This document shows positions 1 through 64,000 of a DNA stretch of 64,000 bases, in pieces. The translations under genes and the position numbers were made by a program. The stretch comes from Porphyromonas bennonis DSM 23058 = JCM 16335 (GTDB lineage: Bacteria > Bacteroidota > Bacteroidia > Bacteroidales > Porphyromonadaceae), in assembly GCF_000375645.1 (NCBI RefSeq), contig NZ_AQWR01000002.1:1-64000 (forward strand), in the 5' to 3' direction. Positions within the stretch are counted from its first letter, which is position 1; every line of letters begins with the position of its first letter. The notes below the pieces were generated by a model. The model searched no databases. It was not told the DNA's origin and was given only the letters and a program-made list of their open reading frames with translations.

Positions 1-124
1 CCGCAGGGAGAGCAATGCCAAGGCGGAGGCTCTCAACCAAAACCTCCAGCGCTTCATCAGCGTCAACTATGGAGCCAGAAACACCGACTTCTTTCTCTAC
101 CGCCTCGCCCTCCATTTCTCCTAA
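1..124 (+). CDS. C-terminal fragment of unidentified protein, probably outer membrane
   Basis: Only the last 40 codons are in the window (frame starting at base 2, stop TAA at 122-124). The visible tail is polar and ends in alternating aromatic and hydrophobic residues (FFLYRLALHFS), which resembles a terminal strand of an outer membrane beta-barrel. This is only an impression. Nothing identifies the family. No terminator hairpin was found downstream. Confidence 0.4.
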   Translation, partial: RRESNAKAEALNQNLQRFISVNYGARNTDFFLYRLALHFS

Positions 125-325
125 CGCCCCACATCAACAAACCCTATTTCCCTGACCTCCCCATCCCAGCACATCAAAATGCGAATTAGCCGATCATCGT
201 GCTGAACCCACCGGTGAGAGCCGCAATGCTCCGACTATGACGACAGAGGCTCACAAAGAGGTGGCTTTCAGTACAAAACGAGCCTATTTGGCATTAGTCG
301 TGCCGGTCATGAGTAAAGCGTCAAT

Positions 326-385
326 CTATTACCGGTAATAGTGAAGACTAATACCGGTATTAGACTCAACTATTACCGGTAAAAG
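326..385. repeat. 22-bp-period palindrome array A1 (3 units)
   Basis: Units CTATTACCGGTAATAG (326-341), CTAATACCGGTATTAG (348-363) and CTATTACCGGTAAAAG (370-385). The first two are perfect palindromes of two different versions. Spacers are TGAAGA and ACTCAA, so the period is exactly 22 bp. The array lies in the 420-bp gene-free stretch between the fragment ending at 124 and the beta-galactosidase. Apart from this array and the promoter at 473-480, I see nothing in that stretch. Confidence 0.9.
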
Positions 386-472
386 AGTTAACTCATCAGG
401 GAGAGGGATTTTCTCCTGTCACTTCTCAGTGAGTGCATTCCCGGAAAAAGTGTGCATTGCAGATATTTAGTG

Positions 473-480
473 TAAATTTG
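473..480 (+). promoter_or_regulatory. Bacteroidota -7 box for beta-galactosidase gene
   Basis: TAAATTTG matches the Bacteroidota -7 consensus TAnnTTTG and lies 65 bp before the start at 545. No clear -33 element was identified. Confidence 0.5.
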
Positions 481-544
481 AGGAAACGTTGTCCACACAA
501 CGAATATTGTACACCCATATATCGTTTACCCAGTACAGCTATAG

Positions 545-3067
545 ATGAATATCAGAAGAACTCTACCCGCCCTACTTATGACCCTCATGTCTCTCAGTGC
601 GACGGCGCAGACTTTCTTGGAGAGCATAGAGGCTCCCCGCGAGGCACTTCGTCTGACCGACGGCTGGCGCTTCACGAGAGAGGACAACTCCGACTTCGTC
701 CGACCGGACTTCGACGACCGGAGCTGGCAGAGCGTCACAGTGCCGCACGACTGGGCGATCTACGGACCTTTCTCACCCGAGAACGACCGCCAAAACGTCG
801 CCATCACGCAGGACGGGCAGACGGAGGCACTCGAGCATGCCGGGCGCACGGGAGGGCTGCCCTTCGTCGGCGTGGGCTGGTACCGCTATCACTTTGATCT
901 CCATCAGGATCCCTCTACCCTCGGCGACATCACTCTATACATCGATGGGGCGATGAGCCACTCGGAGGTGTACGTCAATGGTCATCGCGCCGGAGGCTGG
1001 CCTTACGGATACAACTCATACTACCTCGACATCACGCCCTATCTGGATGCCTTCAAGACCAGACAGGTGATCGCCATCCGGCTCGACAACCCGACCGACT
1101 TCTCTCGCTGGTACCCGGGGGCGGGGCTCTACCGCAATGTATACTTAATGGTGTCGCCCTCTAAGACCCGGATCGACGACTGGGGAACCTTTGTCACCAC
1201 TCCCTTTGTCTGCGATGAGTACGCACAGGTCAAGGTCCGCACCGAGCTGAAAGGCGTCCCCACCGATAGCGACGCGCTGACGCTTCGCACCACCATTCTC
1301 TACAAGGGAGAGGCGATCGACAGCCGAGAGATCAGCGGAGCTGAGATCTTCGACAACGCTCTCGAGCAAAACCTCCGCATCCCGCAGCCCCACCTCTGGG
1401 ACATCAAGCAGCCCAACCTCTACACCGCCAAGAGCGAACTGCTCTACAACGGCCGCGTGATCGATGCCTACCGTACCACCTTCGGAGTGCGGACGATAGA
1501 GATCCGCCCCGATGAGGGCTTTTTCCTCAATGGCAAGCCGGTGACCTTCAAGGGGGTCTGTCTCCACCACGACCTCGGTCCACTCGGTGCGGCGGTGAAT
1601 AAGGTAGCCATCCGCAGACAGATCAAGCAGATGCAGGATATGGGCGTCAATGCCATCCGCACCTCACACAATATGCCCACTCCTGAGCTGATCCAGCTGG
1701 CAGACGAGATGGGGATGCTGATTATGGCGGAGAGCTTCGACGAGTGGCGGATCCCGAAGGTGAAGAATGGGTACAGTACCCTCTTCGGCGACTGGGCAGA
1801 GCGCGACCTCGTCAGTCTCATCCGTCACTACAGAAATGCCCCCTCCATCATCATGTGGTGCATCGGCAACGAGGTCTACGAGCAGGGCGCTGAGGGGGGC
1901 AATAAGGTCGCCCACTTCCTCCAGGAGATTGCTCATCGCGAGGATCCCACCCGCCCCGTCACTCAGGGGATGGACAACCCCAAGCCCGCTACGGCAAATA
2001 ACTTTGCAGCTATCATGGATGTCGCCGGCTTCAATTACCGCCCCTGGCACTACCCCGAGGCGTATGCCAAGCTGCCGCAGCGACTGATCCTGGGTACCGA
2101 GACCGCTTCTACACTCTCGTCGAGAGGGATCTATAAGTTCCCTGTCGAGCGTAAGTCGATGGCAATTTACCCTGATCATCAGGCGAGCAGCTACGATGTG
2201 GAGCACTGCGCTTGGAGCGAGCTGCCGGAGGACAACTTCATCCGGCACGATGACTTCCACTATAATATTGGGGAATTCATCTGGACCGGTATTGACTACA
2301 TCGGAGAGCCGACCCCGTACTACACCAATTGGCCCTCCCACACGTCGCTCTTCGGTGCGGTGGACCTCGCCGGCATCCCTAAGGATCGCTTCTACCTCTA
2401 CCGCTCGCACTGGAATGCGGACAACCCCACTCTGCACATTCTGCCCCACTGGGACTGGCCTGATCGCGTGGGCGAGGTGACCCCGATCTTCGTCTACACC
2501 AGCTACCCTACGGCCGAACTCTTTATCAATGGCAAGAGCCAGGGGCGTCGGACGAAGGACACATCAATTACGGTCGATAATAGCTCTGACAAGGATCTCT
2601 CGCGCCTGCCTCGCTACCGCCTCATGTGGATGGATACGAAGTATGAGCCGGGCGAGGTGCGGGTCGTGGCGTACGACAAGGATGGCGTAGCTCAGGAGGA
2701 GAAGAGACTCTGCACCTCCGGCACGCCCTACACGCTGCAGCTCACCCTCGAGGAGCCGACGGAGACCGTACCGGCGCAGGACAGGGAGCATCTCGTCTAC
2801 GTCCGTGTGTCTGTCGTGGACAAGCAGGGTAACCTCTGCGCCACTGCCACCCCGGACGTGACCTTTGAGGTTACCGGTGCAGGGCGTTACGTCGCCAGTG
2901 CCAATGGCGATGCCGCCTGCATTGTCCCCTTCCAGAGCAAGACGATGCCCGCCTTCAGCGGTCAGCTGACCACTATCGTCGCACCGTCAGGCACGCCCGG
3001 CACGATCACTCTTACCGCTTCAGCTCCGGGGCTTCACACCGCCACCCTTGCGATTCCGACCAAGTAA
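545..3067 (+). CDS. Secreted glycoside hydrolase family 2 beta-galactosidase
   Basis: This 840-residue protein has a signal peptide (about 1-22, ending in ATAQ). It then shows the order of a GH2 enzyme: an N-terminal jelly-roll sugar-binding domain with DDRSWQSVTVPHDW, an immunoglobulin-like domain, and a TIM barrel from about residue 320. The acid/base glutamate is E443 in IMWCIGNEVYE and the nucleophile is E519 in LGTETAS. C-terminal beta-sandwich domains follow. It should cleave terminal beta-galactosides (or a related beta-glycoside) in the periplasm or at the surface. Family assignment is firm, but substrate is inferred because GH2 also includes beta-glucuronidases and beta-mannosidases. 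The start at 545 is preceded by a TAAATTTG box. The DUF5715 gene follows after 37 bp. Confidence 0.9.
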   Translation: MNIRRTLPALLMTLMSLSATAQTFLESIEAPREALRLTDGWRFTREDNSDFVRPDFDDRSWQSVTVPHDWAIYGPFSPENDRQNVAITQDGQTEALEHAGRTGGLPFVGVGWYRYHFDLHQDPSTLGDITLYIDGAMSHSEVYVNGHRAGGWPYGYNSYYLDITPYLDAFKTRQVIAIRLDNPTDFSRWYPGAGLYRNVYLMVSPSKTRIDDWGTFVTTPFVCDEYAQVKVRTELKGVPTDSDALTLRTTILYKGEAIDSREISGAEIFDNALEQNLRIPQPHLWDIKQPNLYTAKSELLYNGRVIDAYRTTFGVRTIEIRPDEGFFLNGKPVTFKGVCLHHDLGPLGAAVNKVAIRRQIKQMQDMGVNAIRTSHNMPTPELIQLADEMGMLIMAESFDEWRIPKVKNGYSTLFGDWAERDLVSLIRHYRNAPSIIMWCIGNEVYEQGAEGGNKVAHFLQEIAHREDPTRPVTQGMDNPKPATANNFAAIMDVAGFNYRPWHYPEAYAKLPQRLILGTETASTLSSRGIYKFPVERKSMAIYPDHQASSYDVEHCAWSELPEDNFIRHDDFHYNIGEFIWTGIDYIGEPTPYYTNWPSHTSLFGAVDLAGIPKDRFYLYRSHWNADNPTLHILPHWDWPDRVGEVTPIFVYTSYPTAELFINGKSQGRRTKDTSITVDNSSDKDLSRLPRYRLMWMDTKYEPGEVRVVAYDKDGVAQEEKRLCTSGTPYTLQLTLEEPTETVPAQDREHLVYVRVSVVDKQGNLCATATPDVTFEVTGAGRYVASANGDAACIVPFQSKTMPAFSGQLTTIVAPSGTPGTITLTASAPGLHTATLAIPTK

Positions 3068-3104
3068 GACCCACCCCTTTGTCGGATATTTCTAAAGCAC
3101 ACAA

Positions 3105-4031
3105 ATGGAACAGGATAACAACTCATCACCCGATGAATCGCTCTTGGAGCAGGGTAAGACTCGTGCAGACTTCTGCTTGGAGGAGATCATCCGGAGTCGC
3201 TCCTCGAGTCCGCGGACTAAGGAGCGGACGGAGCGATCCGCAGGGACTGCCGTCCGCTCGACAGGCAAGAGAGGCAGAGCGTTTCTTGCCCGCCTCTGGA
3301 GCCGACTGAGAGCCTTTTTCCGTCCCTTATCCAGGCCGGTCGTTACCCACTACTACCTTCCCCTAGTAGCGATGACACTCTTAGCAACACTGCTCATCAG
3401 CCTCACACCACCGACAGAGCCGCCGGCACCCGCTCCGGAGACCGGGTCCTACAGCATCGTCCCGGGAGAGCGTCCTTACCGCTACATCGGGAGCTTCAGG
3501 AGGGACTTCGATGACCTCAATCCCATACAACTAGAAGCGGCACAGAGCCTCGGCATCACGCCGGCCGAGTGCCGCGATGACCTCCTCCGGATCGACCGTC
3601 TCGTCCCACTCAAGGAGACACCGGGGCTTAAGCTGGACGACCTGACCCACTCCGTGCCGCTGCTGGTGCCTGAAGCTGCGCGTCTGGCACAGGAGATCGG
3701 TGCCGCCTTTCGGTACCAGCTGGAGGAGGATGGGCAGCCGCTCTACCGACTGATCGTCACCAGCGTCACCAGGACAGCCGAGGATATGGACAAGCTGAGA
3801 CAGCGTAATGGTAACGCATCGCTCAATAGCACCCACTGCTACGGCACCACACTCGACATCTCCTGGCAGCGGTACGACAAGATCGACCCGGAGGACCCAA
3901 GGACGATAGAGCCGGAGGAGCTGAAGCACCTGCTGGCTAGGGTGCTGAGGGCATTCCACGAGGATGGACGCTGCTACATCAAGCACGAGCGCAAGCAGGC
4001 CTGCTTCCACATCACAGTCAGGGAGAAATAG
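3105..4031 (+). CDS. DUF5715 family membrane-anchored protein with M15 peptidase-like motif
   Basis: This 308-residue protein has a long basic, serine-rich cytoplasmic N-terminus (about 1-80), one membrane helix (about 82-101), a proline-rich linker and a periplasmic domain. The domain carries NSTHCYGTTLDIS (H244, D251) and near the C-terminus KHERKQACFHITV (C300, H302). This matches the Bacteroidota family DUF5715. The SxHxxGxxxD pattern plus a late histidine resembles the zinc site of M15 (VanY/DacB-like) D,D-peptidases, so a role in cell-wall trimming is plausible but inferred. It lies 37 bp after the beta-galactosidase without an obvious promoter of its own, so cotranscription is possible. 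Confidence 0.75.
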   Translation: MEQDNNSSPDESLLEQGKTRADFCLEEIIRSRSSSPRTKERTERSAGTAVRSTGKRGRAFLARLWSRLRAFFRPLSRPVVTHYYLPLVAMTLLATLLISLTPPTEPPAPAPETGSYSIVPGERPYRYIGSFRRDFDDLNPIQLEAAQSLGITPAECRDDLLRIDRLVPLKETPGLKLDDLTHSVPLLVPEAARLAQEIGAAFRYQLEEDGQPLYRLIVTSVTRTAEDMDKLRQRNGNASLNSTHCYGTTLDISWQRYDKIDPEDPRTIEPEELKHLLARVLRAFHEDGRCYIKHERKQACFHITVREK

Positions 4032-4048
4032 ATCTGACACCATTTGTG

Positions 4049-4056
4049 TACCTTTG
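4049..4056 (+). promoter_or_regulatory. Bacteroidota -7 box for small beta-barrel gene
   Basis: TACCTTTG, 43 bp upstream of the start at 4099. A TTTG at 4043-4046 is too close to be the -33 element. Confidence 0.5.
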
Positions 4057-4098
4057 ACCCCATTCAAGGATAACAATTCATACAATATCAATTGCATT

Positions 4099-4623
4099 AT
4101 GATTTCACTTAAGAAAACTCTCGCTACCGCTCTGGTAGCTCTGGGGCTCTGCGTCGCCGGTCAGACAGAGGCCAAGGCTCAGAATGTCTTTGAGACCGGG
4201 ACCAACATCGCCAGCGTAGGACTGGGTGCCAGCCTCCATACCAATGCCGCCGGCAAGCAGACAGGATCCATGACGATCAACCTCGCTGCCGACCACTGCC
4301 TCAATGGTCACATCTGGGACGACAACAGCGCCTTTACCCTCGGCGGTCAGGCGGTAGTCAATATGTACAGCGGTGGGACCGACTACTTCCTCGGTCCACG
4401 TGCCGCACTGCACTACCACTTCATCCCCGCCCTGGACACCTACTACTTCATCGCCCTCGGCTTCAGAGGCGACCACAGCAATGAGAGCAAGGAGTCGTCC
4501 TTCGGCTTCGGCTACAACACCGGTATCGGACTGCGCTATATGGTGGCTCCCAGCTGGGGTCTCTTCGTAGAGGCAGGATACGGTATGAGTGTCCTCAACG
4601 TCGGTGCCTCTTTCTCATTCTGA
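4099..4623 (+). CDS. Small outer membrane beta-barrel protein
   Basis: A 174-residue protein with a signal peptide (about 1-26, ending AKAQ) and a body of short glycine- and aromatic-rich strands. It ends in phenylalanine (SVLNVGASFSF), the usual C-terminal signature of outer membrane barrels. The reading frame extends further upstream, but the start at 4099 is preferred: it begins the signal peptide and lies downstream of the TACCTTTG box at 4049. It resembles OmpA/OmpW-like small barrels without a C-terminal peptidoglycan-binding domain. Function unknown. A strong terminator hairpin follows at 4652. Confidence 0.7.
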   Translation: MISLKKTLATALVALGLCVAGQTEAKAQNVFETGTNIASVGLGASLHTNAAGKQTGSMTINLAADHCLNGHIWDDNSAFTLGGQAVVNMYSGGTDYFLGPRAALHYHFIPALDTYYFIALGFRGDHSNESKESSFGFGYNTGIGLRYMVAPSWGLFVEAGYGMSVLNVGASFSF

Positions 4624-4651
4624 CAAGGGGATCAATCGTATAATCTATAGT

Positions 4652-4700
4652 AAAAGGTCAGGAGCATGTCCCACCGGGCTTTGCTCTTGACCTTTTGTCA
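4652..4700 (+). terminator. Rho-independent terminator after small beta-barrel gene
   Basis: Arms 4652-4666 and 4682-4696 form a 15-bp stem with one G-U pair, and the right arm ends in a T run (CCTTTTG). It separates the beta-barrel gene from panC. Confidence 0.75.
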
Positions 4701-4726
4701 AATGGTATTCTTCGCCAATCTCTCGT

Positions 4727-4734
4727 TACCTTTG
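4727..4734 (+). promoter_or_regulatory. Bacteroidota -7 box for panC
   Basis: TACCTTTG lies 23 bp before the panC start at 4758. It rules out initiation at codons upstream of it. Confidence 0.6.
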
Positions 4735-4757
4735 CGGCAACAGACAAAATGATAGCC

Positions 4758-5615
4758 ATGGAAGTAATCAATAGTCAGAAGCGACTGAGAGAAGCTCTCA
4801 GCCAAGTACGGGAGGAGCAAAAGGGAGAGACGATCGGTCTCGTCCCGACAATGGGCGGACTGCACGAGGGACACTTCAGCCTCATACGCCGCTGCGTCAG
4901 GGAGTGCGGCTGCACGGTGGTGAGTGTCTTCCTCAATCCGACCCAATTCAATAACCCCACCGATCTCGCCACCTATCCTCACGATATGGAGGAGGATCTG
5001 AGGGCTCTGGAGGCGCTCGGGGTAGACTTCGCCTTTACCCCCACCCCCGAGGAAATGTACGCAAAGGGTGAGGAAGCGCCCGACGTGCCCCTCGGACAGG
5101 TGGCGGAAGTGATGGAGGGAGCCTATCGTCCCGGGCACTTCCGGGGAGTGGTCTGGATCGTCGGCAAGCTCTTCAGGCTCGTGCAGCCGGATAAGGCTTA
5201 CTTTGGTCTAAAGGACTTCCAGCAGATAGCGGTGATCAAGCGGATGATTGAGCTCTCGGACGACATGGATCCGGAGATCATCTCGTGCGAAACGGTGCGC
5301 GAGCCGGACGGACTTGCCATGAGCAGCCGAAACAACCGCCTCTCGCCCGAGGAGCGACAGGCAGCACCGATGATCTACCGAGCACTGACCGAGGGCGTGA
5401 GGGCGCAGAAGGAGGGAAGCTCCGTCAGCGAAGTGCACGACCTAGTGATCCGGGAGATCGAGGCATCGCCACTGCTCCGGGTAGAGTACTTCAGCATCGT
5501 CGACCGAGACACGCTGGGAGAGATCAGCGAGTGGAGCGAGACGGAGCATGCCGTCGGTGCCATCACGGTCTATGACGGGGAGGTTCGCTTGATCGACCAT
5601 ATCGACTTCTTCTGA
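4758..5615 (+). CDS. panC: Pantoate--beta-alanine ligase
   Basis: Makes pantothenate from pantoate, beta-alanine and ATP, a cytoplasmic step of coenzyme A synthesis. The 285-residue length is normal. Diagnostic motifs are PTMGGLHEGH (residues 30-39, HIGH-like nucleotide site), FLNPTQFNNPTD, KDFQQ and the MSSRNNRLS loop. The start at 4758 is chosen because the TACCTTTG box at 4727 lies just upstream. ATG at 4749 is an alternative adding three residues. The GHL10 hydrolase starts 10 bp after its stop, so the two are probably cotranscribed, an unusual pairing. panB and panD are not in the window. Confidence 0.95.
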   Translation: MEVINSQKRLREALSQVREEQKGETIGLVPTMGGLHEGHFSLIRRCVRECGCTVVSVFLNPTQFNNPTDLATYPHDMEEDLRALEALGVDFAFTPTPEEMYAKGEEAPDVPLGQVAEVMEGAYRPGHFRGVVWIVGKLFRLVQPDKAYFGLKDFQQIAVIKRMIELSDDMDPEIISCETVREPDGLAMSSRNNRLSPEERQAAPMIYRALTEGVRAQKEGSSVSEVHDLVIREIEASPLLRVEYFSIVDRDTLGEISEWSETEHAVGAITVYDGEVRLIDHIDFF

Positions 5616-5625
5616 CCGGCCTCCT

Positions 5626-7134
5626 GTGAGACGACACATCCTACTGATCCTGCTCAGCCTCATTGCCCTGCAAGGCGCACAGGCTGAGGAGCCTGACACC
5701 CTTGCCCACCGATCCAAGTACGAGATGCGCGCCGTCTGGCTCTCTACGATCTGGGGGCTGGACTGGCCCCGCTCATCCTCTGAGGTGGCACAGAAGAGGG
5801 AGCTGGATGAGCAGCTGGATCTGCTGCGAGCGAATGGGATCAATACCATTTTCCTCCAAGTCCGAGGTCGGGGAGATGTAATCTACCCCTCGGCGATCGA
5901 ACCGATGCACCCGCGCTTCTACGGCAAGCGTTACGACCCTCTTGCCTATGCGGTGGAGGCGTGCCACAAGAGGGGGATGACGGTCCACGCCTGGATCACC
6001 ACACTGCCGCTGGAGGATCGGAGCTATAGGCGAAGGCTCAGGGGAGTCACTCCCTTCTATGACAAGTACAAAGGGCACACCAAACGGCATAGGGGAAAGG
6101 ACTTTATGGACCCGGCAGACAGCCTCACAGGCATCCACCTTGCCTCACTCGCCCGGGAAATAGCTGAGAAATACCCCGTGGAGGGGATCCAGCTCGACTA
6201 CATCCGCTACCCCGACTTCCCCGCACGCTTCCCCGATGATCGGGACTACCGAGATGCTCACACACTACTCCCTAAAGCGGAGTGGCGGCGAAGCAACATC
6301 ACCGCCATCGTCCGGCGGATCCACGAGACACTCACGGAGACCGACAGCACCGTGCTGCTCAGTGCAGCGACGATAGGTGCGTACGACCAGATCTCAGGTA
6401 CGCCCCACATCGGCTGGACTGCGAGGGGTGACGTCTATCAGGACCCTGTGGCATGGGAGCGGGCGGGAGCCATTGACTTCATCGCCACCATGACCTACAG
6501 TAGGGGAGCCACCTTCGGTCCGATCATAAGGGACTGGAGGGACAAGCTCAGCATCCCGATCGTCATCGGTCTCGGCGCCTTCCGCACACTCCGGGAGGAG
6601 GGAGGCTGGCCGGCGCAGCAAGTGATCGACCAGGTTGCCGAGGTGCAGAGCGACAGTCTCCTCGCCGGAGTGGCACTCTTCCGAGCCCGTCAGATCACAG
6701 AGCGCTCCCACGGGCTGAGAGAAAAGCTGGCGGAACAGTGCTTCCGACGGCCGGTACTGCCCCACGCTCCGATAGTCAGTGCCGACAGCACCTTACTCTA
6801 CCCACGAGACCTCACGATGACCACCGAGGAGGACAGCGCCAAGCTCACCTGGTGCGGTGCCAGTACCGACCGCCCCTGTCTTTATGCGATCTACCTCTCG
6901 ACCGACTCCATACCCGACACCACGACAGGGCGGGACCTCATCGCCGTGACGACCGAGCAATCGGCTACAATCCGACTCCCCGAGAGCAAGGACGGCGAGC
7001 GCTTTGTCACCCTCGAGATCAGCTGCTACGACCTCCACACGGGACTTGAAGCCTTTATCCCCGGAGGTGCAGCGATCTACCAGAGACCGGAGCCCAAGGA
7101 GGAAGAGAAGAAGAACACAGACACCTCAGACTAA
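5626..7134 (+). CDS. Secreted GHL10 (DUF187) family glycoside hydrolase-like protein
   Basis: A 502-residue protein starting at GTG, 10 bp after panC. It has a signal peptide (about 1-20) followed by the GHL10/YngK-type TIM barrel: MRAVWLSTIWGLDWP (34-48), IFLQVRGRGDVIYPS, MTVHAWI and GIQLDYIRYPD. Proteins of this family are predicted hydrolases of envelope or host glycans, and few have a measured activity. The C-terminal roughly 110 residues look like a fibronectin-like beta-sandwich. The tail is acidic and lysine-rich (KEEEKKNTDTSD). The stop codon TAA (7132-7134) lies inside the first palindrome of array A2. Confidence 0.8.
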   Translation: MRRHILLILLSLIALQGAQAEEPDTLAHRSKYEMRAVWLSTIWGLDWPRSSSEVAQKRELDEQLDLLRANGINTIFLQVRGRGDVIYPSAIEPMHPRFYGKRYDPLAYAVEACHKRGMTVHAWITTLPLEDRSYRRRLRGVTPFYDKYKGHTKRHRGKDFMDPADSLTGIHLASLAREIAEKYPVEGIQLDYIRYPDFPARFPDDRDYRDAHTLLPKAEWRRSNITAIVRRIHETLTETDSTVLLSAATIGAYDQISGTPHIGWTARGDVYQDPVAWERAGAIDFIATMTYSRGATFGPIIRDWRDKLSIPIVIGLGAFRTLREEGGWPAQQVIDQVAEVQSDSLLAGVALFRARQITERSHGLREKLAEQCFRRPVLPHAPIVSADSTLLYPRDLTMTTEEDSAKLTWCGASTDRPCLYAIYLSTDSIPDTTTGRDLIAVTTEQSATIRLPESKDGERFVTLEISCYDLHTGLEAFIPGGAAIYQRPEPKEEEKKNTDTSD

Positions 7135-7212
7135 TACGGGTATTAGTGATTACTATAGTCGGTATTAGTGTTCACTATTACCGCTAATAGTTGAGACTAA
7201 TATCGGTATTAG
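7131..7212. repeat. 22-bp-period palindrome array A2 (4 units)
   Basis: Units at 7131-7146, 7153-7168, 7175-7190 and 7197-7212, all variants of CTAATACCGGTATTAG. Spacers are TGATTA, TGTTCA and TTGAGA. The first unit overlaps the end of the GHL10 gene and provides its TAA stop. The rest of the gap to 7424 holds the promoter at 7367. Confidence 0.9.
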
Positions 7213-7366
7213 ATTTGGACGAGCGCTATATGCTGGCTTCCAGCCCACTGCACAGGTGCCGCAGAATTCCCTATTTCGAGGCTGTGACTCCGGTGGTTAC
7301 GGTAGACTCAGATGTGATTATCCGACTTTTTCTGTCCCATGAAACAAAAGAGTAACAAGATTGTGG

Positions 7367-7374
7367 TATATTTG
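7367..7374 (+). promoter_or_regulatory. Bacteroidota -7 box for fimbrillin-like lipoprotein
   Basis: TATATTTG lies 49 bp upstream of the start at 7424. Confidence 0.55.
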
Positions 7375-7423
7375 GCTTACAGGAAAGAATAATAGACTCA
7401 ATCACCAATACCAAACCAATCAG

Positions 7424-9415
7424 ATGAAAAAGACTTACAAGGCAATGCTATGCTCTATCGCCCTGATGACGGCGGCCCTCACCGGCTGTCAGCAGGAGAG
7501 AGGGCTGGCACCTGATCAGACAGTACAGGACGGGGCCGAGGTGGCACAGTTCTCCTCCGGCTCCATCACACGAGTGGAGAACGGAACCAGCTGGGAGGGA
7601 ACCGAGATGATCGGTATCTCAAATGTCACCAAGGCTCAGGCCGCCACCACTAACGTAGCATACAAGGCTACGTCAGCCGGTAGTGCCACCAACTTTGCAG
7701 ACCAGGGGACGAAGCTTCTTCTCCCGGGCGACAATTCTGAGGTAAAGTTTGCCGCCTATTACCCTTACGTGAGCTCAATCTCTGAGAACACGGCTTCCTA
7801 CATCATCAGCAAGGGAAGTGACCAGCCGGTACTCTTTGCAACGCAGAGTGGCACAGCAGCCAATCCCAAGCTCCCCTTTACCTTCAAGCACAAGCTGGCT
7901 CAGGTGAAGATCATCCTCTCCGCTCAGGAGGGTCTCAGCCTCGATGACCTCTCTACCGTGCTCTTCAAGGGCGGTGTAACCGACGTGAAGATGAATGTCC
8001 TCACCGGAGAGCTCTCCACCGGCACCACAAAGGGCGATATCACCCTGACGAAGGAGGCAGAGGGCACCTACAGCTCCTACATCGTGCCTCAGGCAGTGGA
8101 CAATACTTTTGCCTTTGTGATGACACTGGGCGGGAAGAGCTACACCCTCAGCATGGACAAGGTGAATGCGGCTCCGACCAAGCTGGATAGCGGCTTCTCC
8201 TACACCTTTAAAGCCAAGCTGACCAAGGACGGCAAGGTGGTCAATCCTGACGGCAGCACCATCGGCGACATCGATGACGGCGGCACAGGAGATGGTGGCG
8301 ACGTCACCCCCGACGATCCGTCAGCGAAGGCGCTGCCCTTTGTGAATGACTTTAAGGCTGCCACTTCCCTTGATCCCTTCTTTGCTTTCAGCGAGACTGG
8401 CGATGAGGCGTGGAGGATCAGCAACGACGGACAGTACAAGAATGGCGCCTCCATGAGTGGTTACAAGGGCGGAGCGAAGGCAAATGTCGACTGGCTCATC
8501 ACCCCTGCTATGGACTTCACCGGTGCGACTGCCCCCAAGCTCTTCCTTAATCACACCATCGGTCATGCCGGTAACGTGGAGGAGGAGCAGCAGGTACTGA
8601 TCTCCAAGGACTATGTCTCCGGTGATCCCACCAAGGCGACCTGGACCAAGCTAACGATCACCTACCCCGGGAAGCCTGCGGAGGGGAAGAACTTCAGCAC
8701 CATCGACTCTGAGACGGACCTCTCCGCGTACGCCGGCGAGAAGAACATCCACATCGCTCTCAAGTACACCAGCACCGATGAGGCTTCTGCTCAGTGGCAG
8801 ATCGGGAAGTTTGAAGTGAAGGAAACGGGCAGTACTGAGCCCGGCACCGAGGAGCCTGGCACAGAGGAGCCTGGCACAGAGGAGCCTGGCACAGAGCCGG
8901 AGCAGCCTACCACCAGCAACCTGCTCTTCCCCGGAGCCGACTTCGAGGACTTCGCTGCCTTTACCAGCAAGCTCAACAAATTCGGTCTGAAGAACTACGC
9001 CACTCAGGCAGACGATCCCGACCAGGGCAAGGTGCTCCAGATCAAGGGGACTCCACAGAAGAATGATTATGTCTTTACGGTGGAGAACGTGGAGGTCAAG
9101 GCAACCAATCCCCTTAAGATCACCTTTAAGCTGAAAGGTGAGTGCGCAGGCAAGAGTATCTCAATCAACGTTTATGACAAGAGTGGTAACTATGTCAAGT
9201 ACAACCTGGGAGATATAACTACCGATGCGAAGATCAGTGTAGCCGAGTCTAATCAGTACAATGGCTCCATCAATACTAACGGCAAGTGGATTACGATCAC
9301 GCTTGATCTGACCGGAGTCGAAGTCAATACCTCAGGCAGTGGTAACCTCTTTGCCCTCAAGGTAGGCAAGGAGGCAGCTTGGGACGTTATGCTCGATGAC
9401 TTCAAGATCGAGTAA
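7424..9415 (+). CDS. Fimbrillin-like mosaic surface lipoprotein
   Basis: A 663-residue lipoprotein. Lipobox ALTGC places the acylated cysteine near residue 20, and the start at 7424 follows a TATATTTG box. The first ~290 residues resemble the fimbrillin/Mfa-like family (FTFKHKLAQVKI then YTFKAKLTKDG), the fold of Bacteroidota type V pili. A glycine/aspartate linker leads to a second beta-sandwich domain (about 305-470; VNDFKA, WLITPAMDF) of the choice-of-anchor/cleaved-adhesin type. A PGTEE repeat linker follows, then a third beta-sandwich ending in DVMLDDFKIE that resembles a carbohydrate-binding module. It is probably a surface adhesin or glycan binder. It is monocistronic and bounded by a terminator, so it lacks the usual fimbrial operon partners. 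Confidence 0.7.
   Translation: MKKTYKAMLCSIALMTAALTGCQQERGLAPDQTVQDGAEVAQFSSGSITRVENGTSWEGTEMIGISNVTKAQAATTNVAYKATSAGSATNFADQGTKLLLPGDNSEVKFAAYYPYVSSISENTASYIISKGSDQPVLFATQSGTAANPKLPFTFKHKLAQVKIILSAQEGLSLDDLSTVLFKGGVTDVKMNVLTGELSTGTTKGDITLTKEAEGTYSSYIVPQAVDNTFAFVMTLGGKSYTLSMDKVNAAPTKLDSGFSYTFKAKLTKDGKVVNPDGSTIGDIDDGGTGDGGDVTPDDPSAKALPFVNDFKAATSLDPFFAFSETGDEAWRISNDGQYKNGASMSGYKGGAKANVDWLITPAMDFTGATAPKLFLNHTIGHAGNVEEEQQVLISKDYVSGDPTKATWTKLTITYPGKPAEGKNFSTIDSETDLSAYAGEKNIHIALKYTSTDEASAQWQIGKFEVKETGSTEPGTEEPGTEEPGTEEPGTEPEQPTTSNLLFPGADFEDFAAFTSKLNKFGLKNYATQADDPDQGKVLQIKGTPQKNDYVFTVENVEVKATNPLKITFKLKGECAGKSISINVYDKSGNYVKYNLGDITTDAKISVAESNQYNGSINTNGKWITITLDLTGVEVNTSGSGNLFALKVGKEAAWDVMLDDFKIE
8837..8896 (+). 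repeat. 15-bp tandem repeat coding for EPGTE
   Basis: Four consecutive 15-bp units (8837-8851, 8852-8866, 8867-8881, 8882-8896). The last three are identical (GAGCCTGGCACAGAG) and the first differs at two positions. They encode the proline/glutamate linker between domains 2 and 3 of the lipoprotein. Identity at DNA level suggests recent expansion and possible length variation between strains without a frameshift. Confidence 0.9.
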
Positions 9416-9436
9416 GTAGACTTTACACCATACGAC

Positions 9437-9478
9437 AAAGCGGTCGACAGCCTATTGTGGTTGTCGACCGCTTTTGCT
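9437..9478. terminator. Bidirectional terminator between convergent genes
   Basis: Arms AAAGCGGTCGACA (9437-9449) and TGTCGACCGCTTT (9462-9474) form a perfect 13-bp stem. It has T-rich sequence on the right for the plus strand and an A run on the left for the minus strand. It can serve both the lipoprotein gene ending at 9415 and the RNase Z gene ending at 9494. Confidence 0.8.
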
Positions 9479-9493
9479 TTTCCTCCTTTTCTC

Positions 9494-10471
9494 CTACTCT
9501 TCCCCTCGCAATCGCTCTAAGTCGAGGAGCTGTCCCTCGTGAGCGAGGAGGGAGCGGGGGAAGACCTCCTTGGCTTCCGCTAAGAGGATTGCCTCCTCCG
9601 TCTCAGGCGTGTATCGGGAGGAGAAGTGACCGAGGAGGAGATGCCCCGCTCCGGCAAGTCTTGCCACCTCGGCTGCCTGACGGGGGGTGGAGTGACCGCG
9701 CTGCTTGGCGAGTTCGCTCCACTCCTCTCCGAGGGTCGCCTCATGGTAGAGCAGGTCGACCCCGCGGACATAGTCCGCCGTCGCTTCCCGGTAGATCGTG
9801 TCGGAGCAGTAGGCATAGCTGAGCGGGCGTCGACTCGGTGTGGTGACAGAGGCGGCCGGGACGACTGTGCCGTCCTCCCGGACGTAGTCGCGCCCCTGCT
9901 TGAGGCTGCCGAAGTAGGCTATGGGGACCCCTGCACGATCAGCTGCCTCCCGATCCAGATGCGGCAGGAGTGGCACCTCGTCAAATCGGTAGCCGATACA
10001 GGGGACGCGGTGCTTGAGCGGAAAGCAGGAGACAGTCACCGACCGATCCTCGTAGATCACCGTCCGCCCGGTGGGCGCACACTCGTGCACCTCGATCTCT
10101 GCATACCGCTCCTCCCCCTTCTCTCCGGTGAAGTAGCGAACCACCCGATCGACAAAGTCTGCCGTACCCACCGGACCGTAGATATGGATCGGATGATCAA
10201 AGCTCATCAGCGACATCGTGCTGATCAGCCCCGGTAACCCGAGGCAATGATCGCCATGAAGGTGGGTGATAAAGATGCGGTGTAGGCTCGCTATCGGCAC
10301 GCCATACCGCATCATCTGGAGCTGAGTCCCCTCGGCACAGTCGATGAGGAAGGCCTTATTGCCTCTCAGTCGCACCACTTGTGCGGAGGGGTTGTGACCG
10401 AGGGAGGGCTTGGCCGCACCGCAGCCCAGCACCTGGACATACATGCCGACTCCGATCTCCGGTCTACTCAT
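9494..10471 (-). CDS. rnz: Ribonuclease Z
   Basis: A metallo-beta-lactamase-fold endonuclease that matures tRNA 3' ends in the cytoplasm. The 325-residue protein has the RNase Z hallmarks: VLGCGAAKP at the N-terminus, the zinc motif THLHGDH (H70, H72, D74, H75), YCSDT, and the late histidine in LLLGHFSSRY. In minus-strand order it follows the MerR gene, and its ATG overlaps the end of that gene (AATGAGTAG) by 8 bp, indicating translational coupling. Methionine 10 (10444) is a possible later start. CCA is not encoded in the tRNA in this window, consistent with 3' trimming and CCA addition. Confidence 0.92.
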   Translation of the reverse strand: MSRPEIGVGMYVQVLGCGAAKPSLGHNPSAQVVRLRGNKAFLIDCAEGTQLQMMRYGVPIASLHRIFITHLHGDHCLGLPGLISTMSLMSFDHPIHIYGPVGTADFVDRVVRYFTGEKGEERYAEIEVHECAPTGRTVIYEDRSVTVSCFPLKHRVPCIGYRFDEVPLLPHLDREAADRAGVPIAYFGSLKQGRDYVREDGTVVPAASVTTPSRRPLSYAYCSDTIYREATADYVRGVDLLYHEATLGEEWSELAKQRGHSTPRQAAEVARLAGAGHLLLGHFSSRYTPETEEAILLAEAKEVFPRSLLAHEGQLLDLERLRGEE

Positions 10472-10847
10472 TATCGTTGGGGGCAATGCCGTAAGTCTCT
10501 CCCACTCGATCCCTCAGTGCGGTGAGTCGCTCACGGACCTTCATCAGCCTCTCCCTAACCTCCAGATCGACATCCAGGTCAGGGTGATCCAGCTGCTCCG
10601 CAGCAGCCTGCAGGGTCATCCCCCTCACCTCGACCAAGTAGTAGATCCGCTCGATCAGCTTCAGGTCATCGATGGAGTAGCGACGAGAGCCGCTCGGCAT
10701 CCGTCGTGGAGAGAGGGAGGTCCCTTTCTCCCAATACCGCAGGACATGCTCCTCGACTCCGAAGAATGCAGCCGTCTCCTTTATCGTGTATAGCCTGCGC
10801 GGCAGGCTCTCTATGTTTTTCCTCTGTCCGGTCCTCTCTTTTCTCAT
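10464..10847 (-). CDS. MerR family transcriptional regulator
   Basis: A 127-residue protein with a winged helix-turn-helix of MerR type near the N-terminus (LYTIKETAAFFGVEEHVLRYWEK, about 19-41; SGSRRYSIDDLKLIERI) and a helical C-terminal part. It lacks a long effector-binding domain, so it belongs to the short MerR-like group common in Bacteroidota. No metal-binding cysteines are present. It sits 6 bp after apbE and overlaps rnz. Target and signal are unknown. Confidence 0.85.
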   Translation of the reverse strand: MRKERTGQRKNIESLPRRLYTIKETAAFFGVEEHVLRYWEKGTSLSPRRMPSGSRRYSIDDLKLIERIYYLVEVRGMTLQAAAEQLDHPDLDVDLEVRERLMKVRERLTALRDRVGETYGIAPNDNE

Positions 10848-10853
10848 AGTCTC

Positions 10854-11867
10854 TTACTTCAGGGGGAGAAGGTCTAAGCGGTGGGTGTAGGTGAGGTAGC
10901 CGGTGCCGGTGGGGTCAGCGTAGACAAAGAGGACACCGAGCAGGGGCTGTCCCTCGAGGATCTCCTTCGCTCGCTCCAGTCCAACTGCCATAAAGGCGGT
11001 CGCCCAGGCGTCTGCCTCCATAGTAGTGGGGGCAACGACCGTAGCCTCGAGGATGTCACTATGAGCAGGACGTCCGGTGACGGCGTTGACGGTGTGGGCG
11101 ACCTTCTTCCCCTCGATGAGCTTGTAGTTGCGATAGTCTCCGCTGGTGGCGACCCCCATTTTCTCACACATCTCGATCTTACCGAGGAGCTCATTGACGG
11201 TGGAGGTATTGTCCTCGATCGGCTTATTGATCCCGAGGCTCCAGCACTCGCCCCGAGGGTTGCGCCCATGGCAGGTCACCTCACCACCGATCTCCACCAT
11301 ATAGTCCTCCACCCCGTAGTGCTCCAGCGTACGAGCAACGAGATCGACGACATACCCTTTGGAGAGCGACGCAAGCCCCATGGAGAGCCGAGGGTCATCC
11401 TTGGTGATCCGATGAGCAAGGGTGTCGATGCGAATGTGTCTGTACCCGACAAACCGGAGCACCGAGTCGACCTGCTCGTCTGTCGCCAGCCGGGTCACTC
11501 CCTTCTTGGTTCCGAAGCCCCAGATATCGAAGAGCGGACCACCGGTGACATCATAGACGCCATCCGTTGCCTCGCTCACGATCATCGCCTGCCGCAGCAC
11601 CTCCTCCAGCATGGGATCGGTCCGGTCGCTGGTATTGGCATTGATCCGGGAGACGACGGAGGTGGGATCAAAGTTATTGAGTACCGCATTGAAGGCATCC
11701 ATCGTCGAGTCTATCTGCTCAGCCAGGGGCTCTTCGGCACGATAGGTCACGGTGTAGTAGGTGGTAAAGCGCTCTCCTGTCTCACGGTAAAACGTCCCCT
11801 CCCCACGATTACAACCGGTGAGAAGAAGGAAGAGAAAGAGGGAGAGAGTCAACAGATCAGATCTCAT
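10854..11867 (-). CDS. apbE: FAD:protein FMN transferase (ApbE lipoprotein)
   Basis: Transfers FMN to threonine residues of exported flavoproteins such as the NQR and RNF subunits. The 337-residue protein begins with a lipoprotein signal (FLLLTGC, cysteine 19), then shows ApbE motifs: FDPTSVVSRIN, YDVTGGPLFDIWGFG, SMGLASLSKGYVVD, GGEVTCHG and the C-terminal TTMEADAWATAFMAVG. Start 11867 overlaps the glycosyltransferase stop by 11 bp. An upstream ATG at 11879 would add four residues. No NQR or RNF genes are nearby. Confidence 0.93.
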   Translation of the reverse strand: MRSDLLTLSLFLFLLLTGCNRGEGTFYRETGERFTTYYTVTYRAEEPLAEQIDSTMDAFNAVLNNFDPTSVVSRINANTSDRTDPMLEEVLRQAMIVSEATDGVYDVTGGPLFDIWGFGTKKGVTRLATDEQVDSVLRFVGYRHIRIDTLAHRITKDDPRLSMGLASLSKGYVVDLVARTLEHYGVEDYMVEIGGEVTCHGRNPRGECWSLGINKPIEDNTSTVNELLGKIEMCEKMGVATSGDYRNYKLIEGKKVAHTVNAVTGRPAHSDILEATVVAPTTMEADAWATAFMAVGLERAKEILEGQPLLGVLFVYADPTGTGYLTYTHRLDLLPLK

Positions 11868-12828
11868 CACGTAGGGCATAGTTATTTCGTCCGGGACTCT
11901 GCCGGGCTATGAGCTCCCCGAGGAAGCCGGTGAGGAAGAGCAAGACTCCCAGCACGATAGCCAGGAGACAGAGGTAAAAAGCAGGCAGATCGGTTACCAG
12001 TCGGGCAGGGATACCATGATAGAGAGAGTAAAGCTTCGATCCGAGGACGCAGAGGAGGGCGATCAGTCCGAAGAAAAACATGACGCTGCCCCAGAGACCG
12101 AAGAAGTGCATCGGCTTGCGACCAAAGGTGCCCATAAACCAGAGGACCAGGAGATCGAGGTAGCCGTTGACAAATCGGTCCATGCCAAACTTTGTCTTCC
12201 CATACTTGCGAGGCTGGTGATGGACCACCAGCTCACCGATCTTGCCGTAGCCCGCCATCTTCGCCATGTAGGGGAGGTAGCGGTGCATGTCGTTATAGAC
12301 CTCGATGTGCTTCACCACCTCATTCTTGTAGCTCTTAAGACCACAATTGAAGTCATGCAGCGGGATGCCGGAGAAGAAGCGCACCGTGGCATTGAAGAGC
12401 TTCGTGGGACCGGTCTTGGAGAGCGGGTCATACCGCTTCTTCTTCCACCCACTCACCACGTCGTAGTCCTCCTCACGGATCATCCGATAGAGCTCGGGGA
12501 TCTCATCAGGAGAGTCCTGCAGGTCGGCATCCATCGTGATGACGACGGCGCCGGCAGCGCGCTCAAATCCCGTCTGCAGCCCGGGCGACTTCCCGTAGTT
12601 GCGAGCAAAGCGGACCGCACGGACATGGGGATCCTCCGCATGCAGCCGCTCGATGATCTCCCAGGAGCGATCGGTACTTCCATCGTCGATAAAGATGATC
12701 TCATACGTGACCCCCATCTCGGTGACGACACGGGTGATCCACTCGTGCAGCTCGGGGAGGGACTCCTGCTCATTGTAGAGCGGGATGACGATCGACAAGT
12801 CTATGGGGTAATTCTTCTCTTGAGACAT
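11857..12828 (-). CDS. Family 2 glycosyltransferase, polyprenyl-phosphate type with two C-terminal membrane helices
   Basis: A 323-residue DPM1/GtrB-like enzyme: SIVIPLYNEQESL (12-24), DDGST (48-52), TMDADLQDSPDEI (DxD at 100-102), DFNCGLKSYK, and two hydrophobic C-terminal segments. It likely transfers a sugar from a nucleotide donor to undecaprenyl phosphate at the inner membrane for glycan or lipid modification. Sugar unknown. The frame is open seven codons further upstream, but a TACCTTTG box on this strand (12847-12854) overlaps that start, so 12828 (MSQEKN) is preferred. Next gene apbE overlaps its end. Confidence 0.85.
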   Translation of the reverse strand: MSQEKNYPIDLSIVIPLYNEQESLPELHEWITRVVTEMGVTYEIIFIDDGSTDRSWEIIERLHAEDPHVRAVRFARNYGKSPGLQTGFERAAGAVVITMDADLQDSPDEIPELYRMIREEDYDVVSGWKKKRYDPLSKTGPTKLFNATVRFFSGIPLHDFNCGLKSYKNEVVKHIEVYNDMHRYLPYMAKMAGYGKIGELVVHHQPRKYGKTKFGMDRFVNGYLDLLVLWFMGTFGRKPMHFFGLWGSVMFFFGLIALLCVLGSKLYSLYHGIPARLVTDLPAFYLCLLAIVLGVLLFLTGFLGELIARQSPGRNNYALRDEI

Positions 12829-12846
12829 ATAGGTATAATAGAGGGA

Positions 12847-12854
12847 CAAAGGTA
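12847..12854 (-). promoter_or_regulatory. Bacteroidota -7 box for glycosyltransferase-apbE-merR-rnz
   Basis: TACCTTTG on the minus strand, just after the DUF4199 stop and about 19 bp before the chosen start at 12828. It would allow these genes to be transcribed independently of the DUF4199 gene. Confidence 0.55.
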
Positions 12855-12861
12855 CCGATAA

Positions 12862-13398
12862 TCAGCCTCTGCGGAGGAAGATCGAGGCGATGAAGATATA
12901 GAGCGTCCCGAGGGTAAAGGAGAGTGAGATCACCCCTCTCGTCATCAGTGCGGGCGTGATTCCCCGATAGGACTCCAGCAACACCTCCCGGTCCGCCTCG
13001 CTGCCCAGCATCTGACCCGCGAGCTCGATACTCTGCTCCATATAGCTGACAAACGTAGGATCTCGGAAGAGGTAGGTGAAGACCAGTAGGTAAGCCAGCG
13101 TCGCCACGATCAGGGCAAAGAGGTAGATCACTCCCATCACAGTGACACAGCGGGAGTAGGACAGCTGCTCTCCAAATACGATCAGTCGGTACTTCCGCAG
13201 CTCCTGAGTCAGCAGAACCGGGATCAGGATCAGCCCACCCGTAAGGAAGAGTGTGGAGAAAAGGGGTTGCTTGTAGAAGAGCATCCCGACAGCCTGAGCC
13301 ACGAAGCCCATGCCGACGAGTAGCCCGCTCCACATCATTGCCTGCAGGAAGCTTCGGGCGAGACGCTTTTTCTGTGTGTCCTTATTATCCGGATCCAT
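12862..13398 (-). CDS. DUF4199 family inner membrane protein
   Basis: A 178-residue protein with four hydrophobic segments (about 20-42, 47-64, 84-110 and 150-174). The layout matches the Bacteroidota family DUF4199: basic N-terminus, two close helices, a loop, then a third helix and a negatively charged extracytoplasmic stretch. No catalytic motif is visible and the function is unknown. DUF4199 genes frequently precede a DPM-like glycosyltransferase in Bacteroidota, as here, so a role in the same envelope glycan process is plausible. A TACCTTTG box lies 26 bp upstream. Confidence 0.75.
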   Translation of the reverse strand: MDPDNKDTQKKRLARSFLQAMMWSGLLVGMGFVAQAVGMLFYKQPLFSTLFLTGGLILIPVLLTQELRKYRLIVFGEQLSYSRCVTVMGVIYLFALIVATLAYLLVFTYLFRDPTFVSYMEQSIELAGQMLGSEADREVLLESYRGITPALMTRGVISLSFTLGTLYIFIASIFLRRG

Positions 13399-13423
13399 AT
13401 GGTATCATCGACGTAGTGAGAGA

Positions 13424-13431
13424 CAAAGGTA
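13424..13431 (-). promoter_or_regulatory. Bacteroidota -7 box for DUF4199 gene
   Basis: TACCTTTG on the minus strand, 26 bp upstream of the start at 13398. Confidence 0.55.
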
Positions 13432-13490
13432 CCAATTAATGTAGCAGGACAGCACCGCCATATACAAGTCTCCCAGGGTGGAGCAGCGGA

Positions 13491-13543
13491 AAAACAAAAA
13501 AAAGAAGAAGTAACAAACCCCTCAAAGGCTCATTACTTCTTCT
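13491..13543 (-). terminator. Rho-independent terminator of tRNA-Asp
   Basis: On the minus strand AGAAGAAGTAA (13543-13533) pairs with TTACTTCTTCT (13513-13503), an 11-bp stem, followed by a long T-rich run (A-rich at 13491-13503 on plus). It begins directly after the tRNA 3' end. Confidence 0.85.
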
Positions 13544-13544
13544 G

Positions 13545-13618
13545 CGGTGCGAACGGGACTCGAACCCGTGACCTCCTGCGTGACAGGCAGGCATTCTAAC
13601 CAGCTGAACTACCGCACC
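13545..13618 (-). tRNA. tRNA-Asp (anticodon GTC)
   Basis: Read on the minus strand, a 74-nt cloverleaf begins GGTGCGG and ends TCGCACC plus discriminator G. The acceptor stem closes with a G-U pair at position 7. The anticodon loop is CTGTCAC (anticodon GTC), with stem CCTGC/GCAGG. The T arm is ACGGG-TTCGAGT-CCCGT. CCA is not encoded. It is a single-gene unit with its own -7 box upstream and terminator downstream. Confidence 0.96.
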
Positions 13619-13674
13619 TAACTTCCAGAACTTCTACAGGTCTCTCCGACCCTGTTTCTTTCGGTTTTGCTCTG

Positions 13675-13682
13675 CAAAGGTA
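13675..13682 (-). promoter_or_regulatory. Bacteroidota -7 box for tRNA-Asp
   Basis: TACCTTTG on the minus strand, 57 bp upstream of the mature tRNA 5' end. Confidence 0.6.
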
Positions 13683-13727
13683 AGAATTTTATTGGATACC
13701 GCAAGGGGGCAACCCCTTCACTCTTGA

Positions 13728-14585
13728 CTAAAAGGTGAGATGAGTCATGATCGGGAAGTGATCCGACGGCAGTCGACCGTGATCTTGATCGGTGATAGTC
13801 CGATAGTTATCCACCCTGATATTAGGTGACACCCAGATATAGTCGATCGGTTCATCAGCGAAGTTAGTCAGATCAAAATCATGAAATGTGCCGGAGGGGC
13901 CATAGGGCTTCGTCTGACTTATGGTCCTGGAGTCACGCAGCAGTGCCGCCTCCCGTAGGATCCGTATCGGCTCCTCATCGGGACCGGCATTGAAGTCCCC
14001 TGTGAGGATCACCGTCTCTCCCCGATCGAGCAGCGGACGGATCCGGCTCAGTATAAGGTGCGAGGACTGCCGTCTCGCCTCCTGACCGACGTGATCGTAG
14101 TGGACGTTGAAGAAGTACAGTGTCTTGCCACTCACGCGATCGCGGAAGTGTCCCCAGCTACAGATCCGCAGACACTCCGATGCATCCCAGCCGTGGGACG
14201 GCACCTCTGGCGTCTCCGAGAGCCAGAAGTTTCCTTGATCCAGCAGATCGAAGCGGTCGCTCCGGTAGAAGATAGCGGAGTGCTCGCCGGCCTCCTTCCC
14301 ATCATCACGCCCCACCCCGATGTAGTCATAGCCCTCGAGAGCATCGATATCCCTCAGTTGCTCTAAGTAGCCCTCCTGGGTGCCGAGGAAGTCAAAGTCA
14401 TAGTAGGCGATCAGGTCTGTAACCATCTGACGGCGATTGGCCCAGATATTTTCACCATCGTGGTCATTGATATACCTAAGATTGAAGCTTCCCACGGTAA
14501 GGGATTGTGCAGTCTGCTGCGCCTGAGTCACCCCCCCGAGGAGTAGCGTGGTGATCACGAGGAGCGCCGGAAATAGTCGTCTCAT
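13728..14585 (-). CDS. Secreted endonuclease/exonuclease/phosphatase (EEP) family protein
   Basis: A 285-residue protein with a signal peptide (about 1-22, ending TQAQ) followed by the EEP fold: SFNLRYIN (metal Asn 34), FLGTQEG (Glu 71), WGHFRDR, FFNVHYDHVG, ILTGDFNAG and the terminal SDHFPIMTHL (catalytic Asp-His). The enzyme cleaves phosphodiester or phosphomonoester bonds outside the cytoplasm. Bacteroidota homologues often sit in mannan or glycan loci, and some relatives are sphingomyelinase-like. The start at 14585 is preferred because a TATCTTTG box (14609-14616) lies within the longer frame. Divergent from a second secreted phosphoesterase, with array A3 between them. Confidence 0.85.
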   Translation of the reverse strand: MRRLFPALLVITTLLLGGVTQAQQTAQSLTVGSFNLRYINDHDGENIWANRRQMVTDLIAYYDFDFLGTQEGYLEQLRDIDALEGYDYIGVGRDDGKEAGEHSAIFYRSDRFDLLDQGNFWLSETPEVPSHGWDASECLRICSWGHFRDRVSGKTLYFFNVHYDHVGQEARRQSSHLILSRIRPLLDRGETVILTGDFNAGPDEEPIRILREAALLRDSRTISQTKPYGPSGTFHDFDLTNFADEPIDYIWVSPNIRVDNYRTITDQDHGRLPSDHFPIMTHLTF

Positions 14586-14608
14586 ATTGAAATAGTCTTG
14601 TTCTTCCA

Positions 14609-14616
14609 CAAAGATA
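14609..14616 (-). promoter_or_regulatory. Bacteroidota -7 box for EEP gene
   Basis: TATCTTTG on the minus strand, 24 bp upstream of the signal-peptide start at 14585. It decides the start. Confidence 0.6.
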
Positions 14617-14692
14617 GCCATTATTCCCGACGAGCAGTACGAAAAGAGCCACTCCAGACCTGGCTCCATCACAGCTCAGATATCCCCTTTCA

Positions 14693-14752
14693 CTTTTACC
14701 GGTAATAGTGAAAACTAATACCGGTAACGGTCGTCACTAATACCGGTATTAG
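14693..14752. repeat. 22-bp-period palindrome array A3 (3 units)
   Basis: Units CTTTTACCGGTAATAG (14693-14708), CTAATACCGGTAACGG (14715-14730) and CTAATACCGGTATTAG (14737-14752), with spacers TGAAAA and TCGTCA. The array is in the 375-bp divergent intergenic region between the two phosphoesterase genes. Apart from the array and two -7 boxes I see nothing else there. Confidence 0.9.
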
Positions 14753-14869
14753 ATTTATCTCACATAGGCAGTACTTCCTAACGGTCTTTACGCCAAGTGT
14801 AATCCGGTGTAATGGTGCCCGGAAACAGATCTGTATCAGTGATGACACGCTTATGAGACAGCGACGTGG

Positions 14870-14877
14870 TAGGTTTG
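14870..14877 (+). promoter_or_regulatory. Bacteroidota -7 box for metallophosphoesterase
   Basis: TAGGTTTG, 83 bp before the chosen start at 14961. Confidence 0.45.
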
Positions 14878-14960
14878 TGGAAAGTAACACGGAAGCAATC
14901 ATCTATCTTATGAAACAGCACATCCCTGGACACTATCATAAAGGTCACACTCTGAGGCTA

Positions 14961-15830
14961 ATGAGCAACAGAGTCTATCTGCTACTGCTACTCCTACTCT
15001 TCCCCATAACACTGACGGCGGAGGAGTCAGGTCCCTTCAGAGTGGCATTTCTGACGGACATTCACCTCGATATACAGGGGACGCCTCGCAAGTGCGCCGG
15101 CTTCAGGCGAGCACTGGAGGTGGCAAAGGGTCAGGACGTCGACCTCATGATCCTGGGAGGAGATCTAGCCGATCTGGATCGGCGTCTCCCGGAGGACTAC
15201 GAGAGAGCCGGGCTGGCACTCGACAGGATACGCAGCATGTGCGAGGAAACCGGCATCCCCACCTACTACACCATAGGCAATCATGATCGTTACTTCTATC
15301 GCGAGGACGGCAAGCGGGAGCCGACAGGGGTGGAGCTCTTCGAGAAGCACCTCGGTCGCTCGACCTACTCCTTTGACCACAAGGGGGTGCACTTCATGGT
15401 GATCAATTCGGTCATCCCTATTAAGGAGGGCGATTACTCGATCTCGCAGAAGCAGATGAGGTGGATCAGAGAGGATCTGAAGGGAATGCCCGAGGGATGC
15501 CCTCTGATCGTCGTGACTCACGTGCCGATCCAGTCACTCTACTATGCTGCCACCGAGGGGAAGGTGAGCGACAAGGACCTGATAAGTAACTTCAAGCCTC
15601 TCTGGGATCTGCTCACAGAGTATCATACAGTGGCGGTGCTGCAGGGACACAATCACGTCCATGAGGAGCTATTTAGTCACGGCACCTGGCTCCTGATGGG
15701 AGGAGCGGTAAGTGGTGCCTGGTGGCAGGGACCACTGGACGGTACAGAGGAGGGCTTCCTCTTGCTGACACTGGATCCGGAGCAGGACCGATACAGCTGG
15801 GAGTACATCGACGACGGCTGGGAGCAGTGA
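14961..15830 (+). CDS. Secreted calcineurin-like metallophosphoesterase
   Basis: A 289-residue protein with a leucine-rich signal peptide (about 1-20) and a complete metallophosphoesterase motif set: FLTDIHLD (D33, H35), LGGDLADLD (D68), TIGNHDRYF (N107, H108), VVTHVP and LQGHNHVHEE. It should hydrolyse phosphomonoesters or phosphodiesters in the periplasm. Substrate unknown. The frame continues upstream, but the signal peptide begins at 14961. A second ATG at 14910 would add a non-hydrophobic extension. Divergent from the EEP gene. Confidence 0.88.
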   Translation: MSNRVYLLLLLLLFPITLTAEESGPFRVAFLTDIHLDIQGTPRKCAGFRRALEVAKGQDVDLMILGGDLADLDRRLPEDYERAGLALDRIRSMCEETGIPTYYTIGNHDRYFYREDGKREPTGVELFEKHLGRSTYSFDHKGVHFMVINSVIPIKEGDYSISQKQMRWIREDLKGMPEGCPLIVVTHVPIQSLYYAATEGKVSDKDLISNFKPLWDLLTEYHTVAVLQGHNHVHEELFSHGTWLLMGGAVSGAWWQGPLDGTEEGFLLLTLDPEQDRYSWEYIDDGWEQ

Positions 15831-15856
15831 CTTGTCTTAGACAAGAGTAAAATGGG

Positions 15857-15864
15857 TACATTTG
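15857..15864 (+). promoter_or_regulatory. Bacteroidota -7 box for rlmD operon
   Basis: TACATTTG, 66 bp before the GTG start at 15931. Confidence 0.55.
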
Positions 15865-15930
15865 CTCTCGGACTACTCCTTGGCCACGCCATAAGTCGGG
15901 AGTAGGCTTTACCCCTGAGACTACCCATTT

Positions 15931-17358
15931 GTGAAAGCTAAGAGAAGAGAGAAAAAGAGAGTGATCGCCCCCGGCGTCACCATCGAGAAGATGGCGGCTG
16001 AGGGGAAGTGCATCGGACACTTAGAGGACGGACGTGTGGTCTTTGTGCCATACAGCGCACCGGGAGATGTGGCCGACCTGCTCATCACGAGGAGCAAGCA
16101 CTCCCATGCAGAGGGGCTGATCGACCGCTTGATCACCCCGTCAGACCGGCGGCGAGAGCCGATATGTCCGCACTTCGGCCTCTGCGGTGGCTGCAAGTGG
16201 CAGCATGTGCCCTACGAGATGCAGCTGGAGGCAAAGGAGCAGCAGGTCTATGACCAGCTGACCCGGATCGGCAAGGTGACGATCGGCGAGCGACGCCCGA
16301 TACTGGGCTGCGAGAGGGAGCTAGGGTATCGGAACAAGCTTGAGTTCACCTTCTCCTCATCCCGCTGGATCACCGAGGAGGAGCGCGACAGACTGGAGGG
16401 GGAGGCGGTCGATGAGCGACGAGGAGTGGGCTTCCACATCCCGGGACGCTTCGACAAGGTCTTGGACATCCGCGAGTGCTACCTCATGGATGATCTGAAT
16501 AATAGGATCCGAAACTTCATCCGCCACTACTGCCTGACGCACGAGGGGTACAGCTTCTTCGACCTACGTCAGCAAGTGGGGCTGATGCGGACGATGATGC
16601 TACGGATCTCCTCTACAGGCGAGGTGATGCTGGTCCTTGCCTTCGGTGAGGAGGACGAGGAGCGCCGCACCACACTACTCACTGCACTGAGCGAGGCTTT
16701 TCCGGAGATCACTTCGCTTCTCTTTGTGATCAATACAAAGGGGAATGACACCCTCGACGGACTCGAGGTGAAGACCTTCGCCGGCAGAGACTATATCGTC
16801 GAGGAGATGGAGGGGCTGCATTTCAAGGTGGGACCAAAGTCCTTCTTCCAGACCAATAGCCGCCAAGCCTACCGCCTCTACTCCGTGGTTCGCGAGCTGG
16901 CAGGGCTTACCGGCAAGGAGATGGTCTACGACCTCTACACCGGCACCGGCACCATCGCCTCCTTTGTCTCCCGTCAGGCAGCGCACGTGATCGGCATCGA
17001 GTACGTCGAGGAGGCTATCCGGGATGCAAGGATCAATGCGGACTTCAATGGCTTGACGAATCTGGACTTCTACGCCGGTGATATGAAGGATATCCTGACA
17101 GATGACTTTGTCACGTCACACGGGCGACCCGATGTGATCATCGCCGATCCGCCTCGAGCCGGCATGCATCCCGATGTGCTGCAGACGATTCTGCATGCTC
17201 GCCCCGATCGCATCGTCTATGTCAGCTGCAATCCCGCCAGTCAGGCACGAGATTTGCAGACTCTTCAGGAGGAGTACTCCGTCGCCGTGACGCAGCCGGT
17301 GGATATGTTTCCGCAGACGCACCATGTCGAGAACGTTGTTCTCCTCGTCCGCAAGTAA
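15931..17358 (+). CDS. rlmD: 23S rRNA (uracil-C5)-methyltransferase, RumA/RlmD family
   Basis: SAM-dependent methylation of a uracil in 23S rRNA. The 475-residue protein starts at GTG. It has an N-terminal TRAM-like domain (about 12-70), an iron-sulphur cysteine cluster (C79, C86, C89 in CPHFGLCGGCKW and probably C183), the SAM motif YDLYTGTGTIA, DPPRAGMHPD, and the nucleophile cysteine in VYVSCNPASQARDL. Which uracil is modified (position 1939 or 747 in E. coli numbering) cannot be told from sequence alone. It leads a run with rsfS and ftsH. Confidence 0.9.
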   Translation: MKAKRREKKRVIAPGVTIEKMAAEGKCIGHLEDGRVVFVPYSAPGDVADLLITRSKHSHAEGLIDRLITPSDRRREPICPHFGLCGGCKWQHVPYEMQLEAKEQQVYDQLTRIGKVTIGERRPILGCERELGYRNKLEFTFSSSRWITEEERDRLEGEAVDERRGVGFHIPGRFDKVLDIRECYLMDDLNNRIRNFIRHYCLTHEGYSFFDLRQQVGLMRTMMLRISSTGEVMLVLAFGEEDEERRTTLLTALSEAFPEITSLLFVINTKGNDTLDGLEVKTFAGRDYIVEEMEGLHFKVGPKSFFQTNSRQAYRLYSVVRELAGLTGKEMVYDLYTGTGTIASFVSRQAAHVIGIEYVEEAIRDARINADFNGLTNLDFYAGDMKDILTDDFVTSHGRPDVIIADPPRAGMHPDVLQTILHARPDRIVYVSCNPASQARDLQTLQEEYSVAVTQPVDMFPQTHHVENVVLLVRK

Positions 17359-17391
17359 GTCACACTAATTATTCATAATACATCGTCACTT

Positions 17392-17769
17392 TTGACAACT
17401 TCAACCACCTCACCCGAGCGCACGGAAACACTTGTCCACAGTATCGTAGAGGGCCTCAGGGCCAAGAAGGGACACGCCATCACCATCCTCGACCTGCACC
17501 GCCTGCATGATCGACCCACCGACTATATGATCATCGCTGAGAGTAACAGCCCCACAGGCATCAGTGCTCTGGAGGACTCGGTCCTGGAGACGGTGAAGGA
17601 GCAGGCAGGAGAGCGTCCCATCCGCGTCCACAAGGGAAGCGGTGAGTGGATTGCCATGGACTACGTCGATGCGATGGTCCATATCTTCACGCCGGAGCTC
17701 CGCACCTTCTACCATCTCGAGCAGATGTGGGAGGATGCAGATCTGACCCGACTCGAGGACGAAGTCTGA
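17392..17769 (+). CDS. rsfS: Ribosomal silencing factor RsfS
   Basis: Binds ribosomal protein uL14 and blocks subunit joining under starvation. The 125-residue length and the features AITILDLHRLHDRPTDYMIIAES, VHKGSGEWIAMDYVDAMVHIFTPELRTFYHLEQMW match RsfS/DUF143. No ATG is available in frame, and TTG at 17392 is the most likely start. It lies 33 bp after rlmD and 29 bp before ftsH, the usual rsfS-ftsH neighbourhood in Bacteroidota. Confidence 0.93.
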   Translation: MTTSTTSPERTETLVHSIVEGLRAKKGHAITILDLHRLHDRPTDYMIIAESNSPTGISALEDSVLETVKEQAGERPIRVHKGSGEWIAMDYVDAMVHIFTPELRTFYHLEQMWEDADLTRLEDEV

Positions 17770-17798
17770 GATGTATTACAGCGAACTGATCCATACTC

Positions 17799-19949
17799 AT
17801 GCCTAATAAAGCCATGCCTCAGAGAGGCAACCCGAAGCGCAAGCCAAATATCAATATCGGCTGGATCTTCATGATCATCATGATGGTGATCCTGGGGCTC
17901 TACTTCTTCGGCGACAATAGCAGCGCTCGCTCGGTCAAGTGGTCTGACTTCCAGACCTTGATGGAGGACGATGCCTTTGAGTCCATCACCGTCTACTCCT
18001 CTAAGGGGAAGGTGGATGCCACCCTCCGCCAGGGCAAGGAGGGGCGTCTCGTCGACCTCGGTATCATACCGGCCGAGCAAGTCAAGGAGACCCGCCCGCG
18101 CCTCCTCGGTGCCACGCAGGTCACCTCAGAGATGCCGGGGGCGACAGCCTTTAATGACATATACCAGAAGATCAAGAGCTCCGACAAGCCGATCTCCACT
18201 GAGATCTCGTACGTCAATCAGAGCATCAGCTTCTGGACCATCCTCCTGCAGACCTTACCCTTCCTCCTTCTGATCTTCTTCTGGATCTGGATGATGAGAG
18301 GCTTCTCCGGTATGGGCGGTCGCGGCGGCGTGATGAATGTCGGCAAGTCCAAGGCTCAGCTCTTTGATCCGGAGACAAAGGTGAAGACCACCTTTGACAA
18401 CGTTGCCGGTCTCTATGGTGCCAAACAGGAGGTGATGGAGGTGGTCCACTTCCTCAAGGAGCCGAAGCGCTACACCCACCTCGGCGGTAAGATCCCTAAG
18501 GGCGTGCTCCTCGTAGGACCTCCCGGCACCGGTAAGACACTCCTCGCCAAGGCTGTTGCCGGCGAGGCTGGCGTGCCATTCTTCTCCCTCAGCGGCTCAG
18601 ACTTCGTCGAGATGTTTGTCGGCGTGGGAGCCAGTCGCGTGCGTGATCTCTTCAGCACGGCAAAGGAGAAAAGTCCCTGCATCATCTTCATCGACGAGAT
18701 CGATGCGATCGGTCGCGCGAGGGGAAAGAATGCCGGCTTCGGAGGCAACGACGAGCGGGAGAATACCCTCAATCAGCTGCTGACTGAGATGGACGGCTTC
18801 GACACCAATAGCGGAGTCATCGTCATGGCGGCTACCAACCGTGCTGACATCCTCGATAAGGCACTGATGCGTGCCGGCCGCTTTGACCGACAGATCTACA
18901 TCGACCTGCCCGACCTCAATGAGCGAAAGGAGATCTTCCTTGTCCACATGAAGGGGCTCAAGTTGGCACCCGACGTGGATCCGGACAAGATGGCCCGCCA
19001 GACGCCGGGATTCTCCGGCGCAGACATTGCCAACGTCTGCAATGAGGCGGCACTCATCGCCGCCCGTGAGTCCAAGAATGCCGTGGAGGCAGTCGACTTC
19101 TCCAATGCCGTCGACCGCGTCGTTGGTGGTCTGGAGAAGAAGAGCGCCATCATCACCAAGTCGGAGAAGAAGATGATCTGCATCCATGAGGCGGGTCACG
19201 CCACCATCAGCTGGCGTCTCCGCTATGCCAATCCGCTCGTCAAGGTAACCATCGTACCGAGAGGGCGCGCACTCGGAGCCGCCTGGTACATGCCGGAGGA
19301 GCGGCAGATCGTTCCTAAGGAGGCGATCGAGGACGAGATGTGTGCGACCCTTGGTGGTCGTGCCGCTGAGGAGCTCTTCATAGGACACATATCCACCGGT
19401 GCCTCTAACGACCTCGAGAAGGTGACCCGCATGGCACAGGCGATGGTGGTCAATTATGGGATGAGCGATAAGATCCCCAACATCAACTATGAGGATAATC
19501 AGGGAGAGTACAACTTCACCAAGCCCTACAGCGATGAGACCGCCCGACTGATCGACCAGGAGATCCGAAGCATCATCGCCGAGCAGTACGAGCGTGCCAA
19601 GAAGATCCTGCGTGAGAATGAGGAGGGACACCACGAGATGGCCGACCTGCTCTTCCAGCGCGAGGTGATCTACACTGAGGATGTGGAGAAGATCCTCGGC
19701 AAGCGCCCCTGGAGCTCCCGAGCCGACGAGCTGCTCCGCGATGCAGAGGAGCAAGGGGGCGAGGTCAAGGAGGAGACCCCTCACGAGACCGAGACTCCTG
19801 ACCCGACGGACAAGTCGGATGCCACTCCATCAGAGGGCAAGACCACTCCCCCACCCCCTCCATCCTCCACTAAGACAGAGGAGGAGGACTCCTGCAGTGA
19901 GCAGGTCCACGACTCCGGCATACTGGGAGCAGACTCCTGCGGAGACTGA
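17799..19949 (+). CDS. ftsH: ATP-dependent zinc metalloprotease FtsH
   Basis: Membrane-anchored AAA+ protease that degrades membrane and short-lived proteins. The 716-residue protein has two membrane helices (about 21-41 and 146-168), Walker A GPPGTGKT (240-247), Walker [12 protein letters not shown], the second region of homology with [21 protein letters not shown], and the zinc motif HEAGH (463-467). The last ~60 residues form an acidic, proline- and threonine-rich tail containing PPPPP and cysteines, longer than in typical FtsH. A strong terminator follows. The cdsA gene often found downstream in the phylum is absent. Confidence 0.97.
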
Positions 19950-19985
19950 CCGACACTGTGTCGTAAGAGCGTATTAGCGTAAGAG

Positions 19986-20032
19986 ATCGCGGCTCTCTCG
20001 TCCGACTTGGGACGGGGGAGCCGCGATTTTTT
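19986..20032 (+). terminator. Rho-independent terminator after ftsH
   Basis: Left arm ATCGCGGCTC begins at 19986 and right arm GAGCCGCGAT ends at 20027. The stem is extended inward by several G-U pairs. It is followed by TTTTT. The 472-bp gap after ftsH also holds array A4 and a promoter. I see nothing else there. Confidence 0.85.
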
Positions 20033-20235
20033 GTACTCTTACGGTTACGCCCCTTGATCCGTCGACACTGAGCAATCACTCCTACCCTGAGAGGCTGCCA
20101 GTCGAGGAAGCAGTCGAAGACACCCTAACGCCCTTCTAGCTAATGCCTTACCGATCGACCATTTGACCACAGAAAATGCACTCCGAGAAACCTCTTACAA
20201 CAGACTGGTTATCAGCATAGTGATACAAGTGAAAT

Positions 20236-20317
20236 CTTTTACCGGTAATAGTTTTCACTAAACCCGATATTAGTTTCGACTATTACCGGTATTAGATCGC
20301 ACTAATACCGACATTAG
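20236..20317. repeat. 22-bp-period palindrome array A4 (4 units)
   Basis: Units at 20236-20251, 20258-20273, 20280-20295 and 20302-20317, with spacers TTTTCA, TTTCGA and ATCGCA. The last unit ends 15 bp before the TACATTTG box at 20333, so it covers the region where a -33 element would lie. Confidence 0.9.
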
Positions 20318-20332
20318 TCCACGGGTTTTTGC

Positions 20333-20340
20333 TACATTTG
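20333..20340 (+). promoter_or_regulatory. Bacteroidota -7 box for DUF4827-glmM-pepT
   Basis: TACATTTG, 81 bp before the start at 20422 and immediately downstream of array A4. Confidence 0.6.
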
Positions 20341-20421
20341 TATGGTATAGTGGTGAAGGTTGCGATTTGCCTCACTGCTGACCTTTTAGAGTTACACTCT
20401 TAGACACTTTTTATTCCCTAT

Positions 20422-21036
20422 ATGAGACATCTACTCAGACCCACTCATCTGACAGTCCTGCTCCTACTCACCAGTCTGCTGTTAGTCGGCGGATGCGACA
20501 AGAAGCGCATGTCTTACGTCGACATGATCAAGCAGGAGGAGAAGGAGGTGAAGCACTTCACCGACTCCCTCGGTATCAGGATCATCAAGGAGCTCCCTGC
20601 CGACCTTATCACCCCGGAGGGGACATTTGTCGAGATCAAGGAGGGACTATTCATACGCGTGGTGGAGAAGGGAACAGCGGTGACCGGCAGTCAGCGGATC
20701 ATCTCTGCTCGTATGGAGATCGAGGGCATCGGTCCGCGCATCTCCAAGGAGTCGATCAAGAGGATGAGCAACGGCGGTCCCTACAGCGGCGGCACCGGAG
20801 CCCTCACCTTCGTATACACCGCCAAGGGGGAGGATGTAGTCATCGACCCCAATCAGGACGCACAGGAGAGTGCCAATAACAATCTCCAGTGTGAGGCGCT
20901 CCTCGAGGCTGTGCGTCTTGCCGGCGTACCCTCCAGGGTGCAGGTGATCACCTCCTTCCGCCACGGTCCGATAGCCTTTTCGAAGGACGGCTATGCGCTC
21001 TACTTCAAGGATGTCCGCTTTGAATACAAGAAATAA
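20422..21036 (+). CDS. DUF4827 family lipoprotein
   Basis: A 204-residue lipoprotein (LLVGGC, cysteine 25). The mature part (LGIRIIKELPAD, GLFIRVVEKGTAV, FVYTAKGEDVVIDPNQ, GYALYFKDVRFEYKK) matches DUF4827, a Bacteroidota family with an FKBP-like look but no visible proline-isomerase residues. It lies 17 bp before glmM, an arrangement I recognise from Bacteroidota genomes, which suggests a link to envelope precursor synthesis. Function unknown. Confidence 0.75.
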   Translation: MRHLLRPTHLTVLLLLTSLLLVGGCDKKRMSYVDMIKQEEKEVKHFTDSLGIRIIKELPADLITPEGTFVEIKEGLFIRVVEKGTAVTGSQRIISARMEIEGIGPRISKESIKRMSNGGPYSGGTGALTFVYTAKGEDVVIDPNQDAQESANNNLQCEALLEAVRLAGVPSRVQVITSFRHGPIAFSKDGYALYFKDVRFEYKK

Positions 21037-21053
21037 CCGAAAATATTGATGCC

Positions 21054-22457
21054 ATGAGCCTTATCAAGTCTATTTCAGGGATCCGAGGTACCATCGGGGG
21101 AAGCGCCTCCGAGGGTCTCAATCCGATCAACATCGTCAACTTCACCGCAGCCTTTGCTACCCAGGCACGGAAAAACTCTCCCGTACAGTCCAATAAGATC
21201 GTCGTCGGTCGCGACGCCCGCATGTCCGGCGATATGATCCAGCGGATCGTGATCGGGACGCTACAGGCTGTCGGCTTCGACGTGGTGAATATTGGTCTTG
21301 CCACCACTCCGACGACAGAGTTTGCCGTTACCGAGGAGGGAGCCGACGCCGGTATCATCATCACTGCCAGCCACAACCCCAAGCACTGGAATGCCCTGAA
21401 GCTGCTCAATCACGAGGGCACCTTCCTCTCCGATGCTGAGGGACGAGAGGTCTATCGGATGGCGGATGCGGAGGACTTCACCTTCGCCGAAGTGGATCAC
21501 CTGGGACATGTGGAGCACAAGGACTACACCGATGCTCATGTACAGATGGTGCTGAGTCTGCCCGAGGTGGATGCGGCTGCGATCCGAGAGGCCGGACTGA
21601 CCGTCTGCGCCGACACGATCAATTCTGTCGGAGGCATTGCCCTTCCCCGCCTCTTCGATGCGCTGGGCGTCAAGAGTGCTTACCTACTCCATGGCGAACC
21701 AACAGGAGACTTTGCGCACAATCCTGAACCCCTGCCGCAAAACCTTGTCGAGCTGGGGCAATTAGTAAAGGAGAAAAAAGCCGATGTCGGGTTCTCTGTC
21801 GATCCCGACGTGGATCGCCTGGCGATCTTCTGTGAGGACGGCACTCCATTCGGCGAGGAGTACACCCTCGTCAGCATCGCGGACTATCTGCTGAGCCTCT
21901 ACCCCGGCAGCGATACCGTCTCCAATCTCAGCTCCACCCGAGCCCTACGTGATGTCACCATCTCTCACGGCGGCACCTATACCCCTGCCGCTGTCGGCGA
22001 GGTGAACGTGGTGACGAAGATGAAGGAGGTGGGTGCGCTGATCGGTGGTGAGGGCAATGGCGGTGTGATCTACCCTAAGGCTCACTATGGTAGGGATGCG
22101 CTCGTAGGCATTGCGCTCTTCCTCACCATGATGGCAAAGCGCTTCCTCAAGCCGACCCAGATCAAGGCGCTCCTCCCGCAGTATGCTATGGTGAAGAAGC
22201 GTCAGGATCTCACCGGTCTCGATGTGGAGCGGATCTTTGACGATATCAAGAGAGCCTACAAGGATCAGCAGATCACAACCATCGACGGGGTGAAGATAGA
22301 CTTCGCCGACCGATGGGTACATCTCCGCAAGAGCAACACCGAGCCGATCATGAGGATCTACGCTGAGGCTCCTACGGAAGCAGAGGCTGATGCGATAGCC
22401 GAGGAGATCATCTCACGCTTTGCTCCCCACGAGACCAATCTCGATGCGTATAAGTAA
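21054..22457 (+). CDS. glmM: Phosphoglucosamine mutase (phosphohexomutase family)
   Basis: Converts glucosamine-6-phosphate to glucosamine-1-phosphate for peptidoglycan and LPS. It could also act as a phosphomannomutase. The 467-residue protein has the alpha-D-phosphohexomutase layout: N-terminal SISGIRGTIGG, active-site serine S106 in ITASHNPKHWNAL, metal site DPDVDR (250-255), sugar-binding GEGNGGVIYP and phosphate-binding RKSNTEPIMRIYAEA. Overlaps pepT by 14 bp. Confidence 0.88.
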   Translation: MSLIKSISGIRGTIGGSASEGLNPINIVNFTAAFATQARKNSPVQSNKIVVGRDARMSGDMIQRIVIGTLQAVGFDVVNIGLATTPTTEFAVTEEGADAGIIITASHNPKHWNALKLLNHEGTFLSDAEGREVYRMADAEDFTFAEVDHLGHVEHKDYTDAHVQMVLSLPEVDAAAIREAGLTVCADTINSVGGIALPRLFDALGVKSAYLLHGEPTGDFAHNPEPLPQNLVELGQLVKEKKADVGFSVDPDVDRLAIFCEDGTPFGEEYTLVSIADYLLSLYPGSDTVSNLSSTRALRDVTISHGGTYTPAAVGEVNVVTKMKEVGALIGGEGNGGVIYPKAHYGRDALVGIALFLTMMAKRFLKPTQIKALLPQYAMVKKRQDLTGLDVERIFDDIKRAYKDQQITTIDGVKIDFADRWVHLRKSNTEPIMRIYAEAPTEAEADAIAEEIISRFAPHETNLDAYK

Positions 22458-23670
22458 GGAGAGCATCGTCAAGCGTTTCCTCCGCTACGTCTCCCTCGAG
22501 ACTACGTCTGACCCCATGAGCGAGGAGACTCCCTCCTCGGATAAGGAGTGGGATCTGGCGCATCTCCTCTGCTTCGAGCTGCAAGGTATGGGGCTCGCAG
22601 CAGCGGTGGACGATCACTGCTACGTCACGGCTACCATCCCGGTCGTGGGGATGAAGGATCAGCCGGTGATCGGCCTGATAGCCCACCTGGACACCTCGCC
22701 TGATGCTTCCGGAAGGGACGTCAAGCCACGTATCGTCCACTACGAGGGCGGAGAGATCGTACTTAATGAGGAGAAGGACATCACTCTCTCCCCACAGAAG
22801 TTCCCTGAGCTGGCACAGTACGTAGGACAGGAGCTGATCGTCACCGACGGCACCACGCTTCTCGGTGCGGACGATAAGGCCGGCGTCGCAGCCATTATGG
22901 AGCTGGCGCACTACCTCACCACCCATCCTGAGATCCCTCATGGGGAGATCCGGATCGGCTTTACCCCCGATGAGGAGATCGGCAGAGGGGCTTTTCTCTT
23001 CGACGTGGAGGGCTTCGGTGCCAACTTTGCCTATACCGTGGATGGCGGCGCTGTCGGAGAGCTACAGTACGAGAACTTCAACGCCGCCTCAGCCACCATA
23101 CACTGTCATGGACTCAACGTCCACCCCGGCGATGCCAAGGGCAAAATGATCAACGCCATGCGTCTCGCCATGGACTTCGACAGCGCCCTACCCGACCAGC
23201 GACCCTCCACGACTGAGGGGCGAGAGGGATTCTACCATCTTATCTCCATGACCGGCACCGTAGAGGAGGCAGAGCTGGAGTACATCCTCAGGGACTTCGA
23301 CAGCGAAGCACTCGAGGAGCGCAAGGACACACTAGTCCGCACGGCGGCAGCGATCAACTCTCGCTACGGCGAGGAGCGCATCACCGTCACCGTCCGCGAC
23401 CAGTACCGCAATATGCTGGAGCGCCTGCTCTATCGGATGGAGATCGTCGATCACGCCGCCGAGGCGATGAAGCGGCTCGGTATAGAGCCGATCACGTCGC
23501 CCATCAGAGGCGGCACCGACGGCGCCACACTCAGCCACAGGGGACTTCCCTGTCCCAATCTATTTGCCGGAGGACTCAATTTCCACGGCATCTACGAGTA
23601 TCTCCCGATACCCTCGCTCGTGATGGCGGCAGAGACCCTGCTCGAGATCGTCACCACCGAAGTGAGATAA
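22444..23670 (+). CDS. pepT: Peptidase T (tripeptide aminopeptidase)
   Basis: Cytoplasmic M20B zinc peptidase releasing N-terminal residues from tripeptides. The 408-residue protein shows IVKRFLRYVSLETTS at the N-terminus, the metal motif AHLDTSPDASG (H81, D83), LGADDKAGVAAIMELAHYL, TPDEEIGRGAF (catalytic E177, metal E178) and PIRGGTDGATLS. The start at 22444 lies inside the end of glmM (14-bp overlap). The glmM-pepT-gcvT order is known in Bacteroidota. Confidence 0.95.
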   Translation: MRISKESIVKRFLRYVSLETTSDPMSEETPSSDKEWDLAHLLCFELQGMGLAAAVDDHCYVTATIPVVGMKDQPVIGLIAHLDTSPDASGRDVKPRIVHYEGGEIVLNEEKDITLSPQKFPELAQYVGQELIVTDGTTLLGADDKAGVAAIMELAHYLTTHPEIPHGEIRIGFTPDEEIGRGAFLFDVEGFGANFAYTVDGGAVGELQYENFNAASATIHCHGLNVHPGDAKGKMINAMRLAMDFDSALPDQRPSTTEGREGFYHLISMTGTVEEAELEYILRDFDSEALEERKDTLVRTAAAINSRYGEERITVTVRDQYRNMLERLLYRMEIVDHAAEAMKRLGIEPITSPIRGGTDGATLSHRGLPCPNLFAGGLNFHGIYEYLPIPSLVMAAETLLEIVTTEVR

Positions 23671-23714
23671 CTAGACAACCTTTTTACACAAAACTCAATA
23701 CAAACTATCAATCT

Positions 23715-24809
23715 ATGGAACTAAAGAAAACCCCCTTCCATGACATCCATGTCAAGCTCGGAGCCAAGATGACCAACTTTGCCGGCTACGATATGCCGAT
23801 CCAGTATCCCGACGGCATCGTAGCTGAGCATATGGCAGTCCTCGAGAGCGTAGGCGTCTTCGACGTCTCCCACATGGGTGCCCTCTTCGTCAGCGGTCCC
23901 AAGGCAGAGGAGTTTCTGCAGAATGTCTGCTCCAACGACATCTCCAAGCTCACCGACGGCAAGGCGCAGTACAATTACTACCCCAATGACGAGGGAGGTA
24001 TCGTCGATGACTTCATCGCTTACTGCTTCGGTGACTACTACATGCTGGTCGCCAATGCCGCCAATATCGAGAAGGACTTCAAGTGGATCTCCGACCACAA
24101 GATCGACGGTGTAGAGCTGGAGAATCGCTCAGAGCGGATGAGCATCCTCGCCGTCCAGGGTCCCAAGGCCAAGGAGACGATCCAGAAGCTGGTCGACATC
24201 GACGTTGACTCAATCCCCTACTACAGTTTCCACAGAGGAAAGTTCCACGGCGAGGAGGTGCTGGTATCCAATACCGGCTACACCGGTGCCGGCGGTTACG
24301 AGCTCTACATCCAGGACATCAAGGATCCGGAGAACTTCTGGAATCAGCTCTTCGAGGCCGGTAAGGAGTTTGACATCAAGCCGGTCGGCCTCGGAGCTCG
24401 TGACACCCTCCGTCTGGAGATGGGATTCTGCCTCTACGGCAACGACATCGACGACACCACCAACCCCTACGCCGCCGGTCTCGGCTGGACAACGAAGCTG
24501 ATCGAGGGCAAGGAGAACCTCCCCGGCCGCAAGATCCTCGAGGATGCTAAGGCTAACGGCACCGAGTACCGTCTCGTCGGCATCGAGCTGAAGGGTCGCG
24601 GCGTACCCCGAGAGGGCTACAAGGTGACCGACGGCAATGGCAAGGAGATCGGTCACCTCACCTCAGGCACCATGTCTCCTGCGCTCAAGAAGGGCATCGC
24701 CCTCGGCTACGTCCTCACCGACTACAAGAAGCCTGAGACCAAGGTCGCCATTGAGATCCGTGGCAAGGAAGTAGAGGCAGAGGTAATCAAGCTCCCCTTC
24801 CGCAAGTAA
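23715..24809 (+). CDS. gcvT: Aminomethyltransferase, glycine cleavage T protein
   Basis: Transfers the methylene group from lipoyl H protein to tetrahydrofolate, releasing ammonia. The 364-residue protein has normal length and the GcvT signature: MPIQYPDGIVAEHMAV, GVFDVSHMG, YNYYPNDEGGIVDDFI, NTGYTGAGGYELYI, GLGARDTLRLEMGFCLYGND and LTSGTMSPALKKGIALGYV. No glycine riboswitch was seen in the 44-bp gap upstream. gcvH and gcvP are not in the window. Terminator at 24832. Confidence 0.97.
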   Translation: MELKKTPFHDIHVKLGAKMTNFAGYDMPIQYPDGIVAEHMAVLESVGVFDVSHMGALFVSGPKAEEFLQNVCSNDISKLTDGKAQYNYYPNDEGGIVDDFIAYCFGDYYMLVANAANIEKDFKWISDHKIDGVELENRSERMSILAVQGPKAKETIQKLVDIDVDSIPYYSFHRGKFHGEEVLVSNTGYTGAGGYELYIQDIKDPENFWNQLFEAGKEFDIKPVGLGARDTLRLEMGFCLYGNDIDDTTNPYAAGLGWTTKLIEGKENLPGRKILEDAKANGTEYRLVGIELKGRGVPREGYKVTDGNGKEIGHLTSGTMSPALKKGIALGYVLTDYKKPETKVAIEIRGKEVEAEVIKLPFRK

Positions 24810-24831
24810 GCGACTATACAACTATTTATCT

Positions 24832-24875
24832 GACCAGGTCCGGAGGAGACATTCCCTTCCGGACCTGGTCCTTTT
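24832..24875 (+). terminator. Rho-independent terminator after gcvT
   Basis: GACCAGGTCCGGA (24832-24844) pairs perfectly with TCCGGACCTGGTC (24858-24870), followed by CTTTT. Confidence 0.85.
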
Positions 24876-24919
24876 GTACCCTCACAGAGCCTCAAACCGC
24901 AGGTCAAAGTGGCTCCAAA

Positions 24920-24934
24920 CTAATTCCGGTAAAG
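24920..24934. repeat. Single decayed unit of the 22-bp palindrome family
   Basis: CTAATTCCGGTAAAG is a one-base-short variant of the array unit. The preceding AGTGGCTCC is also found just before array A7 (53559-53567). Neighbouring positions at 22-bp steps no longer match, so this looks like the remnant of an array. Confidence 0.6.
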
Positions 24935-25002
24935 GACTCTACCCTTCTGAGCCCCGAATAATAGGTCTATTGGAGAGAAAAAAGCCCCAGATATATATAG
25001 AT

Positions 25003-25028
25003 TACACTTTTAAAGTAGAAAAAGTGTA
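25003..25028. promoter_or_regulatory. Putative TetR operator (inverted repeat)
   Basis: TACACTTTT (25003-25011) and AAAAGTGTA (25020-25028) form a perfect 9-bp inverted repeat with an 8-nt spacer. The right arm overlaps the -7 box TACATTTG at 25027-25034. The position is right for repression of the tetR-efflux operon by the TetR protein encoded 40 bp downstream. Confidence 0.65.
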
Positions 25029-25034
25029 CATTTG
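25027..25034 (+). promoter_or_regulatory. Bacteroidota -7 box for tetR-efflux operon
   Basis: TACATTTG, 33 bp before the tetR start. It overlaps the inverted repeat. Confidence 0.65.
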
Positions 25035-25067
25035 TCCGTGAATAGGAACCAATAAACCGATATAACT

Positions 25068-25682
25068 ATGGGGCAAAGCCGAAAAGACAAGTATGTGAGC
25101 AAGGCCATTGACATCCTCAAGCAGGAGGGATTCCTCCTCTCGCTGGATGAGATGGCAGCCAGGATGGGCGTCACGAAGAAGACGCTCTACAACAACTTCT
25201 CCTCCAAGGAGGGGCTGCTCAAGGAATGTGTCCATGCCATCTCAGCAGACTTCCAGAGCGCCATCTCCCTGCTGGACGATAGGGAGCACTCAGCCATTGA
25301 GTGCCTGATCCGTTGCTTCGAGCAGCTGGACGAACTCTTCGAGACGCTCAATCCCGTATTCTTCTCCGATCTGATGCGGAGCAACCCCAATCAGGCGATG
25401 CTGGAGCATGCGATCGGGTCCAATTTCTTTGGTGACAAGATGCAGGCTAATCTATTACATGGAGTGGAGAACGGGCTTTACAGAGCTGATCTGGACATCC
25501 CCTTCATGTGCGAGTATCTCTCATACTCTGTCTTTGGTTTCTACATCAATGCCGTGGTGCGTAATAAGCTACTCCCCTCAGGGAGCTACTTTACCACCAT
25601 ACTGGGGTACCACCTGCGCGCCATCGTCTCCGAGGAAGGAAATCAACTCTTATACACCACGTACCATGATATCATCCAATAG
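25068..25682 (+). CDS. TetR family transcriptional regulator of efflux operon
   Basis: A 204-residue protein with an N-terminal TetR helix-turn-helix (about 25-47: LDEMAARMGVTKKTLYNNFSSKEGLL) and a helical ligand-binding domain of normal size. It is first in the run with TolC-, AcrA- and AcrB-like genes, and its end overlaps the TolC-like start by 17 bp. It is therefore the likely local, self-regulating repressor, acting at the palindrome 25003-25028. Ligand unknown. Confidence 0.9.
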   Translation: MGQSRKDKYVSKAIDILKQEGFLLSLDEMAARMGVTKKTLYNNFSSKEGLLKECVHAISADFQSAISLLDDREHSAIECLIRCFEQLDELFETLNPVFFSDLMRSNPNQAMLEHAIGSNFFGDKMQANLLHGVENGLYRADLDIPFMCEYLSYSVFGFYINAVVRNKLLPSGSYFTTILGYHLRAIVSEEGNQLLYTTYHDIIQ

Positions 25683-27045
25683 TCGCTCGGTGATGCTCGC
25701 ACTCTGCCTGATCCTGCTCACTGCCACAGGTCACGCTCAAGAGAGCTACACGCTACAGCAATGCCTCGAGTACGCTGTAGAGCACAACAGCAATGTCAAA
25801 AAGTCCGCTTACGATCGTGAGAAAGCCGAGCGAGCCCGCCAGGAGGTGCTCGGAGCTCTCATGCCGCAGATCAATGGATCTGCCGGTCTGAATGACAATC
25901 TGAAGAAGGCAAAGTTTATCATGCCTAACTTCATGAATAACTTCCTCCCCGAGAAGATGCGCGATCCCAACGCCTCCGAGTACATGACCATCGAGATGGG
26001 GACAAAGTACAGTGCGAATGCGGGCTTGGCGCTTAATCAGCAGCTGCTCAATATGTCGCTCTTCAATACCCTCGACATTGCCAAGGTCTCCCGGCAGATG
26101 GCAGAGCTGGGCGTCCTCTCGACAGAGGAGGATGTGATCGCTCAGACCGCCACCCTCTACTATGGGGTACAGGTCACGCAGTACGCTGCGTCACAGATGC
26201 TACGGAGTGTGGATCTGGTGGAGCAGATGCTCCGGATGATGGAGGTCAATTACGCCAGTGGCTTGGTCAAGAAGGTGGATGTGGATCGACTGAGGGTCAA
26301 TCTCACCAACCTCAAGACCCAGCAGTCAGCGATAGAGAGCGGAGTCGAAGTGCAGAAGAATCTGCTCAAGCTGCAGATGGGATTTGAGGTGACAGAGCCG
26401 ATAGCGATTCCGCCATTGGACCTCAGCCTTATGGCTCAGCAGGAGATCGCAGTGGTGGCCGCCCCCGCCTTTGAGCCCGTTAGGCATGTTGTCTACAAGC
26501 AGCTGGAGCAGAGGGAGAGGATGGCAAAGCTGCAGGAGCGATCGAAGAAGTACGAGTACCTCCCGACGCTCTCCCTGGCTCTCAACCTTCAGTACAATCA
26601 GATGAGCGATCAGCTCTTCGGCGGGTCGACCAACTACGGCTACCCGACCGCCATGATCGGTCTGAGCCTGAGGATGCCGATCTTCAGCGGTTTCACTCGA
26701 CTTGCCAAGGTGCGAGAGAGTCACCTCGACCTGCTCAAGGCGCAGGAGGATCTGCACGCACTCGATCAGTCGCTACGCATGACTCACCTCAATGCTTCGC
26801 TTAAGCTCAAAGACACTCAGAGGACCATTTCCCTACAGGAGGACAATCAGGCACTCGCCGAGCAGGTCTTTGACCTGGCGCAGAAGAATTACAACCTCGG
26901 CGTCGCCTCACTCTCCGATGTCCTCAATGCAAGCCAGTCTCTCGTGCAGGCACAGATGTCGTACGCCAGCGCTCTCGGAGATTACATGAAGGCCTTCATA
27001 GACCTGAAGAAGAGCAAAGGCGAGATACGAGACCTTATGGAATAA
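25666..27045 (+). CDS. TolC family outer membrane efflux protein
   Basis: A 459-residue outer membrane channel component. It has a signal peptide (about 1-25, LTATGHAQ) then YTLQQCLEYAVEHNSNVKKSAYDREKAERARQ and a repeat of the same helical architecture in the second half (AQKNYNLGVASLSDVLNASQSLVQAQMSY). The start at 25666 overlaps tetR by 17 bp. The longer frame upstream is only tetR read out of frame. Works with the next two products as a tripartite pump. Confidence 0.9.
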   Translation: MISSNSRSVMLALCLILLTATGHAQESYTLQQCLEYAVEHNSNVKKSAYDREKAERARQEVLGALMPQINGSAGLNDNLKKAKFIMPNFMNNFLPEKMRDPNASEYMTIEMGTKYSANAGLALNQQLLNMSLFNTLDIAKVSRQMAELGVLSTEEDVIAQTATLYYGVQVTQYAASQMLRSVDLVEQMLRMMEVNYASGLVKKVDVDRLRVNLTNLKTQQSAIESGVEVQKNLLKLQMGFEVTEPIAIPPLDLSLMAQQEIAVVAAPAFEPVRHVVYKQLEQRERMAKLQERSKKYEYLPTLSLALNLQYNQMSDQLFGGSTNYGYPTAMIGLSLRMPIFSGFTRLAKVRESHLDLLKAQEDLHALDQSLRMTHLNASLKLKDTQRTISLQEDNQALAEQVFDLAQKNYNLGVASLSDVLNASQSLVQAQMSYASALGDYMKAFIDLKKSKGEIRDLME

Positions 27046-27073
27046 TAGTCACAATTCAGCATTATACTTAGTC

Positions 27074-28147
27074 ATGAAACGAAAAATCTATCTCCCACTA
27101 ACTATCGTCTTGGCTATTGGGCTCATCGTACTGGTCTTGGTCCTGAATAAGAAGGCGACCGATGCTAAGACAGAGAGTCTCATGGAGGGGCAGTCCGCTG
27201 TTGCCGTCCGCACGGAGACAATCAGCGAGAGCAATTATACCGCCTCCTTTGTCTCCAATGGACTCGTGGCAGGAGCACACGATCTACCTGTCGTCTCCGG
27301 CATCGGTGGGCGAGTAATATCGATCTATGCGGACGAGGGAGATCGTGTCACTAAGGGCAAGCTCCTCGTCCAGCTCGATGTGGAGACGCTAAGAGCCGAT
27401 GCCGAGTCTGCTCGTGTCGCCTATGAGGCGGCGAAGCGAGACTATGAGCGATATAGTCAGGCACATAGCCAAGGCGGTGTCACCGACCAACAGCTCAGTG
27501 CGATGAATACCCAAATGGTAGCCGCTGAGGGGCGCTATGTCTCTAGCCGTCGTCGCCTGGCAGACGCTTCCATACAGGCTCCCATCTCCGGCGAGATCTA
27601 CAAGCGGTATGTGGAGGTCGGCAGCTATGTCAATCCCGGCACCAAGCTCTTTGATATCGTCGATGACTCGCAGCTTAGGGCTACCTGCTTTGTGACTGAG
27701 CGCCAGCGGATGCAGCTCTCTAAGGGTCAGACTGTCTCTATCACAAGTGAAGTCTATCCCGACAGGATCATCTCGGGTGAGATCTCCATGGTGGGTAATA
27801 AGGCGAATCATGCCCTTGCCTTCCCCGTAGAGGTGATGCTGGATAAGGAGAGTGTGGATGGATTGCGACCGGGGATGTATGTCTCTGTCTCCTTTGGCAG
27901 CAGCGAGGAGACGCACGGGATCCTGATCCCTCGCAGAGCAATTATCGGCAGTGTCAAGGACGCTTATGTCTACCTCGTCGAGGAGGGTATCGCGAGAGAG
28001 CAAGCCATTACGGTCGGTGGTCTCATCGGTGATCAGATCGAGGTCATTGATGGACTCAAGAGCGGCGACTGCATCATCGTATCCGGTCTGATCAATGTGT
28101 CTGACGGACTGCCCGTCAAAGCGGTTAATGACAGACAAGCGGAGTAA
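27074..28147 (+). CDS. RND efflux periplasmic adaptor (membrane fusion protein)
   Basis: A 357-residue AcrA/HlyD-like protein: N-terminal membrane anchor (about 6-25), lipoyl half-motifs GGRVISIYADEGDRVTKGKLLVQLD and APISGEIYKRYVEVGSYVNPGTKLFDIVD flanking a short coiled-coil hairpin, then beta-barrel and membrane-proximal domains. The lysine motif in the anchor suggests a transmembrane rather than lipid anchor. 28 bp after tolC and 3 bp before the permease. Confidence 0.92.
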   Translation: MKRKIYLPLTIVLAIGLIVLVLVLNKKATDAKTESLMEGQSAVAVRTETISESNYTASFVSNGLVAGAHDLPVVSGIGGRVISIYADEGDRVTKGKLLVQLDVETLRADAESARVAYEAAKRDYERYSQAHSQGGVTDQQLSAMNTQMVAAEGRYVSSRRRLADASIQAPISGEIYKRYVEVGSYVNPGTKLFDIVDDSQLRATCFVTERQRMQLSKGQTVSITSEVYPDRIISGEISMVGNKANHALAFPVEVMLDKESVDGLRPGMYVSVSFGSSEETHGILIPRRAIIGSVKDAYVYLVEEGIAREQAITVGGLIGDQIEVIDGLKSGDCIIVSGLINVSDGLPVKAVNDRQAE

Positions 28148-28150
28148 AGT

Positions 28151-31100
28151 ATGAAAATCGTAAAGACATCTATAGAGCGCCCGATATTTGTCACGGTCCT
28201 CTTTATCCTGCTGACCGTGCTGGGCTTCTTGAGCTTCAGGAGCTTGAGTGCAGAGCTGATGCCGAAGTTTACGCCGCCGCTGCTCAACGTACAGATCATC
28301 TACCCCGGGGCCTCGCCGACAGAGGTGGAGAACTCTCTGACGAAGAAAGCGGAGGAGGTCCTCTCCAGTATGGAAGGCATCGACCAAATGCAGTCCTACT
28401 CCTTTGAGGGTATGTCGATGATCATGGTCTCATTCGACTTCGGGACCGATATCGACAAGGCGATGACTGATGCGCAAAATCGGCTCTCAGCCAGGCGTGC
28501 GGAGCTCCCTCGGGACATCATCTCTCCGACGATCTCTAAGGTATCGGTCGATGAGAAGCCTATCCTGATCCTGTCTGCTACGGCTGACATCGGGTCGACG
28601 GACCTTTTTGACCTCATCGACAAGCGTGTCGTCCCCCAGCTGTCGCACATCAAGGGGATTGCCAATGTGGGGCTGGTCGGCGGCGTAGAGCGGGAGATCC
28701 AGATCAATCTCGACAAGGCCAAGATGCAGGATCTCGGCATCACACCGGTCATGGTGCAGGGTGCCATACGTGCCTCCAACCTCGACTTCCCCACCGGCTA
28801 TCTCAGGAGCGATGAGTCGCAGATGGCGGTCCGCCTCTCCGGTAAGATCACCGCCATAGACCAGCTCCGTAGGCTGATTCTCCGCAATGTCAACGGCACC
28901 GCCATCCGTCTCGAGGATATCGCTGAGGTGGTCGATGGGGTCAAGGATCCGGTCAAGATGGGGCGCGTCAATGGTCAGGAGGCGATCCTCCTCAATATCC
29001 TCAAGCAGTCAGACGCCAACGCCCTCGACGTGAGCAAGGCGGTGGCAGGGCAGATCCGGACGCTCGAGGAGCGCTACGCCGCTGATGGCCTGAGGATAGA
29101 GGTGGCTCAAGATACCACCACCTTTACCCGCAATGCGATCAGCTCCGTACTTATGGATCTCTTGCTTGCCATCCTCCTGGTGTCATTAGTGATCCTGCTC
29201 TTCCTCCACAATATCCGCAACGCCCTGATCGTGATGGTCGTGGTGCCGTTGTCCCTGATCGCCTCCTTCATCGGGATGAGGCTCTTTGGTTTCACGCTCA
29301 ATATGATGTCCCTCTTGGCGCTGTCGCTGGTGATCGGCGTCTTGGTGGACGATGCAATCGTGGTCATCGAGAATGTATATCGCCATATGGAGATGGGGAA
29401 AAATCGAGTCCGCGCCACCTGGGATGCCATGAATGAGATCGGCATCACCGTCATCTCGGTCACCATGGTATTGGTGGTCGTCTTCCTGCCTATCATCTTC
29501 ACCAACTCCCTCGTCTCGGACATCCTGCGGCAGTTCTGTGCCGTGATCGTGATAGCGATACTCTTCAGCCTCCTTGCCGCACTGACCCTTGTGCCGCTGC
29601 TCACCTCCCGGCTGGGGAATGTGCAGCCACTGCGCACCGACAGCTTCATCGGACGAATGCTCAGCGGATTTGAGAGTGGTATCAGTCGCTTTGCCGAGCG
29701 GATCTCGTCGGTGACCCGCTGGGGAATGAGTCACCGCTTGGCCCTGGCGCTCATCGTCATCGTCCTGATGGGCGGTGTGATGGCACTTTTCCCACTTGGT
29801 TTTATCAACTTTGAATTTCAGCCCTACATGGATCGGCACGAGTGCATCATCCAGCTGGAGATGCCCAAGGACATATCCATGGAGGAGTCCAATAAGCTGG
29901 TGCGCAAGGCTGAGGACTGGCTCATGCAGCGACCTGAGGTGGAGAAGGTGGTGACCATGGTCGGTCTCACCAGCGATAATGGTCAGAGTAGCAAGGGGAC
30001 GCCCTATCTCGCTGAGATGAATGTCAAGCTCAAGAAGGTCCCCGGCGGCACCGAGACTTATGTCGCTAAGATCCGGAAGCCGCTCTCGGACTACCTCGTA
30101 GATGCGCGTGTGAGGGTCTGCAATGTTAGTATGACCGGTACCGTCTCCAAGGCATCCGTGGAGTATGTGATCTCCGGCACTGACAAGGACTCGGTGGCTC
30201 TCTATGCCGACAAGGCGCTCTCAGCGCTGAGCACGATACCGGGCGTGATACAGCCGTGGCTCTCCGTTGAGAATGCCACGCCGGAGGTCACAGTGCGAGT
30301 CGACCGAGACAAGATGTCCAATCTTTGGCTCACCCTCGACAATGTAGGCATGATGATGCAGACGAGCTTCCAGGGTAATGACCAGCTCAGGTATACAGAG
30401 GGGGACTATGAGTATGCGATAAACATCCGTGCCGATAAGGTCTCTCGCCGATCCATCGAGGATGTCGCAGGACTTATGGTCGTCAATGGTCAGGGCGATC
30501 TCATCCGGCTCTCGCAATTTGCCGATGTCAGCCTCGGTATCGGTCCCAGCCGACTGGAGAGGTACAATCGCAATAGCTCCGTCACGCTGCGCGCTCAGGC
30601 CTACGGTGTGCCTGCCGGCGCAATTGCCAAGGAATTCATGTCCCGGCTCGATGGTGAGGACTTGCCCGGTGGCGTGCAGATACAGACCGCCGGTGATATG
30701 AAGAAGATGTCCGACTCGATGAGCGTCCTTATGACGGCAATCCTGCTCTCGCTCCTCTTTATCTACCTCGCGCTGACGCTGCTCTACAACAACTGGACCG
30801 ACCCGCTTGTCGTTATGATCGCCATCCCGCTCTCAGTCGTAGGTGCCCTGCTCGCCCTCGCCCTCTCCAACACGGCCATGAGCATCTATGCCATGCTCGG
30901 TATGGTGATGCTGGTAGGTCTTGTCGCCAAGAATGCGATCCTGCTGGTGGACTTCGCCAACGAAGCTCTAGCCGAGGGGCTGCCGGTGGACGAGGCGCTG
31001 ATACAGGCGGTCAAGCTCCGTACACGCCCGATCCTGATGACCGCCCTCTCGACCATCATCGGTATGCTCCCCGTTGCCCTCTCGCATGGCTCCGGTGCTG

Positions 31101-31258
31101 AGCTCCGGACCGGTATGGCATGGGTGATCATCGGAGGTATGGCTCTCTCTACCCTGCTGACGCTGATCGTTGTGCCGGCGCTATACAAGGCTTTCCACGC
31201 CCGACAGAGATCGACCACAAAACAGCGAGTGGACATCGATGCCCTGCTGGCTGAGTAG
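28151..31258 (+). CDS. RND family efflux permease (AcrB/MexB-like)
   Basis: A 1035-residue inner membrane proton antiporter with the normal twelve-helix RND duplication: N-terminal SIERPIFVTVLFILLTVLGFLSFRSL, two large periplasmic loops, the TM4 acidic pair D400/D401 in GVLVDDAIVVIENVYRHME, and the C-terminal half with AILLVDFANEALAEG and TRPILMTALSTIIGMLPVA. It exports hydrophobic or amphiphilic compounds (HAE-1-like). Substrate cannot be read. Operon tetR-tolC-MFP-RND. Confidence 0.95.
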   Translation: MKIVKTSIERPIFVTVLFILLTVLGFLSFRSLSAELMPKFTPPLLNVQIIYPGASPTEVENSLTKKAEEVLSSMEGIDQMQSYSFEGMSMIMVSFDFGTDIDKAMTDAQNRLSARRAELPRDIISPTISKVSVDEKPILILSATADIGSTDLFDLIDKRVVPQLSHIKGIANVGLVGGVEREIQINLDKAKMQDLGITPVMVQGAIRASNLDFPTGYLRSDESQMAVRLSGKITAIDQLRRLILRNVNGTAIRLEDIAEVVDGVKDPVKMGRVNGQEAILLNILKQSDANALDVSKAVAGQIRTLEERYAADGLRIEVAQDTTTFTRNAISSVLMDLLLAILLVSLVILLFLHNIRNALIVMVVVPLSLIASFIGMRLFGFTLNMMSLLALSLVIGVLVDDAIVVIENVYRHMEMGKNRVRATWDAMNEIGITVISVTMVLVVVFLPIIFTNSLVSDILRQFCAVIVIAILFSLLAALTLVPLLTSRLGNVQPLRTDSFIGRMLSGFESGISRFAERISSVTRWGMSHRLALALIVIVLMGGVMALFPLGFINFEFQPYMDRHECIIQLEMPKDISMEESNKLVRKAEDWLMQRPEVEKVVTMVGLTSDNGQSSKGTPYLAEMNVKLKKVPGGTETYVAKIRKPLSDYLVDARVRVCNVSMTGTVSKASVEYVISGTDKDSVALYADKALSALSTIPGVIQPWLSVENATPEVTVRVDRDKMSNLWLTLDNVGMMMQTSFQGNDQLRYTEGDYEYAINIRADKVSRRSIEDVAGLMVVNGQGDLIRLSQFADVSLGIGPSRLERYNRNSSVTLRAQAYGVPAGAIAKEFMSRLDGEDLPGGVQIQTAGDMKKMSDSMSVLMTAILLSLLFIYLALTLLYNNWTDPLVVMIAIPLSVVGALLALALSNTAMSIYAMLGMVMLVGLVAKNAILLVDFANEALAEGLPVDEALIQAVKLRTRPILMTALSTIIGMLPVALSHGSGAELRTGMAWVIIGGMALSTLLTLIVVPALYKAFHARQRSTTKQRVDIDALLAE

Positions 31259-31265
31259 CCCCCTC

Positions 31266-31312
31266 TTTATCTAAACATAGTGGGCGGTGCAGACAAATCT
31301 GAACCGCCCACT
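31266..31312 (+). terminator. Long hairpin after RND permease, copy 1 of a duplicated element
   Basis: AGTGGGCGGTGCAGA (31279-31293) and TCTGAACCGCCCACT (31298-31312) form a 15-bp stem with one mismatch and a 4-nt loop, preceded by TTTATCTAAA. It lacks a clear T run, so terminator function is uncertain. The same 28-bp segment recurs at 31665. Confidence 0.55.
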
Positions 31313-31430
31313 ACTACATAAGAACCATTCCACTCTATACACAGCGTCATAATCAATATCTGAGCTCATACTTCCTACTGCAGCCCCCGCCGATACAGAA
31401 TGCAATTGGTCAGAGAGGGAGACCACTTTT

Positions 31431-31512
31431 CTATTACCGGTATTAGTCTTCACTAATATCGGTATTAGTACTCACTATTACCGGTATTAGTTTTGACTCT
31501 TACCGATATTAG
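31431..31512. repeat. 22-bp-period palindrome array A5 (4 units)
   Basis: Units at 31431-31446, 31453-31468, 31475-31490 and 31497-31512, with spacers TCTTCA, TACTCA and TTTTGA. The array lies between convergent genes and is flanked by the two copies of the 15-bp-stem hairpin. Nothing else is visible in the 485-bp gap. Confidence 0.9.
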
Positions 31513-31664
31513 TCCGAGGGCATAACCTCATGATCGGGACAGCATACCGATCCAAGACTTTGATCATTCATACCAAACAGAAAACCAACAACTTACAATA
31601 TACGCCATACATGTACAATGTCAAAAGATAGAACCACTCATGACTCTGCTGGTCCAATGGACCA

Positions 31665-31713
31665 TTTATCTAAATGCAGTGGGCGGTGCAGAGATGTTTC
31701 TGCACCGCCCACT
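31665..31713 (-). terminator. Long hairpin after C1 peptidase gene, copy 2 of a duplicated element
   Basis: AGTGGGCGGTGCAGA (31678-31692) and TCTGCACCGCCCACT (31699-31713) form a perfect 15-bp stem with a 6-nt loop, 31 bp beyond the stop of the minus-strand peptidase gene. TTTATCTAAA lies on the left as in copy 1. It is the likely end of the cdd-dnaX-peptidase transcript. Confidence 0.6.
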
Positions 31714-31743
31714 ATTAGGATACCTCCTAGTTAGGTGAGGCTA

Positions 31744-32958
31744 TCAGAGGCCGAGCTTAGCGCGAAGGGCCTTGGGGAGAGCATCCTTGTGGATGGCGAT
31801 ATTCATCGTCTTACCGGCTACAAAGGCAGGGGTAACGTACCAGATGCCCTTGTACTTGCCACTCTCGCCCCAGGAGTTCTTGACCATGTAGAATTTCTTA
31901 CCATTCTGATCCTTGGCGATACCGTAGATCAGCATGCCGTGGTCGTCGGTCAGCTCGAGGGTGTCGAAGCCCTGCTGGCGATACTCGGGGGTCACCTCGA
32001 TCTCCTTGATACCGGGCTTGGAGATGCGCTCCATCACCATGCGGTGACGCTGGTTGTCAGAGGCACCTACCCAGCGCTCCTGGTCGGAGCCTGCATTCTC
32101 CGGCAGGTCCAGGTCGGCAAGGATGCCGAGACCATCGCGGGTAAATCCGGGCTCGCTCACGTCCGTACCCCAGGCGATGGTGAAGCCGTTGTTGATCGCA
32201 TTGTCAATCGTCTCCATCAGCTCATCGAGGGTGACGTTGTAGCTGGCGCTGTGACGCCAGTTGTCGGGGATCGGGATGATATAGGGCTCGTAGAGCGGCT
32301 GGCTCATGTAAGAGGTGAGGGATACGTAGTTATTCGCATCAATCTTCATGGCCTTGCGGAGGCTCTCCGGGGTATAGGTCTTACCATCTACTGTAAAGGT
32401 CTTGGGAGCCTCTCCGAGATAGGTGTCGATGATACCGTCGTAAGCCTTCGTCCAGACGGGAGAGAGGGTCCCACGGCGATCCATATTCTTCAGCAGACCG
32501 TCAAGGAAGCCCTTGGTGATGGCGTAGAGCTCCTGGTGGTTGTGGCGCTTGGTGCCGTAGTTGAGTCCCTGCATCTCAGACATCGGGATGATGCCGTAGT
32601 GCTGCACGGCATAGATGACGTCGTAGAAACTTCCGCCCTCGGCAAAGTTTTGGTTGCCTTGGTAGCGCACATAGTCACGCGCCTTATCCTTGTAGGACAT
32701 AGAGGCGGTGTACATCGGTGCGGTGACCAGCTTAGGACCGCCCTGGCGGATAGACTCAGCCTCGAGAAAGGAGTGAGTGCTGAAGGACCAGCAGGTACCG
32801 GTGGATGCCTGATCCTGTACCGGGGTGATCTCGCATGCCTTTACGGTCGTGAAGACATACTCATCAGACTTGTCAGTGGACGTCTGTGCTGCAGCCGTAA
32901 GGGTGAAGGTGCCTGCGGCTGCAAGACTCATCAGTAGATAAGAAAGAGTTCTTTTCAT
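31744..32958 (-). CDS. Secreted C1 family cysteine aminopeptidase (bleomycin hydrolase-like)
   Basis: A 404-residue papain-fold peptidase with a signal peptide (about 1-25, TAAAQ). The oxyanion glutamine and catalytic cysteine are Q50 and C56 in VQDQASTGTCWSFS, the histidine is H340 in DDHGMLIYG, and the asparagine is N361 in VKNSWGES. The arrangement fits the C1B (PepC/bleomycin hydrolase) group. It probably trims peptides in the periplasm, suiting a proteolytic lifestyle. It lies 47 bp after dnaX with no -7 box in the gap, so cotranscription is likely. Confidence 0.88.
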   Translation of the reverse strand: MKRTLSYLLMSLAAAGTFTLTAAAQTSTDKSDEYVFTTVKACEITPVQDQASTGTCWSFSTHSFLEAESIRQGGPKLVTAPMYTASMSYKDKARDYVRYQGNQNFAEGGSFYDVIYAVQHYGIIPMSEMQGLNYGTKRHNHQELYAITKGFLDGLLKNMDRRGTLSPVWTKAYDGIIDTYLGEAPKTFTVDGKTYTPESLRKAMKIDANNYVSLTSYMSQPLYEPYIIPIPDNWRHSASYNVTLDELMETIDNAINNGFTIAWGTDVSEPGFTRDGLGILADLDLPENAGSDQERWVGASDNQRHRMVMERISKPGIKEIEVTPEYRQQGFDTLELTDDHGMLIYGIAKDQNGKKFYMVKNSWGESGKYKGIWYVTPAFVAGKTMNIAIHKDALPKALRAKLGL

Positions 32959-33005
32959 GCTGTGGATGAAATTAGTGGTTTATAAAAAATGGTTGATTGA
33001 TATCC

Positions 33006-34829
33006 TTAACTATAGGGCTTCAGGTCGAGATCCTCTGCCAGTCGCTCGACCCACTTATTCTTTTTGACGAAGTAGTCATACTTCTCGGTCGGAGTCGTGG
33101 GACCCAGCTCCCTCGGGTCATTGACCACGGGGAAGGAGATCGTCAGGAAGTCATTGCTGAGACTGTCTCTGAGGTACTGAAGCAGCTGATCCGAGACCTT
33201 CTCCATCTCCGCCTTCTCCGTCTCGCTGTAGACCTTCATCTCCAGTGAGTAGGGGGGCTTGAAGCCCGGTGGATGATCCTTCATCGCACCGGCGATCAGA
33301 CGATCCACGCCGGGCTGATGGCGGTAAGTTGTCCACGCTCCCTTGAGTTGCTCCTCAGTAAAGGGATTGTTTCTCTTGGGCCGATTAGCAGATGGGGCTA
33401 CCGTCTGCTGTCCCTGATCAGCGGTTCGCCGTCCTGTAGAAAGTGAGAAGCCATAGCGGCTCTGTGCACTCTGCTGAGGTGCAGTCCCGCTCGGCTGGTG
33501 GTAAGGTGGCACCTGCTGTGTCGCTGCCTGCTGTGTCGCTGGCTGCTGTGGCTGTTGCTGTTGCGGAGCACCCCACTGCGGTTGCCGAGCGCTCTGTTGT
33601 GGTGCTGGCTGCGGCGGCGATGCCTGCTGCGGCTGCGGTATGGTCGTCTGACTCTGTGCCGGTGTGGGAGCGGCTTGAGCCTGCTTAGGCGGTGCGGTAC
33701 TCTCAGCTATCTCAGCGGGAGACTTAAGCTCGCTCGTCGGTGAGAGCTCGCACATCTTGAGGAGAGCCACCTCGAGGGCGAGCCTTCGCTCGCTGCTGCT
33801 CTTGTACTTGGAGCCAAAGGCGGTGGAGATCTTCAGGTAATTCCAGATCAGTCCCGGCTTTAGGGCAGTACTCACCTTGCTTAGTCGCTCCTTGATCGAC
33901 TCCGGAGCCTCGACGAGGGCAATGGTATCCTTAGTCCGAGCCACGAGGAGATTGCGGAGGAAGTTGGAGAACCCCCTCATCACCACATCTGTATCGTAGC
34001 CCCGACGGAGGAAGTTGTCCACCAACTGGAGCACCTTATTGTGGTTGCCTCGGGTGATGTAGTCAAGGAGTGAGAAGTAGCCGTCCTCATCGAGGAGGCT
34101 TAGGTTTTTCCGCACCCCCTCGACCGTGACCGAGCCGTTGCCAAAGCCGGCTATCTGGTCAAACATACTCAGCGCATCACGCATTCCACCATCTGCGCTG
34201 AGCGCAATCAGCTGGAGTGCCTCCTTGTCCGCCTTGACCCCCTTATCCTGAGCCACATACTCCAGGTGTCGGGCAATATCATCGGAGGTGATCCGACGGA
34301 AGTCGTAGACCTGACAGCGTGAGATGATGGTGGGGAGGACCTTCTGCTTCTCTGTGGTGGCGAGGATAAAGATGGCATGTGCCGGCGGTTCCTCGAGTGT
34401 CTTCAGGAAAGCATTGAATGCACTGGAGGAGAGCATATGCACCTCATCGATGATGTAGACCCGATACTTCCCCGTTGTAGGGGCGATGTAGACCTGATCG
34501 ATGAGGTTTCGGATGTCGTCGACGGAGTTATTGGACGCCGCATCGAGCTCAAAGATATTGTACGACCGCTGCTCATTAGCAGCAATACACTCGCTGCACT
34601 CATTACACGCCTCGCCCTCCGGTGTGCGATGCTCACAGTTGATGGTCTTAGCAAATATGCGGGCACACGAGGTCTTGCCCACACCTCTGGGACCACAGAA
34701 GAGGTAGGCATGGCTGAGCTTATCCTCCTTGATCGCATTGAGGAGCGTGGTGGTCAGCGCCTCCTGCCCCACCACGTCTCTGAAGGTGGAGGGGCGATAC
34801 TTTAGCGCCGATACGACAAAGTCACTCAT
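33006..34829 (-). CDS. dnaX: DNA polymerase III subunit gamma/tau
   Basis: Clamp-loader ATPase. The 607-residue protein begins with the conserved ALKYRPSTFRDVVGQ, Walker A GPRGVGKT (46-53), zinc cysteines C65, C75, C78 and C81, DEVHMLS and the sensor region TTEKQKVLPTIISRCQ. A glutamine- and proline-rich linker (about 385-480) separates it from a C-terminal tau-like domain. I saw no evident slippage heptamer that would give a short gamma form. Follows cdd by 6 bp. Confidence 0.96.
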   Translation of the reverse strand: MSDFVVSALKYRPSTFRDVVGQEALTTTLLNAIKEDKLSHAYLFCGPRGVGKTSCARIFAKTINCEHRTPEGEACNECSECIAANEQRSYNIFELDAASNNSVDDIRNLIDQVYIAPTTGKYRVYIIDEVHMLSSSAFNAFLKTLEEPPAHAIFILATTEKQKVLPTIISRCQVYDFRRITSDDIARHLEYVAQDKGVKADKEALQLIALSADGGMRDALSMFDQIAGFGNGSVTVEGVRKNLSLLDEDGYFSLLDYITRGNHNKVLQLVDNFLRRGYDTDVVMRGFSNFLRNLLVARTKDTIALVEAPESIKERLSKVSTALKPGLIWNYLKISTAFGSKYKSSSERRLALEVALLKMCELSPTSELKSPAEIAESTAPPKQAQAAPTPAQSQTTIPQPQQASPPQPAPQQSARQPQWGAPQQQQPQQPATQQAATQQVPPYHQPSGTAPQQSAQSRYGFSLSTGRRTADQGQQTVAPSANRPKRNNPFTEEQLKGAWTTYRHQPGVDRLIAGAMKDHPPGFKPPYSLEMKVYSETEKAEMEKVSDQLLQYLRDSLSNDFLTISFPVVNDPRELGPTTPTEKYDYFVKKNKWVERLAEDLDLKPYS

Positions 34830-34835
34830 CGTCGA

Positions 34836-35315
34836 TTACAGAGAGGAGGCATCAAAGTTGATCGGCAACAGGTCGCGGCAGTCTTCGACCACAAGTGCCG
34901 ACTCAAGACCTGCAAGGATCACGGGGAAGGGGTGATGATGACGATCCGCCATCTCCAACATTACCTGCCTACAGCCTCCGCAGGGAGCGCAGGTCTTGAT
35001 GATCGTACCATCCTCCTTTGCTCCCACGATCACTAGCGAAGTGACGGGATCATCGGGATAGAGGGCACCCGACTGGAAGAGGGCGGTCCGCTCGGCACAT
35101 AGTCCAAGGGGGTAGGAGGCGTTCTCCTGATTGGTCCCCAAGACGACCCGTCCGCTCTCCAGACGGAGGGCGGCAGCGACGTGGAAGTGTGAGTAAGGCG
35201 CGTAAGCATCGGAGACAATCTCCTTAGCCTTAGCCACCAGCTCCTGATCCTCCGGTGAGAGCCGGTCGATCGGTAACTCCCTGACAGGTATCTCTATATC
35301 TCTACGCTCTGACAT
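34836..35315 (-). CDS. cdd: Cytidine deaminase
   Basis: Deaminates cytidine and deoxycytidine to uridine forms. The 159-residue protein has the zinc site LCAERTA (C73, catalytic E75) and APCGGCRQ (C112, C115), plus YAPYSHFHVAAAL. It leads a minus-strand run with dnaX and the C1 peptidase. A weak TATCTTTA box lies upstream at 35346-35353. Confidence 0.95.
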   Translation of the reverse strand: MSERRDIEIPVRELPIDRLSPEDQELVAKAKEIVSDAYAPYSHFHVAAALRLESGRVVLGTNQENASYPLGLCAERTALFQSGALYPDDPVTSLVIVGAKEDGTIIKTCAPCGGCRQVMLEMADRHHHPFPVILAGLESALVVEDCRDLLPINFDASSL

Positions 35316-35345
35316 AAATTCACTTTAGCTTAGTACTCGTAGCGA

Positions 35346-35353
35346 TAAAGATA
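35346..35353 (-). promoter_or_regulatory. Weak -7 box for cdd-dnaX
   Basis: TATCTTTA on the minus strand differs from TAnnTTTG at the last base. It is 30 bp upstream of cdd. Confidence 0.35.
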
Positions 35354-35400
35354 CGAAAAATCCCCCGATTTTAAGCTCCTTCTATTTTTCCCTACAGAAT

Positions 35401-37230
35401 TTATAGGGGGTAGAAGAGCGGCAGGAGCCAGACCATAGCTGCGATGACGATCACCTGGAGGGGTAGACCAACCCGCACGTAGTCTATAAAGCTGTACTTC
35501 CCGACGCTCATCACCATCGCATTGGGCGGTGTGGAGAAGGGGCTCATAAAGCACATGCTCGCGGCCACAGAGACGCCGATCATAAAGGGGACCGGACTCA
35601 CCCCAAGGGCAGAGGCTGCTTGTAGAGCAATAGGCGCAAAGAGTACCGCCGACGCAGTATTGCTGATAAACATCGTCAGCAGCTGCGTACCGAGCATGAT
35701 CCCCGCCAGCACCGCATAGGGGCCATAAGTCCCGAGCCCACTCACGATACCTCCTGAGATCATGGAAGAGAGACCGGTATTGTCCATCGCCGTCGCCAGA
35801 GGTATCATGGCAGCAAAGAGGACGACGCTCTCCCAGCTAATCGTCCCGATGGCATCCTTGACGCTGCGGAAGCAACGAGTCAGGATCAGCAGTATATCAG
35901 CCACCAGGACCGCCATCACGGGAGGGAGCCAATTAAATATCATCGCCAGTATCATCAGGAAGATGATCACAGCCGCCACCGGACCCCGCTCGCTGATGAT
36001 GGCCTTAGAGGCTTCCGTCGCCGGCTCTCCTAGGAGGATCAAGTCGGTCTCCTGAGCTCCCAGTCGCTCTATGTCCTCCCAGGTGCCCTGCAAGAGGAGC
36101 ATATCCCCCTCCTGGAGCGTGGCACGGGAGAGCCTGTGGGTAATGTAGGAGCGATTGCGCTGAAGACCGACGACACTGATCCCATAAGTCTGACGCAAGT
36201 CGGTATCGCTGATCCGCCTGCCGACCAAGCGGGAGCCGTGCTTCACGACCACCTCAGCAAGACCGTACTCGCTGAAGGAGAGCCGTCCCGAGAAGGTCCT
36301 CTGTCCCTCCTGTTCGTCATCAAGGAAGGTGAGACAAGCCTCCTCCGCCAGCCGCTGCACATCCTCATAGGCACCGCTCACGTGGAGCACAAAGCCGCGG
36401 TGCAGCATCGTCTCTGCGGTCGGCACAGTGGCTCGAGCTCCGAGATGGACACCTTTCACCCCGATCACGCTACAGTGGAAGCGCCCCGTCAGGTCGAGCT
36501 CCGCCAGCGTCTTCTTCCTCAGGAAGCTCCCCTCCTCGATCCGCAGACGGTAGAGATCCTCGAGCAGGTTGTACTGACTACTGAGTTGCTCGGGACTCTT
36601 ACGCATCCGCTTCGTGTCCACGGCTGCCTCCTTACCGCTAGCGAGCAGTTTGGAGAGCGGCCAGAGCAGTGCCCCGCAGATCAGGAGGATCACCAGACCG
36701 ACCGGAAGGGTGGTAAAGAATTGCAGTCCCTCGTGACCCGACTCTATGAGTGAGTTGTGTACGATAAGCGTAGGCGGCGTACCGATCAGCGTCATCATCC
36801 CTGAGATACTGCAGGCAAAGGCCATCGGCATCAGCAACCGTCGTGCATCCACGCCCGACTGCGCCGCTATCGTCACCACGATCGGCATCAGTATGGCGAC
36901 GGTGCCGGTGTTGCTGACGAAGAGTCCCACTATGATCGTCACGAGGATGACGAGGTAGAAGAGCCTCAGCTCGCTCTCCCCTGCCAGCGAGAGCACCTTG
37001 TTGCTAATCAGTCTGGCGAGACCGGTCTGCGTGATGGCACCACCGACGATGAAGAGCCCGGCGATCATGATGACGACCGAGTTAGAGAATCCCGCCAGCC
37101 CCTCCTCGGGAGTGATGACTCCTGTCAGTACCAATGCCACCATGGAGCAGAGCGCCACCACATCCGACCGGATCCGCCCCCACACCAGCAGACCCGCCGT
37201 GACTATGAGAATGATTAGTACTTGGACCAT
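35401..37230 (-). CDS. SLC13/DASS family permease with two RCK_C domains
   Basis: A 609-residue inner membrane transporter. Hydrophobic helices fill the first ~200 residues and the last ~210. Between them lie two TrkA-C-like (RCK_C) soluble domains, seen as a repeat of FHCSVIGVKG...LHVSGAYEDVQRL and EYGLAEVVVKHGSRLVGRRISDTDLRQTYGISVVGLQR. Conserved SNTGTVAILMPIV and ISNTASAVLFAPIALQAA are the paired substrate motifs of the DASS family. Substrate may be sulfate, dicarboxylate or another anion and cannot be fixed. A TATCTTTG box (37275-37282) lies upstream. Confidence 0.88.
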   Translation of the reverse strand: MVQVLIILIVTAGLLVWGRIRSDVVALCSMVALVLTGVITPEEGLAGFSNSVVIMIAGLFIVGGAITQTGLARLISNKVLSLAGESELRLFYLVILVTIIVGLFVSNTGTVAILMPIVVTIAAQSGVDARRLLMPMAFACSISGMMTLIGTPPTLIVHNSLIESGHEGLQFFTTLPVGLVILLICGALLWPLSKLLASGKEAAVDTKRMRKSPEQLSSQYNLLEDLYRLRIEEGSFLRKKTLAELDLTGRFHCSVIGVKGVHLGARATVPTAETMLHRGFVLHVSGAYEDVQRLAEEACLTFLDDEQEGQRTFSGRLSFSEYGLAEVVVKHGSRLVGRRISDTDLRQTYGISVVGLQRNRSYITHRLSRATLQEGDMLLLQGTWEDIERLGAQETDLILLGEPATEASKAIISERGPVAAVIIFLMILAMIFNWLPPVMAVLVADILLILTRCFRSVKDAIGTISWESVVLFAAMIPLATAMDNTGLSSMISGGIVSGLGTYGPYAVLAGIMLGTQLLTMFISNTASAVLFAPIALQAASALGVSPVPFMIGVSVAASMCFMSPFSTPPNAMVMSVGKYSFIDYVRVGLPLQVIVIAAMVWLLPLFYPL

Positions 37231-37274
37231 CGCAAATCAATTTCTGTACGGTGGTGATTATTCTTGGTTTTCCA

Positions 37275-37282
37275 CAAAGATA
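37275..37282 (-). promoter_or_regulatory. Bacteroidota -7 box for SLC13 permease
   Basis: TATCTTTG on the minus strand, 45 bp upstream of the start at 37230. Confidence 0.55.
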
Positions 37283-37340
37283 CTGAAAATGGAAGGCCCC
37301 TACCCCCATCTATATTATACTGGTGCACAGCAGACAGAGA

Positions 37341-37376
37341 GAGGATCGACCGACATCGCAATGCCGATCGATCCTC
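37341..37376 (-). terminator. Hairpin terminator after PatB-type gene
   Basis: The arms 37341-37356 and 37361-37376 form a 16-bp stem with G-U pairs and a 4-nt loop, about 30 bp beyond the stop of the 37408-38592 gene. No long T run is present. Confidence 0.5.
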
Positions 37377-37407
37377 AGTCTTAGTCTGTGGACAGTGAGG
37401 TACTTAG

Positions 37408-38592
37408 TCAGCCCTTCCGCTCACGAAGTCCCTTCGCCATACGCTTCATAGCCTCCTCGATGATCGAGCGTGGCTCGCCGACATTGAGACGCATAAAGTA
37501 GTCCCCACCGGTGCCAAACATCCGTCCGTCATTCATAAAGACCCCACACTTCCGGATCAGGAAGTCGACCAGCTCGTCCGGATCCTTAAATCCTGCATCG
37601 GTGAAGTCGAGGAAGATCAGGAACGAAGCCTCGGGGCGGATCATCTTTACGCCCGGCATCTCCCGCTTGAGGTAGTCCTGTACAAAGTCTACATTCTCGG
37701 CAATGTAGTCCATGCAGGCACGCGACCACTCGTCACCCTGCTCGTAGGCAGATGCGATGGCATCATAGGTCCAGCAGGAGGCTGCCTCGAGACCACACTG
37801 GAGCATGTAAGCAAAGGCCTTCTCCCGCAGCTCCTTATTGGGGATATAGTAGTGTGAGCCGATCACTCCTGGCATATTGAAGACCTTGGACGGAGCCATC
37901 AGCGACATCGTGATCTCGCGAGCCTCGTCGGAGATCGAGGGGAAGGGGTGATGCTGCACGCCTCTGTAGCTCAGGTCCGCATGGATCTCATCACTCATGA
38001 TGAGCACACCATGCTCATGTGCCATATGAGCCACACGCTTTAGCTCCTCATCGCTCCACACACGCCCACCGGGATTGTGTGGGTGACAGAAGAGCAGCAT
38101 CTTGGACTGAGAGAGAGCCTCATCCAATCGATCCCAGTCGATATAGAAGCGCTCGTCACGTACCAGCAGAGGCGCCTCCACCAGCTTACGGTTGCTCCCG
38201 CGGATGACGTTGGCAAAGGGGTAGTAGACCGGTGGAAGGATCGTGATCCCGTCACCCTCGTGCGAGAAGCACTGGATCAGCTTGTAGTACCCGGAGACCA
38301 CACCGGGTGTGTATGAGATCTCCTCCTTGGCGGGACGGAAGCCATACCGCTTCTCAAACCAGCTCTGGATAGCCTCGAAGTAGCGGTCCGGCGGGAAGGT
38401 ATACCCCAGCACAGGGTGCTCAAGACGCTCCCGGACTGCATCGCCCACAAAGGAGGGCGTAGCGAAGTCCATATCAGCGATCCAGAGAGGAAGGATATCC
38501 TCATACTCGCTCTCAAAGTGACCGTAGCCGTCATACTTCATACAGCTGGTCCCATGTCGGTCGATGACCTTGTCAAAGTCGTACTTTGCCAT
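37408..38592 (-). CDS. PatB/MalY-type PLP-dependent C-S lyase or aminotransferase
   Basis: A 394-residue fold-type I PLP enzyme: LPLWIADMDFATPSFV, SYTPGVVSGYYKLI, CHPHNPGGRVWS (170-180), MSDEIHADLSYRG (199-211) and the Schiff-base lysine K236 in MAPSKVFNMPG. These are typical of the MalY/PatB group, which cleaves cystathionine or cysteine conjugates, in anaerobes often producing H2S or thiols. Monocistronic, with its own -7 box upstream and a hairpin downstream. Confidence 0.9.
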   Translation of the reverse strand: MAKYDFDKVIDRHGTSCMKYDGYGHFESEYEDILPLWIADMDFATPSFVGDAVRERLEHPVLGYTFPPDRYFEAIQSWFEKRYGFRPAKEEISYTPGVVSGYYKLIQCFSHEGDGITILPPVYYPFANVIRGSNRKLVEAPLLVRDERFYIDWDRLDEALSQSKMLLFCHPHNPGGRVWSDEELKRVAHMAHEHGVLIMSDEIHADLSYRGVQHHPFPSISDEAREITMSLMAPSKVFNMPGVIGSHYYIPNKELREKAFAYMLQCGLEAASCWTYDAIASAYEQGDEWSRACMDYIAENVDFVQDYLKREMPGVKMIRPEASFLIFLDFTDAGFKDPDELVDFLIRKCGVFMNDGRMFGTGGDYFMRLNVGEPRSIIEEAMKRMAKGLRERKG

Positions 38593-38634
38593 AACGCAAG
38601 ATTAAAGTGTTGTGTAAATCGTTTAAGTTCGTCT

Positions 38635-38642
38635 CAAAGGTA
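38635..38642 (-). promoter_or_regulatory. Bacteroidota -7 box for PatB-type gene
   Basis: TACCTTTG on the minus strand, 43 bp upstream of the start at 38592. Confidence 0.55.
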
Positions 38643-38761
38643 CAAATTGTTCTGCTTTTTCTAACACCCCCTCTTAACAAAGGGTTCCACGCCATCCTGT
38701 CACTCGCCACTTATCGCCGCCCTATCGTGTCCACAATCCCGAGAGAAAAAGCGGGCAAATC

Positions 38762-38843
38762 CTCTTACCGATAAGAGTCATCACTAATACCGATATTAGT
38801 GATCTCTAATAGCGGTAATAGTCGCGACTAATACCGGTAATAA
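38762..38843. repeat. 22-bp-period palindrome array A6 (4 units)
   Basis: Units at 38762-38777 (CTCTTACCGATAAGAG), 38784-38799, 38806-38821 and 38828-38843, with spacers TCATCA, TGATCT and TCGCGA. The array is in the 650-bp divergent region between the PatB-type gene and susC. In the first unit both outer arms changed together (CTCTTA/TAAGAG), keeping the palindrome. Confidence 0.9.
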
Positions 38844-39242
38844 AAATCCCCTCCAGGAAGCGGCTCTACAACAGCAACTCTGCCACCTACCGCTCAAGTC
38901 GTCCGTGAGTCCAGCCCTCCTCACATCTATCCAAAAACATGATCGACGCAAATAGAAGACATTATTCCGCAAACGAATCCCGTCATATATTCGACCTGAG
39001 AAACCAACACTAAACACTAATACTCAATATCTTACGCAAATTACATCTACGCCCTTGCCGATAATCGTTAGTGCGTAAAAGAAAGAGTGTAACACTAATG
39101 TCGTCAAAATGCAGTATGTTTGCCACAACGAACCACTACCTTTGGCGCAGAGTGAAGAGAGCTATATCTCATTTGCTCGTCGGAGGACGAACTTTTAATT
39201 TAAACTCCATAACTACATCTACAAACAACTTAAGTCGGTAAC
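38844..39242. other. Long leader/intergenic region upstream of susC
   Basis: The 399 bp between array A6 and susC contain two candidate -7 boxes, at 39115 and 39137, and no reading frame or RNA structure I can support. Sequence becomes AT-rich towards the gene. Confidence 0.5.
39115..39144 (+). promoter_or_regulatory. Two candidate -7 boxes upstream of the SusC gene
   Basis: TATGTTTG (39115-39122) and TACCTTTG (39137-39144) both match TAnnTTTG, about 100-120 bp before the susC start at 39243. Either may drive the locus. Confidence 0.5.
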
Positions 39243-42200
39243 ATGAACCTGAAGACCTCTCTAAAGGGCTGGGCAGTACTGCTTATGACTCTGACTATCT
39301 CGCTGGGTGCCATACTCCCCGCAAGGGCACAGTCGGATGTCAAGGTGAGCGGGACGGTCTATGATGATGCCCTACAGCAAGCATTTCCCGGGGTGACAGT
39401 CATCGTCGCCGGGACGACAAACGGCACCTACACCAATGGTGAGGGTCACTTCAACATCAGCGCACCCGTAGGGGCGACGCTACACTTCTCATTCATAGGT
39501 TACAAGACCTATGAGTACAAGGTCGAGAAGTCTGTCTCGGACCTCAAGATCACACTCCGGGAGGACGCTCAGGCGCTTGACGAGCTTGTTGTCCTCGGGT
39601 ATGGGGTCAACGCAAGGAAGCAGGACCTCTCTGCCTCAGTCGGCGTGATCGACAATACAGATGCACTCTCAGCTCGTCCCGTATCCAGTCCTGAGGGGAT
39701 GCTCCAGGGACAGCTGGCGGGTGTGACGGTACAGTCCGTCGGTGGGGATCCTACCGGGCTGCCCAATATCGTCATCCGCGGACAGGGCTCACAGAATGGG
39801 GACAACGTCCTCTGGGTGGTAGACGGTATCCCGGGCGCACCCATCACCTCTGTCAGTGACATCGAGTCCATCGTGGTGCTGAAGGACGCCGCCTCCGCAG
39901 CTATCTACGGAGCGCAGTCCGGAGCCGGTGGTGTCGTCCTTGTCACGACAAAGAAAGCGAAAGAGGGCAAGCCCACCCTGACATACGACGGCACATATGG
40001 TATCCGTCAGGCAGCCAATCTACCTCGCCCGCTCAATGCCGAGGAGCAACTCAGGATGAGACAGCTCAGCTACGCCAACGCCGGGCAGACGGTACCTGAC
40101 TCCTGGAATCCGGACAAGAACCCCTGGATCAAAACCACCCGGACCGACTGGATGAAGGAGGTCTTCCGCCCCGCCTTTTACCACCGCCACAATGTCGCAC
40201 TCAACGTAGGAACGGAGAAGTCCGCTAATCGACTCTCCTTTGCCTACGAGGACAATAAGGGTATCCTGCTCAATACCTACAGTCGTAACTTCTCACTCCG
40301 CTACAACGGTCGATACGACATCAATAGATATGTCTCCATCAGCGAGGACCTGATCTGGAAGAATAGCACCGGCCGCTCCAAGAGCACCAACGATGGTTAC
40401 ACCGGTCCGGTCCTCTCTGCGATCTATATGCCCTCGAGTGCCACAGTGTACAATCCTCTGGATGGTACCTTTGGCGGTGTGACGACAGAGGATCCGGAGT
40501 ACATCGCTAAGTACGGCAGCAACTTCGCCGACGCTCACGGTGATGCAGTCAATCCGGTTCGCCTGCTGACGGCCAGCAACTACTTCGACAAGAATAGCGA
40601 TGTCTGGACCACGACGGCACTGACGCTGAGCAACCTGGTGGAGGGACTCAAGTTCACCAGCCGCTTTACCTACAATATCTTCAACTATTACGGTAAGAGT
40701 TTTACTCCCATCACCGACGAGCCGGGTAAGCCCAATACATCTAATAGCTTAGGAGAGGCCTCATCTAGGACTGAAGCCTGGAAGACAGAGAACACTCTGA
40801 CCTATGATCAGACCTTCGGCGATCACTCCCTGAGTGCACTTCTCTCCACGACCGCAGATCACTGGCAGCAGATAGGCTTCTCAGGAGAGGGAAACAACTT
40901 CGCCGATGAGAGCCCCAACCTCCAGTTCTTTACCTTCGCCGGCGAGACAAGAGCAAAGGACTACTTCAGTGGGCCTGATGCCAATGTCTCTCTTGTGTCA
41001 CGACTGGGCTACTCCTACGCTGACCGCTACTTCGCTACCGTCTCCTGGCGTCGCGACTATGCAGGTCGACTCCCCCAGGAGCACAACTATGGCGACTTCC
41101 CTGCGGTAACAGCCGCCTGGAAGATCTCTAACGAGTCCTTTATGCCTACGTCGGAGAACTTCAATCTACTGAAACTACGTGCCTCTTGGGGACGTATCGG
41201 CAACCTCGGATCCATCCCGATGAACTACAAGTCTGCCACCCTCGGGACCAAGGACTGGCACGAGCAGGCAGTCTACGGCGTGGAGGAGAATAAGCTGTAT
41301 AATAATATTGTCTTCCACTCCAAGGCGGTCAATCCTCTGCTCACCTGGGAAACCTCTGAGCAGGTCGACGTCGGTCTGGACCTGGCACTCTTCCGCGAGA
41401 GACTCTCCCTCTCGATCGACTATTTTGACAAGAGAACCTTCAACCTGATCCAGGAGGCCACGATGAACTGGCCCAATACCATCGGTCTCGATCCGATGAT
41501 GCTCAACCTTGGAGAGGTGAATAACCGAGGATTTGAGCTGACCGCAGCGTGGTCAGACCGTGTGACCAAGGACTTCTCCTACTCGATATCCGGCAATGTA
41601 TCCTACCTGCGAAATAGGGTCACCGACATTGGTGTCAAGAATGAGGACGGCACGGCAGGAGTGTGGCTCAATAGCGGCTCAGACTTCCGCGGCATCCCCT
41701 ACACCATGCAGACCGGAGAGGGTCAGCCACTCGGATCCTACTACCTGATACGGACGGACAGGATCTTCAAGTCCGAGGCTGAGGTCAAGGCTCACGCAAA
41801 GGATGGTCAGCTGATCCAGCCGAATGCCGTGCCCGGGGACCTTAGGTTTGTCGATGCCAATGGCGATGGCGAGATCACTGATGCCGACAGACAATATCTG
41901 GGCAATGCCATGCCTGACTGGACCTATGCCGCCACCTTTGCCATGAACTATCGTAAGCTGGGCTTCAGCCTCATGCTGCAGGGGGTACAGGGAGCACAGG
42001 CGCTCAATGTAGCGAAGTATATGACCCTCAATGATGCGGAGGGGAGCTTCAATCGCGACAGCCGTATCCTCGATGCCTGGTCTGAGCAGAACTCAGGATC
42101 CGACATTCCCCGTCTTACGAAGGCAGATAACAATGGGAACTTCAAGACTCCGTCTGACTGGTACCTCGAGGATGCCTCCTACCTCCGACTCAAGAACGTC

Positions 42201-42404
42201 ACTCTCTCCTATGACATGAGCGACCTCATCCGCAGCTGGTCTCACCTCGACGAGCGTAAGAGCGCACTGCAGGTCTACCTGAGTGGTGAGAACCTCATGA
42301 CCCTGACTAAGTACAGCGGAATGGATCCCGAGACCGGAGGATGGGATGCCATGACCTATCCGGTATCGCGTGTTTTCTCACTCGGTGTGAAGCTCACCTA
42401 CTAA
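39243..42404 (+). CDS. SusC/RagA family TonB-linked outer membrane transporter
   Basis: A 1053-residue transporter: signal peptide (about 1-29, LPARAQ), CarboxypepD_reg-like domain (KVSGTVYDDALQQAFPGVTVIVAGT, about 34-110), TonB/plug signature LDELVVLGYGVNARKQDLSASVGVID, then the plug with GMLQGQLAGVTVQSVGGDPTG and IVIRGQGSQNGDNVLWVVDGIPG, and a 22-strand barrel. It imports oligosaccharides or other ligands presented by the SusD partner encoded next. First gene of the 39.2-53.5 kb locus. Upstream are two TAnnTTTG boxes and array A6. Confidence 0.95.
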   Translation: MNLKTSLKGWAVLLMTLTISLGAILPARAQSDVKVSGTVYDDALQQAFPGVTVIVAGTTNGTYTNGEGHFNISAPVGATLHFSFIGYKTYEYKVEKSVSDLKITLREDAQALDELVVLGYGVNARKQDLSASVGVIDNTDALSARPVSSPEGMLQGQLAGVTVQSVGGDPTGLPNIVIRGQGSQNGDNVLWVVDGIPGAPITSVSDIESIVVLKDAASAAIYGAQSGAGGVVLVTTKKAKEGKPTLTYDGTYGIRQAANLPRPLNAEEQLRMRQLSYANAGQTVPDSWNPDKNPWIKTTRTDWMKEVFRPAFYHRHNVALNVGTEKSANRLSFAYEDNKGILLNTYSRNFSLRYNGRYDINRYVSISEDLIWKNSTGRSKSTNDGYTGPVLSAIYMPSSATVYNPLDGTFGGVTTEDPEYIAKYGSNFADAHGDAVNPVRLLTASNYFDKNSDVWTTTALTLSNLVEGLKFTSRFTYNIFNYYGKSFTPITDEPGKPNTSNSLGEASSRTEAWKTENTLTYDQTFGDHSLSALLSTTADHWQQIGFSGEGNNFADESPNLQFFTFAGETRAKDYFSGPDANVSLVSRLGYSYADRYFATVSWRRDYAGRLPQEHNYGDFPAVTAAWKISNESFMPTSENFNLLKLRASWGRIGNLGSIPMNYKSATLGTKDWHEQAVYGVEENKLYNNIVFHSKAVNPLLTWETSEQVDVGLDLALFRERLSLSIDYFDKRTFNLIQEATMNWPNTIGLDPMMLNLGEVNNRGFELTAAWSDRVTKDFSYSISGNVSYLRNRVTDIGVKNEDGTAGVWLNSGSDFRGIPYTMQTGEGQPLGSYYLIRTDRIFKSEAEVKAHAKDGQLIQPNAVPGDLRFVDANGDGEITDADRQYLGNAMPDWTYAATFAMNYRKLGFSLMLQGVQGAQALNVAKYMTLNDAEGSFNRDSRILDAWSEQNSGSDIPRLTKADNNGNFKTPSDWYLEDASYLRLKNVTLSYDMSDLIRSWSHLDERKSALQVYLSGENLMTLTKYSGMDPETGGWDAMTYPVSRVFSLGVKLTY

Positions 42405-42420
42405 TTTGACACAGAAAGTT

Positions 42421-44073
42421 ATGAAGAAGAGTAATATACTATTGGGATCTCTTGCCGGCCTTATCGGACTGGTGGGACTCTCAGGATGCAATGACTTCCT
42501 CAATACCCACCCACAGGGGACCAATTCGTCAGACCAATACTTTGCCAATGACTACCAGGCGGTAGAGGCTCTCGATGGCATCTATGCATTCTATCATCAG
42601 GAGGACTGCTTTGGACGAGAGTTCTTCTGGGAGCAGGGAGCAGCATGTGATGTTGTCTGGGGTAAGAATCGCAGCTACAACACCCTTGCCACGTTCAAGT
42701 ACACCGGTGATGAGTCCCCCCTCAGGGATGTATGGGAATATATGCAGATGTGCATACAGCGAAGCAACTGGATCATCTCTGAGCTGCTCGGTAAGGAGAA
42801 GGAGCAGAAGCTTACACCCATCGAGAATAGAGTGCTCGGGGAGGCCTACTTCCTGAGAGGGTTTATCCACTTCTACACCGCCTACAGGTATGGTACCGAC
42901 AAGCAGGGAGTGCCCTTCACTCGGTGGGAGGACTACGAGGGTGGATACGATAACTCCATCCCTGAGCAGAGAGCATCCGTGATGGAGAATTACAAGCTCA
43001 TCATCGAGGATATGGATGAGGCGATCAAGCGACTGCCGAGGTATGAGACCTACGACGCAGCTGATCGTGGTCGCGCTCATCAGGCAGCAGCCGTCGGCTA
43101 TAAGGCTAAGGTCTATGCCTACTGGGCGGCTTGGGATGCCTCGAAGTGGAGCGACGTGATCGCCATGGTCAATGAGCTGGAGAGTAAGTACGACCGCGGC
43201 CTTGCCGACTCGTTCTCCGATCTTTTCTCATCCGACTTCAGCAAGTTCTGGTCACGCGAGTACCTCTGGACGATCCCCTCCAATGGCGGATCCTCCGGCG
43301 GTGGTACCGAGTTCCCCGGAGTAATCCTTGAGAATAAAGGCTGGGGTGTCTACAACGGCTGGGGGCAGAATAAGCCCTCCCTCGATATCTATGAGGAGAT
43401 GCTTAAGGATGGTAAGGGTAACGAGCGCCTCACAAGATCTATTCTCGAGTATGGTCAGGAGTTCCCTTTCTTTGGTGAGAAGAGGAAATTCTACTCTCAG
43501 TCAGACCTGGAGTCAGGCTTTCAGATCAATAAGTATATGGAGCCCTTTGGGCACAAGGACGCATCTCAGGAGGGGCTGGTCCATACCAATGGAAACTTCC
43601 CCTGTGCAAGGATCAACTTCCCCCTTCTCCGCTTTGCAGACTGTCTCCTTCTCCGTGCCGAGGCGTACCTGATGACCGGGAATGCGGCCAAGGCTACAGA
43701 GGACATCAATCGAGTAAGGGTGCGCTCACACCTGGATCCGATCAAGGGTACGGCAACCACGGCTGACCTCTACCACGAGAGACGCTGCGAGCTGGCATTT
43801 GAGTTCTCCGACCACCTGTACGACCTGAAGAGGTGGCACCTCAGCGGGGACGCTACACTTAAGGAGCTTGCCGCTAAGGAGCTGAACTCGCATCCGAGAG
43901 TGCGAGTGTATAAGAATCGTAGCAATCCTGACTCTTCCTTCACGATCGAGCCTTATAATGACTACAAGGACAAGGCTCAGTACCAGGACTACATGATCGC
44001 CTTCCCCTATCCATCGGATGTGATCACCAACTCCAATGGTAAGCTCAAGCAGAATATTGGCTATGCTAAGTAA
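42421..44073 (+). CDS. SusD/RagB family surface glycan-binding lipoprotein
   Basis: A 550-residue lipoprotein (LSGC, cysteine 23) with the SusD layout: N-terminal NDFLNTHPQG, tetratricopeptide-like helices (LGEAYFLRGFIHFYTAYRYG), the long excursion, and the C-terminal PLLRFADCLLLRAEAYL...DINRVR and ERRCELAFEFSDHLYDLKRW. It caps the SusC barrel and binds the substrate. Start ATG 42421, 16 bp after susC. Confidence 0.95.
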   Translation: MKKSNILLGSLAGLIGLVGLSGCNDFLNTHPQGTNSSDQYFANDYQAVEALDGIYAFYHQEDCFGREFFWEQGAACDVVWGKNRSYNTLATFKYTGDESPLRDVWEYMQMCIQRSNWIISELLGKEKEQKLTPIENRVLGEAYFLRGFIHFYTAYRYGTDKQGVPFTRWEDYEGGYDNSIPEQRASVMENYKLIIEDMDEAIKRLPRYETYDAADRGRAHQAAAVGYKAKVYAYWAAWDASKWSDVIAMVNELESKYDRGLADSFSDLFSSDFSKFWSREYLWTIPSNGGSSGGGTEFPGVILENKGWGVYNGWGQNKPSLDIYEEMLKDGKGNERLTRSILEYGQEFPFFGEKRKFYSQSDLESGFQINKYMEPFGHKDASQEGLVHTNGNFPCARINFPLLRFADCLLLRAEAYLMTGNAAKATEDINRVRVRSHLDPIKGTATTADLYHERRCELAFEFSDHLYDLKRWHLSGDATLKELAAKELNSHPRVRVYKNRSNPDSSFTIEPYNDYKDKAQYQDYMIAFPYPSDVITNSNGKLKQNIGYAK

Positions 44074-44111
44074 TCTTGATGAGCGAGCCTAACATTCACT
44101 AATCACACATA

Positions 44112-44160
44112 GGGGCATCATAGGCTCAGGGATCCGTCCCTTACCTATGATGCCCCTTTT
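44112..44160 (+). terminator. Intra-locus hairpin between susD and the PI-PLC gene
   Basis: GGGGCATCATAGG (44112-44124) pairs perfectly with CCTATGATGCCCC (44144-44156), followed by TTTTC. An inner GGGA/TCCC stem is also present. No TAnnTTTG box lies between it and the next start at 44175, so it may be a partial terminator reducing expression of downstream enzymes. Confidence 0.7.
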
Positions 44161-44174
44161 CATCCCAGATAGAT

Positions 44175-45101
44175 ATGGAGAAGACCTCACCACTGTGGTT
44201 CCTTACGCTACTGCTGATCTCAGGACTGGTCGGCGGCTGTGGGAGAGAGCCGGAGACGAGACTGATCGACCTCGCGATCGTGGGGACGCATGATGCCGCA
44301 GCCTATAATGCGTCACCCCGGCTTCGGTGCCAGGACCTGACGCAGGAGGAGCAGTTAGAGGTCGGAGTCCGTGCCTTTGACCTCCGACTCGTCGACCGAT
44401 ATGATGGGTCCGGACTTCTGGATCTTTATCATGGCAAGGAGTCGCTTGGGCTCGAGTTCACCGAGGATGTTCTGCCTCTTTTTACTCAGTTTCTCACCGC
44501 CCATCCAGACGAATTCGTTATCTTGTCACTCCGGAAGGAAGATGACGACCACCACTCGCCTGATGAGATGGAGGCGTACAGTGTCTCGCTCCTGCGTGCT
44601 CTGGAGAGACCGGAGGTGGCACGGCTCCTCTATAGAGGCGAGCTCACGCCGGCAACGAAGGTCTCGGAGGTTCGAGGGAAACTGCTCATCCTGCTTCGTA
44701 CGAGGATAGGCGACGATGTTTGTATGCCCTACTTTGATGGATTTCAGGACGACACCACCTTTGTGGCTCGCTTAGTCAATCCCTGCGGCGGGACTCTTGA
44801 CCTAATAGTAGAGGACAAGTATATGGTCTGCGACACCATCGGGATGCGTGATAAGAAATCGGCTCTCAGCGAGGTACTGGACCTTGCCGAGACGATGCCT
44901 GACCACTGGATGATCGCCTACCTCAGCGGGACAGGTGACCTAACTCCTGAGGCTGTGGCGGAGGAGATCAATCCTTTCGCCTACCGTCTTCTCCGAGAGA
45001 GGACCTCGCTCCCGGGAGGGATCTACTTTATGGACTTTGCCGGGATGCCTGAGGCTCGGGCGATCATTACGCTTTGTAAGAAACAAAACTCCAAGATATG
45101 A
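44175..45101 (+). CDS. PI-PLC X-domain lipoprotein
   Basis: A 308-residue lipoprotein (LVGGC, cysteine 22) carrying the phosphatidylinositol-specific phospholipase C X-domain pattern: IVGTHDAAAYN with H39 and D40, VRAFDLRL (D69, R71), LYHGKESLG with second catalytic H86, and FVILSLRKEDDDHH. Family enzymes cleave the phosphodiester between inositol phosphate and diacylglycerol or glycan-inositol lipids without calcium. A lipid-anchored surface form in a SusCD locus suggests removal of an inositol-phosphate lipid anchor from a glycan. Its stop overlaps the GH92 start by 4 bp (ATGA). Confidence 0.8.
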   Translation: MEKTSPLWFLTLLLISGLVGGCGREPETRLIDLAIVGTHDAAAYNASPRLRCQDLTQEEQLEVGVRAFDLRLVDRYDGSGLLDLYHGKESLGLEFTEDVLPLFTQFLTAHPDEFVILSLRKEDDDHHSPDEMEAYSVSLLRALERPEVARLLYRGELTPATKVSEVRGKLLILLRTRIGDDVCMPYFDGFQDDTTFVARLVNPCGGTLDLIVEDKYMVCDTIGMRDKKSALSEVLDLAETMPDHWMIAYLSGTGDLTPEAVAEEINPFAYRLLRERTSLPGGIYFMDFAGMPEARAIITLCKKQNSKI

Positions 45102-48037
45102 AGAATAAACTAACCCTACAGCTCGGGCTACTCCTCACTCTGCCACTGCTCTACGCTTGTGGTAACGGTCGGGGAGAGGAACTGATGACTACCGATCCGA
45201 CCAAGCTCTATGAGATGGTCGACCCATTCATCGGGACCGGATATCACGGACACACATTCCCAGGCGCTACTGCTCCGCTGGGAATGGTTCAGCTGAGCCC
45301 TGAGACACGGTGGGAGGGCTGGGATGCATGCGCCGGATACCATTACGATGACGACTCGCTCTACGGCTTTGCTCACACCCACCTCTCCGGCACCGGATGC
45401 AGCGACCTCGGGGACGTAATCTTCCTCCCCATTACAGACAGCAAGAGCTACGCTGGCCACATCGATGACGAACGCTTGCCCAAGGTCGGTTTCAGCAACG
45501 ACCGCGAGAGCGCACATGCAGGCTACTACAGTGTGGAGCTGGACAATGGTATCCGCGCTGAGCTTACAGCCGGATCCCTCATGGGCGTCCATCGCTACAC
45601 TTATCCTAAGGACTCCGGAGAGACCTCGCTGCTGATCGACTTAGTGAATATCAAAGGGGATGAGATCGTGGAAAGCGGACTGGAGCAGACCTCAGATAGT
45701 ACGCTGAGGGGCTACACGATCACCAACGGCTGGGTGCCTGGACAGCACGTTTACTTTGCCGCCAAGCTTAGCCGTCCGATACGAGAGACCAAACTTTTCC
45801 TAAATGGAGAAAAGGTCAATGAGCAGATCGCTCAGGGCGACTCCATCCGTGCGTTACTGTCTCTAGACGCGGGGGAAGACGGCGTTGTGGAGATCTTTGT
45901 CGGGCTCTCACAGACATCAATGGAAGCAGCTGAGGCTAATCTCAACGCGGAACTCTCACGGTCCGGCAAGACATTCGACCAAGTCTGTGCCAGCACAGAG
46001 AAGCAGTGGAATGACCTCCTCTCCAAGGTAAAGGTAAAAGAGGGGAAGAGGGAGGATCTCACTTGCCTCTACACCGCCCTCTACCACTCCCTCGTAGCGC
46101 CGAATAGAACAAGTGATGCTGACGGGAGCTATCGCGGTATGGACGATAAGATCCACCAAGTCTCTGGAGTGAGCTACTCCACTCTGTCGCTCTGGGACAC
46201 CTTCCGCGCGGAGCATCCTCTCCTCGCTCTGCTCTACCCGGAAGTGGTGCCTGATCTGTGCCGATCCATGATGCAGATGTACCGTGAGCAGGGCGAGCTA
46301 CCCATCTGGCCACTCTATAGTGGAGAGACCCGAACCATGATCGGTTACCACGCCGTCTCCGTACTGGCTGATGCCTACCTCAGTGGACAGCTTGGCGACC
46401 TCGACCCGATGGTGGTGCTCGAGGCTATGATCAAGTCCTCAAATATCAACAAGAAAGGCTCCGATGCCTACACCCGACTGGGATTCATTCCCGCCAATAC
46501 GCACAACGAGTCCGTCTCCTGCACCCTCGAGTACGCTTATGATGACTGGTGCATCGCTCGGATGGCGGAGGCGCTCGGGGAGAAAGATATTGCAGACACC
46601 TACTACCAGCGAGCTCACAATTACATCCACCTCTTCGACGGAAGCACCAAGTTTTTCCGCGGACGTCACGAGGACGGATCTTGGGGAGCCGACTTTGACC
46701 CTTACGAGGTAAGCAAGGACTACACCGAAGCCAATGGCTGGCAGTACCGCTTTGCGCCCATGCATGATGTGGAGGGGATGATTGCTCTCCACGGTGGAGC
46801 AGAGGAGATGCTTGACGCTCTCGACAATCTCTTCAGCGACACCACACCGGCTGGAGACCTCCAGGACATCACCGGTCTTATCGGGCAGTATGCTCATGGC
46901 AATGAGCCGAGCCATCACCTCGCCTACCTTTACAATTACCTGGGTCGCCCCTCCCGTACCCAGGAGCTGACGCGTCAGATCCTGGATGAACTGTACCTCG
47001 ACACTCCGGAGGGGATCAGTGGCAATGAGGACTGCGGTCAGATGTCTGCCTGGTACCTCTTCACTGCCCTCGGTCTCTATCCGGTGACACCGGCTAGCGG
47101 AGAGCTCCAGGTCACCACCCCTCGCTTCCGGGAGGTGACCCTGACGCTCCCGAAGGGCGAGCTCACCATTACCACAGACAAAGATCCCGCAGAGTATCCC
47201 TATATCCGATCCGTCAGTCTGAATGGGAAGGAGCTGCGTCGTCTCTTCGTCACCACAGAGGAGCTCGCTCAGGGAGGCACACTCGCCTTTGCGCTCTCCG
47301 ACAAACCTGTAGATGACTTCCGAGTGGAGGAGAAGCCCTACAGCATGACTCGCAAGGACTTCGTGTCTCCGGTATACAGCTCGGACGACATCACCCTCTT
47401 CCACGACCAGGTGAGCGTAAGCTTAGCCACAGCCACCCCAGGAGCGACGATCTACTACACCATCGATGAGGGGGAGAAAAAGGAGTACACCGGCACCCCC
47501 ATCACCCTCACTCGCAGCACGACCCTCCGGGCTACTGCCGAGAAAGAAGGACTAAATCCCTCGCCCTACACGACGCTCATCGCCACAAGGGCTGAGTATG
47601 CCCCGGCTATGGAGGTCACCTCCATTGCCGATGGTGCCAGCTGGACGCTCCACGCAGGATCGGTCGGTAATACGAATCAGATCGCCGCACTTCCTATTGT
47701 AGAGCGCGGTGTCTGCGATCAGCCCTCGATAGAGATGCGAGACCGCGAGGATCTCTTTGCGCTCACCTTCACAGGATATATTGATGTACCGGAGACAGAT
47801 GTCTACGAGTTTCGTCTCACCTCCGATGATGGCTCCGTCTTACGTATCCACGATCGACCAATTGTCCTCAATGACGGCTCGCACGCTTTCGTCTCAGCCA
47901 CCGGCAAGGCCGCACTCAGTCGCGGACTACACCCCTTCACCCTACTCTACTGGCAGGGCGCTGAGGGCAAGGGACTACGACTGGAGTACCGCCGACGCGG
48001 AGAGACTGACTACACCACACTCACCCTCAAGCACTAA
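45098..48037 (+). CDS. GH92 alpha-mannosidase lipoprotein with C-terminal PA14-like module
   Basis: A 979-residue lipoprotein (LLYAC, cysteine 21). The GH92 domain (about 35-740) shows YEMVDPFIGTGYHGHTFPGA, PLGMVQLSPET, GFAHTHLSGTGC, YHSLVAPN, HGNEPSHH (600-607) and GNEDCGQMSAWY (642-653). A chitobiase-like beta-sandwich follows (TPGATIYYTID), then a PA14-like domain with RLTSDDGSVLRI. GH92 enzymes are calcium-dependent exo-mannosidases, and the HGNEPSHH form resembles alpha-1,2-acting members. The acylated, PA14-bearing form suggests surface action on a high-mannose or phosphomannosyl glycan. Coupled to the PI-PLC gene by an ATGA overlap. Next gene 6 bp away. Confidence 0.92.
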   Translation: MKNKLTLQLGLLLTLPLLYACGNGRGEELMTTDPTKLYEMVDPFIGTGYHGHTFPGATAPLGMVQLSPETRWEGWDACAGYHYDDDSLYGFAHTHLSGTGCSDLGDVIFLPITDSKSYAGHIDDERLPKVGFSNDRESAHAGYYSVELDNGIRAELTAGSLMGVHRYTYPKDSGETSLLIDLVNIKGDEIVESGLEQTSDSTLRGYTITNGWVPGQHVYFAAKLSRPIRETKLFLNGEKVNEQIAQGDSIRALLSLDAGEDGVVEIFVGLSQTSMEAAEANLNAELSRSGKTFDQVCASTEKQWNDLLSKVKVKEGKREDLTCLYTALYHSLVAPNRTSDADGSYRGMDDKIHQVSGVSYSTLSLWDTFRAEHPLLALLYPEVVPDLCRSMMQMYREQGELPIWPLYSGETRTMIGYHAVSVLADAYLSGQLGDLDPMVVLEAMIKSSNINKKGSDAYTRLGFIPANTHNESVSCTLEYAYDDWCIARMAEALGEKDIADTYYQRAHNYIHLFDGSTKFFRGRHEDGSWGADFDPYEVSKDYTEANGWQYRFAPMHDVEGMIALHGGAEEMLDALDNLFSDTTPAGDLQDITGLIGQYAHGNEPSHHLAYLYNYLGRPSRTQELTRQILDELYLDTPEGISGNEDCGQMSAWYLFTALGLYPVTPASGELQVTTPRFREVTLTLPKGELTITTDKDPAEYPYIRSVSLNGKELRRLFVTTEELAQGGTLAFALSDKPVDDFRVEEKPYSMTRKDFVSPVYSSDDITLFHDQVSVSLATATPGATIYYTIDEGEKKEYTGTPITLTRSTTLRATAEKEGLNPSPYTTLIATRAEYAPAMEVTSIADGASWTLHAGSVGNTNQIAALPIVERGVCDQPSIEMRDREDLFALTFTGYIDVPETDVYEFRLTSDDGSVLRIHDRPIVLNDGSHAFVSATGKAALSRGLHPFTLLYWQGAEGKGLRLEYRRRGETDYTTLTLKH

Positions 48038-48043
48038 TGATCC

Positions 48044-49216
48044 ATGAAAGTCATATCTAAGCACCTCCTTATAATCCTGCTACTCATCGGTCTCACTGCA
48101 ACGGCACAGGAGCCGAGCCGCCAGACCGTCACCCTGCCCTCCACCTACGAGACCGTAACGGTCCGCCCTGTGGGGGGGACCAAGGTACGCAACGTCGTCC
48201 TGATGATCGGCGACGGCATGAGCCTCGCACACATCGCTGCCCTTAGAACAGTCAATAAGGGACACATCAATCTCTCCAATGCTCAGGCCACCGGACTTGT
48301 CATCACCACGGCACTTGACAAGCTCGTCACCGACTCCGCTGCTGCTGCCACTGCGATGAGCACAGGGCATAAGGCTCGCTACCACACACTCGCTGTAGAT
48401 AGTCTCGATCGACCCTACGCCACTATCATCGACTACGCGCACAGCGCCGGACTCGGCACTGGCGTGATCAGCACCTGTCGTCTTTACGATGCAACCCCGG
48501 CCGCCTTCCTCGCCCACAGCTCTGAGCGAGAGGCACCCTATGAGATCATCGGGCAATTCCCCGACAGCCATTGCGATCTCATCATGGGCGGAGGGGCAAA
48601 GGTCTTTGCCGACAGACCTGATGGACGCAACATCTTCCAGGAGATGAAGGAGAAGGGGTATCGTGTCACCCGTAGCCTTAAGGACTTCGCTGCAGGCGAA
48701 AAGAGTTCCTCCGGCCGCGAGCTATGTGTCTATGCGGAGAAGGACGTACCTGTGCCACTGGAGCGGGGAGAACTACTCTCCGACGCCTCACGTCTTGCAC
48801 TTGATCATTTGGCAAAGCAGACCCCTGAGGGTTTCTTCCTGATGATCGAGGGCTCTCAATTGGACGACTATGGTCACACCAACGACCTCGACCTGCTGAT
48901 GCAGGAGACGGCAGACTTCGATCGCGCTATCGGAGCGGTCATGAGGTGGGCCGAAGAGGATGGCGAGACGCTCGTCATTGTCACAGCGGATCACGAGACC
49001 GGAGGACTCACCGTCCTCGGTGGAGATGAGGAGAAGGGCGAAGTGGAGGGAAACTTCTCCACCGGCGGCCACAGTGGCGTGCTGGTACCGATATACCTCT
49101 ATGGTCCGTCAGCGGACTACTTCACCGGCATCTACCACAATACCGAGATCTACCATAAGGTCATGCACCTCCTCGGACTCTCCGAGCGCTGCACCCACGA
49201 GACTGCCAGACCATGA
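48044..49216 (+). CDS. Secreted alkaline phosphatase
   Basis: A 390-residue phosphomonoesterase with a signal peptide (about 1-21, TATAQ). The alkaline phosphatase motifs are MIGDGMS (metal D57), VTDSAAAATAMSTG (nucleophile S98), MIEGSQLDDYGHTND, VTADHETGG and STGGHSG. It lacks the large insertions of E. coli PhoA. It lies between two glycan/phosphoester genes and likely removes phosphate from sugar phosphates released in this locus. No PHO-type signal is visible. Its stop overlaps the next gene by 4 bp. Confidence 0.92.
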   Translation: MKVISKHLLIILLLIGLTATAQEPSRQTVTLPSTYETVTVRPVGGTKVRNVVLMIGDGMSLAHIAALRTVNKGHINLSNAQATGLVITTALDKLVTDSAAAATAMSTGHKARYHTLAVDSLDRPYATIIDYAHSAGLGTGVISTCRLYDATPAAFLAHSSEREAPYEIIGQFPDSHCDLIMGGGAKVFADRPDGRNIFQEMKEKGYRVTRSLKDFAAGEKSSSGRELCVYAEKDVPVPLERGELLSDASRLALDHLAKQTPEGFFLMIEGSQLDDYGHTNDLDLLMQETADFDRAIGAVMRWAEEDGETLVIVTADHETGGLTVLGGDEEKGEVEGNFSTGGHSGVLVPIYLYGPSADYFTGIYHNTEIYHKVMHLLGLSERCTHETARP

Positions 49217-50670
49217 AGCGACTACTTACATCCATCGTCCTATTACTCCTGTGCTTGAGTTCCCTATCGGCGCAGGACCAGCGCGGAGTGCTGCGCTTCA
49301 GATCCGACAGCACCTTTCGTATAGCACAGTTTACCGACCTCCACATCGACCCTACCTCAGTCAATACCCCACGCACCTACGAGGTTCTCCGAGAGGTGAT
49401 CCGCTCTGAGCGACCGGATCTGGTTCTGCTGACCGGTGATGTCATCACTGAGCGTCCTGCGGCAGAGGGCTGGAGGACCCTCACTCGATTCTTTGAGGAG
49501 GAGAAACAGCCTTACGGCGTTCTACTCGGCAATCACGATGCTGAGGTGATCTCCAAGGACTCCATCTATGACCTCCTCGAAGGGAAGCCTTACTGTATCA
49601 GTCTCAGAGGACCTAGGGAAATTGAGGGCGAGGGCAATCAAGAGATCCGCATCGAGAGTTCCTCCGGAGGGGAGATTGCTGCCCTGCTTTACCTCTTGGA
49701 CTCGGGGCAGTACTACAGGGACCAATTTATCAGCCACTACGACCACATCCACTTTGATCAGATCGACTGGCTAAGAAGAACTCATGCCCAGACCATCTCT
49801 GAGAGTGGTAGGGACGTCATCCCATCCATGCTCTTCTTCCACATTCCCATACCAGAGTTTGAGACACTAAAAGATCAATGGAAAGGACACATCAGCGAGG
49901 GCATCTCCTCCTCCACGCTAAATAGCGGGCTCTTCAGCACACTGCTTGACTTAGGCGGCGTAATGGGAGTCTTCTGCGGACACGACCATGCCAATGACGC
50001 CCTGGCGATCCGAGACGGCATCACCCTCGGCTACGGACGAGTAAGCGGTCTGGATGCCTATGGAGATCTTCCCAGAGGCGGACGAATGATTGTTCTGCAC
50101 GAGGGAGAGCAGCGCTTCGACAGCTGGATAGCTACCCCGGAGGGAGGTCGGGAGGCTACCTTCTACTACCCCTCCGGCTTCGACTCCGATGAGGAGCAGT
50201 CGGCTCACTATCTGCCGCCACTCTCTCTCGATGCCCGGACTCACGGAGTGAGGTACCGCTACTACGCCGGGACGATCAAGCAGACCGAGCAGATCCCCAC
50301 CGCCACACTTGTCAAGGAGGGGACCCTCCCCTACCCCTCTATCGAGGGAGCAGATCGGGAGGACCACTTTGGCTACATCTTCGAGTCCCTCATCCGCATA
50401 CCGGAGCGGGGGCTCTACCGCTTCTACACCTACTCCGATGACGGCTCTGTGCTCTACATTAATGGAGTAAAGGTGGTAGATAACGACGGAGGTCACAGCG
50501 CCCGCCTACGGGAGGGAGTAGTCGCACTGGAGGCAGGCTTCCACCGGCTTAGGGTCGACTACTTCGAGGACTATATGGGACAGACACTCGAGGTGGGACT
50601 GACCGGAAAGAGTCTCCTACGGCAGCCTATCCCTGAGAGCATGCTATACCTCGAGCCATCTGACGAGTGA
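49213..50670 (+). CDS. Secreted calcineurin-like phosphoesterase with PA14-like module
   Basis: A 485-residue protein: signal peptide (1-20), metallophosphoesterase domain with FTDLHID (D42, H44), LLTGDVITE (D76), LLGNHDAEV (N107, H108), FFHIPIPE and FCGHDHAND, then a linker and a C-terminal PA14-like domain with FYTYSDDGSVLYINGVKVVDNDGGH. The PA14-like domain echoes that of the GH92 two genes upstream. Probably cleaves a phosphodiester on the same glycan, since PurA/Dcr-like relatives act on diverse phosphoesters. Inferred from context. Confidence 0.88.
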   Translation: MKRLLTSIVLLLLCLSSLSAQDQRGVLRFRSDSTFRIAQFTDLHIDPTSVNTPRTYEVLREVIRSERPDLVLLTGDVITERPAAEGWRTLTRFFEEEKQPYGVLLGNHDAEVISKDSIYDLLEGKPYCISLRGPREIEGEGNQEIRIESSSGGEIAALLYLLDSGQYYRDQFISHYDHIHFDQIDWLRRTHAQTISESGRDVIPSMLFFHIPIPEFETLKDQWKGHISEGISSSTLNSGLFSTLLDLGGVMGVFCGHDHANDALAIRDGITLGYGRVSGLDAYGDLPRGGRMIVLHEGEQRFDSWIATPEGGREATFYYPSGFDSDEEQSAHYLPPLSLDARTHGVRYRYYAGTIKQTEQIPTATLVKEGTLPYPSIEGADREDHFGYIFESLIRIPERGLYRFYTYSDDGSVLYINGVKVVDNDGGHSARLREGVVALEAGFHRLRVDYFEDYMGQTLEVGLTGKSLLRQPIPESMLYLEPSDE

Positions 50671-50671
50671 T

Positions 50672-51898
50672 ATGATACGACTGATACTGCTGACAGACTT
50701 TACCGAGTCCTACTCCTACAACCTATTTGCCGGCATACAGGCCTATGCACAGGAGCATGACCGCTGGGCAGTCTGCCGTATGCCGCCGAGCTACAAGAGC
50801 CAGCATGGTCTCGCCGGCGTGCTGGAGTGGGCCCGAGCGTGGGAGGCGGATGCGATCATCGGACGCTTCGATGCCGGGGACCGGGTCGAGTCCTTCAGAG
50901 AGGCAGGTATACTGGCCATAGCACAGGACTACAAGGTGCCGATTCCCTCGCTGCCTGCCGTCACGGGAGACTACTGCGGGACGGGCGAGATGGCAGCAGA
51001 ATACTTCATCCGCAAGGGCTTCACCTCCTTTGCCTTCGTTGGCTACCGAGATGTGTTTTGGTCTCAGGAGCGCTACTACGGCTTCCGGTCTTACCTCGAG
51101 GAGGCGGGGCTGGCAGATGCTCTGACCGACTACCGTGAGACCTCTATTGACGAGGTGTGGGACTACCGTCAGGAGCGACTGATCAAGTTTCTGGAGGAGC
51201 TGCCACCGGAGACAGCAATCTTCGCCTGCGATGACAATGAGGGGATCCGTATCGCTGAGCTCTGCCGTGTCGCTGACATCGGCATCCCCCAGGACGTGGC
51301 GATCCTCGGGGTGGACGACGACCGGACCATCTGTGGTCTGGCGGACCCTCCTCTCTCCAGCATCTCACTCGATGTCGTACAGGGAGGATATGAGACGGCA
51401 GCACAGATCGACCGATACCTCTCCCACAAGTCCGACAGGGTGGACGACGTAGTTGTCCGACCGGTCCGGATCAGCGAGCGCGCCTCGACCAACATCCTCT
51501 CCATCAGCGACCGTGAGGTGGCGAGGGCGATCCGCTTCATCCACGACCACTCCACTCACCCGCTCTCCGTGATGGACGTCGTGCGACAGGTCCCTCTATC
51601 GCGTCGACACCTGGAGATACGCTTCAAGAGAGCCACACGCCAGACGATACAGAAGTACATCATGAAGTACCGCGTCGAGAAGCTTGCCCATCTCCTGATC
51701 ACCAGTGACAGGCCGATCATGGAGCTGGGAGAGGAGATGGGCTTCGGCAGCCCCAAGAATCTCTCCCGCCAGTTTAGGTCCGTCATGGGCATGTCTCCCC
51801 AGAAGTACCGACGCCTGCACCACTGCTCCGTCTCCGGGAGCCCAAGCGAGCTCCTAAGAGAGACAGTTGATGAGCGCACGACTAATCCCACACCATGA
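50672..51898 (+). CDS. XylR-type transcriptional regulator (LacI-like sensor plus AraC HTH)
   Basis: A 408-residue cytoplasmic regulator. The N-terminal ~275 residues are a periplasmic-binding-like sugar sensor (LLTDFTESYSYNLFAGIQAYAQEHDRW, ACDDNEGIRIAELCRVADIGIPQDVAILGVDDD), and the C-terminus is an AraC double helix-turn-helix (LSVMDVVRQVPLSRRHLEIRFKRATRQTIQKYI, GFGSPKNLSRQFRSVMGMSPQKYRR). This matches XylR from E. coli in layout. It is embedded in the locus 1 bp after the phosphoesterase, so it likely senses a released monosaccharide and activates the locus. Confidence 0.92.
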   Translation: MIRLILLTDFTESYSYNLFAGIQAYAQEHDRWAVCRMPPSYKSQHGLAGVLEWARAWEADAIIGRFDAGDRVESFREAGILAIAQDYKVPIPSLPAVTGDYCGTGEMAAEYFIRKGFTSFAFVGYRDVFWSQERYYGFRSYLEEAGLADALTDYRETSIDEVWDYRQERLIKFLEELPPETAIFACDDNEGIRIAELCRVADIGIPQDVAILGVDDDRTICGLADPPLSSISLDVVQGGYETAAQIDRYLSHKSDRVDDVVVRPVRISERASTNILSISDREVARAIRFIHDHSTHPLSVMDVVRQVPLSRRHLEIRFKRATRQTIQKYIMKYRVEKLAHLLITSDRPIMELGEEMGFGSPKNLSRQFRSVMGMSPQKYRRLHHCSVSGSPSELLRETVDERTTNPTP

Positions 51899-53508
51899 TA
51901 GTTATTATGAAAAAAGCAATATGTCTGACCCTGCTGGCCGTGACCGGCACAGTGGCAGTTGCCTCAGCGCAGATCAGCGCAGGAAACGACTCGATCTACA
52001 GACTGCCGTACAAGAATACTTATGTGAAGAACGTCTTCGTCACCGACAATGCCTTCCGGACCATGAAGCCCCGGATCACACAGCCCCGCTCATTTGACGA
52101 AGCAAGGACTATCCTCCCCTCTCCGATCTGGGAGGGACACGAGGAGGAGATCGGGATGTACTGGGATGCCTGGAGGATAGCTATCGACAACATTCGTCAG
52201 CCGGACCCCGGATCGGGCTTTGTCGCCACATATATTGACACGGCCTATAATGGGAACCTCTTCATGTGGGACGACTGCTTCATCCTGATGTTTGCCCGCT
52301 ACGGAGACCGATTCTTCCCCTTCCAGAGGACGCTTGACAACTTCTACGCCAAGCAACACCCCGACGGATTCATCTGCAGGGAGATCAAGGCGGACGGCGC
52401 TGACTGCTTTGAGCGATACGATCCCACCTCCACGGGTCCCAACCTACTCCCCTGGTGCGAGATGGTCTACTACCATCAGTATGGTGATCTCGAGCGACTG
52501 CATCGCGTCTTCCCTGTGCTCTGCGGCTACTACGACTGGCTGCGGCTCAATCGCACCTGGCGCAACGGCACCTACTGGAGCAGTGGCTGGGGGACCGGGA
52601 TGGACAATATGCCACGCGTGCCGGAGGGGTACAATCCGATCTACTCCCACGGTCACATGATCTGGCTCGACACCAATCTCCAGCAGATCATGACCGCCTA
52701 CCAGCTCCTCGAGATGGGCTTCTACATCGAGCGGTGGCAGGAGATCGAGGACTATGAGACCGAGGCGCTGGCACTCAAGGACTATGTCAATACTCAGCTG
52801 TGGGACGACAAGAGCGGCTTCCTCTACGACCAGTACCGCGACGGCACCCTCTGCGACGCCAAGGGGATCGGAGCCTACTGGGCGCTGATGACCGACGTAC
52901 TGGACAGAGAGCGAATGGATCGTCTCGTGACACACCTGACGAGGGAGAGCGAATTTGCCCGCCCCCACCCCATTCCCTCTCTCTCTGCCGATCACCCCAA
53001 GTACCGACCCAATGGTCGCTACTGGCAGGGAGGCGTCTGGCCGGGAACAAACTACATGGTGATCACCGGTCTCTCTCGACAGGGCTACCGTGATCTCGCC
53101 TACGACATTGCTTCGAAGCATTATCAGGCGGTACTGGAGGTGTACCGACGGACAGGGACCTTCTATGAGTACTATGCTCCGGAGGCGACTGAGCCGGGAT
53201 TTATGGCGCGGGATCACTTTGTCGGCTGGGGCGGACTCGCCCCTATCGCTCTCCTGATCGAGTACCTTATCGGGATCAAGGCTGACTACCCCGAGGAGAC
53301 GATCCGCTGGGACATCCACCAGCTGGAGGCACACGGGATCGAGCGATACCCCTTCGGACCAGATGGTATGGTGGACCTGAAGTGTGCTCGGCGAAGCTCA
53401 GCCAATGAGCGTCCCAGAGTGACCGTCCACTCCAATGTACCGCTGACCCTCATCCTCACCTATGGGAAGGGGAAGAGCGAGACACTTCGAATCGAACCGG
53501 ACCGATAA
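51895..53508 (+). CDS. Secreted GH63-like alpha-glucosidase/glycosidase (MGH1-like)
   Basis: A 537-residue protein with a signal peptide (about 1-26) and an (alpha/alpha)6 barrel of the GH63/GH37 type: YNGNLFMWDDCFILMFA, GWGTGMDNMPR with general acid D237, GGVWPGTNYMVITGL and FYEYYAPE with candidate base E425. Relatives hydrolyse alpha-glucosides, glucosylated N-glycans or mannosylglycerate. Substrate is not certain. ATG 51895 overlaps the XylR stop (ATGA). ATG 51907 (MKKAIC) is an alternative. Last gene of the locus, with no terminator before array A7. Confidence 0.85.
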   Translation: MIVIMKKAICLTLLAVTGTVAVASAQISAGNDSIYRLPYKNTYVKNVFVTDNAFRTMKPRITQPRSFDEARTILPSPIWEGHEEEIGMYWDAWRIAIDNIRQPDPGSGFVATYIDTAYNGNLFMWDDCFILMFARYGDRFFPFQRTLDNFYAKQHPDGFICREIKADGADCFERYDPTSTGPNLLPWCEMVYYHQYGDLERLHRVFPVLCGYYDWLRLNRTWRNGTYWSSGWGTGMDNMPRVPEGYNPIYSHGHMIWLDTNLQQIMTAYQLLEMGFYIERWQEIEDYETEALALKDYVNTQLWDDKSGFLYDQYRDGTLCDAKGIGAYWALMTDVLDRERMDRLVTHLTRESEFARPHPIPSLSADHPKYRPNGRYWQGGVWPGTNYMVITGLSRQGYRDLAYDIASKHYQAVLEVYRRTGTFYEYYAPEATEPGFMARDHFVGWGGLAPIALLIEYLIGIKADYPEETIRWDIHQLEAHGIERYPFGPDGMVDLKCARRSSANERPRVTVHSNVPLTLILTYGKGKSETLRIEPDR

Positions 53509-53569
53509 GGCTGTCAAGTAAAACCATTACGTCGAGTCCCTCTGCATACGGATCAGAAGTGGCTCCGAT

Positions 53570-53629
53570 CTATTACCGGTATTAGTGATGACTAATACCG
53601 GTAATAGTGTAAACTAATACCGGTAAAAG
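53570..53629. repeat. 22-bp-period palindrome array A7 (3 units)
   Basis: CTATTACCGGTATTAG (53570-53585), CTAATACCGGTAATAG (53592-53607) and CTAATACCGGTAAAAG (53614-53629), with spacers TGATGA and TGTAAA. It is placed between the convergent GH63 and outer membrane protein genes, where no conventional terminator is visible. Confidence 0.9.
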
Positions 53630-53701
53630 AAATTCCCCTGAGGTAGAAGAGTATTTTCCGCTGCTATACTGCGAATAAGAGACGGTAGCATTTCACAGGT
53701 C

Positions 53702-56299
53702 TCAGAGCGAGAGCCGCAGAGAGAGGAGGATCGTCCTCGGTCGGAGGTCGTACCGGTAGGCGTACCTATTGACGGTGTCAAAGGTGAGGTAGCGGTAAGA
53801 CTGGTGGTTGAGTAGGTTGAGCACCCGGAGGTCGACTGAGAATGACTTCTGACGATAGGAGAGCGTCGTACTGAGCTGGGGGAACGTCCGATCCGGACCC
53901 TCAAAAGCGGTATAGGTGGTGACCCGACAGTTTGTCCTCCAGACCACACCTGTAAGCAGCGGCACACTCACACCGGCGCGATGGCTGTAGGAGATGACCG
54001 GCTGAGCGTTGGTGCCACCGTAGCTCATCATCGTGCGGCTGAGGTTGTACGAGTAGGAGAGCTCCAGCCCTCGGATCGGCGTGGTGGAGAGCTCAGGTGT
54101 GACATACATTGTGGTGGAGCTGTAGGGGAGGAGCACCTCATTTTGCATCACCCGATAGTCGGCACGGGAGACTCCGGTATAGAACCGGAGGGCAGTCTTA
54201 TAGGCGTGGAAGCGCTTTGTCACCGTGAGGTCACCATTGTAGAGGTGCGAGATGTTATCCGTCTGCAGAGCACCGGTGCCGATCATGTCCTCCTCTATCG
54301 TCTGAGTCGCGAGGGTATTGCTCCGGATCCGTGTGTAGCCCCCACTGAGCCGCACAAACCACATCTTCATCGGCTGGCTGAAGCGGTAGTCCCCCGTCAC
54401 ATTGATCATGGAGCTCTCTGAGAGTGTTCCGGAGCCGGTGGTGGTCTGCGTCAGTCCGGTACGAACCGGGGCGGAGAGGAAGGAGGCAGCTCCGCCATAG
54501 CCACTGCTGTAGTTGGCACCAAGGCTGACCTCGGAGAAGGGACTTAGTGCAAAGTCTGCCGAAAGAGAGGGGTTGATGGTAAAGATCGGGCGGGAGAGCT
54601 TGAGAGGTCGGTCCCCGCTATTGCGGAGCGAGAGGTAGTTGCCCGTGAGTGCCAGCGTGGCATTTAAAACGCAGCGGAGCCCTCGCGGACGGGTATAGGT
54701 GTATCCTGTCGATAGCCCGAGTGAAGTCGTGCTCACGTCAAGGTCATTCAGGGCGGTACGCTCGGCACCCTCCCGCTCCTGATAGGTCTCCACATGGTCG
54801 CCCGAGTAGGTCAGTCCCAAGGTGCCGTGGAGCCTGTGCGCCCCCTTTGTCTCACTGAGCGTATAGGTAGCACCCGCACCCACGGATCCCCCCTGAGCAT
54901 ACTGCCGAAGAGAGATCTCATCTGCGGATCCGATAGCCATCCACTGATCCGGGATCGTCACGAGACTCACCCGCCCCTCCACTCGGTGGTTTTGGGTCCC
55001 GCGACGGCGGCTGTAGGCGATCTCATCGAGGAGAGATAGACCACGAGACTGCTTTTGTACAAAGTGGGATCCGCCACCGCCGAGCAGGGTTGGCAGTTGA
55101 TCATCAGAAATCTTTCCGTCGAGGACAAAGCTATTACTCAGGAAGTATCCCTCCTGATTGTCCCGATACTCGATCTCCACGCCCGGCAGATGGACGAGAG
55201 CAGTGGGATTACTCTCCTCGCTGATCACCGTCCCGTCGGCAAAGTGCCTCTCTATCGCATAGCCGTAGCCGGTAGAGCTGCGTCCATAGCGTGCCTGCAC
55301 ACGGAGCTGCCGATCATCCGAGAGGGCGCGGAGGACCGATCCGGAGACGGAGAGGTCAAGGGGACTGATGTAGAGCTCCCGATCGATCGGCGGCGCAGAT
55401 ACAGAGGCATCGCCGATCACCCGCTCAGCTAGAGCGGTAGGCGAGTCCCCTCTCACGATCAGATCCAGAGCATCATCCCGAGCACGCTCCGTCTGATTGC
55501 CTCCAGATAGCAGCGCCATATACTGCATAGAGTGGGCGAAGAGCATCGACGAGAGTGAGGCGTCGTACCGCACCCTACCCCCATAGCCGATCGCTCCATT
55601 CCCCGACCAGATGGGGCGGCTCTTCGCTTCCTTCTCCAGTCGGACATTCAGTGCCACGTCATTCGTCGGCACGTCCTTATCTATCTTCCGATCCTGATGG
55701 TGCCTCATCACATCCACTGAGGCTACCTTCTTAGCATCCAAGTTTCGTGTCGCCTTGTGGTACTGCCCGCCGAGGAGATCCATTCCCTCAATATAGAAGT
55801 GGCTGATCGCCTTACCGAGATAGCTGATCTGTCCCTTGGGATCCACCTCCACCCCCGGCAGACGCTTGATCGCATCCTCCAGGGTGTAATCCCCCGCCTC
55901 CGTGAAGGAACGGAGGAGATAGGTGAGCGTATCCGACCGCTCGATGATCGGATAGGCCTCCACCGTCACCTCCTGCAGCTGTGAGACACGCGGAGAGAGA
56001 CGTAGTGTCACCTCGTGTCGGTCGGGCGTCAGCGAGAGGCTGTCCGTCTCGTACGAGAGATGACTGATAGAGAGATTCATCCTCGGGTAACCGCGATCGG
56101 ATGTGAGGGCGAAGCGTCCCCCCTTGCGGGTAAAGGCAAAGGCGAGGATCTGCCCCTCGTGACTCAGCGTCACCAGGGCGCCCACCACCGCCTCTCCCTC
56201 ACCACCGGTTACCCGTCCGGAGAGCTTATACTCCTGAGCAAGAAGCGAGAGTGAGCACAGCAGGAGCAGGAGCGAGAGGAAGTATCGGCGGGGTCTCAT
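53702..56299 (-). CDS. Outer membrane protein with CarboxypepD_reg-like domain and large beta-barrel
   Basis: An 865-residue protein: signal peptide (about 1-21, LLAQ), CarboxypepD_reg-like domain (KLSGRVTGGEGEAVVGALVTL, about 24-110), a plug-like part (SFTEAGDYTLEDAIKRLPGVEVDPKGQISYLGKAISHFYIEGMDLLGG) and a long barrel ending in LRPRTILLSLRLSL. It lacks a clear TonB box, so it is not a typical SusC. It resembles the carboxypeptidase-regulatory/TonB-receptor-like proteins often paired with GLPGLI genes in Bacteroidota. The start ATG overlaps the GLPGLI stop (TGATG). Function unknown, but secretion, transport or adhesion is plausible. Confidence 0.8.
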   Translation of the reverse strand: MRPRRYFLSLLLLLCSLSLLAQEYKLSGRVTGGEGEAVVGALVTLSHEGQILAFAFTRKGGRFALTSDRGYPRMNLSISHLSYETDSLSLTPDRHEVTLRLSPRVSQLQEVTVEAYPIIERSDTLTYLLRSFTEAGDYTLEDAIKRLPGVEVDPKGQISYLGKAISHFYIEGMDLLGGQYHKATRNLDAKKVASVDVMRHHQDRKIDKDVPTNDVALNVRLEKEAKSRPIWSGNGAIGYGGRVRYDASLSSMLFAHSMQYMALLSGGNQTERARDDALDLIVRGDSPTALAERVIGDASVSAPPIDRELYISPLDLSVSGSVLRALSDDRQLRVQARYGRSSTGYGYAIERHFADGTVISEESNPTALVHLPGVEIEYRDNQEGYFLSNSFVLDGKISDDQLPTLLGGGGSHFVQKQSRGLSLLDEIAYSRRRGTQNHRVEGRVSLVTIPDQWMAIGSADEISLRQYAQGGSVGAGATYTLSETKGAHRLHGTLGLTYSGDHVETYQEREGAERTALNDLDVSTTSLGLSTGYTYTRPRGLRCVLNATLALTGNYLSLRNSGDRPLKLSRPIFTINPSLSADFALSPFSEVSLGANYSSGYGGAASFLSAPVRTGLTQTTTGSGTLSESSMINVTGDYRFSQPMKMWFVRLSGGYTRIRSNTLATQTIEEDMIGTGALQTDNISHLYNGDLTVTKRFHAYKTALRFYTGVSRADYRVMQNEVLLPYSSTTMYVTPELSTTPIRGLELSYSYNLSRTMMSYGGTNAQPVISYSHRAGVSVPLLTGVVWRTNCRVTTYTAFEGPDRTFPQLSTTLSYRQKSFSVDLRVLNLLNHQSYRYLTFDTVNRYAYRYDLRPRTILLSLRLSL

Positions 56300-57210
56300 C
56301 ACTTCAGCTCCAGGGGCTGGGTCGTAGAGACAAGAGGTCGTAGTGTAAAGCCATTGATCATGACGACTCTTTGACCATTGTCGTTACTTCGGACAGTCAT
56401 CTCGGTGACGCCGTCCATGGGGATCTCCGTCTGACGCGACTTTGCCTTAATGAAATCCTGACGGGTAGTCCGGATCGCCATGGAGCGGTCCGGCTCCGGT
56501 AGTGGCGTTGTTGCCTTAGCAAAGCGAACCGCCGTGAAGTGGTGCATTCCCTCGGCATCCTCCGCCTCGAGGATCAGACCGGGCAATCCGTGGAGCTTCC
56601 ATGGACCAAAGGCGGAGGGGATCCCGGGAGCGTACCGTACAACCCAGGTCCGTCCGCCATAGCTACCCGTGGCAGTCTTGCAGCTATAACCGCACACCTC
56701 CTTGGTCTCCTCTGAGAGGGTCCAGTCGATCGACATCATCGGCTCGGTGTAGGTGTAGTAGGAGAGTGGGATGGTCTCCATAAGCGTCATCTCTCCACGC
56801 CCCAGATCCATAGTAACGCAGGGGTCGAAGTAGAAGAGATTGTCCACCGCAGCCATCTGAAGACTCTGCAGAAGACTGTCCGGTCGGGTGGTCTCGGCCA
56901 TCAAGGAGTCCACCCGATAAGCGGTATAGTCTCGGCAGTAGCTGCGCTGGTCTCCCATCCGGAGCATCACCAGTGTAGAGAGCTCCTGAGGGAGACTCTC
57001 GTTATGCTGCTCCTGAGCACTCATAATAGCAACCATAATGTCCAGGCCGCTATCCCCCTCCTCTGCAGAAGTGGTCGGACCACTGTAATGATACCGGTAG
57101 AGACACTCATACTGGTCTGACGGAGTCTGAGCGAGGAGAATGGGGGAGACGGTCAGCAGCAGGAGCACTGAGATAGACAGCAGAAGCGTACGTAAGTGGG
57201 AAGGGTTCAT
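56299..57210 (-). CDS. GLPGLI family protein
   Basis: A 303-residue exported protein with a signal peptide (about 1-28). The family signature FGPWKLHGLPGLILEAED is exact. Earlier are ECLYRYHYSGP, RMGDQRSYCRDYTAYR and WTLSEETKEVCGYSCKTATGSYGGRTW with two cysteines that may pair. GLPGLI proteins are widespread in Bacteroidota and of unknown function. The start 57210 follows a TATCTTTG box by 31 bp. The stop and the next ATG overlap (TGATG), so the two products are translationally coupled. Confidence 0.9.
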   Translation of the reverse strand: MNPSHLRTLLLSISVLLLLTVSPILLAQTPSDQYECLYRYHYSGPTTSAEEGDSGLDIMVAIMSAQEQHNESLPQELSTLVMLRMGDQRSYCRDYTAYRVDSLMAETTRPDSLLQSLQMAAVDNLFYFDPCVTMDLGRGEMTLMETIPLSYYTYTEPMMSIDWTLSEETKEVCGYSCKTATGSYGGRTWVVRYAPGIPSAFGPWKLHGLPGLILEAEDAEGMHHFTAVRFAKATTPLPEPDRSMAIRTTRQDFIKAKSRQTEIPMDGVTEMTVRSNDNGQRVVMINGFTLRPLVSTTQPLELK

Positions 57211-57241
57211 AATCTTGTCTGTTGGTGGTTGATACGTGCGC

Positions 57242-57249
57242 CAAAGATA
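57242..57249 (-). promoter_or_regulatory. Bacteroidota -7 box for GLPGLI gene
   Basis: TATCTTTG on the minus strand, 32 bp upstream of the start at 57210. Confidence 0.6.
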
Positions 57250-57285
57250 GCGCATTTTCTCATGACGGAATACACTTCCATGGCT

Positions 57286-57321
57286 TATATTTGTCTGAAA
57301 AGGAGGAAAAGGGTAAATTTG
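57286..57321 (+). promoter_or_regulatory. Two candidate -7 boxes for the M20-amidohydrolase-PNP operon
   Basis: TATATTTG (57286-57293) and TAAATTTG (57314-57321), both matching TAnnTTTG, 142-170 bp before the start at 57463. Confidence 0.5.
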
Positions 57322-57462
57322 ATGACAGGTGCGGCGGAGAGCGCTGGTCGGTGACCTCTTTATGTCGCTACTCCTCGGAGATCCCACAGCACCTACACGT
57401 ATATAATAGACACCCCTCGGCTGTGCGACGATCTCCCGAGCCGAGTACAACGTAAACCACTT

Positions 57463-58839
57463 ATGGCCACAAATCCGGAAATCAAGAAGTTTGTCGAGGA
57501 GCATAAGGATGCCTTCCTTGAGGATCTATTCTCACTCATCCGCATCCCCTCCGTCAGCTCACAGTCATCCCACAAGGAGGATATGGTACGTTGCGCCGAG
57601 CGCTGGAGCGAGATCCTCAAGAGCATCGGCATGGATCGCGCAGAGATCCTGCCGACGGGAGGACACCCTGCAGTCTTTGCAGAGAAGAAGTATAGCGAGG
57701 AGGCACCCACGGTGCTCGTCTACGGACACTACGATGTGATGCCGGCAGAGCCGCTCGATGAGTGGAATCAGCCGGATCCCTTCGAGCCGGAGATCAAGGA
57801 CGGCCTGATCGTAGCCCGTGGATCGGACGACTGCAAGGGACAGTCCTCCACGCAGGTACAAGGACTGCGGACCGCCCTTGAGCTGGGTCTGGTGAAGTGC
57901 AACGTCAAGGTACTCCTCGAGGGAGAGGAGGAAATCGGATCGATCAATATGGAGAGCTTCCTGAAGAAGCATAAGGATCTCCTCGCCTGTGACGTAATCC
58001 TCGTCAGCGACACCGATATGGTAAGCAACGAGGTGCCGTCAATCACCACGGGACTGAGAGGTATGTGCTACTGGGAGGTAGAGGTGAGCGGCCCGAGCCA
58101 CGACCTCCACTCCGGTCACTATGGTGGTGCCGTAGCTAACCCGATCAACGAACTGGGGAAGATCATCTCCAAGCTCCACGACGAGGAGGGCAAGGTGACG
58201 ATCCCGGGATTCTACGATGACGTGATCGATATGACCGAGGAGGATCACAAGCAAGTGGCTCAGATCCCTTACGACGACAAGTCCTACTCCGATGCGATCG
58301 GCGTGCCCGGCGTACAGGGCGAGGAGGGCTACGTCACCTACGAGCGCAATAGCTGGAGACCGGCCCTGGATGTCTGTGGCATCTATGGTGGATACACCGG
58401 TGAGGGAGCAAAGACGATCATCCCCGCTAAGGCGACCGCCAAGATCTCTACCCGACTCGTAGCCAATCAGGATAAGGATAAGATCATCGGCGCCTTTGAG
58501 CCCTATATCAAGGAGCTCGCTCCGGACACCGTGCGTGTCAAGGTGACCAACCTGAGCGGCACCGATGCGTACAATTGCCCGACCGACCTACCTGCCTACA
58601 AGGTGGCAGAGGATGCCTTTGAGGCTGTATGGGGCAAGCGTCCCATTGCCTATCATAGTGGTGGCAGTATCGGCGTGGTGATCCTCTTTGAGCGGATCCT
58701 CCAGACGAAGACTATCCTTATGGGCTTCGGTCTCGGCTCTGACGGCATCCACTCGCCGAATGAGAACTTCCCGCTGACCAACTTCTACAACGGCATCGAG
58801 ACGGTTGCGGAGTTTTACGCCCGCTTCGGTCACAAGTAA
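57463..58839 (+). CDS. M20 family dipeptidase
   Basis: A 458-residue cytoplasmic metallopeptidase: VLVYGHYDVMPAEP (metal H89, D91), ARGSDDCKGQ (bridging aspartate 122 or 123), LEGEEEIGSINMESFL (catalytic glutamate about 155) and a dimerisation domain with SGPSHDLHSGHYGG, as in CNDP-type dipeptidases. No signal peptide. Starts a run of tightly spaced plus-strand genes, with 3 bp to the amidohydrolase. It fits peptide use by a proteolytic anaerobe. Confidence 0.92.
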   Translation: MATNPEIKKFVEEHKDAFLEDLFSLIRIPSVSSQSSHKEDMVRCAERWSEILKSIGMDRAEILPTGGHPAVFAEKKYSEEAPTVLVYGHYDVMPAEPLDEWNQPDPFEPEIKDGLIVARGSDDCKGQSSTQVQGLRTALELGLVKCNVKVLLEGEEEIGSINMESFLKKHKDLLACDVILVSDTDMVSNEVPSITTGLRGMCYWEVEVSGPSHDLHSGHYGGAVANPINELGKIISKLHDEEGKVTIPGFYDDVIDMTEEDHKQVAQIPYDDKSYSDAIGVPGVQGEEGYVTYERNSWRPALDVCGIYGGYTGEGAKTIIPAKATAKISTRLVANQDKDKIIGAFEPYIKELAPDTVRVKVTNLSGTDAYNCPTDLPAYKVAEDAFEAVWGKRPIAYHSGGSIGVVILFERILQTKTILMGFGLGSDGIHSPNENFPLTNFYNGIETVAEFYARFGHK

Positions 58840-58842
58840 TCT

Positions 58843-60132
58843 ATGTCCTCACTACTGATCCAGAATGTACTCCTGCCCTCCGATGACCGTCGGAGGGCAG
58901 ATGTACTGATAGAGGGAAGTCGGATCTCTAAGATCGGCTCCGTCTCCCCGTCTGACTATCCGGAGGCAGACCTGATCGAGGGGGACGGGCTGGCTATCAT
59001 ACCGGGCTTCGTGAATGGTCACACCCACTCGGCGATGACCTTCTTCCGTGGCTACGGCGATGATCTCAATCTGATGGACTGGCTCAATAATATGATCTGG
59101 CCCGTAGAGGCTCACCTCACGGAGGAGGACATCTACTGGGGTGCCCGTGTCGCTACACTCGAGATGGTCAAGAGCGGCACCACAGCCTTCCTCGACATGT
59201 ACACCCTCCCCGAAGGGACGGCTCGAGCTGTGGAGGAGAGCGGTCTGCGAGCCAACCTTTCTTATACCCTCTTTGACCGATGGGATGAGGAGCGGGCGGC
59301 GCTGGACCGCAAGCGGCTGGAGGAGTACCTTCGGCTCTTCAGCACCTTTTCAGATAGGGTGCAGCTATCAGTCGGTCCTCACGCCATCTACACGGTATCG
59401 GCTGAGCAGCTCAAGTATGGATCCGACTTTGCGAAGGCAAATGGACTCCTCGTCCACCTTCATCTCTCGGAGACCTACACCGAGTGGCGCGATTGCTGCG
59501 AGAAGTACGGCACGACACCGGTTCGCTTCCTCGATCAGATCGGAGTGCTGTCGGACAATCTTGTACTGGCTCACGGACTATGGCTCGACAGCGAGGAGAT
59601 CCGTATGCTGGCCGACCATGGCTGTAGCGTGGTGCATAACCCTGCTTCGAATATGAAGCTCGCCTCGGGGAGCCAATTCAGATACGAAGAGTTGCGCCGC
59701 CGGGGTGTCCGGGTAGGACTGGGGACGGATGGCGTCTCCAGCTCAAATAACCTCGACATGATCACGGCGATGAAGTGCGCCTCCTTTATGGGAAAGAGCT
59801 GGAGCGGAGATCCGACGATGAATAAAGCGGGAGATCTCTTCGACAGCGCTACTCGCATCGGAGCGGAAATACTTCGCCTGGAGAGTGGTCGCATTGAGGA
59901 GGGCTATCTTGCCGATGTCTGTCTGGTCGACCTCTCCCGACTCGATATGACGCCGACACACAGCTTGATCTCCAACCTCGTCTACGCCACCAATGGCGAC
60001 GTCATCGACACGACGATCGTCGATGGGAAGGTGCTGATGAGACACCGTGTCATACCGGGAGAGAGGGAGATCAGGGAGCACTTCGAGGAAGTGTCCAAGG
60101 AGCTCTTCCGTCGCAGCGGTGTAGCAGTATAA
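58843..60132 (+). CDS. Amidohydrolase, SAH/MTA deaminase-like (MtaD/SsnA group)
   Basis: A 429-residue zinc hydrolase: PGFVNGHTHSAMTFFRG (H60, H62), SVGPHAIYT, HLHLSET, VLAHGLWLDSEE, VVHNPASNMKLASG and GTDGVSSSNNLDMI. This order fits S-adenosylhomocysteine/5'-methylthioadenosine deaminases, which convert adenine nucleosides to inosine forms. Placement directly before a purine nucleoside phosphorylase (18 bp) supports a purine salvage role. Exact substrate open. Confidence 0.88.
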   Translation: MSSLLIQNVLLPSDDRRRADVLIEGSRISKIGSVSPSDYPEADLIEGDGLAIIPGFVNGHTHSAMTFFRGYGDDLNLMDWLNNMIWPVEAHLTEEDIYWGARVATLEMVKSGTTAFLDMYTLPEGTARAVEESGLRANLSYTLFDRWDEERAALDRKRLEEYLRLFSTFSDRVQLSVGPHAIYTVSAEQLKYGSDFAKANGLLVHLHLSETYTEWRDCCEKYGTTPVRFLDQIGVLSDNLVLAHGLWLDSEEIRMLADHGCSVVHNPASNMKLASGSQFRYEELRRRGVRVGLGTDGVSSSNNLDMITAMKCASFMGKSWSGDPTMNKAGDLFDSATRIGAEILRLESGRIEEGYLADVCLVDLSRLDMTPTHSLISNLVYATNGDVIDTTIVDGKVLMRHRVIPGEREIREHFEEVSKELFRRSGVAV

Positions 60133-60150
60133 TCATATAACACTCAAGAG

Positions 60151-60972
60151 ATGAATCTACAAGACTATCAGGCAGCCGCCGATTACCTCCGTCCATTTGT
60201 ACCGGAGGGGACAAAGGTGGCGATCACACTCGGAAGTGGGCTCGGGAAGCTCGCTGACCGCATAGAGAATGCTAAGGTAATCCCCTACAAGGACATCCCT
60301 AACTTCCCCGTCAGTACGGCGGTGGGACATAAGGGCAACCTGATCATCGGGACGCTGGACGGCGCGCCGGTGATCGCCATGCAGGGGCGATTCCATTACT
60401 ACGAGGGTTATCCGATGGATAAGGTCACTTTCCACGTTCGAGTCTTCCACCTCTTAGGCATCGAGTACCTCTTTGTATCCAATGCTGCCGGCGGACTCAA
60501 TACTTCATTCCATGTGGGCGACCTGATGATCATCACCGATCACATCAATTGGCTTCCCAATCCTCTGATCGGGCCCAATATCGATGCCTTTGGTCCCCGC
60601 TTCTCAGATATGACTCGCCCCTACGATCGGGGGTTGATCCACGAGGCTGAGAGACTCTCAGGTGAGTTGGGAATCTCCCTCCAGAGAGGGGTCTACGTCG
60701 GATGGACAGGTCCCTCCTATGAGACGCCTGCCGAGTGCCGTATGCTCTCCCTCATCGGAGGGGACGCCATCGGCATGAGTACTGTGCCGGAGGTGATCGT
60801 GGCTCGTCACTGTGGAATGCACGTCTTCGGGATGTCCTGCATCACCAACGAGTGCTTCAATAATGACCCCGAGTACGTTAACGATGAGAATGATGTGATC
60901 CGGGCAGCGGATGCAGCCTCGGACCGCATGACGAAGCTCTTCGGACGACTGATTGCCTCGATCTATGCCTAA
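60151..60972 (+). CDS. punA: Purine nucleoside phosphorylase (class I, PunA type)
   Basis: Phosphorolysis of inosine and guanosine to the free base plus ribose-1-phosphate. The 273-residue length and [74 protein letters not shown] and ITNECFN are characteristic of trimeric class I enzymes. The last 8 bp overlap the start of the following GH92 gene. Confidence 0.93.
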
Positions 60973-63205
60973 GAGTGCCGCAGCCGTTGCTGCTGCCTTA
61001 CTCTCACTCCTTTGCGCTCTTGCCCACGGGCAGGAGCGCCTTGTGGAGTATGTGGATCCCTTCATCGGGACCACCAATTACGGCACGACCAATCCCGGTG
61101 CCCGATGTCCGTGGGGGATTATGTCTGTCACACCCTTTAACGTCATGGGTTCGGACAGCAACACCTACGACAAAGACAGTCGCTGGTGGAGTACACCATA
61201 CGAGTGGACCAACTCCTTCCTCACCGGCTTTGCGCACGTCAATCTGAGCGGTGTCGGCTGCCCGGATATGAGCTCCCTCCTGCTGATGGCTACGACCGGA
61301 CCGCTGGAGCCGGACTACCATAAGTATGGGACCGGCTACAGCGCGGAGCGTGCCGAGCCGGGGTACTATGCCGTTCGGCTAGACCGCTACGGCATATCTG
61401 CCGAGCTTACCTCCACTCTGAGGACCGGAGTGAGCCGATTCACCTTCCCTGCCGGTGAGAGCCACGTACTACTCAATCTCGGTGAAGGGCTGACAAATGA
61501 GTCGGGGGCTTTCCTTAGGCGAAAAAGTGAGACTGAGATCGAGGGGATGAAGCTACTGGGGAACTTCTGCTACGATGTCCCTCAAGCGGTCTATCCGATC
61601 TACTTTGCCCTCCGTGTGTCCAAAGCGCCCAAGCAGACCGGCTGGTGGAAGCATCAGCGCCCGATGACTGCCGAGGCGGAGTGGGACCAACACGCTGGTA
61701 GGTATAAGGTCTACACAAAGTACGGACGGGAGATTGCCGGAGACGACATAGGCGCTTACTTCACTTATGATACAAGTGAGGGGGAGTCGATCGAAGTCCG
61801 ACTTGCCGTCTCTTTCGTCAGCACAGAGAATGCCTGGCAAAATATGGAGGCGGAGACGGCGAAGCTCTCTTTCGCTCAACTCCGGGAGCGTGCCTCCTCA
61901 AGCTGGGAGAAGGAGCTGAGCCGCATCACCGTGGAGGGCGGTACTGAGGAGCAGCGGAAGGTCTTCTACACAGCACTCTACCATACGATGATCCAGCCGA
62001 GCATTCTCCAGGATATCAATGGTCAGTACCCGACTATGGAGAGCGACAGCGTGGGACAGACGGCACACGACCGGTATACCATCTTCTCTCTATGGGACAC
62101 CTACCGCAACGTCCACCAGCTGATGACCCTGGTCTATCCGGAGCGGCAGCTCGATATGGTTCGGTCGATGATCGATATGTACCGGGAGGGGGGCTGGCTG
62201 CCCCGCTGGGAACTGATCGGGCGTGAGACGCTCACGATGGAGGGAGATCCCGCCATACCGGTAATCGTCGACACGTGGCTCAAGGGGCTTAGAGGCTACG
62301 ACATAGAGACTGCCTATGAGGCAATGCTTAAGTCTGCTACCCTGCCGAGTGAAGCAAATCTCCTGAGGAGGGACAACGATGACTACCTCCGACTCGGATA
62401 TGTACCTCTTAGGGGAAAGTACGACAACTCGGTTTCCCATGCACTCGAGTACTGCGTAGCGGATCATGCACTAAGCATCCTCGCCGACTCACTCGGGCAC
62501 AAGAAAGAGGCGGAGCGCTTCTATAAGCAGAGCCTCGGCTACAGACACTACTTTGACCCGGAGACAAAGACGCTTCGGCCTAAGCTGCCTGACGGCTCTT
62601 TCCTATCGCCCTACGACCCTGAGCTGGGGAAGAACTTTGAGCCCAATCCCGGATTTCACGAGGGTTGCGCTTGGAATTACGCCTTCTTTGTACCCCACGA
62701 CATCCCCGGGCTGGTCCGTCTTCACGGCGGGCGAGAAGCCTTTATCCGTCATCTTCAGAGCGTATTTGATGAAGGGTACTACGACCCCTCCAATGAGCCG
62801 GACATTGCCTATCCCTACCTCTTTACCTATTTCCGTGGAGAGGAGTGGCGGACGCAACAGTTGGTGAGCGAATTGCTGGCAAAGCACTTTCGAGCGACAC
62901 CTGACGGGATCCCGGGAAATGACGATACCGGCACCATGTCCGCCTGGGCGGTCTTCTCTATGATGGGCCTCTACCCAGACGTACCCGGCGTACCTGAGTA
63001 TGCCCTGACGGCACCCACCTTTGATCGGATCACAATCCGTCTCGACTCGAGCTGGTACGGCTCCGACCGACTCATCATCGAGGGGGCACCGCGAGACGCA
63101 AAGAGCTATATCAAGGGAATACGCTTCAATGGTAAGCCACTCAAACGTCACAGGATCTCGCACGAGATACTGCGGCAGGGCGGCGTGCTGAGCTACGAGT
63201 ACTAA
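60965..63205 (+). CDS. Secreted GH92 glycoside hydrolase, second copy
   Basis: A 746-residue protein with signal peptide (about 1-23, LAHGQ) and the GH92 core: [60 protein letters not shown] (609-620) and [11 protein letters not shown] (651-661). Compared with the lipoprotein GH92 it has SNEPDIA in place of HGNEPSHH and lacks the extra C-terminal modules, suggesting a different linkage preference (for example alpha-1,3 or alpha-1,4). The ATG at 60965 is preferred over TTG 60953, and it overlaps the purine phosphorylase stop. Confidence 0.88.
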
Positions 63206-63208
63206 GTC

Positions 63209-64000
63209 ATGAGCTTAGAGCGAGATATTGCGCGGAAGTTCCTCTACAGCGAGACTGCGAAGCCCCGGCTGCGACCGGTGGTGAAGGTCTCGACCATAGG
63301 TATAGCCTTGGGGATCCTGCTGATACTGATCTCCTTCTTCATCATTGACGGCTTCAAGCAGGAGATACGAAGCAAAATCGACGGTTTCATAGGCAGTGTG
63401 AAGATCTCCAATCCGGACAATACATTCAATAGGTACACCATTCCGCTGGATCTCCCCGAGGGTCTGACCGACAGCCTGAAGGCGATCGCCCGAAGTCGTG
63501 ACCCCAAGGCTGCAGTCTACACATTCGCCGATGAGATGAGCCTGATCAAGGTCGACTCCACCTTCCGTGCAGTCGCCTTCCATGGAGTGGACTCACTCTT
63601 CAATGCCGACTTCTTTGCGAAGTATATGGTTGAGGGAGAGATTCCACGCTTTACGGGCGAGTCGGATGAGGAAGTGCTGATGTCGACGACGCTGGCTAAG
63701 CTCTTTGATCTTAAGGTGGGCGACCGCTGCCTCTCCTACTTCACCGATGGGGAGAGTTTCAAGGTTCGTCGTCTCACGGTAGCCGGGCTATTTTACACCG
63801 GATTTGAGGAGTACGATCAGGCACTGCTGGTGGGGGATATCCGGTTGGTCCGTTCCGTCGCCGGCTTCGACGACGACCAGGTCGGGGGCATACAGATACA
63901 CCTGACCGACCACAGTCAGGTCGGACAGGTCTTCGACCACTGCTTTGACTACTTAGCGGACCGCAATGGGCGGTATGAAGAGCGATACACGATGTTCACC
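63209..64000 (+). CDS. LolC/E-like ABC transporter permease, truncated at window end
   Basis: The first 264 codons of an open frame that runs off the window (start ATG 63209, 3 bp after the GH92 stop). It has MSLERDIARKFLYSE, a membrane helix about 26-49 (VVKVSTIGIALGILLILISFFII), then a MacB-like periplasmic domain (GFKQEIRSKIDGFIGSVKI, DEEVLMSTTLAKLFDLKVGD). This matches lipoprotein-releasing permeases of the LolC/LolE/FtsX type, which pull lipoproteins from the inner membrane for LolA. Gene end and partners unseen. Confidence 0.8.
   Translation, partial: MSLERDIARKFLYSETAKPRLRPVVKVSTIGIALGILLILISFFIIDGFKQEIRSKIDGFIGSVKISNPDNTFNRYTIPLDLPEGLTDSLKAIARSRDPKAAVYTFADEMSLIKVDSTFRAVAFHGVDSLFNADFFAKYMVEGEIPRFTGESDEEVLMSTTLAKLFDLKVGDRCLSYFTDGESFKVRRLTVAGLFYTGFEEYDQALLVGDIRLVRSVAGFDDDQVGGIQIHLTDHSQVGQVFDHCFDYLADRNGRYEERYTMFT

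Follow-up and report, generated by a model that had tools for sequence, protein, structure and literature searches.

Known α-mannan PULs contain GH92 and GH125 enzymes (PMC9213526). α1,4-mannosides are rare except in fungal walls and GPI cores, and a role on such substrates has been hinted at for GH92 α1,4-mannosidases (PMC5930347). The GPI core has the structure EtNP-6Man-α2-Man-α6-(EtNP)Man-α4-GlcN-α6-Ins-P-lipid with a β-GalNAc side chain; PGAP5 is a phosphodiesterase that removes EtNP, and GPI phospholipases of the GDPD family exist (PMC7125958). Here we describe a locus of Porphyromonas bennonis whose enzymes may act on a glycan of this kind. It lies in a window of 64,000 nucleotides at the start of contig NZ_AQWR01000002.1. 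No paper on this PUL type or on any GPI PUL was found in open-access full text, and we know of no microbial pathway that consumes GPI glycan.

The locus consists of eight consecutive plus-strand open reading frames that span positions 39243–53508. The first encodes a SusC/RagA TonB-dependent outer-membrane transporter (39243..42404; TIGR04056, 773.7 bits) and the second a predicted SusD/RagB surface glycan-binding lipoprotein (42406..44073; PF07980, 99 bits, and PF14322), for which TTG at 42406 and ATG at 42421 are equally possible starts. After a 101 bp gap come genes for a lipid-anchored PI-PLC with the lipobox LVGGC (44175..45101; PI-PLC-X, PF00388), a GH92 protein with CHB_HEX_C and PA14 domains and a lipoprotein-type signal (45098..48037; PF07971, 559 bits), a periplasmic alkaline phosphatase (ALP) with nucleophile S98 (48044..49216; PF00245, 220 bits), a secreted calcineurin-like phosphoesterase with a PA14 domain (49213..50670; PF00149, 58.5 bits), a XylR-type regulator composed of Peripla_BP_3 and an AraC HTH (50672..51898) and a predicted GH63-like (MGH1-like) inverting α-glycosidase (51895..53508; PF22422, 137 bits, and GH63 PF03200). 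The PI-PLC and GH92, the ALP and calcineurin, and the XylR and GH63-like genes each overlap by 4 bp; GH92 and ALP are 6 bp apart, calcineurin and XylR 1 bp. These overlaps suggest that the genes may be carried on a single transcript. With adjacent SusC and SusD, degradative enzymes and a regulator, all co-directional, the locus is a Bacteroidota PUL. The preliminary description had given this span, the eight domain assignments and, from PI-PLC to GH63-like, gaps of at most 6 bp or 4 bp overlaps; the open reading frames match the span exactly, the profile searches recovered every domain and the coordinates agree with the spacing. The two PA14 domains, and a second GH92 at 60965–63205 that is unrelated to the one in the locus, did not appear in it. 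An Rfam search of 37000–56000 returned no element, and promoter and terminator scans stayed at chance level.

This locus belongs to a PUL family that is widespread in Bacteroidales. Using the GH63-like gene as marker we found 248 relatives and read 80 of their neighbourhoods. The core of the family comprises SusC/D, a distinct GH92-PA14 clade, ALP and the GH63-like enzyme; the usual extras are calcineurin-PA14, EEP and/or GDPD, often with GH125, GH20 and a ROK kinase. GH92 was present in 67/80 neighbourhoods and ALP in 69/80, followed by EEP (49/80), GDPD (45/80), calcineurin (38/80), GH20 (23/80) and GH125 (21/80). The eight more divergent GH63-like homologues (<50% identity) have none of the partner genes beside them and serve as a negative control. 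A second Porphyromonas carries the same genes in the same order, with 83–93% identity for the six enzyme and regulator genes, and a looser form of the set is found across Bacteroidales, which argues for more than chance. SusC is 62–67% identical to its counterparts in related PULs of Bacteroides and Phocaeicola, and SusD 60–67% to the SusD of related PULs. XylR-type regulator homologues adjoin related PULs as well. The set also occurs in further Porphyromonadaceae-like genomes, and the type strains of Bacteroides fluxus and Dysgonomonas mossii are among the carriers of the PUL. Record titles place the relatives in rumen, termite and animal guts. The leftover neighbouring open reading frames of the relatives form no recurrent extra CAZyme cluster.

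The PI-PLC is a divergent member of its family. It scores 19.9 bits with PF00388, slightly under the curated 23.1, and phmmer matches it to the B. cereus PI-PLC structures 3ea3/1gym (E 1e-9, ~41 bits). Window residues H39, D40, R71, H86, D214, Y216 and D287 correspond to H32, D33, R69, H82, D198, Y200 and D274 of B. cereus. By this alignment, the catalytic residue set of metal-independent bacterial PI-PLC (His pair, Asp, Arg) is present in the window protein, and H39, H86, D40 and R71 are invariant among 13 homologues. At the inositol-contact positions D214 and Y216 are kept, K115 of B. cereus is replaced by R120, and R163 pairs with T176, next to an R175 that is invariant in the homologues. 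The window protein thus appears to retain the catalytic and most of the inositol-binding residues of the B. cereus enzyme.

PI-PLC is not part of the core: most members do without it, including the closest version that lacks it, the Porphyromonas locus L186, which has the same transporter (78% identity in SusC) and the same enzymes. Homologues were sought with the window protein as query, as a whole-genome search with the PF00388 profile found nothing, controls included. Most homologues in 393 sampled Bacteroidales genomes sit outside such PULs, so that PI-PLC alone is no marker of the family and the GH63-like gene is. PI-PLC occurs in 4/80 of the GH63-like-anchored loci against ~0.02 expected from its density in the 393 genomes, a ~200-fold enrichment. 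PI-PLC is a variable part of the family and, since a single origin of the PUL PI-PLCs is rejected (p-AU 0.003), was recruited at least twice. The existence of L186 would suit the view that the gene encodes an unrelated lipase placed by chance inside an ordinary mannoglycan PUL. This is highly improbable given the enrichment, the four different positions that PI-PLC takes within these PULs, its 4-bp overlap with GH92 and the fact that three genomes of the genus keep it beside GH92.

ALP shows TDSAAAATA and the metal-ligand motifs. In relatives it is fused to GDPD or to GDPD, calcineurin and PA14; in one locus (L065) GDPD, ALP, calcineurin and PA14 form one protein of 1120 amino acids, and because of this fusion the three phosphoesterases probably share a substrate. 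Residues D42, H44, D76, N107, H108, H210, H257 and H259 of the calcineurin phosphoesterase are invariant in 35 relatives, and its AF2 model (pLDDT 92) is nearest in fold to purple acid phosphatase and 2nxf. In many relatives the EEP is similar to the mannosyl-6-phosphatase 4c1r (E 1e-43), an activity that also serves on yeast phosphomannan; the EEP of one relative (L038) matches the Pfam PGAP2IP nuclease-like domain (E 5e-13). GDPD is a TIM-barrel relative of PI-PLC.

GH92 had been described as an exo-mannosidase. Its catalytic pair is kept (acid E478 and base D645, for E533 and D644 of the reference BT3990), and that assignment needs qualifying in two respects. The His-Glu/Pro-Trp motifs that mark α1,2 enzymes (PMC12858847) were looked for in the sequence and not found, and the GH92s of these PULs form one distinct, uncharacterised clade (SH-aLRT 99) near α1,3, α1,4 and mixed enzymes. 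It is best read as a predicted exo-α-mannosidase that is not of the α1,2 subtype. A mannosyl-phosphodiesterase of the CcMan5 type is unlikely because the general acid E478, which would not be expected in such an enzyme, is retained. GH125 is encoded elsewhere in the genome; among 38 genomes of the bacterial family it occurs in 5/5 that bear the GH63-like gene and in 8/38 overall (hypergeometric 1.1e-4, uncorrected for kinship).

Phosphorylated α-mannan or high-mannose glycans (yeast phosphomannan, Man-6-P glycans), with phosphatases that merely clear the way for GH92 and GH125, would account for the EEP homology to mannosyl-6-phosphatase and for the GH92–GH125 pair of known α-mannan PULs. The genome, however, has no GH76; among the 87 leftover neighbouring open reading frames, the 25 commonest families include no GH76, GH99, GH18 or GH85, and no GH18/GH85 endoglycosidase lies within the locus. 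The hallmarks of a yeast-mannan PUL (GH76, in the genome) and of a high-mannose N-glycan PUL (GH18/GH85 in the locus, α1,2 GH92) are absent. GH92 has its general acid and not the α1,2 signature that action on mannan side chains would call for, and PI-PLC and the GH63-like enzyme are left without a reason. We consider such a substrate distinctly unlikely.

The AF2 model of the GH63-like protein (pLDDT 89) has as best Foldseek match E. coli YgjK (E 3e-15), followed by Thermus mannosylglycerate hydrolase, both GH63, at moderate TM-scores of 0.4–0.72. D237 and E425, which we take from the GH63 motif to be the putative acid and base, are invariant in 44 homologues. As modelled, the protein has the GH63 fold and the putative catalytic Asp/Glu. 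The nearest characterised GH63 enzymes act on glucosides or mannosylglycerate. We know of no GH63 enzyme that cuts GlcN-inositol, for which this protein is a candidate hydrolase.

These folds would also suit an α-hexoside that carries glycerophosphate or another phosphodiester and no inositol, such as a bacterial or algal envelope glycan, with GDPD ancestral and PI-PLC a fold-related substitute; the number of loci with GDPD, its frequent fusion to ALP and the rumen and gut origin of the relatives point the same way. A mere substitute in fold leaves the inositol-contact residues, most of which appear to be kept, and the repeated recruitment of PI-PLC unexplained, and we regard this reading as improbable. 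Those contact residues agree with another phosphoinositol mannolipid: actinobacterial phosphatidylinositol mannosides (PIMs) or lipomannan, fungal mannosyl-inositol-phosphoceramides (MIPCs) or plant and protist glycosyl inositol phosphoceramides. PI-PLC, GDPD or EEP, a family that includes phospholipase-C types, would cut the head-group inositol phosphate, and GH92 and GH125, well suited to mannosyl-inositol, the mannose. Such lipids offer no job for the GH63-like protein, the most conserved enzyme, or for GH20; bacterial PI-PLCs normally do not cut inositol-phosphoceramides, and the plant lipids need an α-glucuronidase, which is not among the leftover neighbouring families listed. A mannolipid of this kind is unlikely.

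The substrate is very probably some phosphodiester-bearing α-mannoside, and we lean towards GPI-anchor glycan or free GPI-type glycolipid. A phospho-inositol or phospho-mannose substrate had been proposed before; the conserved enzyme set, the apparently intact residues and the repeated recruitment of PI-PLC strengthen it, although PI-PLC is not the locus core. From the candidates then listed GPI fits best. The list narrows because no GH76 is found in the genome and no GH76/GH99/GH18/GH85-type endo-enzyme among the commonest families of the examined neighbourhoods, which argues against yeast (phospho)mannan and N-glycans; compared with PIMs or MIPCs, GPI is the better match for the GH63-like, GH20 and GH125 partners. 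To our knowledge the GPI core is the only familiar glycan that needs all these activities. The enzyme set was matched to it in the form EtNP-Man-α2-Man-α6-(GalNAc-β4)Man-α4-GlcN-α6-Ins-P-lipid. Against GPI stand the lack of PI-PLC in most members and in L186, the glucosides and mannosylglycerate on which the nearest characterised GH63 enzymes act, a GH92 clade that is not closest to the α1,4 enzyme BT3965, the mannosyl-6-phosphatase-like EEP of many relatives and the calcineurin folds, which are closest to purple acid phosphatases and not to PGAP5. PA14 lectin domains are not specific.

In the proposed pathway, the surface lipoprotein PI-PLC would cleave the bond between inositol phosphate and lipid and leave an anchor glycan with phosphorylated (cyclic) inositol, while the protein part would be trimmed by the cell's own proteases. 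SusC/SusD would import the phospho-glycan. The calcineurin-PA14 phosphoesterase would then cleave the ethanolamine-phosphate diesters and ALP strip the remaining monoester phosphates from mannose and inositol. The α-mannoses would be removed by the locus GH92 and the GH125 encoded elsewhere, and the residual α-GlcN-inositol unit split by the GH63-like enzyme; XylR would sense a released sugar. In relatives without PI-PLC, EEP and/or GDPD would complete the phosphoesterase set. What we infer, beyond the observed genes, their catalytic residues, the conserved set, the repeated PI-PLC recruitment and the GH125 co-occurrence, is the substrate, the sequence of the steps and what each enzyme acts on, above all GH63-like on GlcN-inositol and GH92 on Man-α4-GlcN. 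More tentatively, gut, oral, rumen and termite Bacteroidales may possess a dedicated, complete GPI-anchor catabolic pathway with interchangeable phosphodiesterases (PI-PLC, GDPD, EEP, type-I PDE), in which the GH63-like protein would be the first known glycosidase for the GlcN-α1,6-inositol bond.

GPI anchors are carried by at least 150 human proteins, and they coat fungi and protozoa. If the GPI reading is right, GPI glycan would define a nutrient niche (host epithelium, ciliates, fungi), and a conserved, unassigned PUL family would have its explanation. Microbes would then be expected to shed GPI-anchored proteins of the host, and new enzymes would become available for analysing GPI structures.

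Eukaryotic PGAP5/MPPE1 (calcineurin), GDE2/GDE3 (GDPD) and the C-terminal part of CWH43 (EEP) belong to the same superfamilies and act on bonds that the PUL would cut, a relationship at superfamily level only. The BT3965 PUL of B. thetaiotaomicron, with its GH92 α1,4-mannosidase and hinted GPI target (PMC5930347), is likewise a SusC/D-type locus with GH92. A link to it was rejected: its near-identical homologue, locus L172, encodes three GH92 enzymes and not one phosphoesterase, and BT3965 falls outside the PUL GH92 clade. With the secreted PI-PLCs of Bacillus cereus/thuringiensis and Listeria (PlcA) the window protein shares the fold family, the catalytic His/Asp/Arg and, apparently, most inositol-contact residues, yet these are stand-alone enzymes, whereas it is a sequence-distant lipoprotein in a PUL operon. 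The yeast α-mannan PULs of B. thetaiotaomicron and the marine α-mannan PUL of Salegentibacter Hel_I_6 have SusC/D and GH92 in common with the locus, and GH125 and the EEP relative of mannosyl-6-phosphatase in common with its relatives (PMC9213526). In contrast to them, the locus has no GH76/GH99 endo-enzyme and a single GH92 of another clade, and the locus and its family add PI-PLC/GDPD, ALP, calcineurin-PA14 and the GH63-like enzyme.

All eight plus-strand open reading frames of the preliminary description were found at 39243-53508, and domain searches bore out their assignment as SusC, SusD, PI-PLC, GH92, alkaline phosphatase (ALP), calcineurin-like, XylR and GH63-like proteins. From the PI-PLC gene to the GH63-like gene neighbours are, as described, at most 6 bp apart or overlap by 4 bp. 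Lipobox-like signals were read on PI-PLC, GH92 and SusD, and ordinary signal peptides on ALP, calcineurin and GH63-like proteins. ALP keeps Ser98 and its metal motifs, and in the calcineurin enzyme none of the eight residues expected at the metal site is lost in 35 homologues. The proposal that the locus dismantles a phospho-inositol or phospho-mannose glycan is supported in part; it is extended here from one locus to a PUL family, with a narrower choice of substrate.

About 440 bp upstream of susC, a perfect inverted repeat, ATCACTAAT-ACCGAT-ATTAGTGAT (38780-38803), is followed by similar half sites and is a possible regulator site. A small stem-loop, TCGTCGGAGGACGA (39177-39190), with a T/A-rich stretch after it, lies about 50 bp upstream of susC. 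Convergent with the PUL are genes for a protein of outer-membrane type that matches CarboxypepD_reg weakly (53702-56302, minus strand) and an adjoining Porph_ging-family protein (56299-57504, minus strand). A fimbrillin-like (Mfa_like_1) protein of 663 amino acids is encoded at 7424-9415 (plus strand).

The window genome is near complete at 2.02 Mb, and its closest named relative at the locus is Porphyromonas sp. HMSC065F10. Within Porphyromonadaceae (38 genomes, two genera), PI-PLC stands beside the same enzymes in four genomes. The six genes that locus L037 has in common with the window are 83–93% identical; its SusC and SusD differ (37% and 28% identity), and it also encodes an EEP protein and a lipoprotein of 281 aa. 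Common enzymes of L038 are 44–62% identical. A lipoprotein of about 270–280 aa, lacking a Pfam match, lies between the EEP phosphatase and PI-PLC in both (L037:13457-14302 and L038:12777-13589, minus strand) and accompanies the exchanged SusC/SusD pair. In L039 the gene order is altered, type-I phosphodiesterase-PA14 replaces calcineurin-PA14, and the GH63-like protein is 63% identical. L186, from a fifth genome, reads SusC-SusD-GH92-ALP-calcineurin-GH63-like (63–79% identity), with no trace of PI-PLC between SusD and GH92. The GH63-like gene of genome G425 sits elsewhere, adjoining a XylR gene. susC is split in L039 (327-4355, by a DDE transposase) and L071 (980-5642), and these PULs may be inactive there.

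With the GH63-like protein as bait, 248 relatives were found in named genomes, and the best 80 neighbourhoods (1.47 Mb) were taken. Titled members among these 80 are Bacteroidota, including Bacteroides oleiciplenus, fluxus, neonati and pyogenes, Phocaeicola barnesiae, Dysgonomonas, Prevotella, Alistipes, rumen and termite MAGs and one Gelidibacter. The exception, L085, bears the title 'Clostridiales bacterium'; its PUL is typical of the family as seen in Bacteroidales, and the bin is probably mislabelled. Within the best 80, partners were ALP (69/80), GH92 (67/80), EEP (49/80), GDPD (45/80), calcineurin (38/80), ROK kinase (36/80), GH20 (23/80), GH125 (21/80) and PI-PLC (4/80); 66 of the 80 held at least one of GDPD, EEP, PI-PLC or type-I PDE. 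The partner genes were absent beside the more divergent GH63-like homologues whose neighbourhoods were checked. The window SusC and SusD share 60–67% identity with their counterparts in many Bacteroides and Phocaeicola members, so all of these probably import a common ligand.

GDPD-ALP fusions occur in many loci, and a single 1120-aa protein (L065:11623-14985, minus strand) joins GDPD, ALP, calcineurin phosphoesterase and PA14. This pattern of fusion and exchange suggests a single substrate, containing more than one phosphate bond, as the target of the phosphoesterases. A phosphodiester-bearing alpha-mannoside of some kind is very probably that substrate, and we lean slightly towards the glycosylphosphatidylinositol (GPI) anchor. 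The GPI core is EtNP-6Man-a2-Man-a6-(EtNP)2Man-a4-GlcN-a6-Ins-P-lipid (EtNP, ethanolamine phosphate); in many proteins the first mannose also bears b4-GalNAc (PMC7125958). Its breakdown requires one phosphodiesterase for the head group and one for EtNP, along with monoesterases, exo-mannosidases (a1,6 and a1,4 among them), an a-glycosidase for GlcN-inositol and sometimes a b-hexosaminidase, and the PUL family supplies a candidate enzyme for each. No other common glycan known to us requires all these activities. GPI is not certain because the EEP of many relatives resembles mannosyl-6-phosphatase and most members lack PI-PLC; rival predicted substrates are phosphomannan, PIM/MIPC/GIPC lipids and a glycerophosphate-bearing glycan.

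For the window PI-PLC the PF00388 score alone is below the curated cut-off; the protein matches B. cereus PI-PLC structures over about 260 residues (E 1e-9). B. cereus H32, D33, R69, H82, D198, Y200 and D274 correspond to H39, D40, R71, H86, D214, Y216 and D287, and K115 to Arg120. At R163 the pairwise alignment slips by one residue; the adjacent R175 does not vary among 13 homologues. Arg71 is a mark of the metal-independent type.

PI-PLC was recruited into the PUL family and is not ancestral to it. The 19 matches in 393 Bacteroidales genomes, at an assumed 3–3.5 Mb each, give an expectation of about 0.02 in the 1.47 Mb of neighbourhoods, against four observed, three of them outside Porphyromonas. 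The gene precedes GH92 in Porphyromonas and follows the type-I phosphodiesterase in L039, while in L110 and L134 it comes behind EEP at the 3' end. In L132 (2486-4699, plus strand), where it lies between SusD and GH92, PI-PLC is fused behind an N-terminal extension of about 440 aa. When PI-PLCs from outside such PULs are included, the tree requires a minimum of two origins, with three changes on the best tree; a single origin of the PUL PI-PLCs was rejected (p-AU 0.003). Long branches leave the exact number unsure.

The window GH92 keeps its acid (E478) and base (D645). The PUL GH92s form a clade of their own (SH-aLRT 99), near the a1,3, a1,4 and mixed enzymes, with BT3965 outside it. Judged by published a1,2 motifs (PMC12858847), which they lack, the PUL GH92s are predicted not to be of the usual a1,2 type. 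A second GH92 in the window (60965-63205, plus strand; 746 aa), of a different lineage, ends a run of M20 peptidase, amidohydrolase and phosphorylase genes (57463-60972); the genome has three GH92 genes in total, and a search of it found no GH76. GH125, the exo-a1,6-mannosidase family, is often inside the PUL in relatives and in the window genome lies on another contig (C16:2104-3306). It occurs in all five family genomes with the GH63-like gene and 8/38 overall (hypergeometric 1.1e-4, kinship ignored). D237 and E425 of the GH63-like enzyme are invariant in 44 homologues. Its AlphaFold2 model (pLDDT 89) comes closest in fold to two GH63 enzymes, YgjK of E. coli and the mannosylglycerate hydrolase of Thermus.

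In eukaryotes GPI is served by the EEP family (C-terminal part of CWH43, function unsettled), and PGAP2IP is the top-scoring Pfam domain of the L038 EEP, a resemblance at superfamily level only. Calcineurin (PGAP5) and GDPD (GDE2/3) families also act on GPI there (PMC7125958). The PUL enzymes are like PGAP5, GDE2/3 and CWH43 only at superfamily level. As Thompson et al. (2018) hinted at GPI for GH92 a1,4-mannosidases (PMC5930347), the notion that Bacteroides may feed on GPI is not entirely new; the proposal of a PUL for it is.
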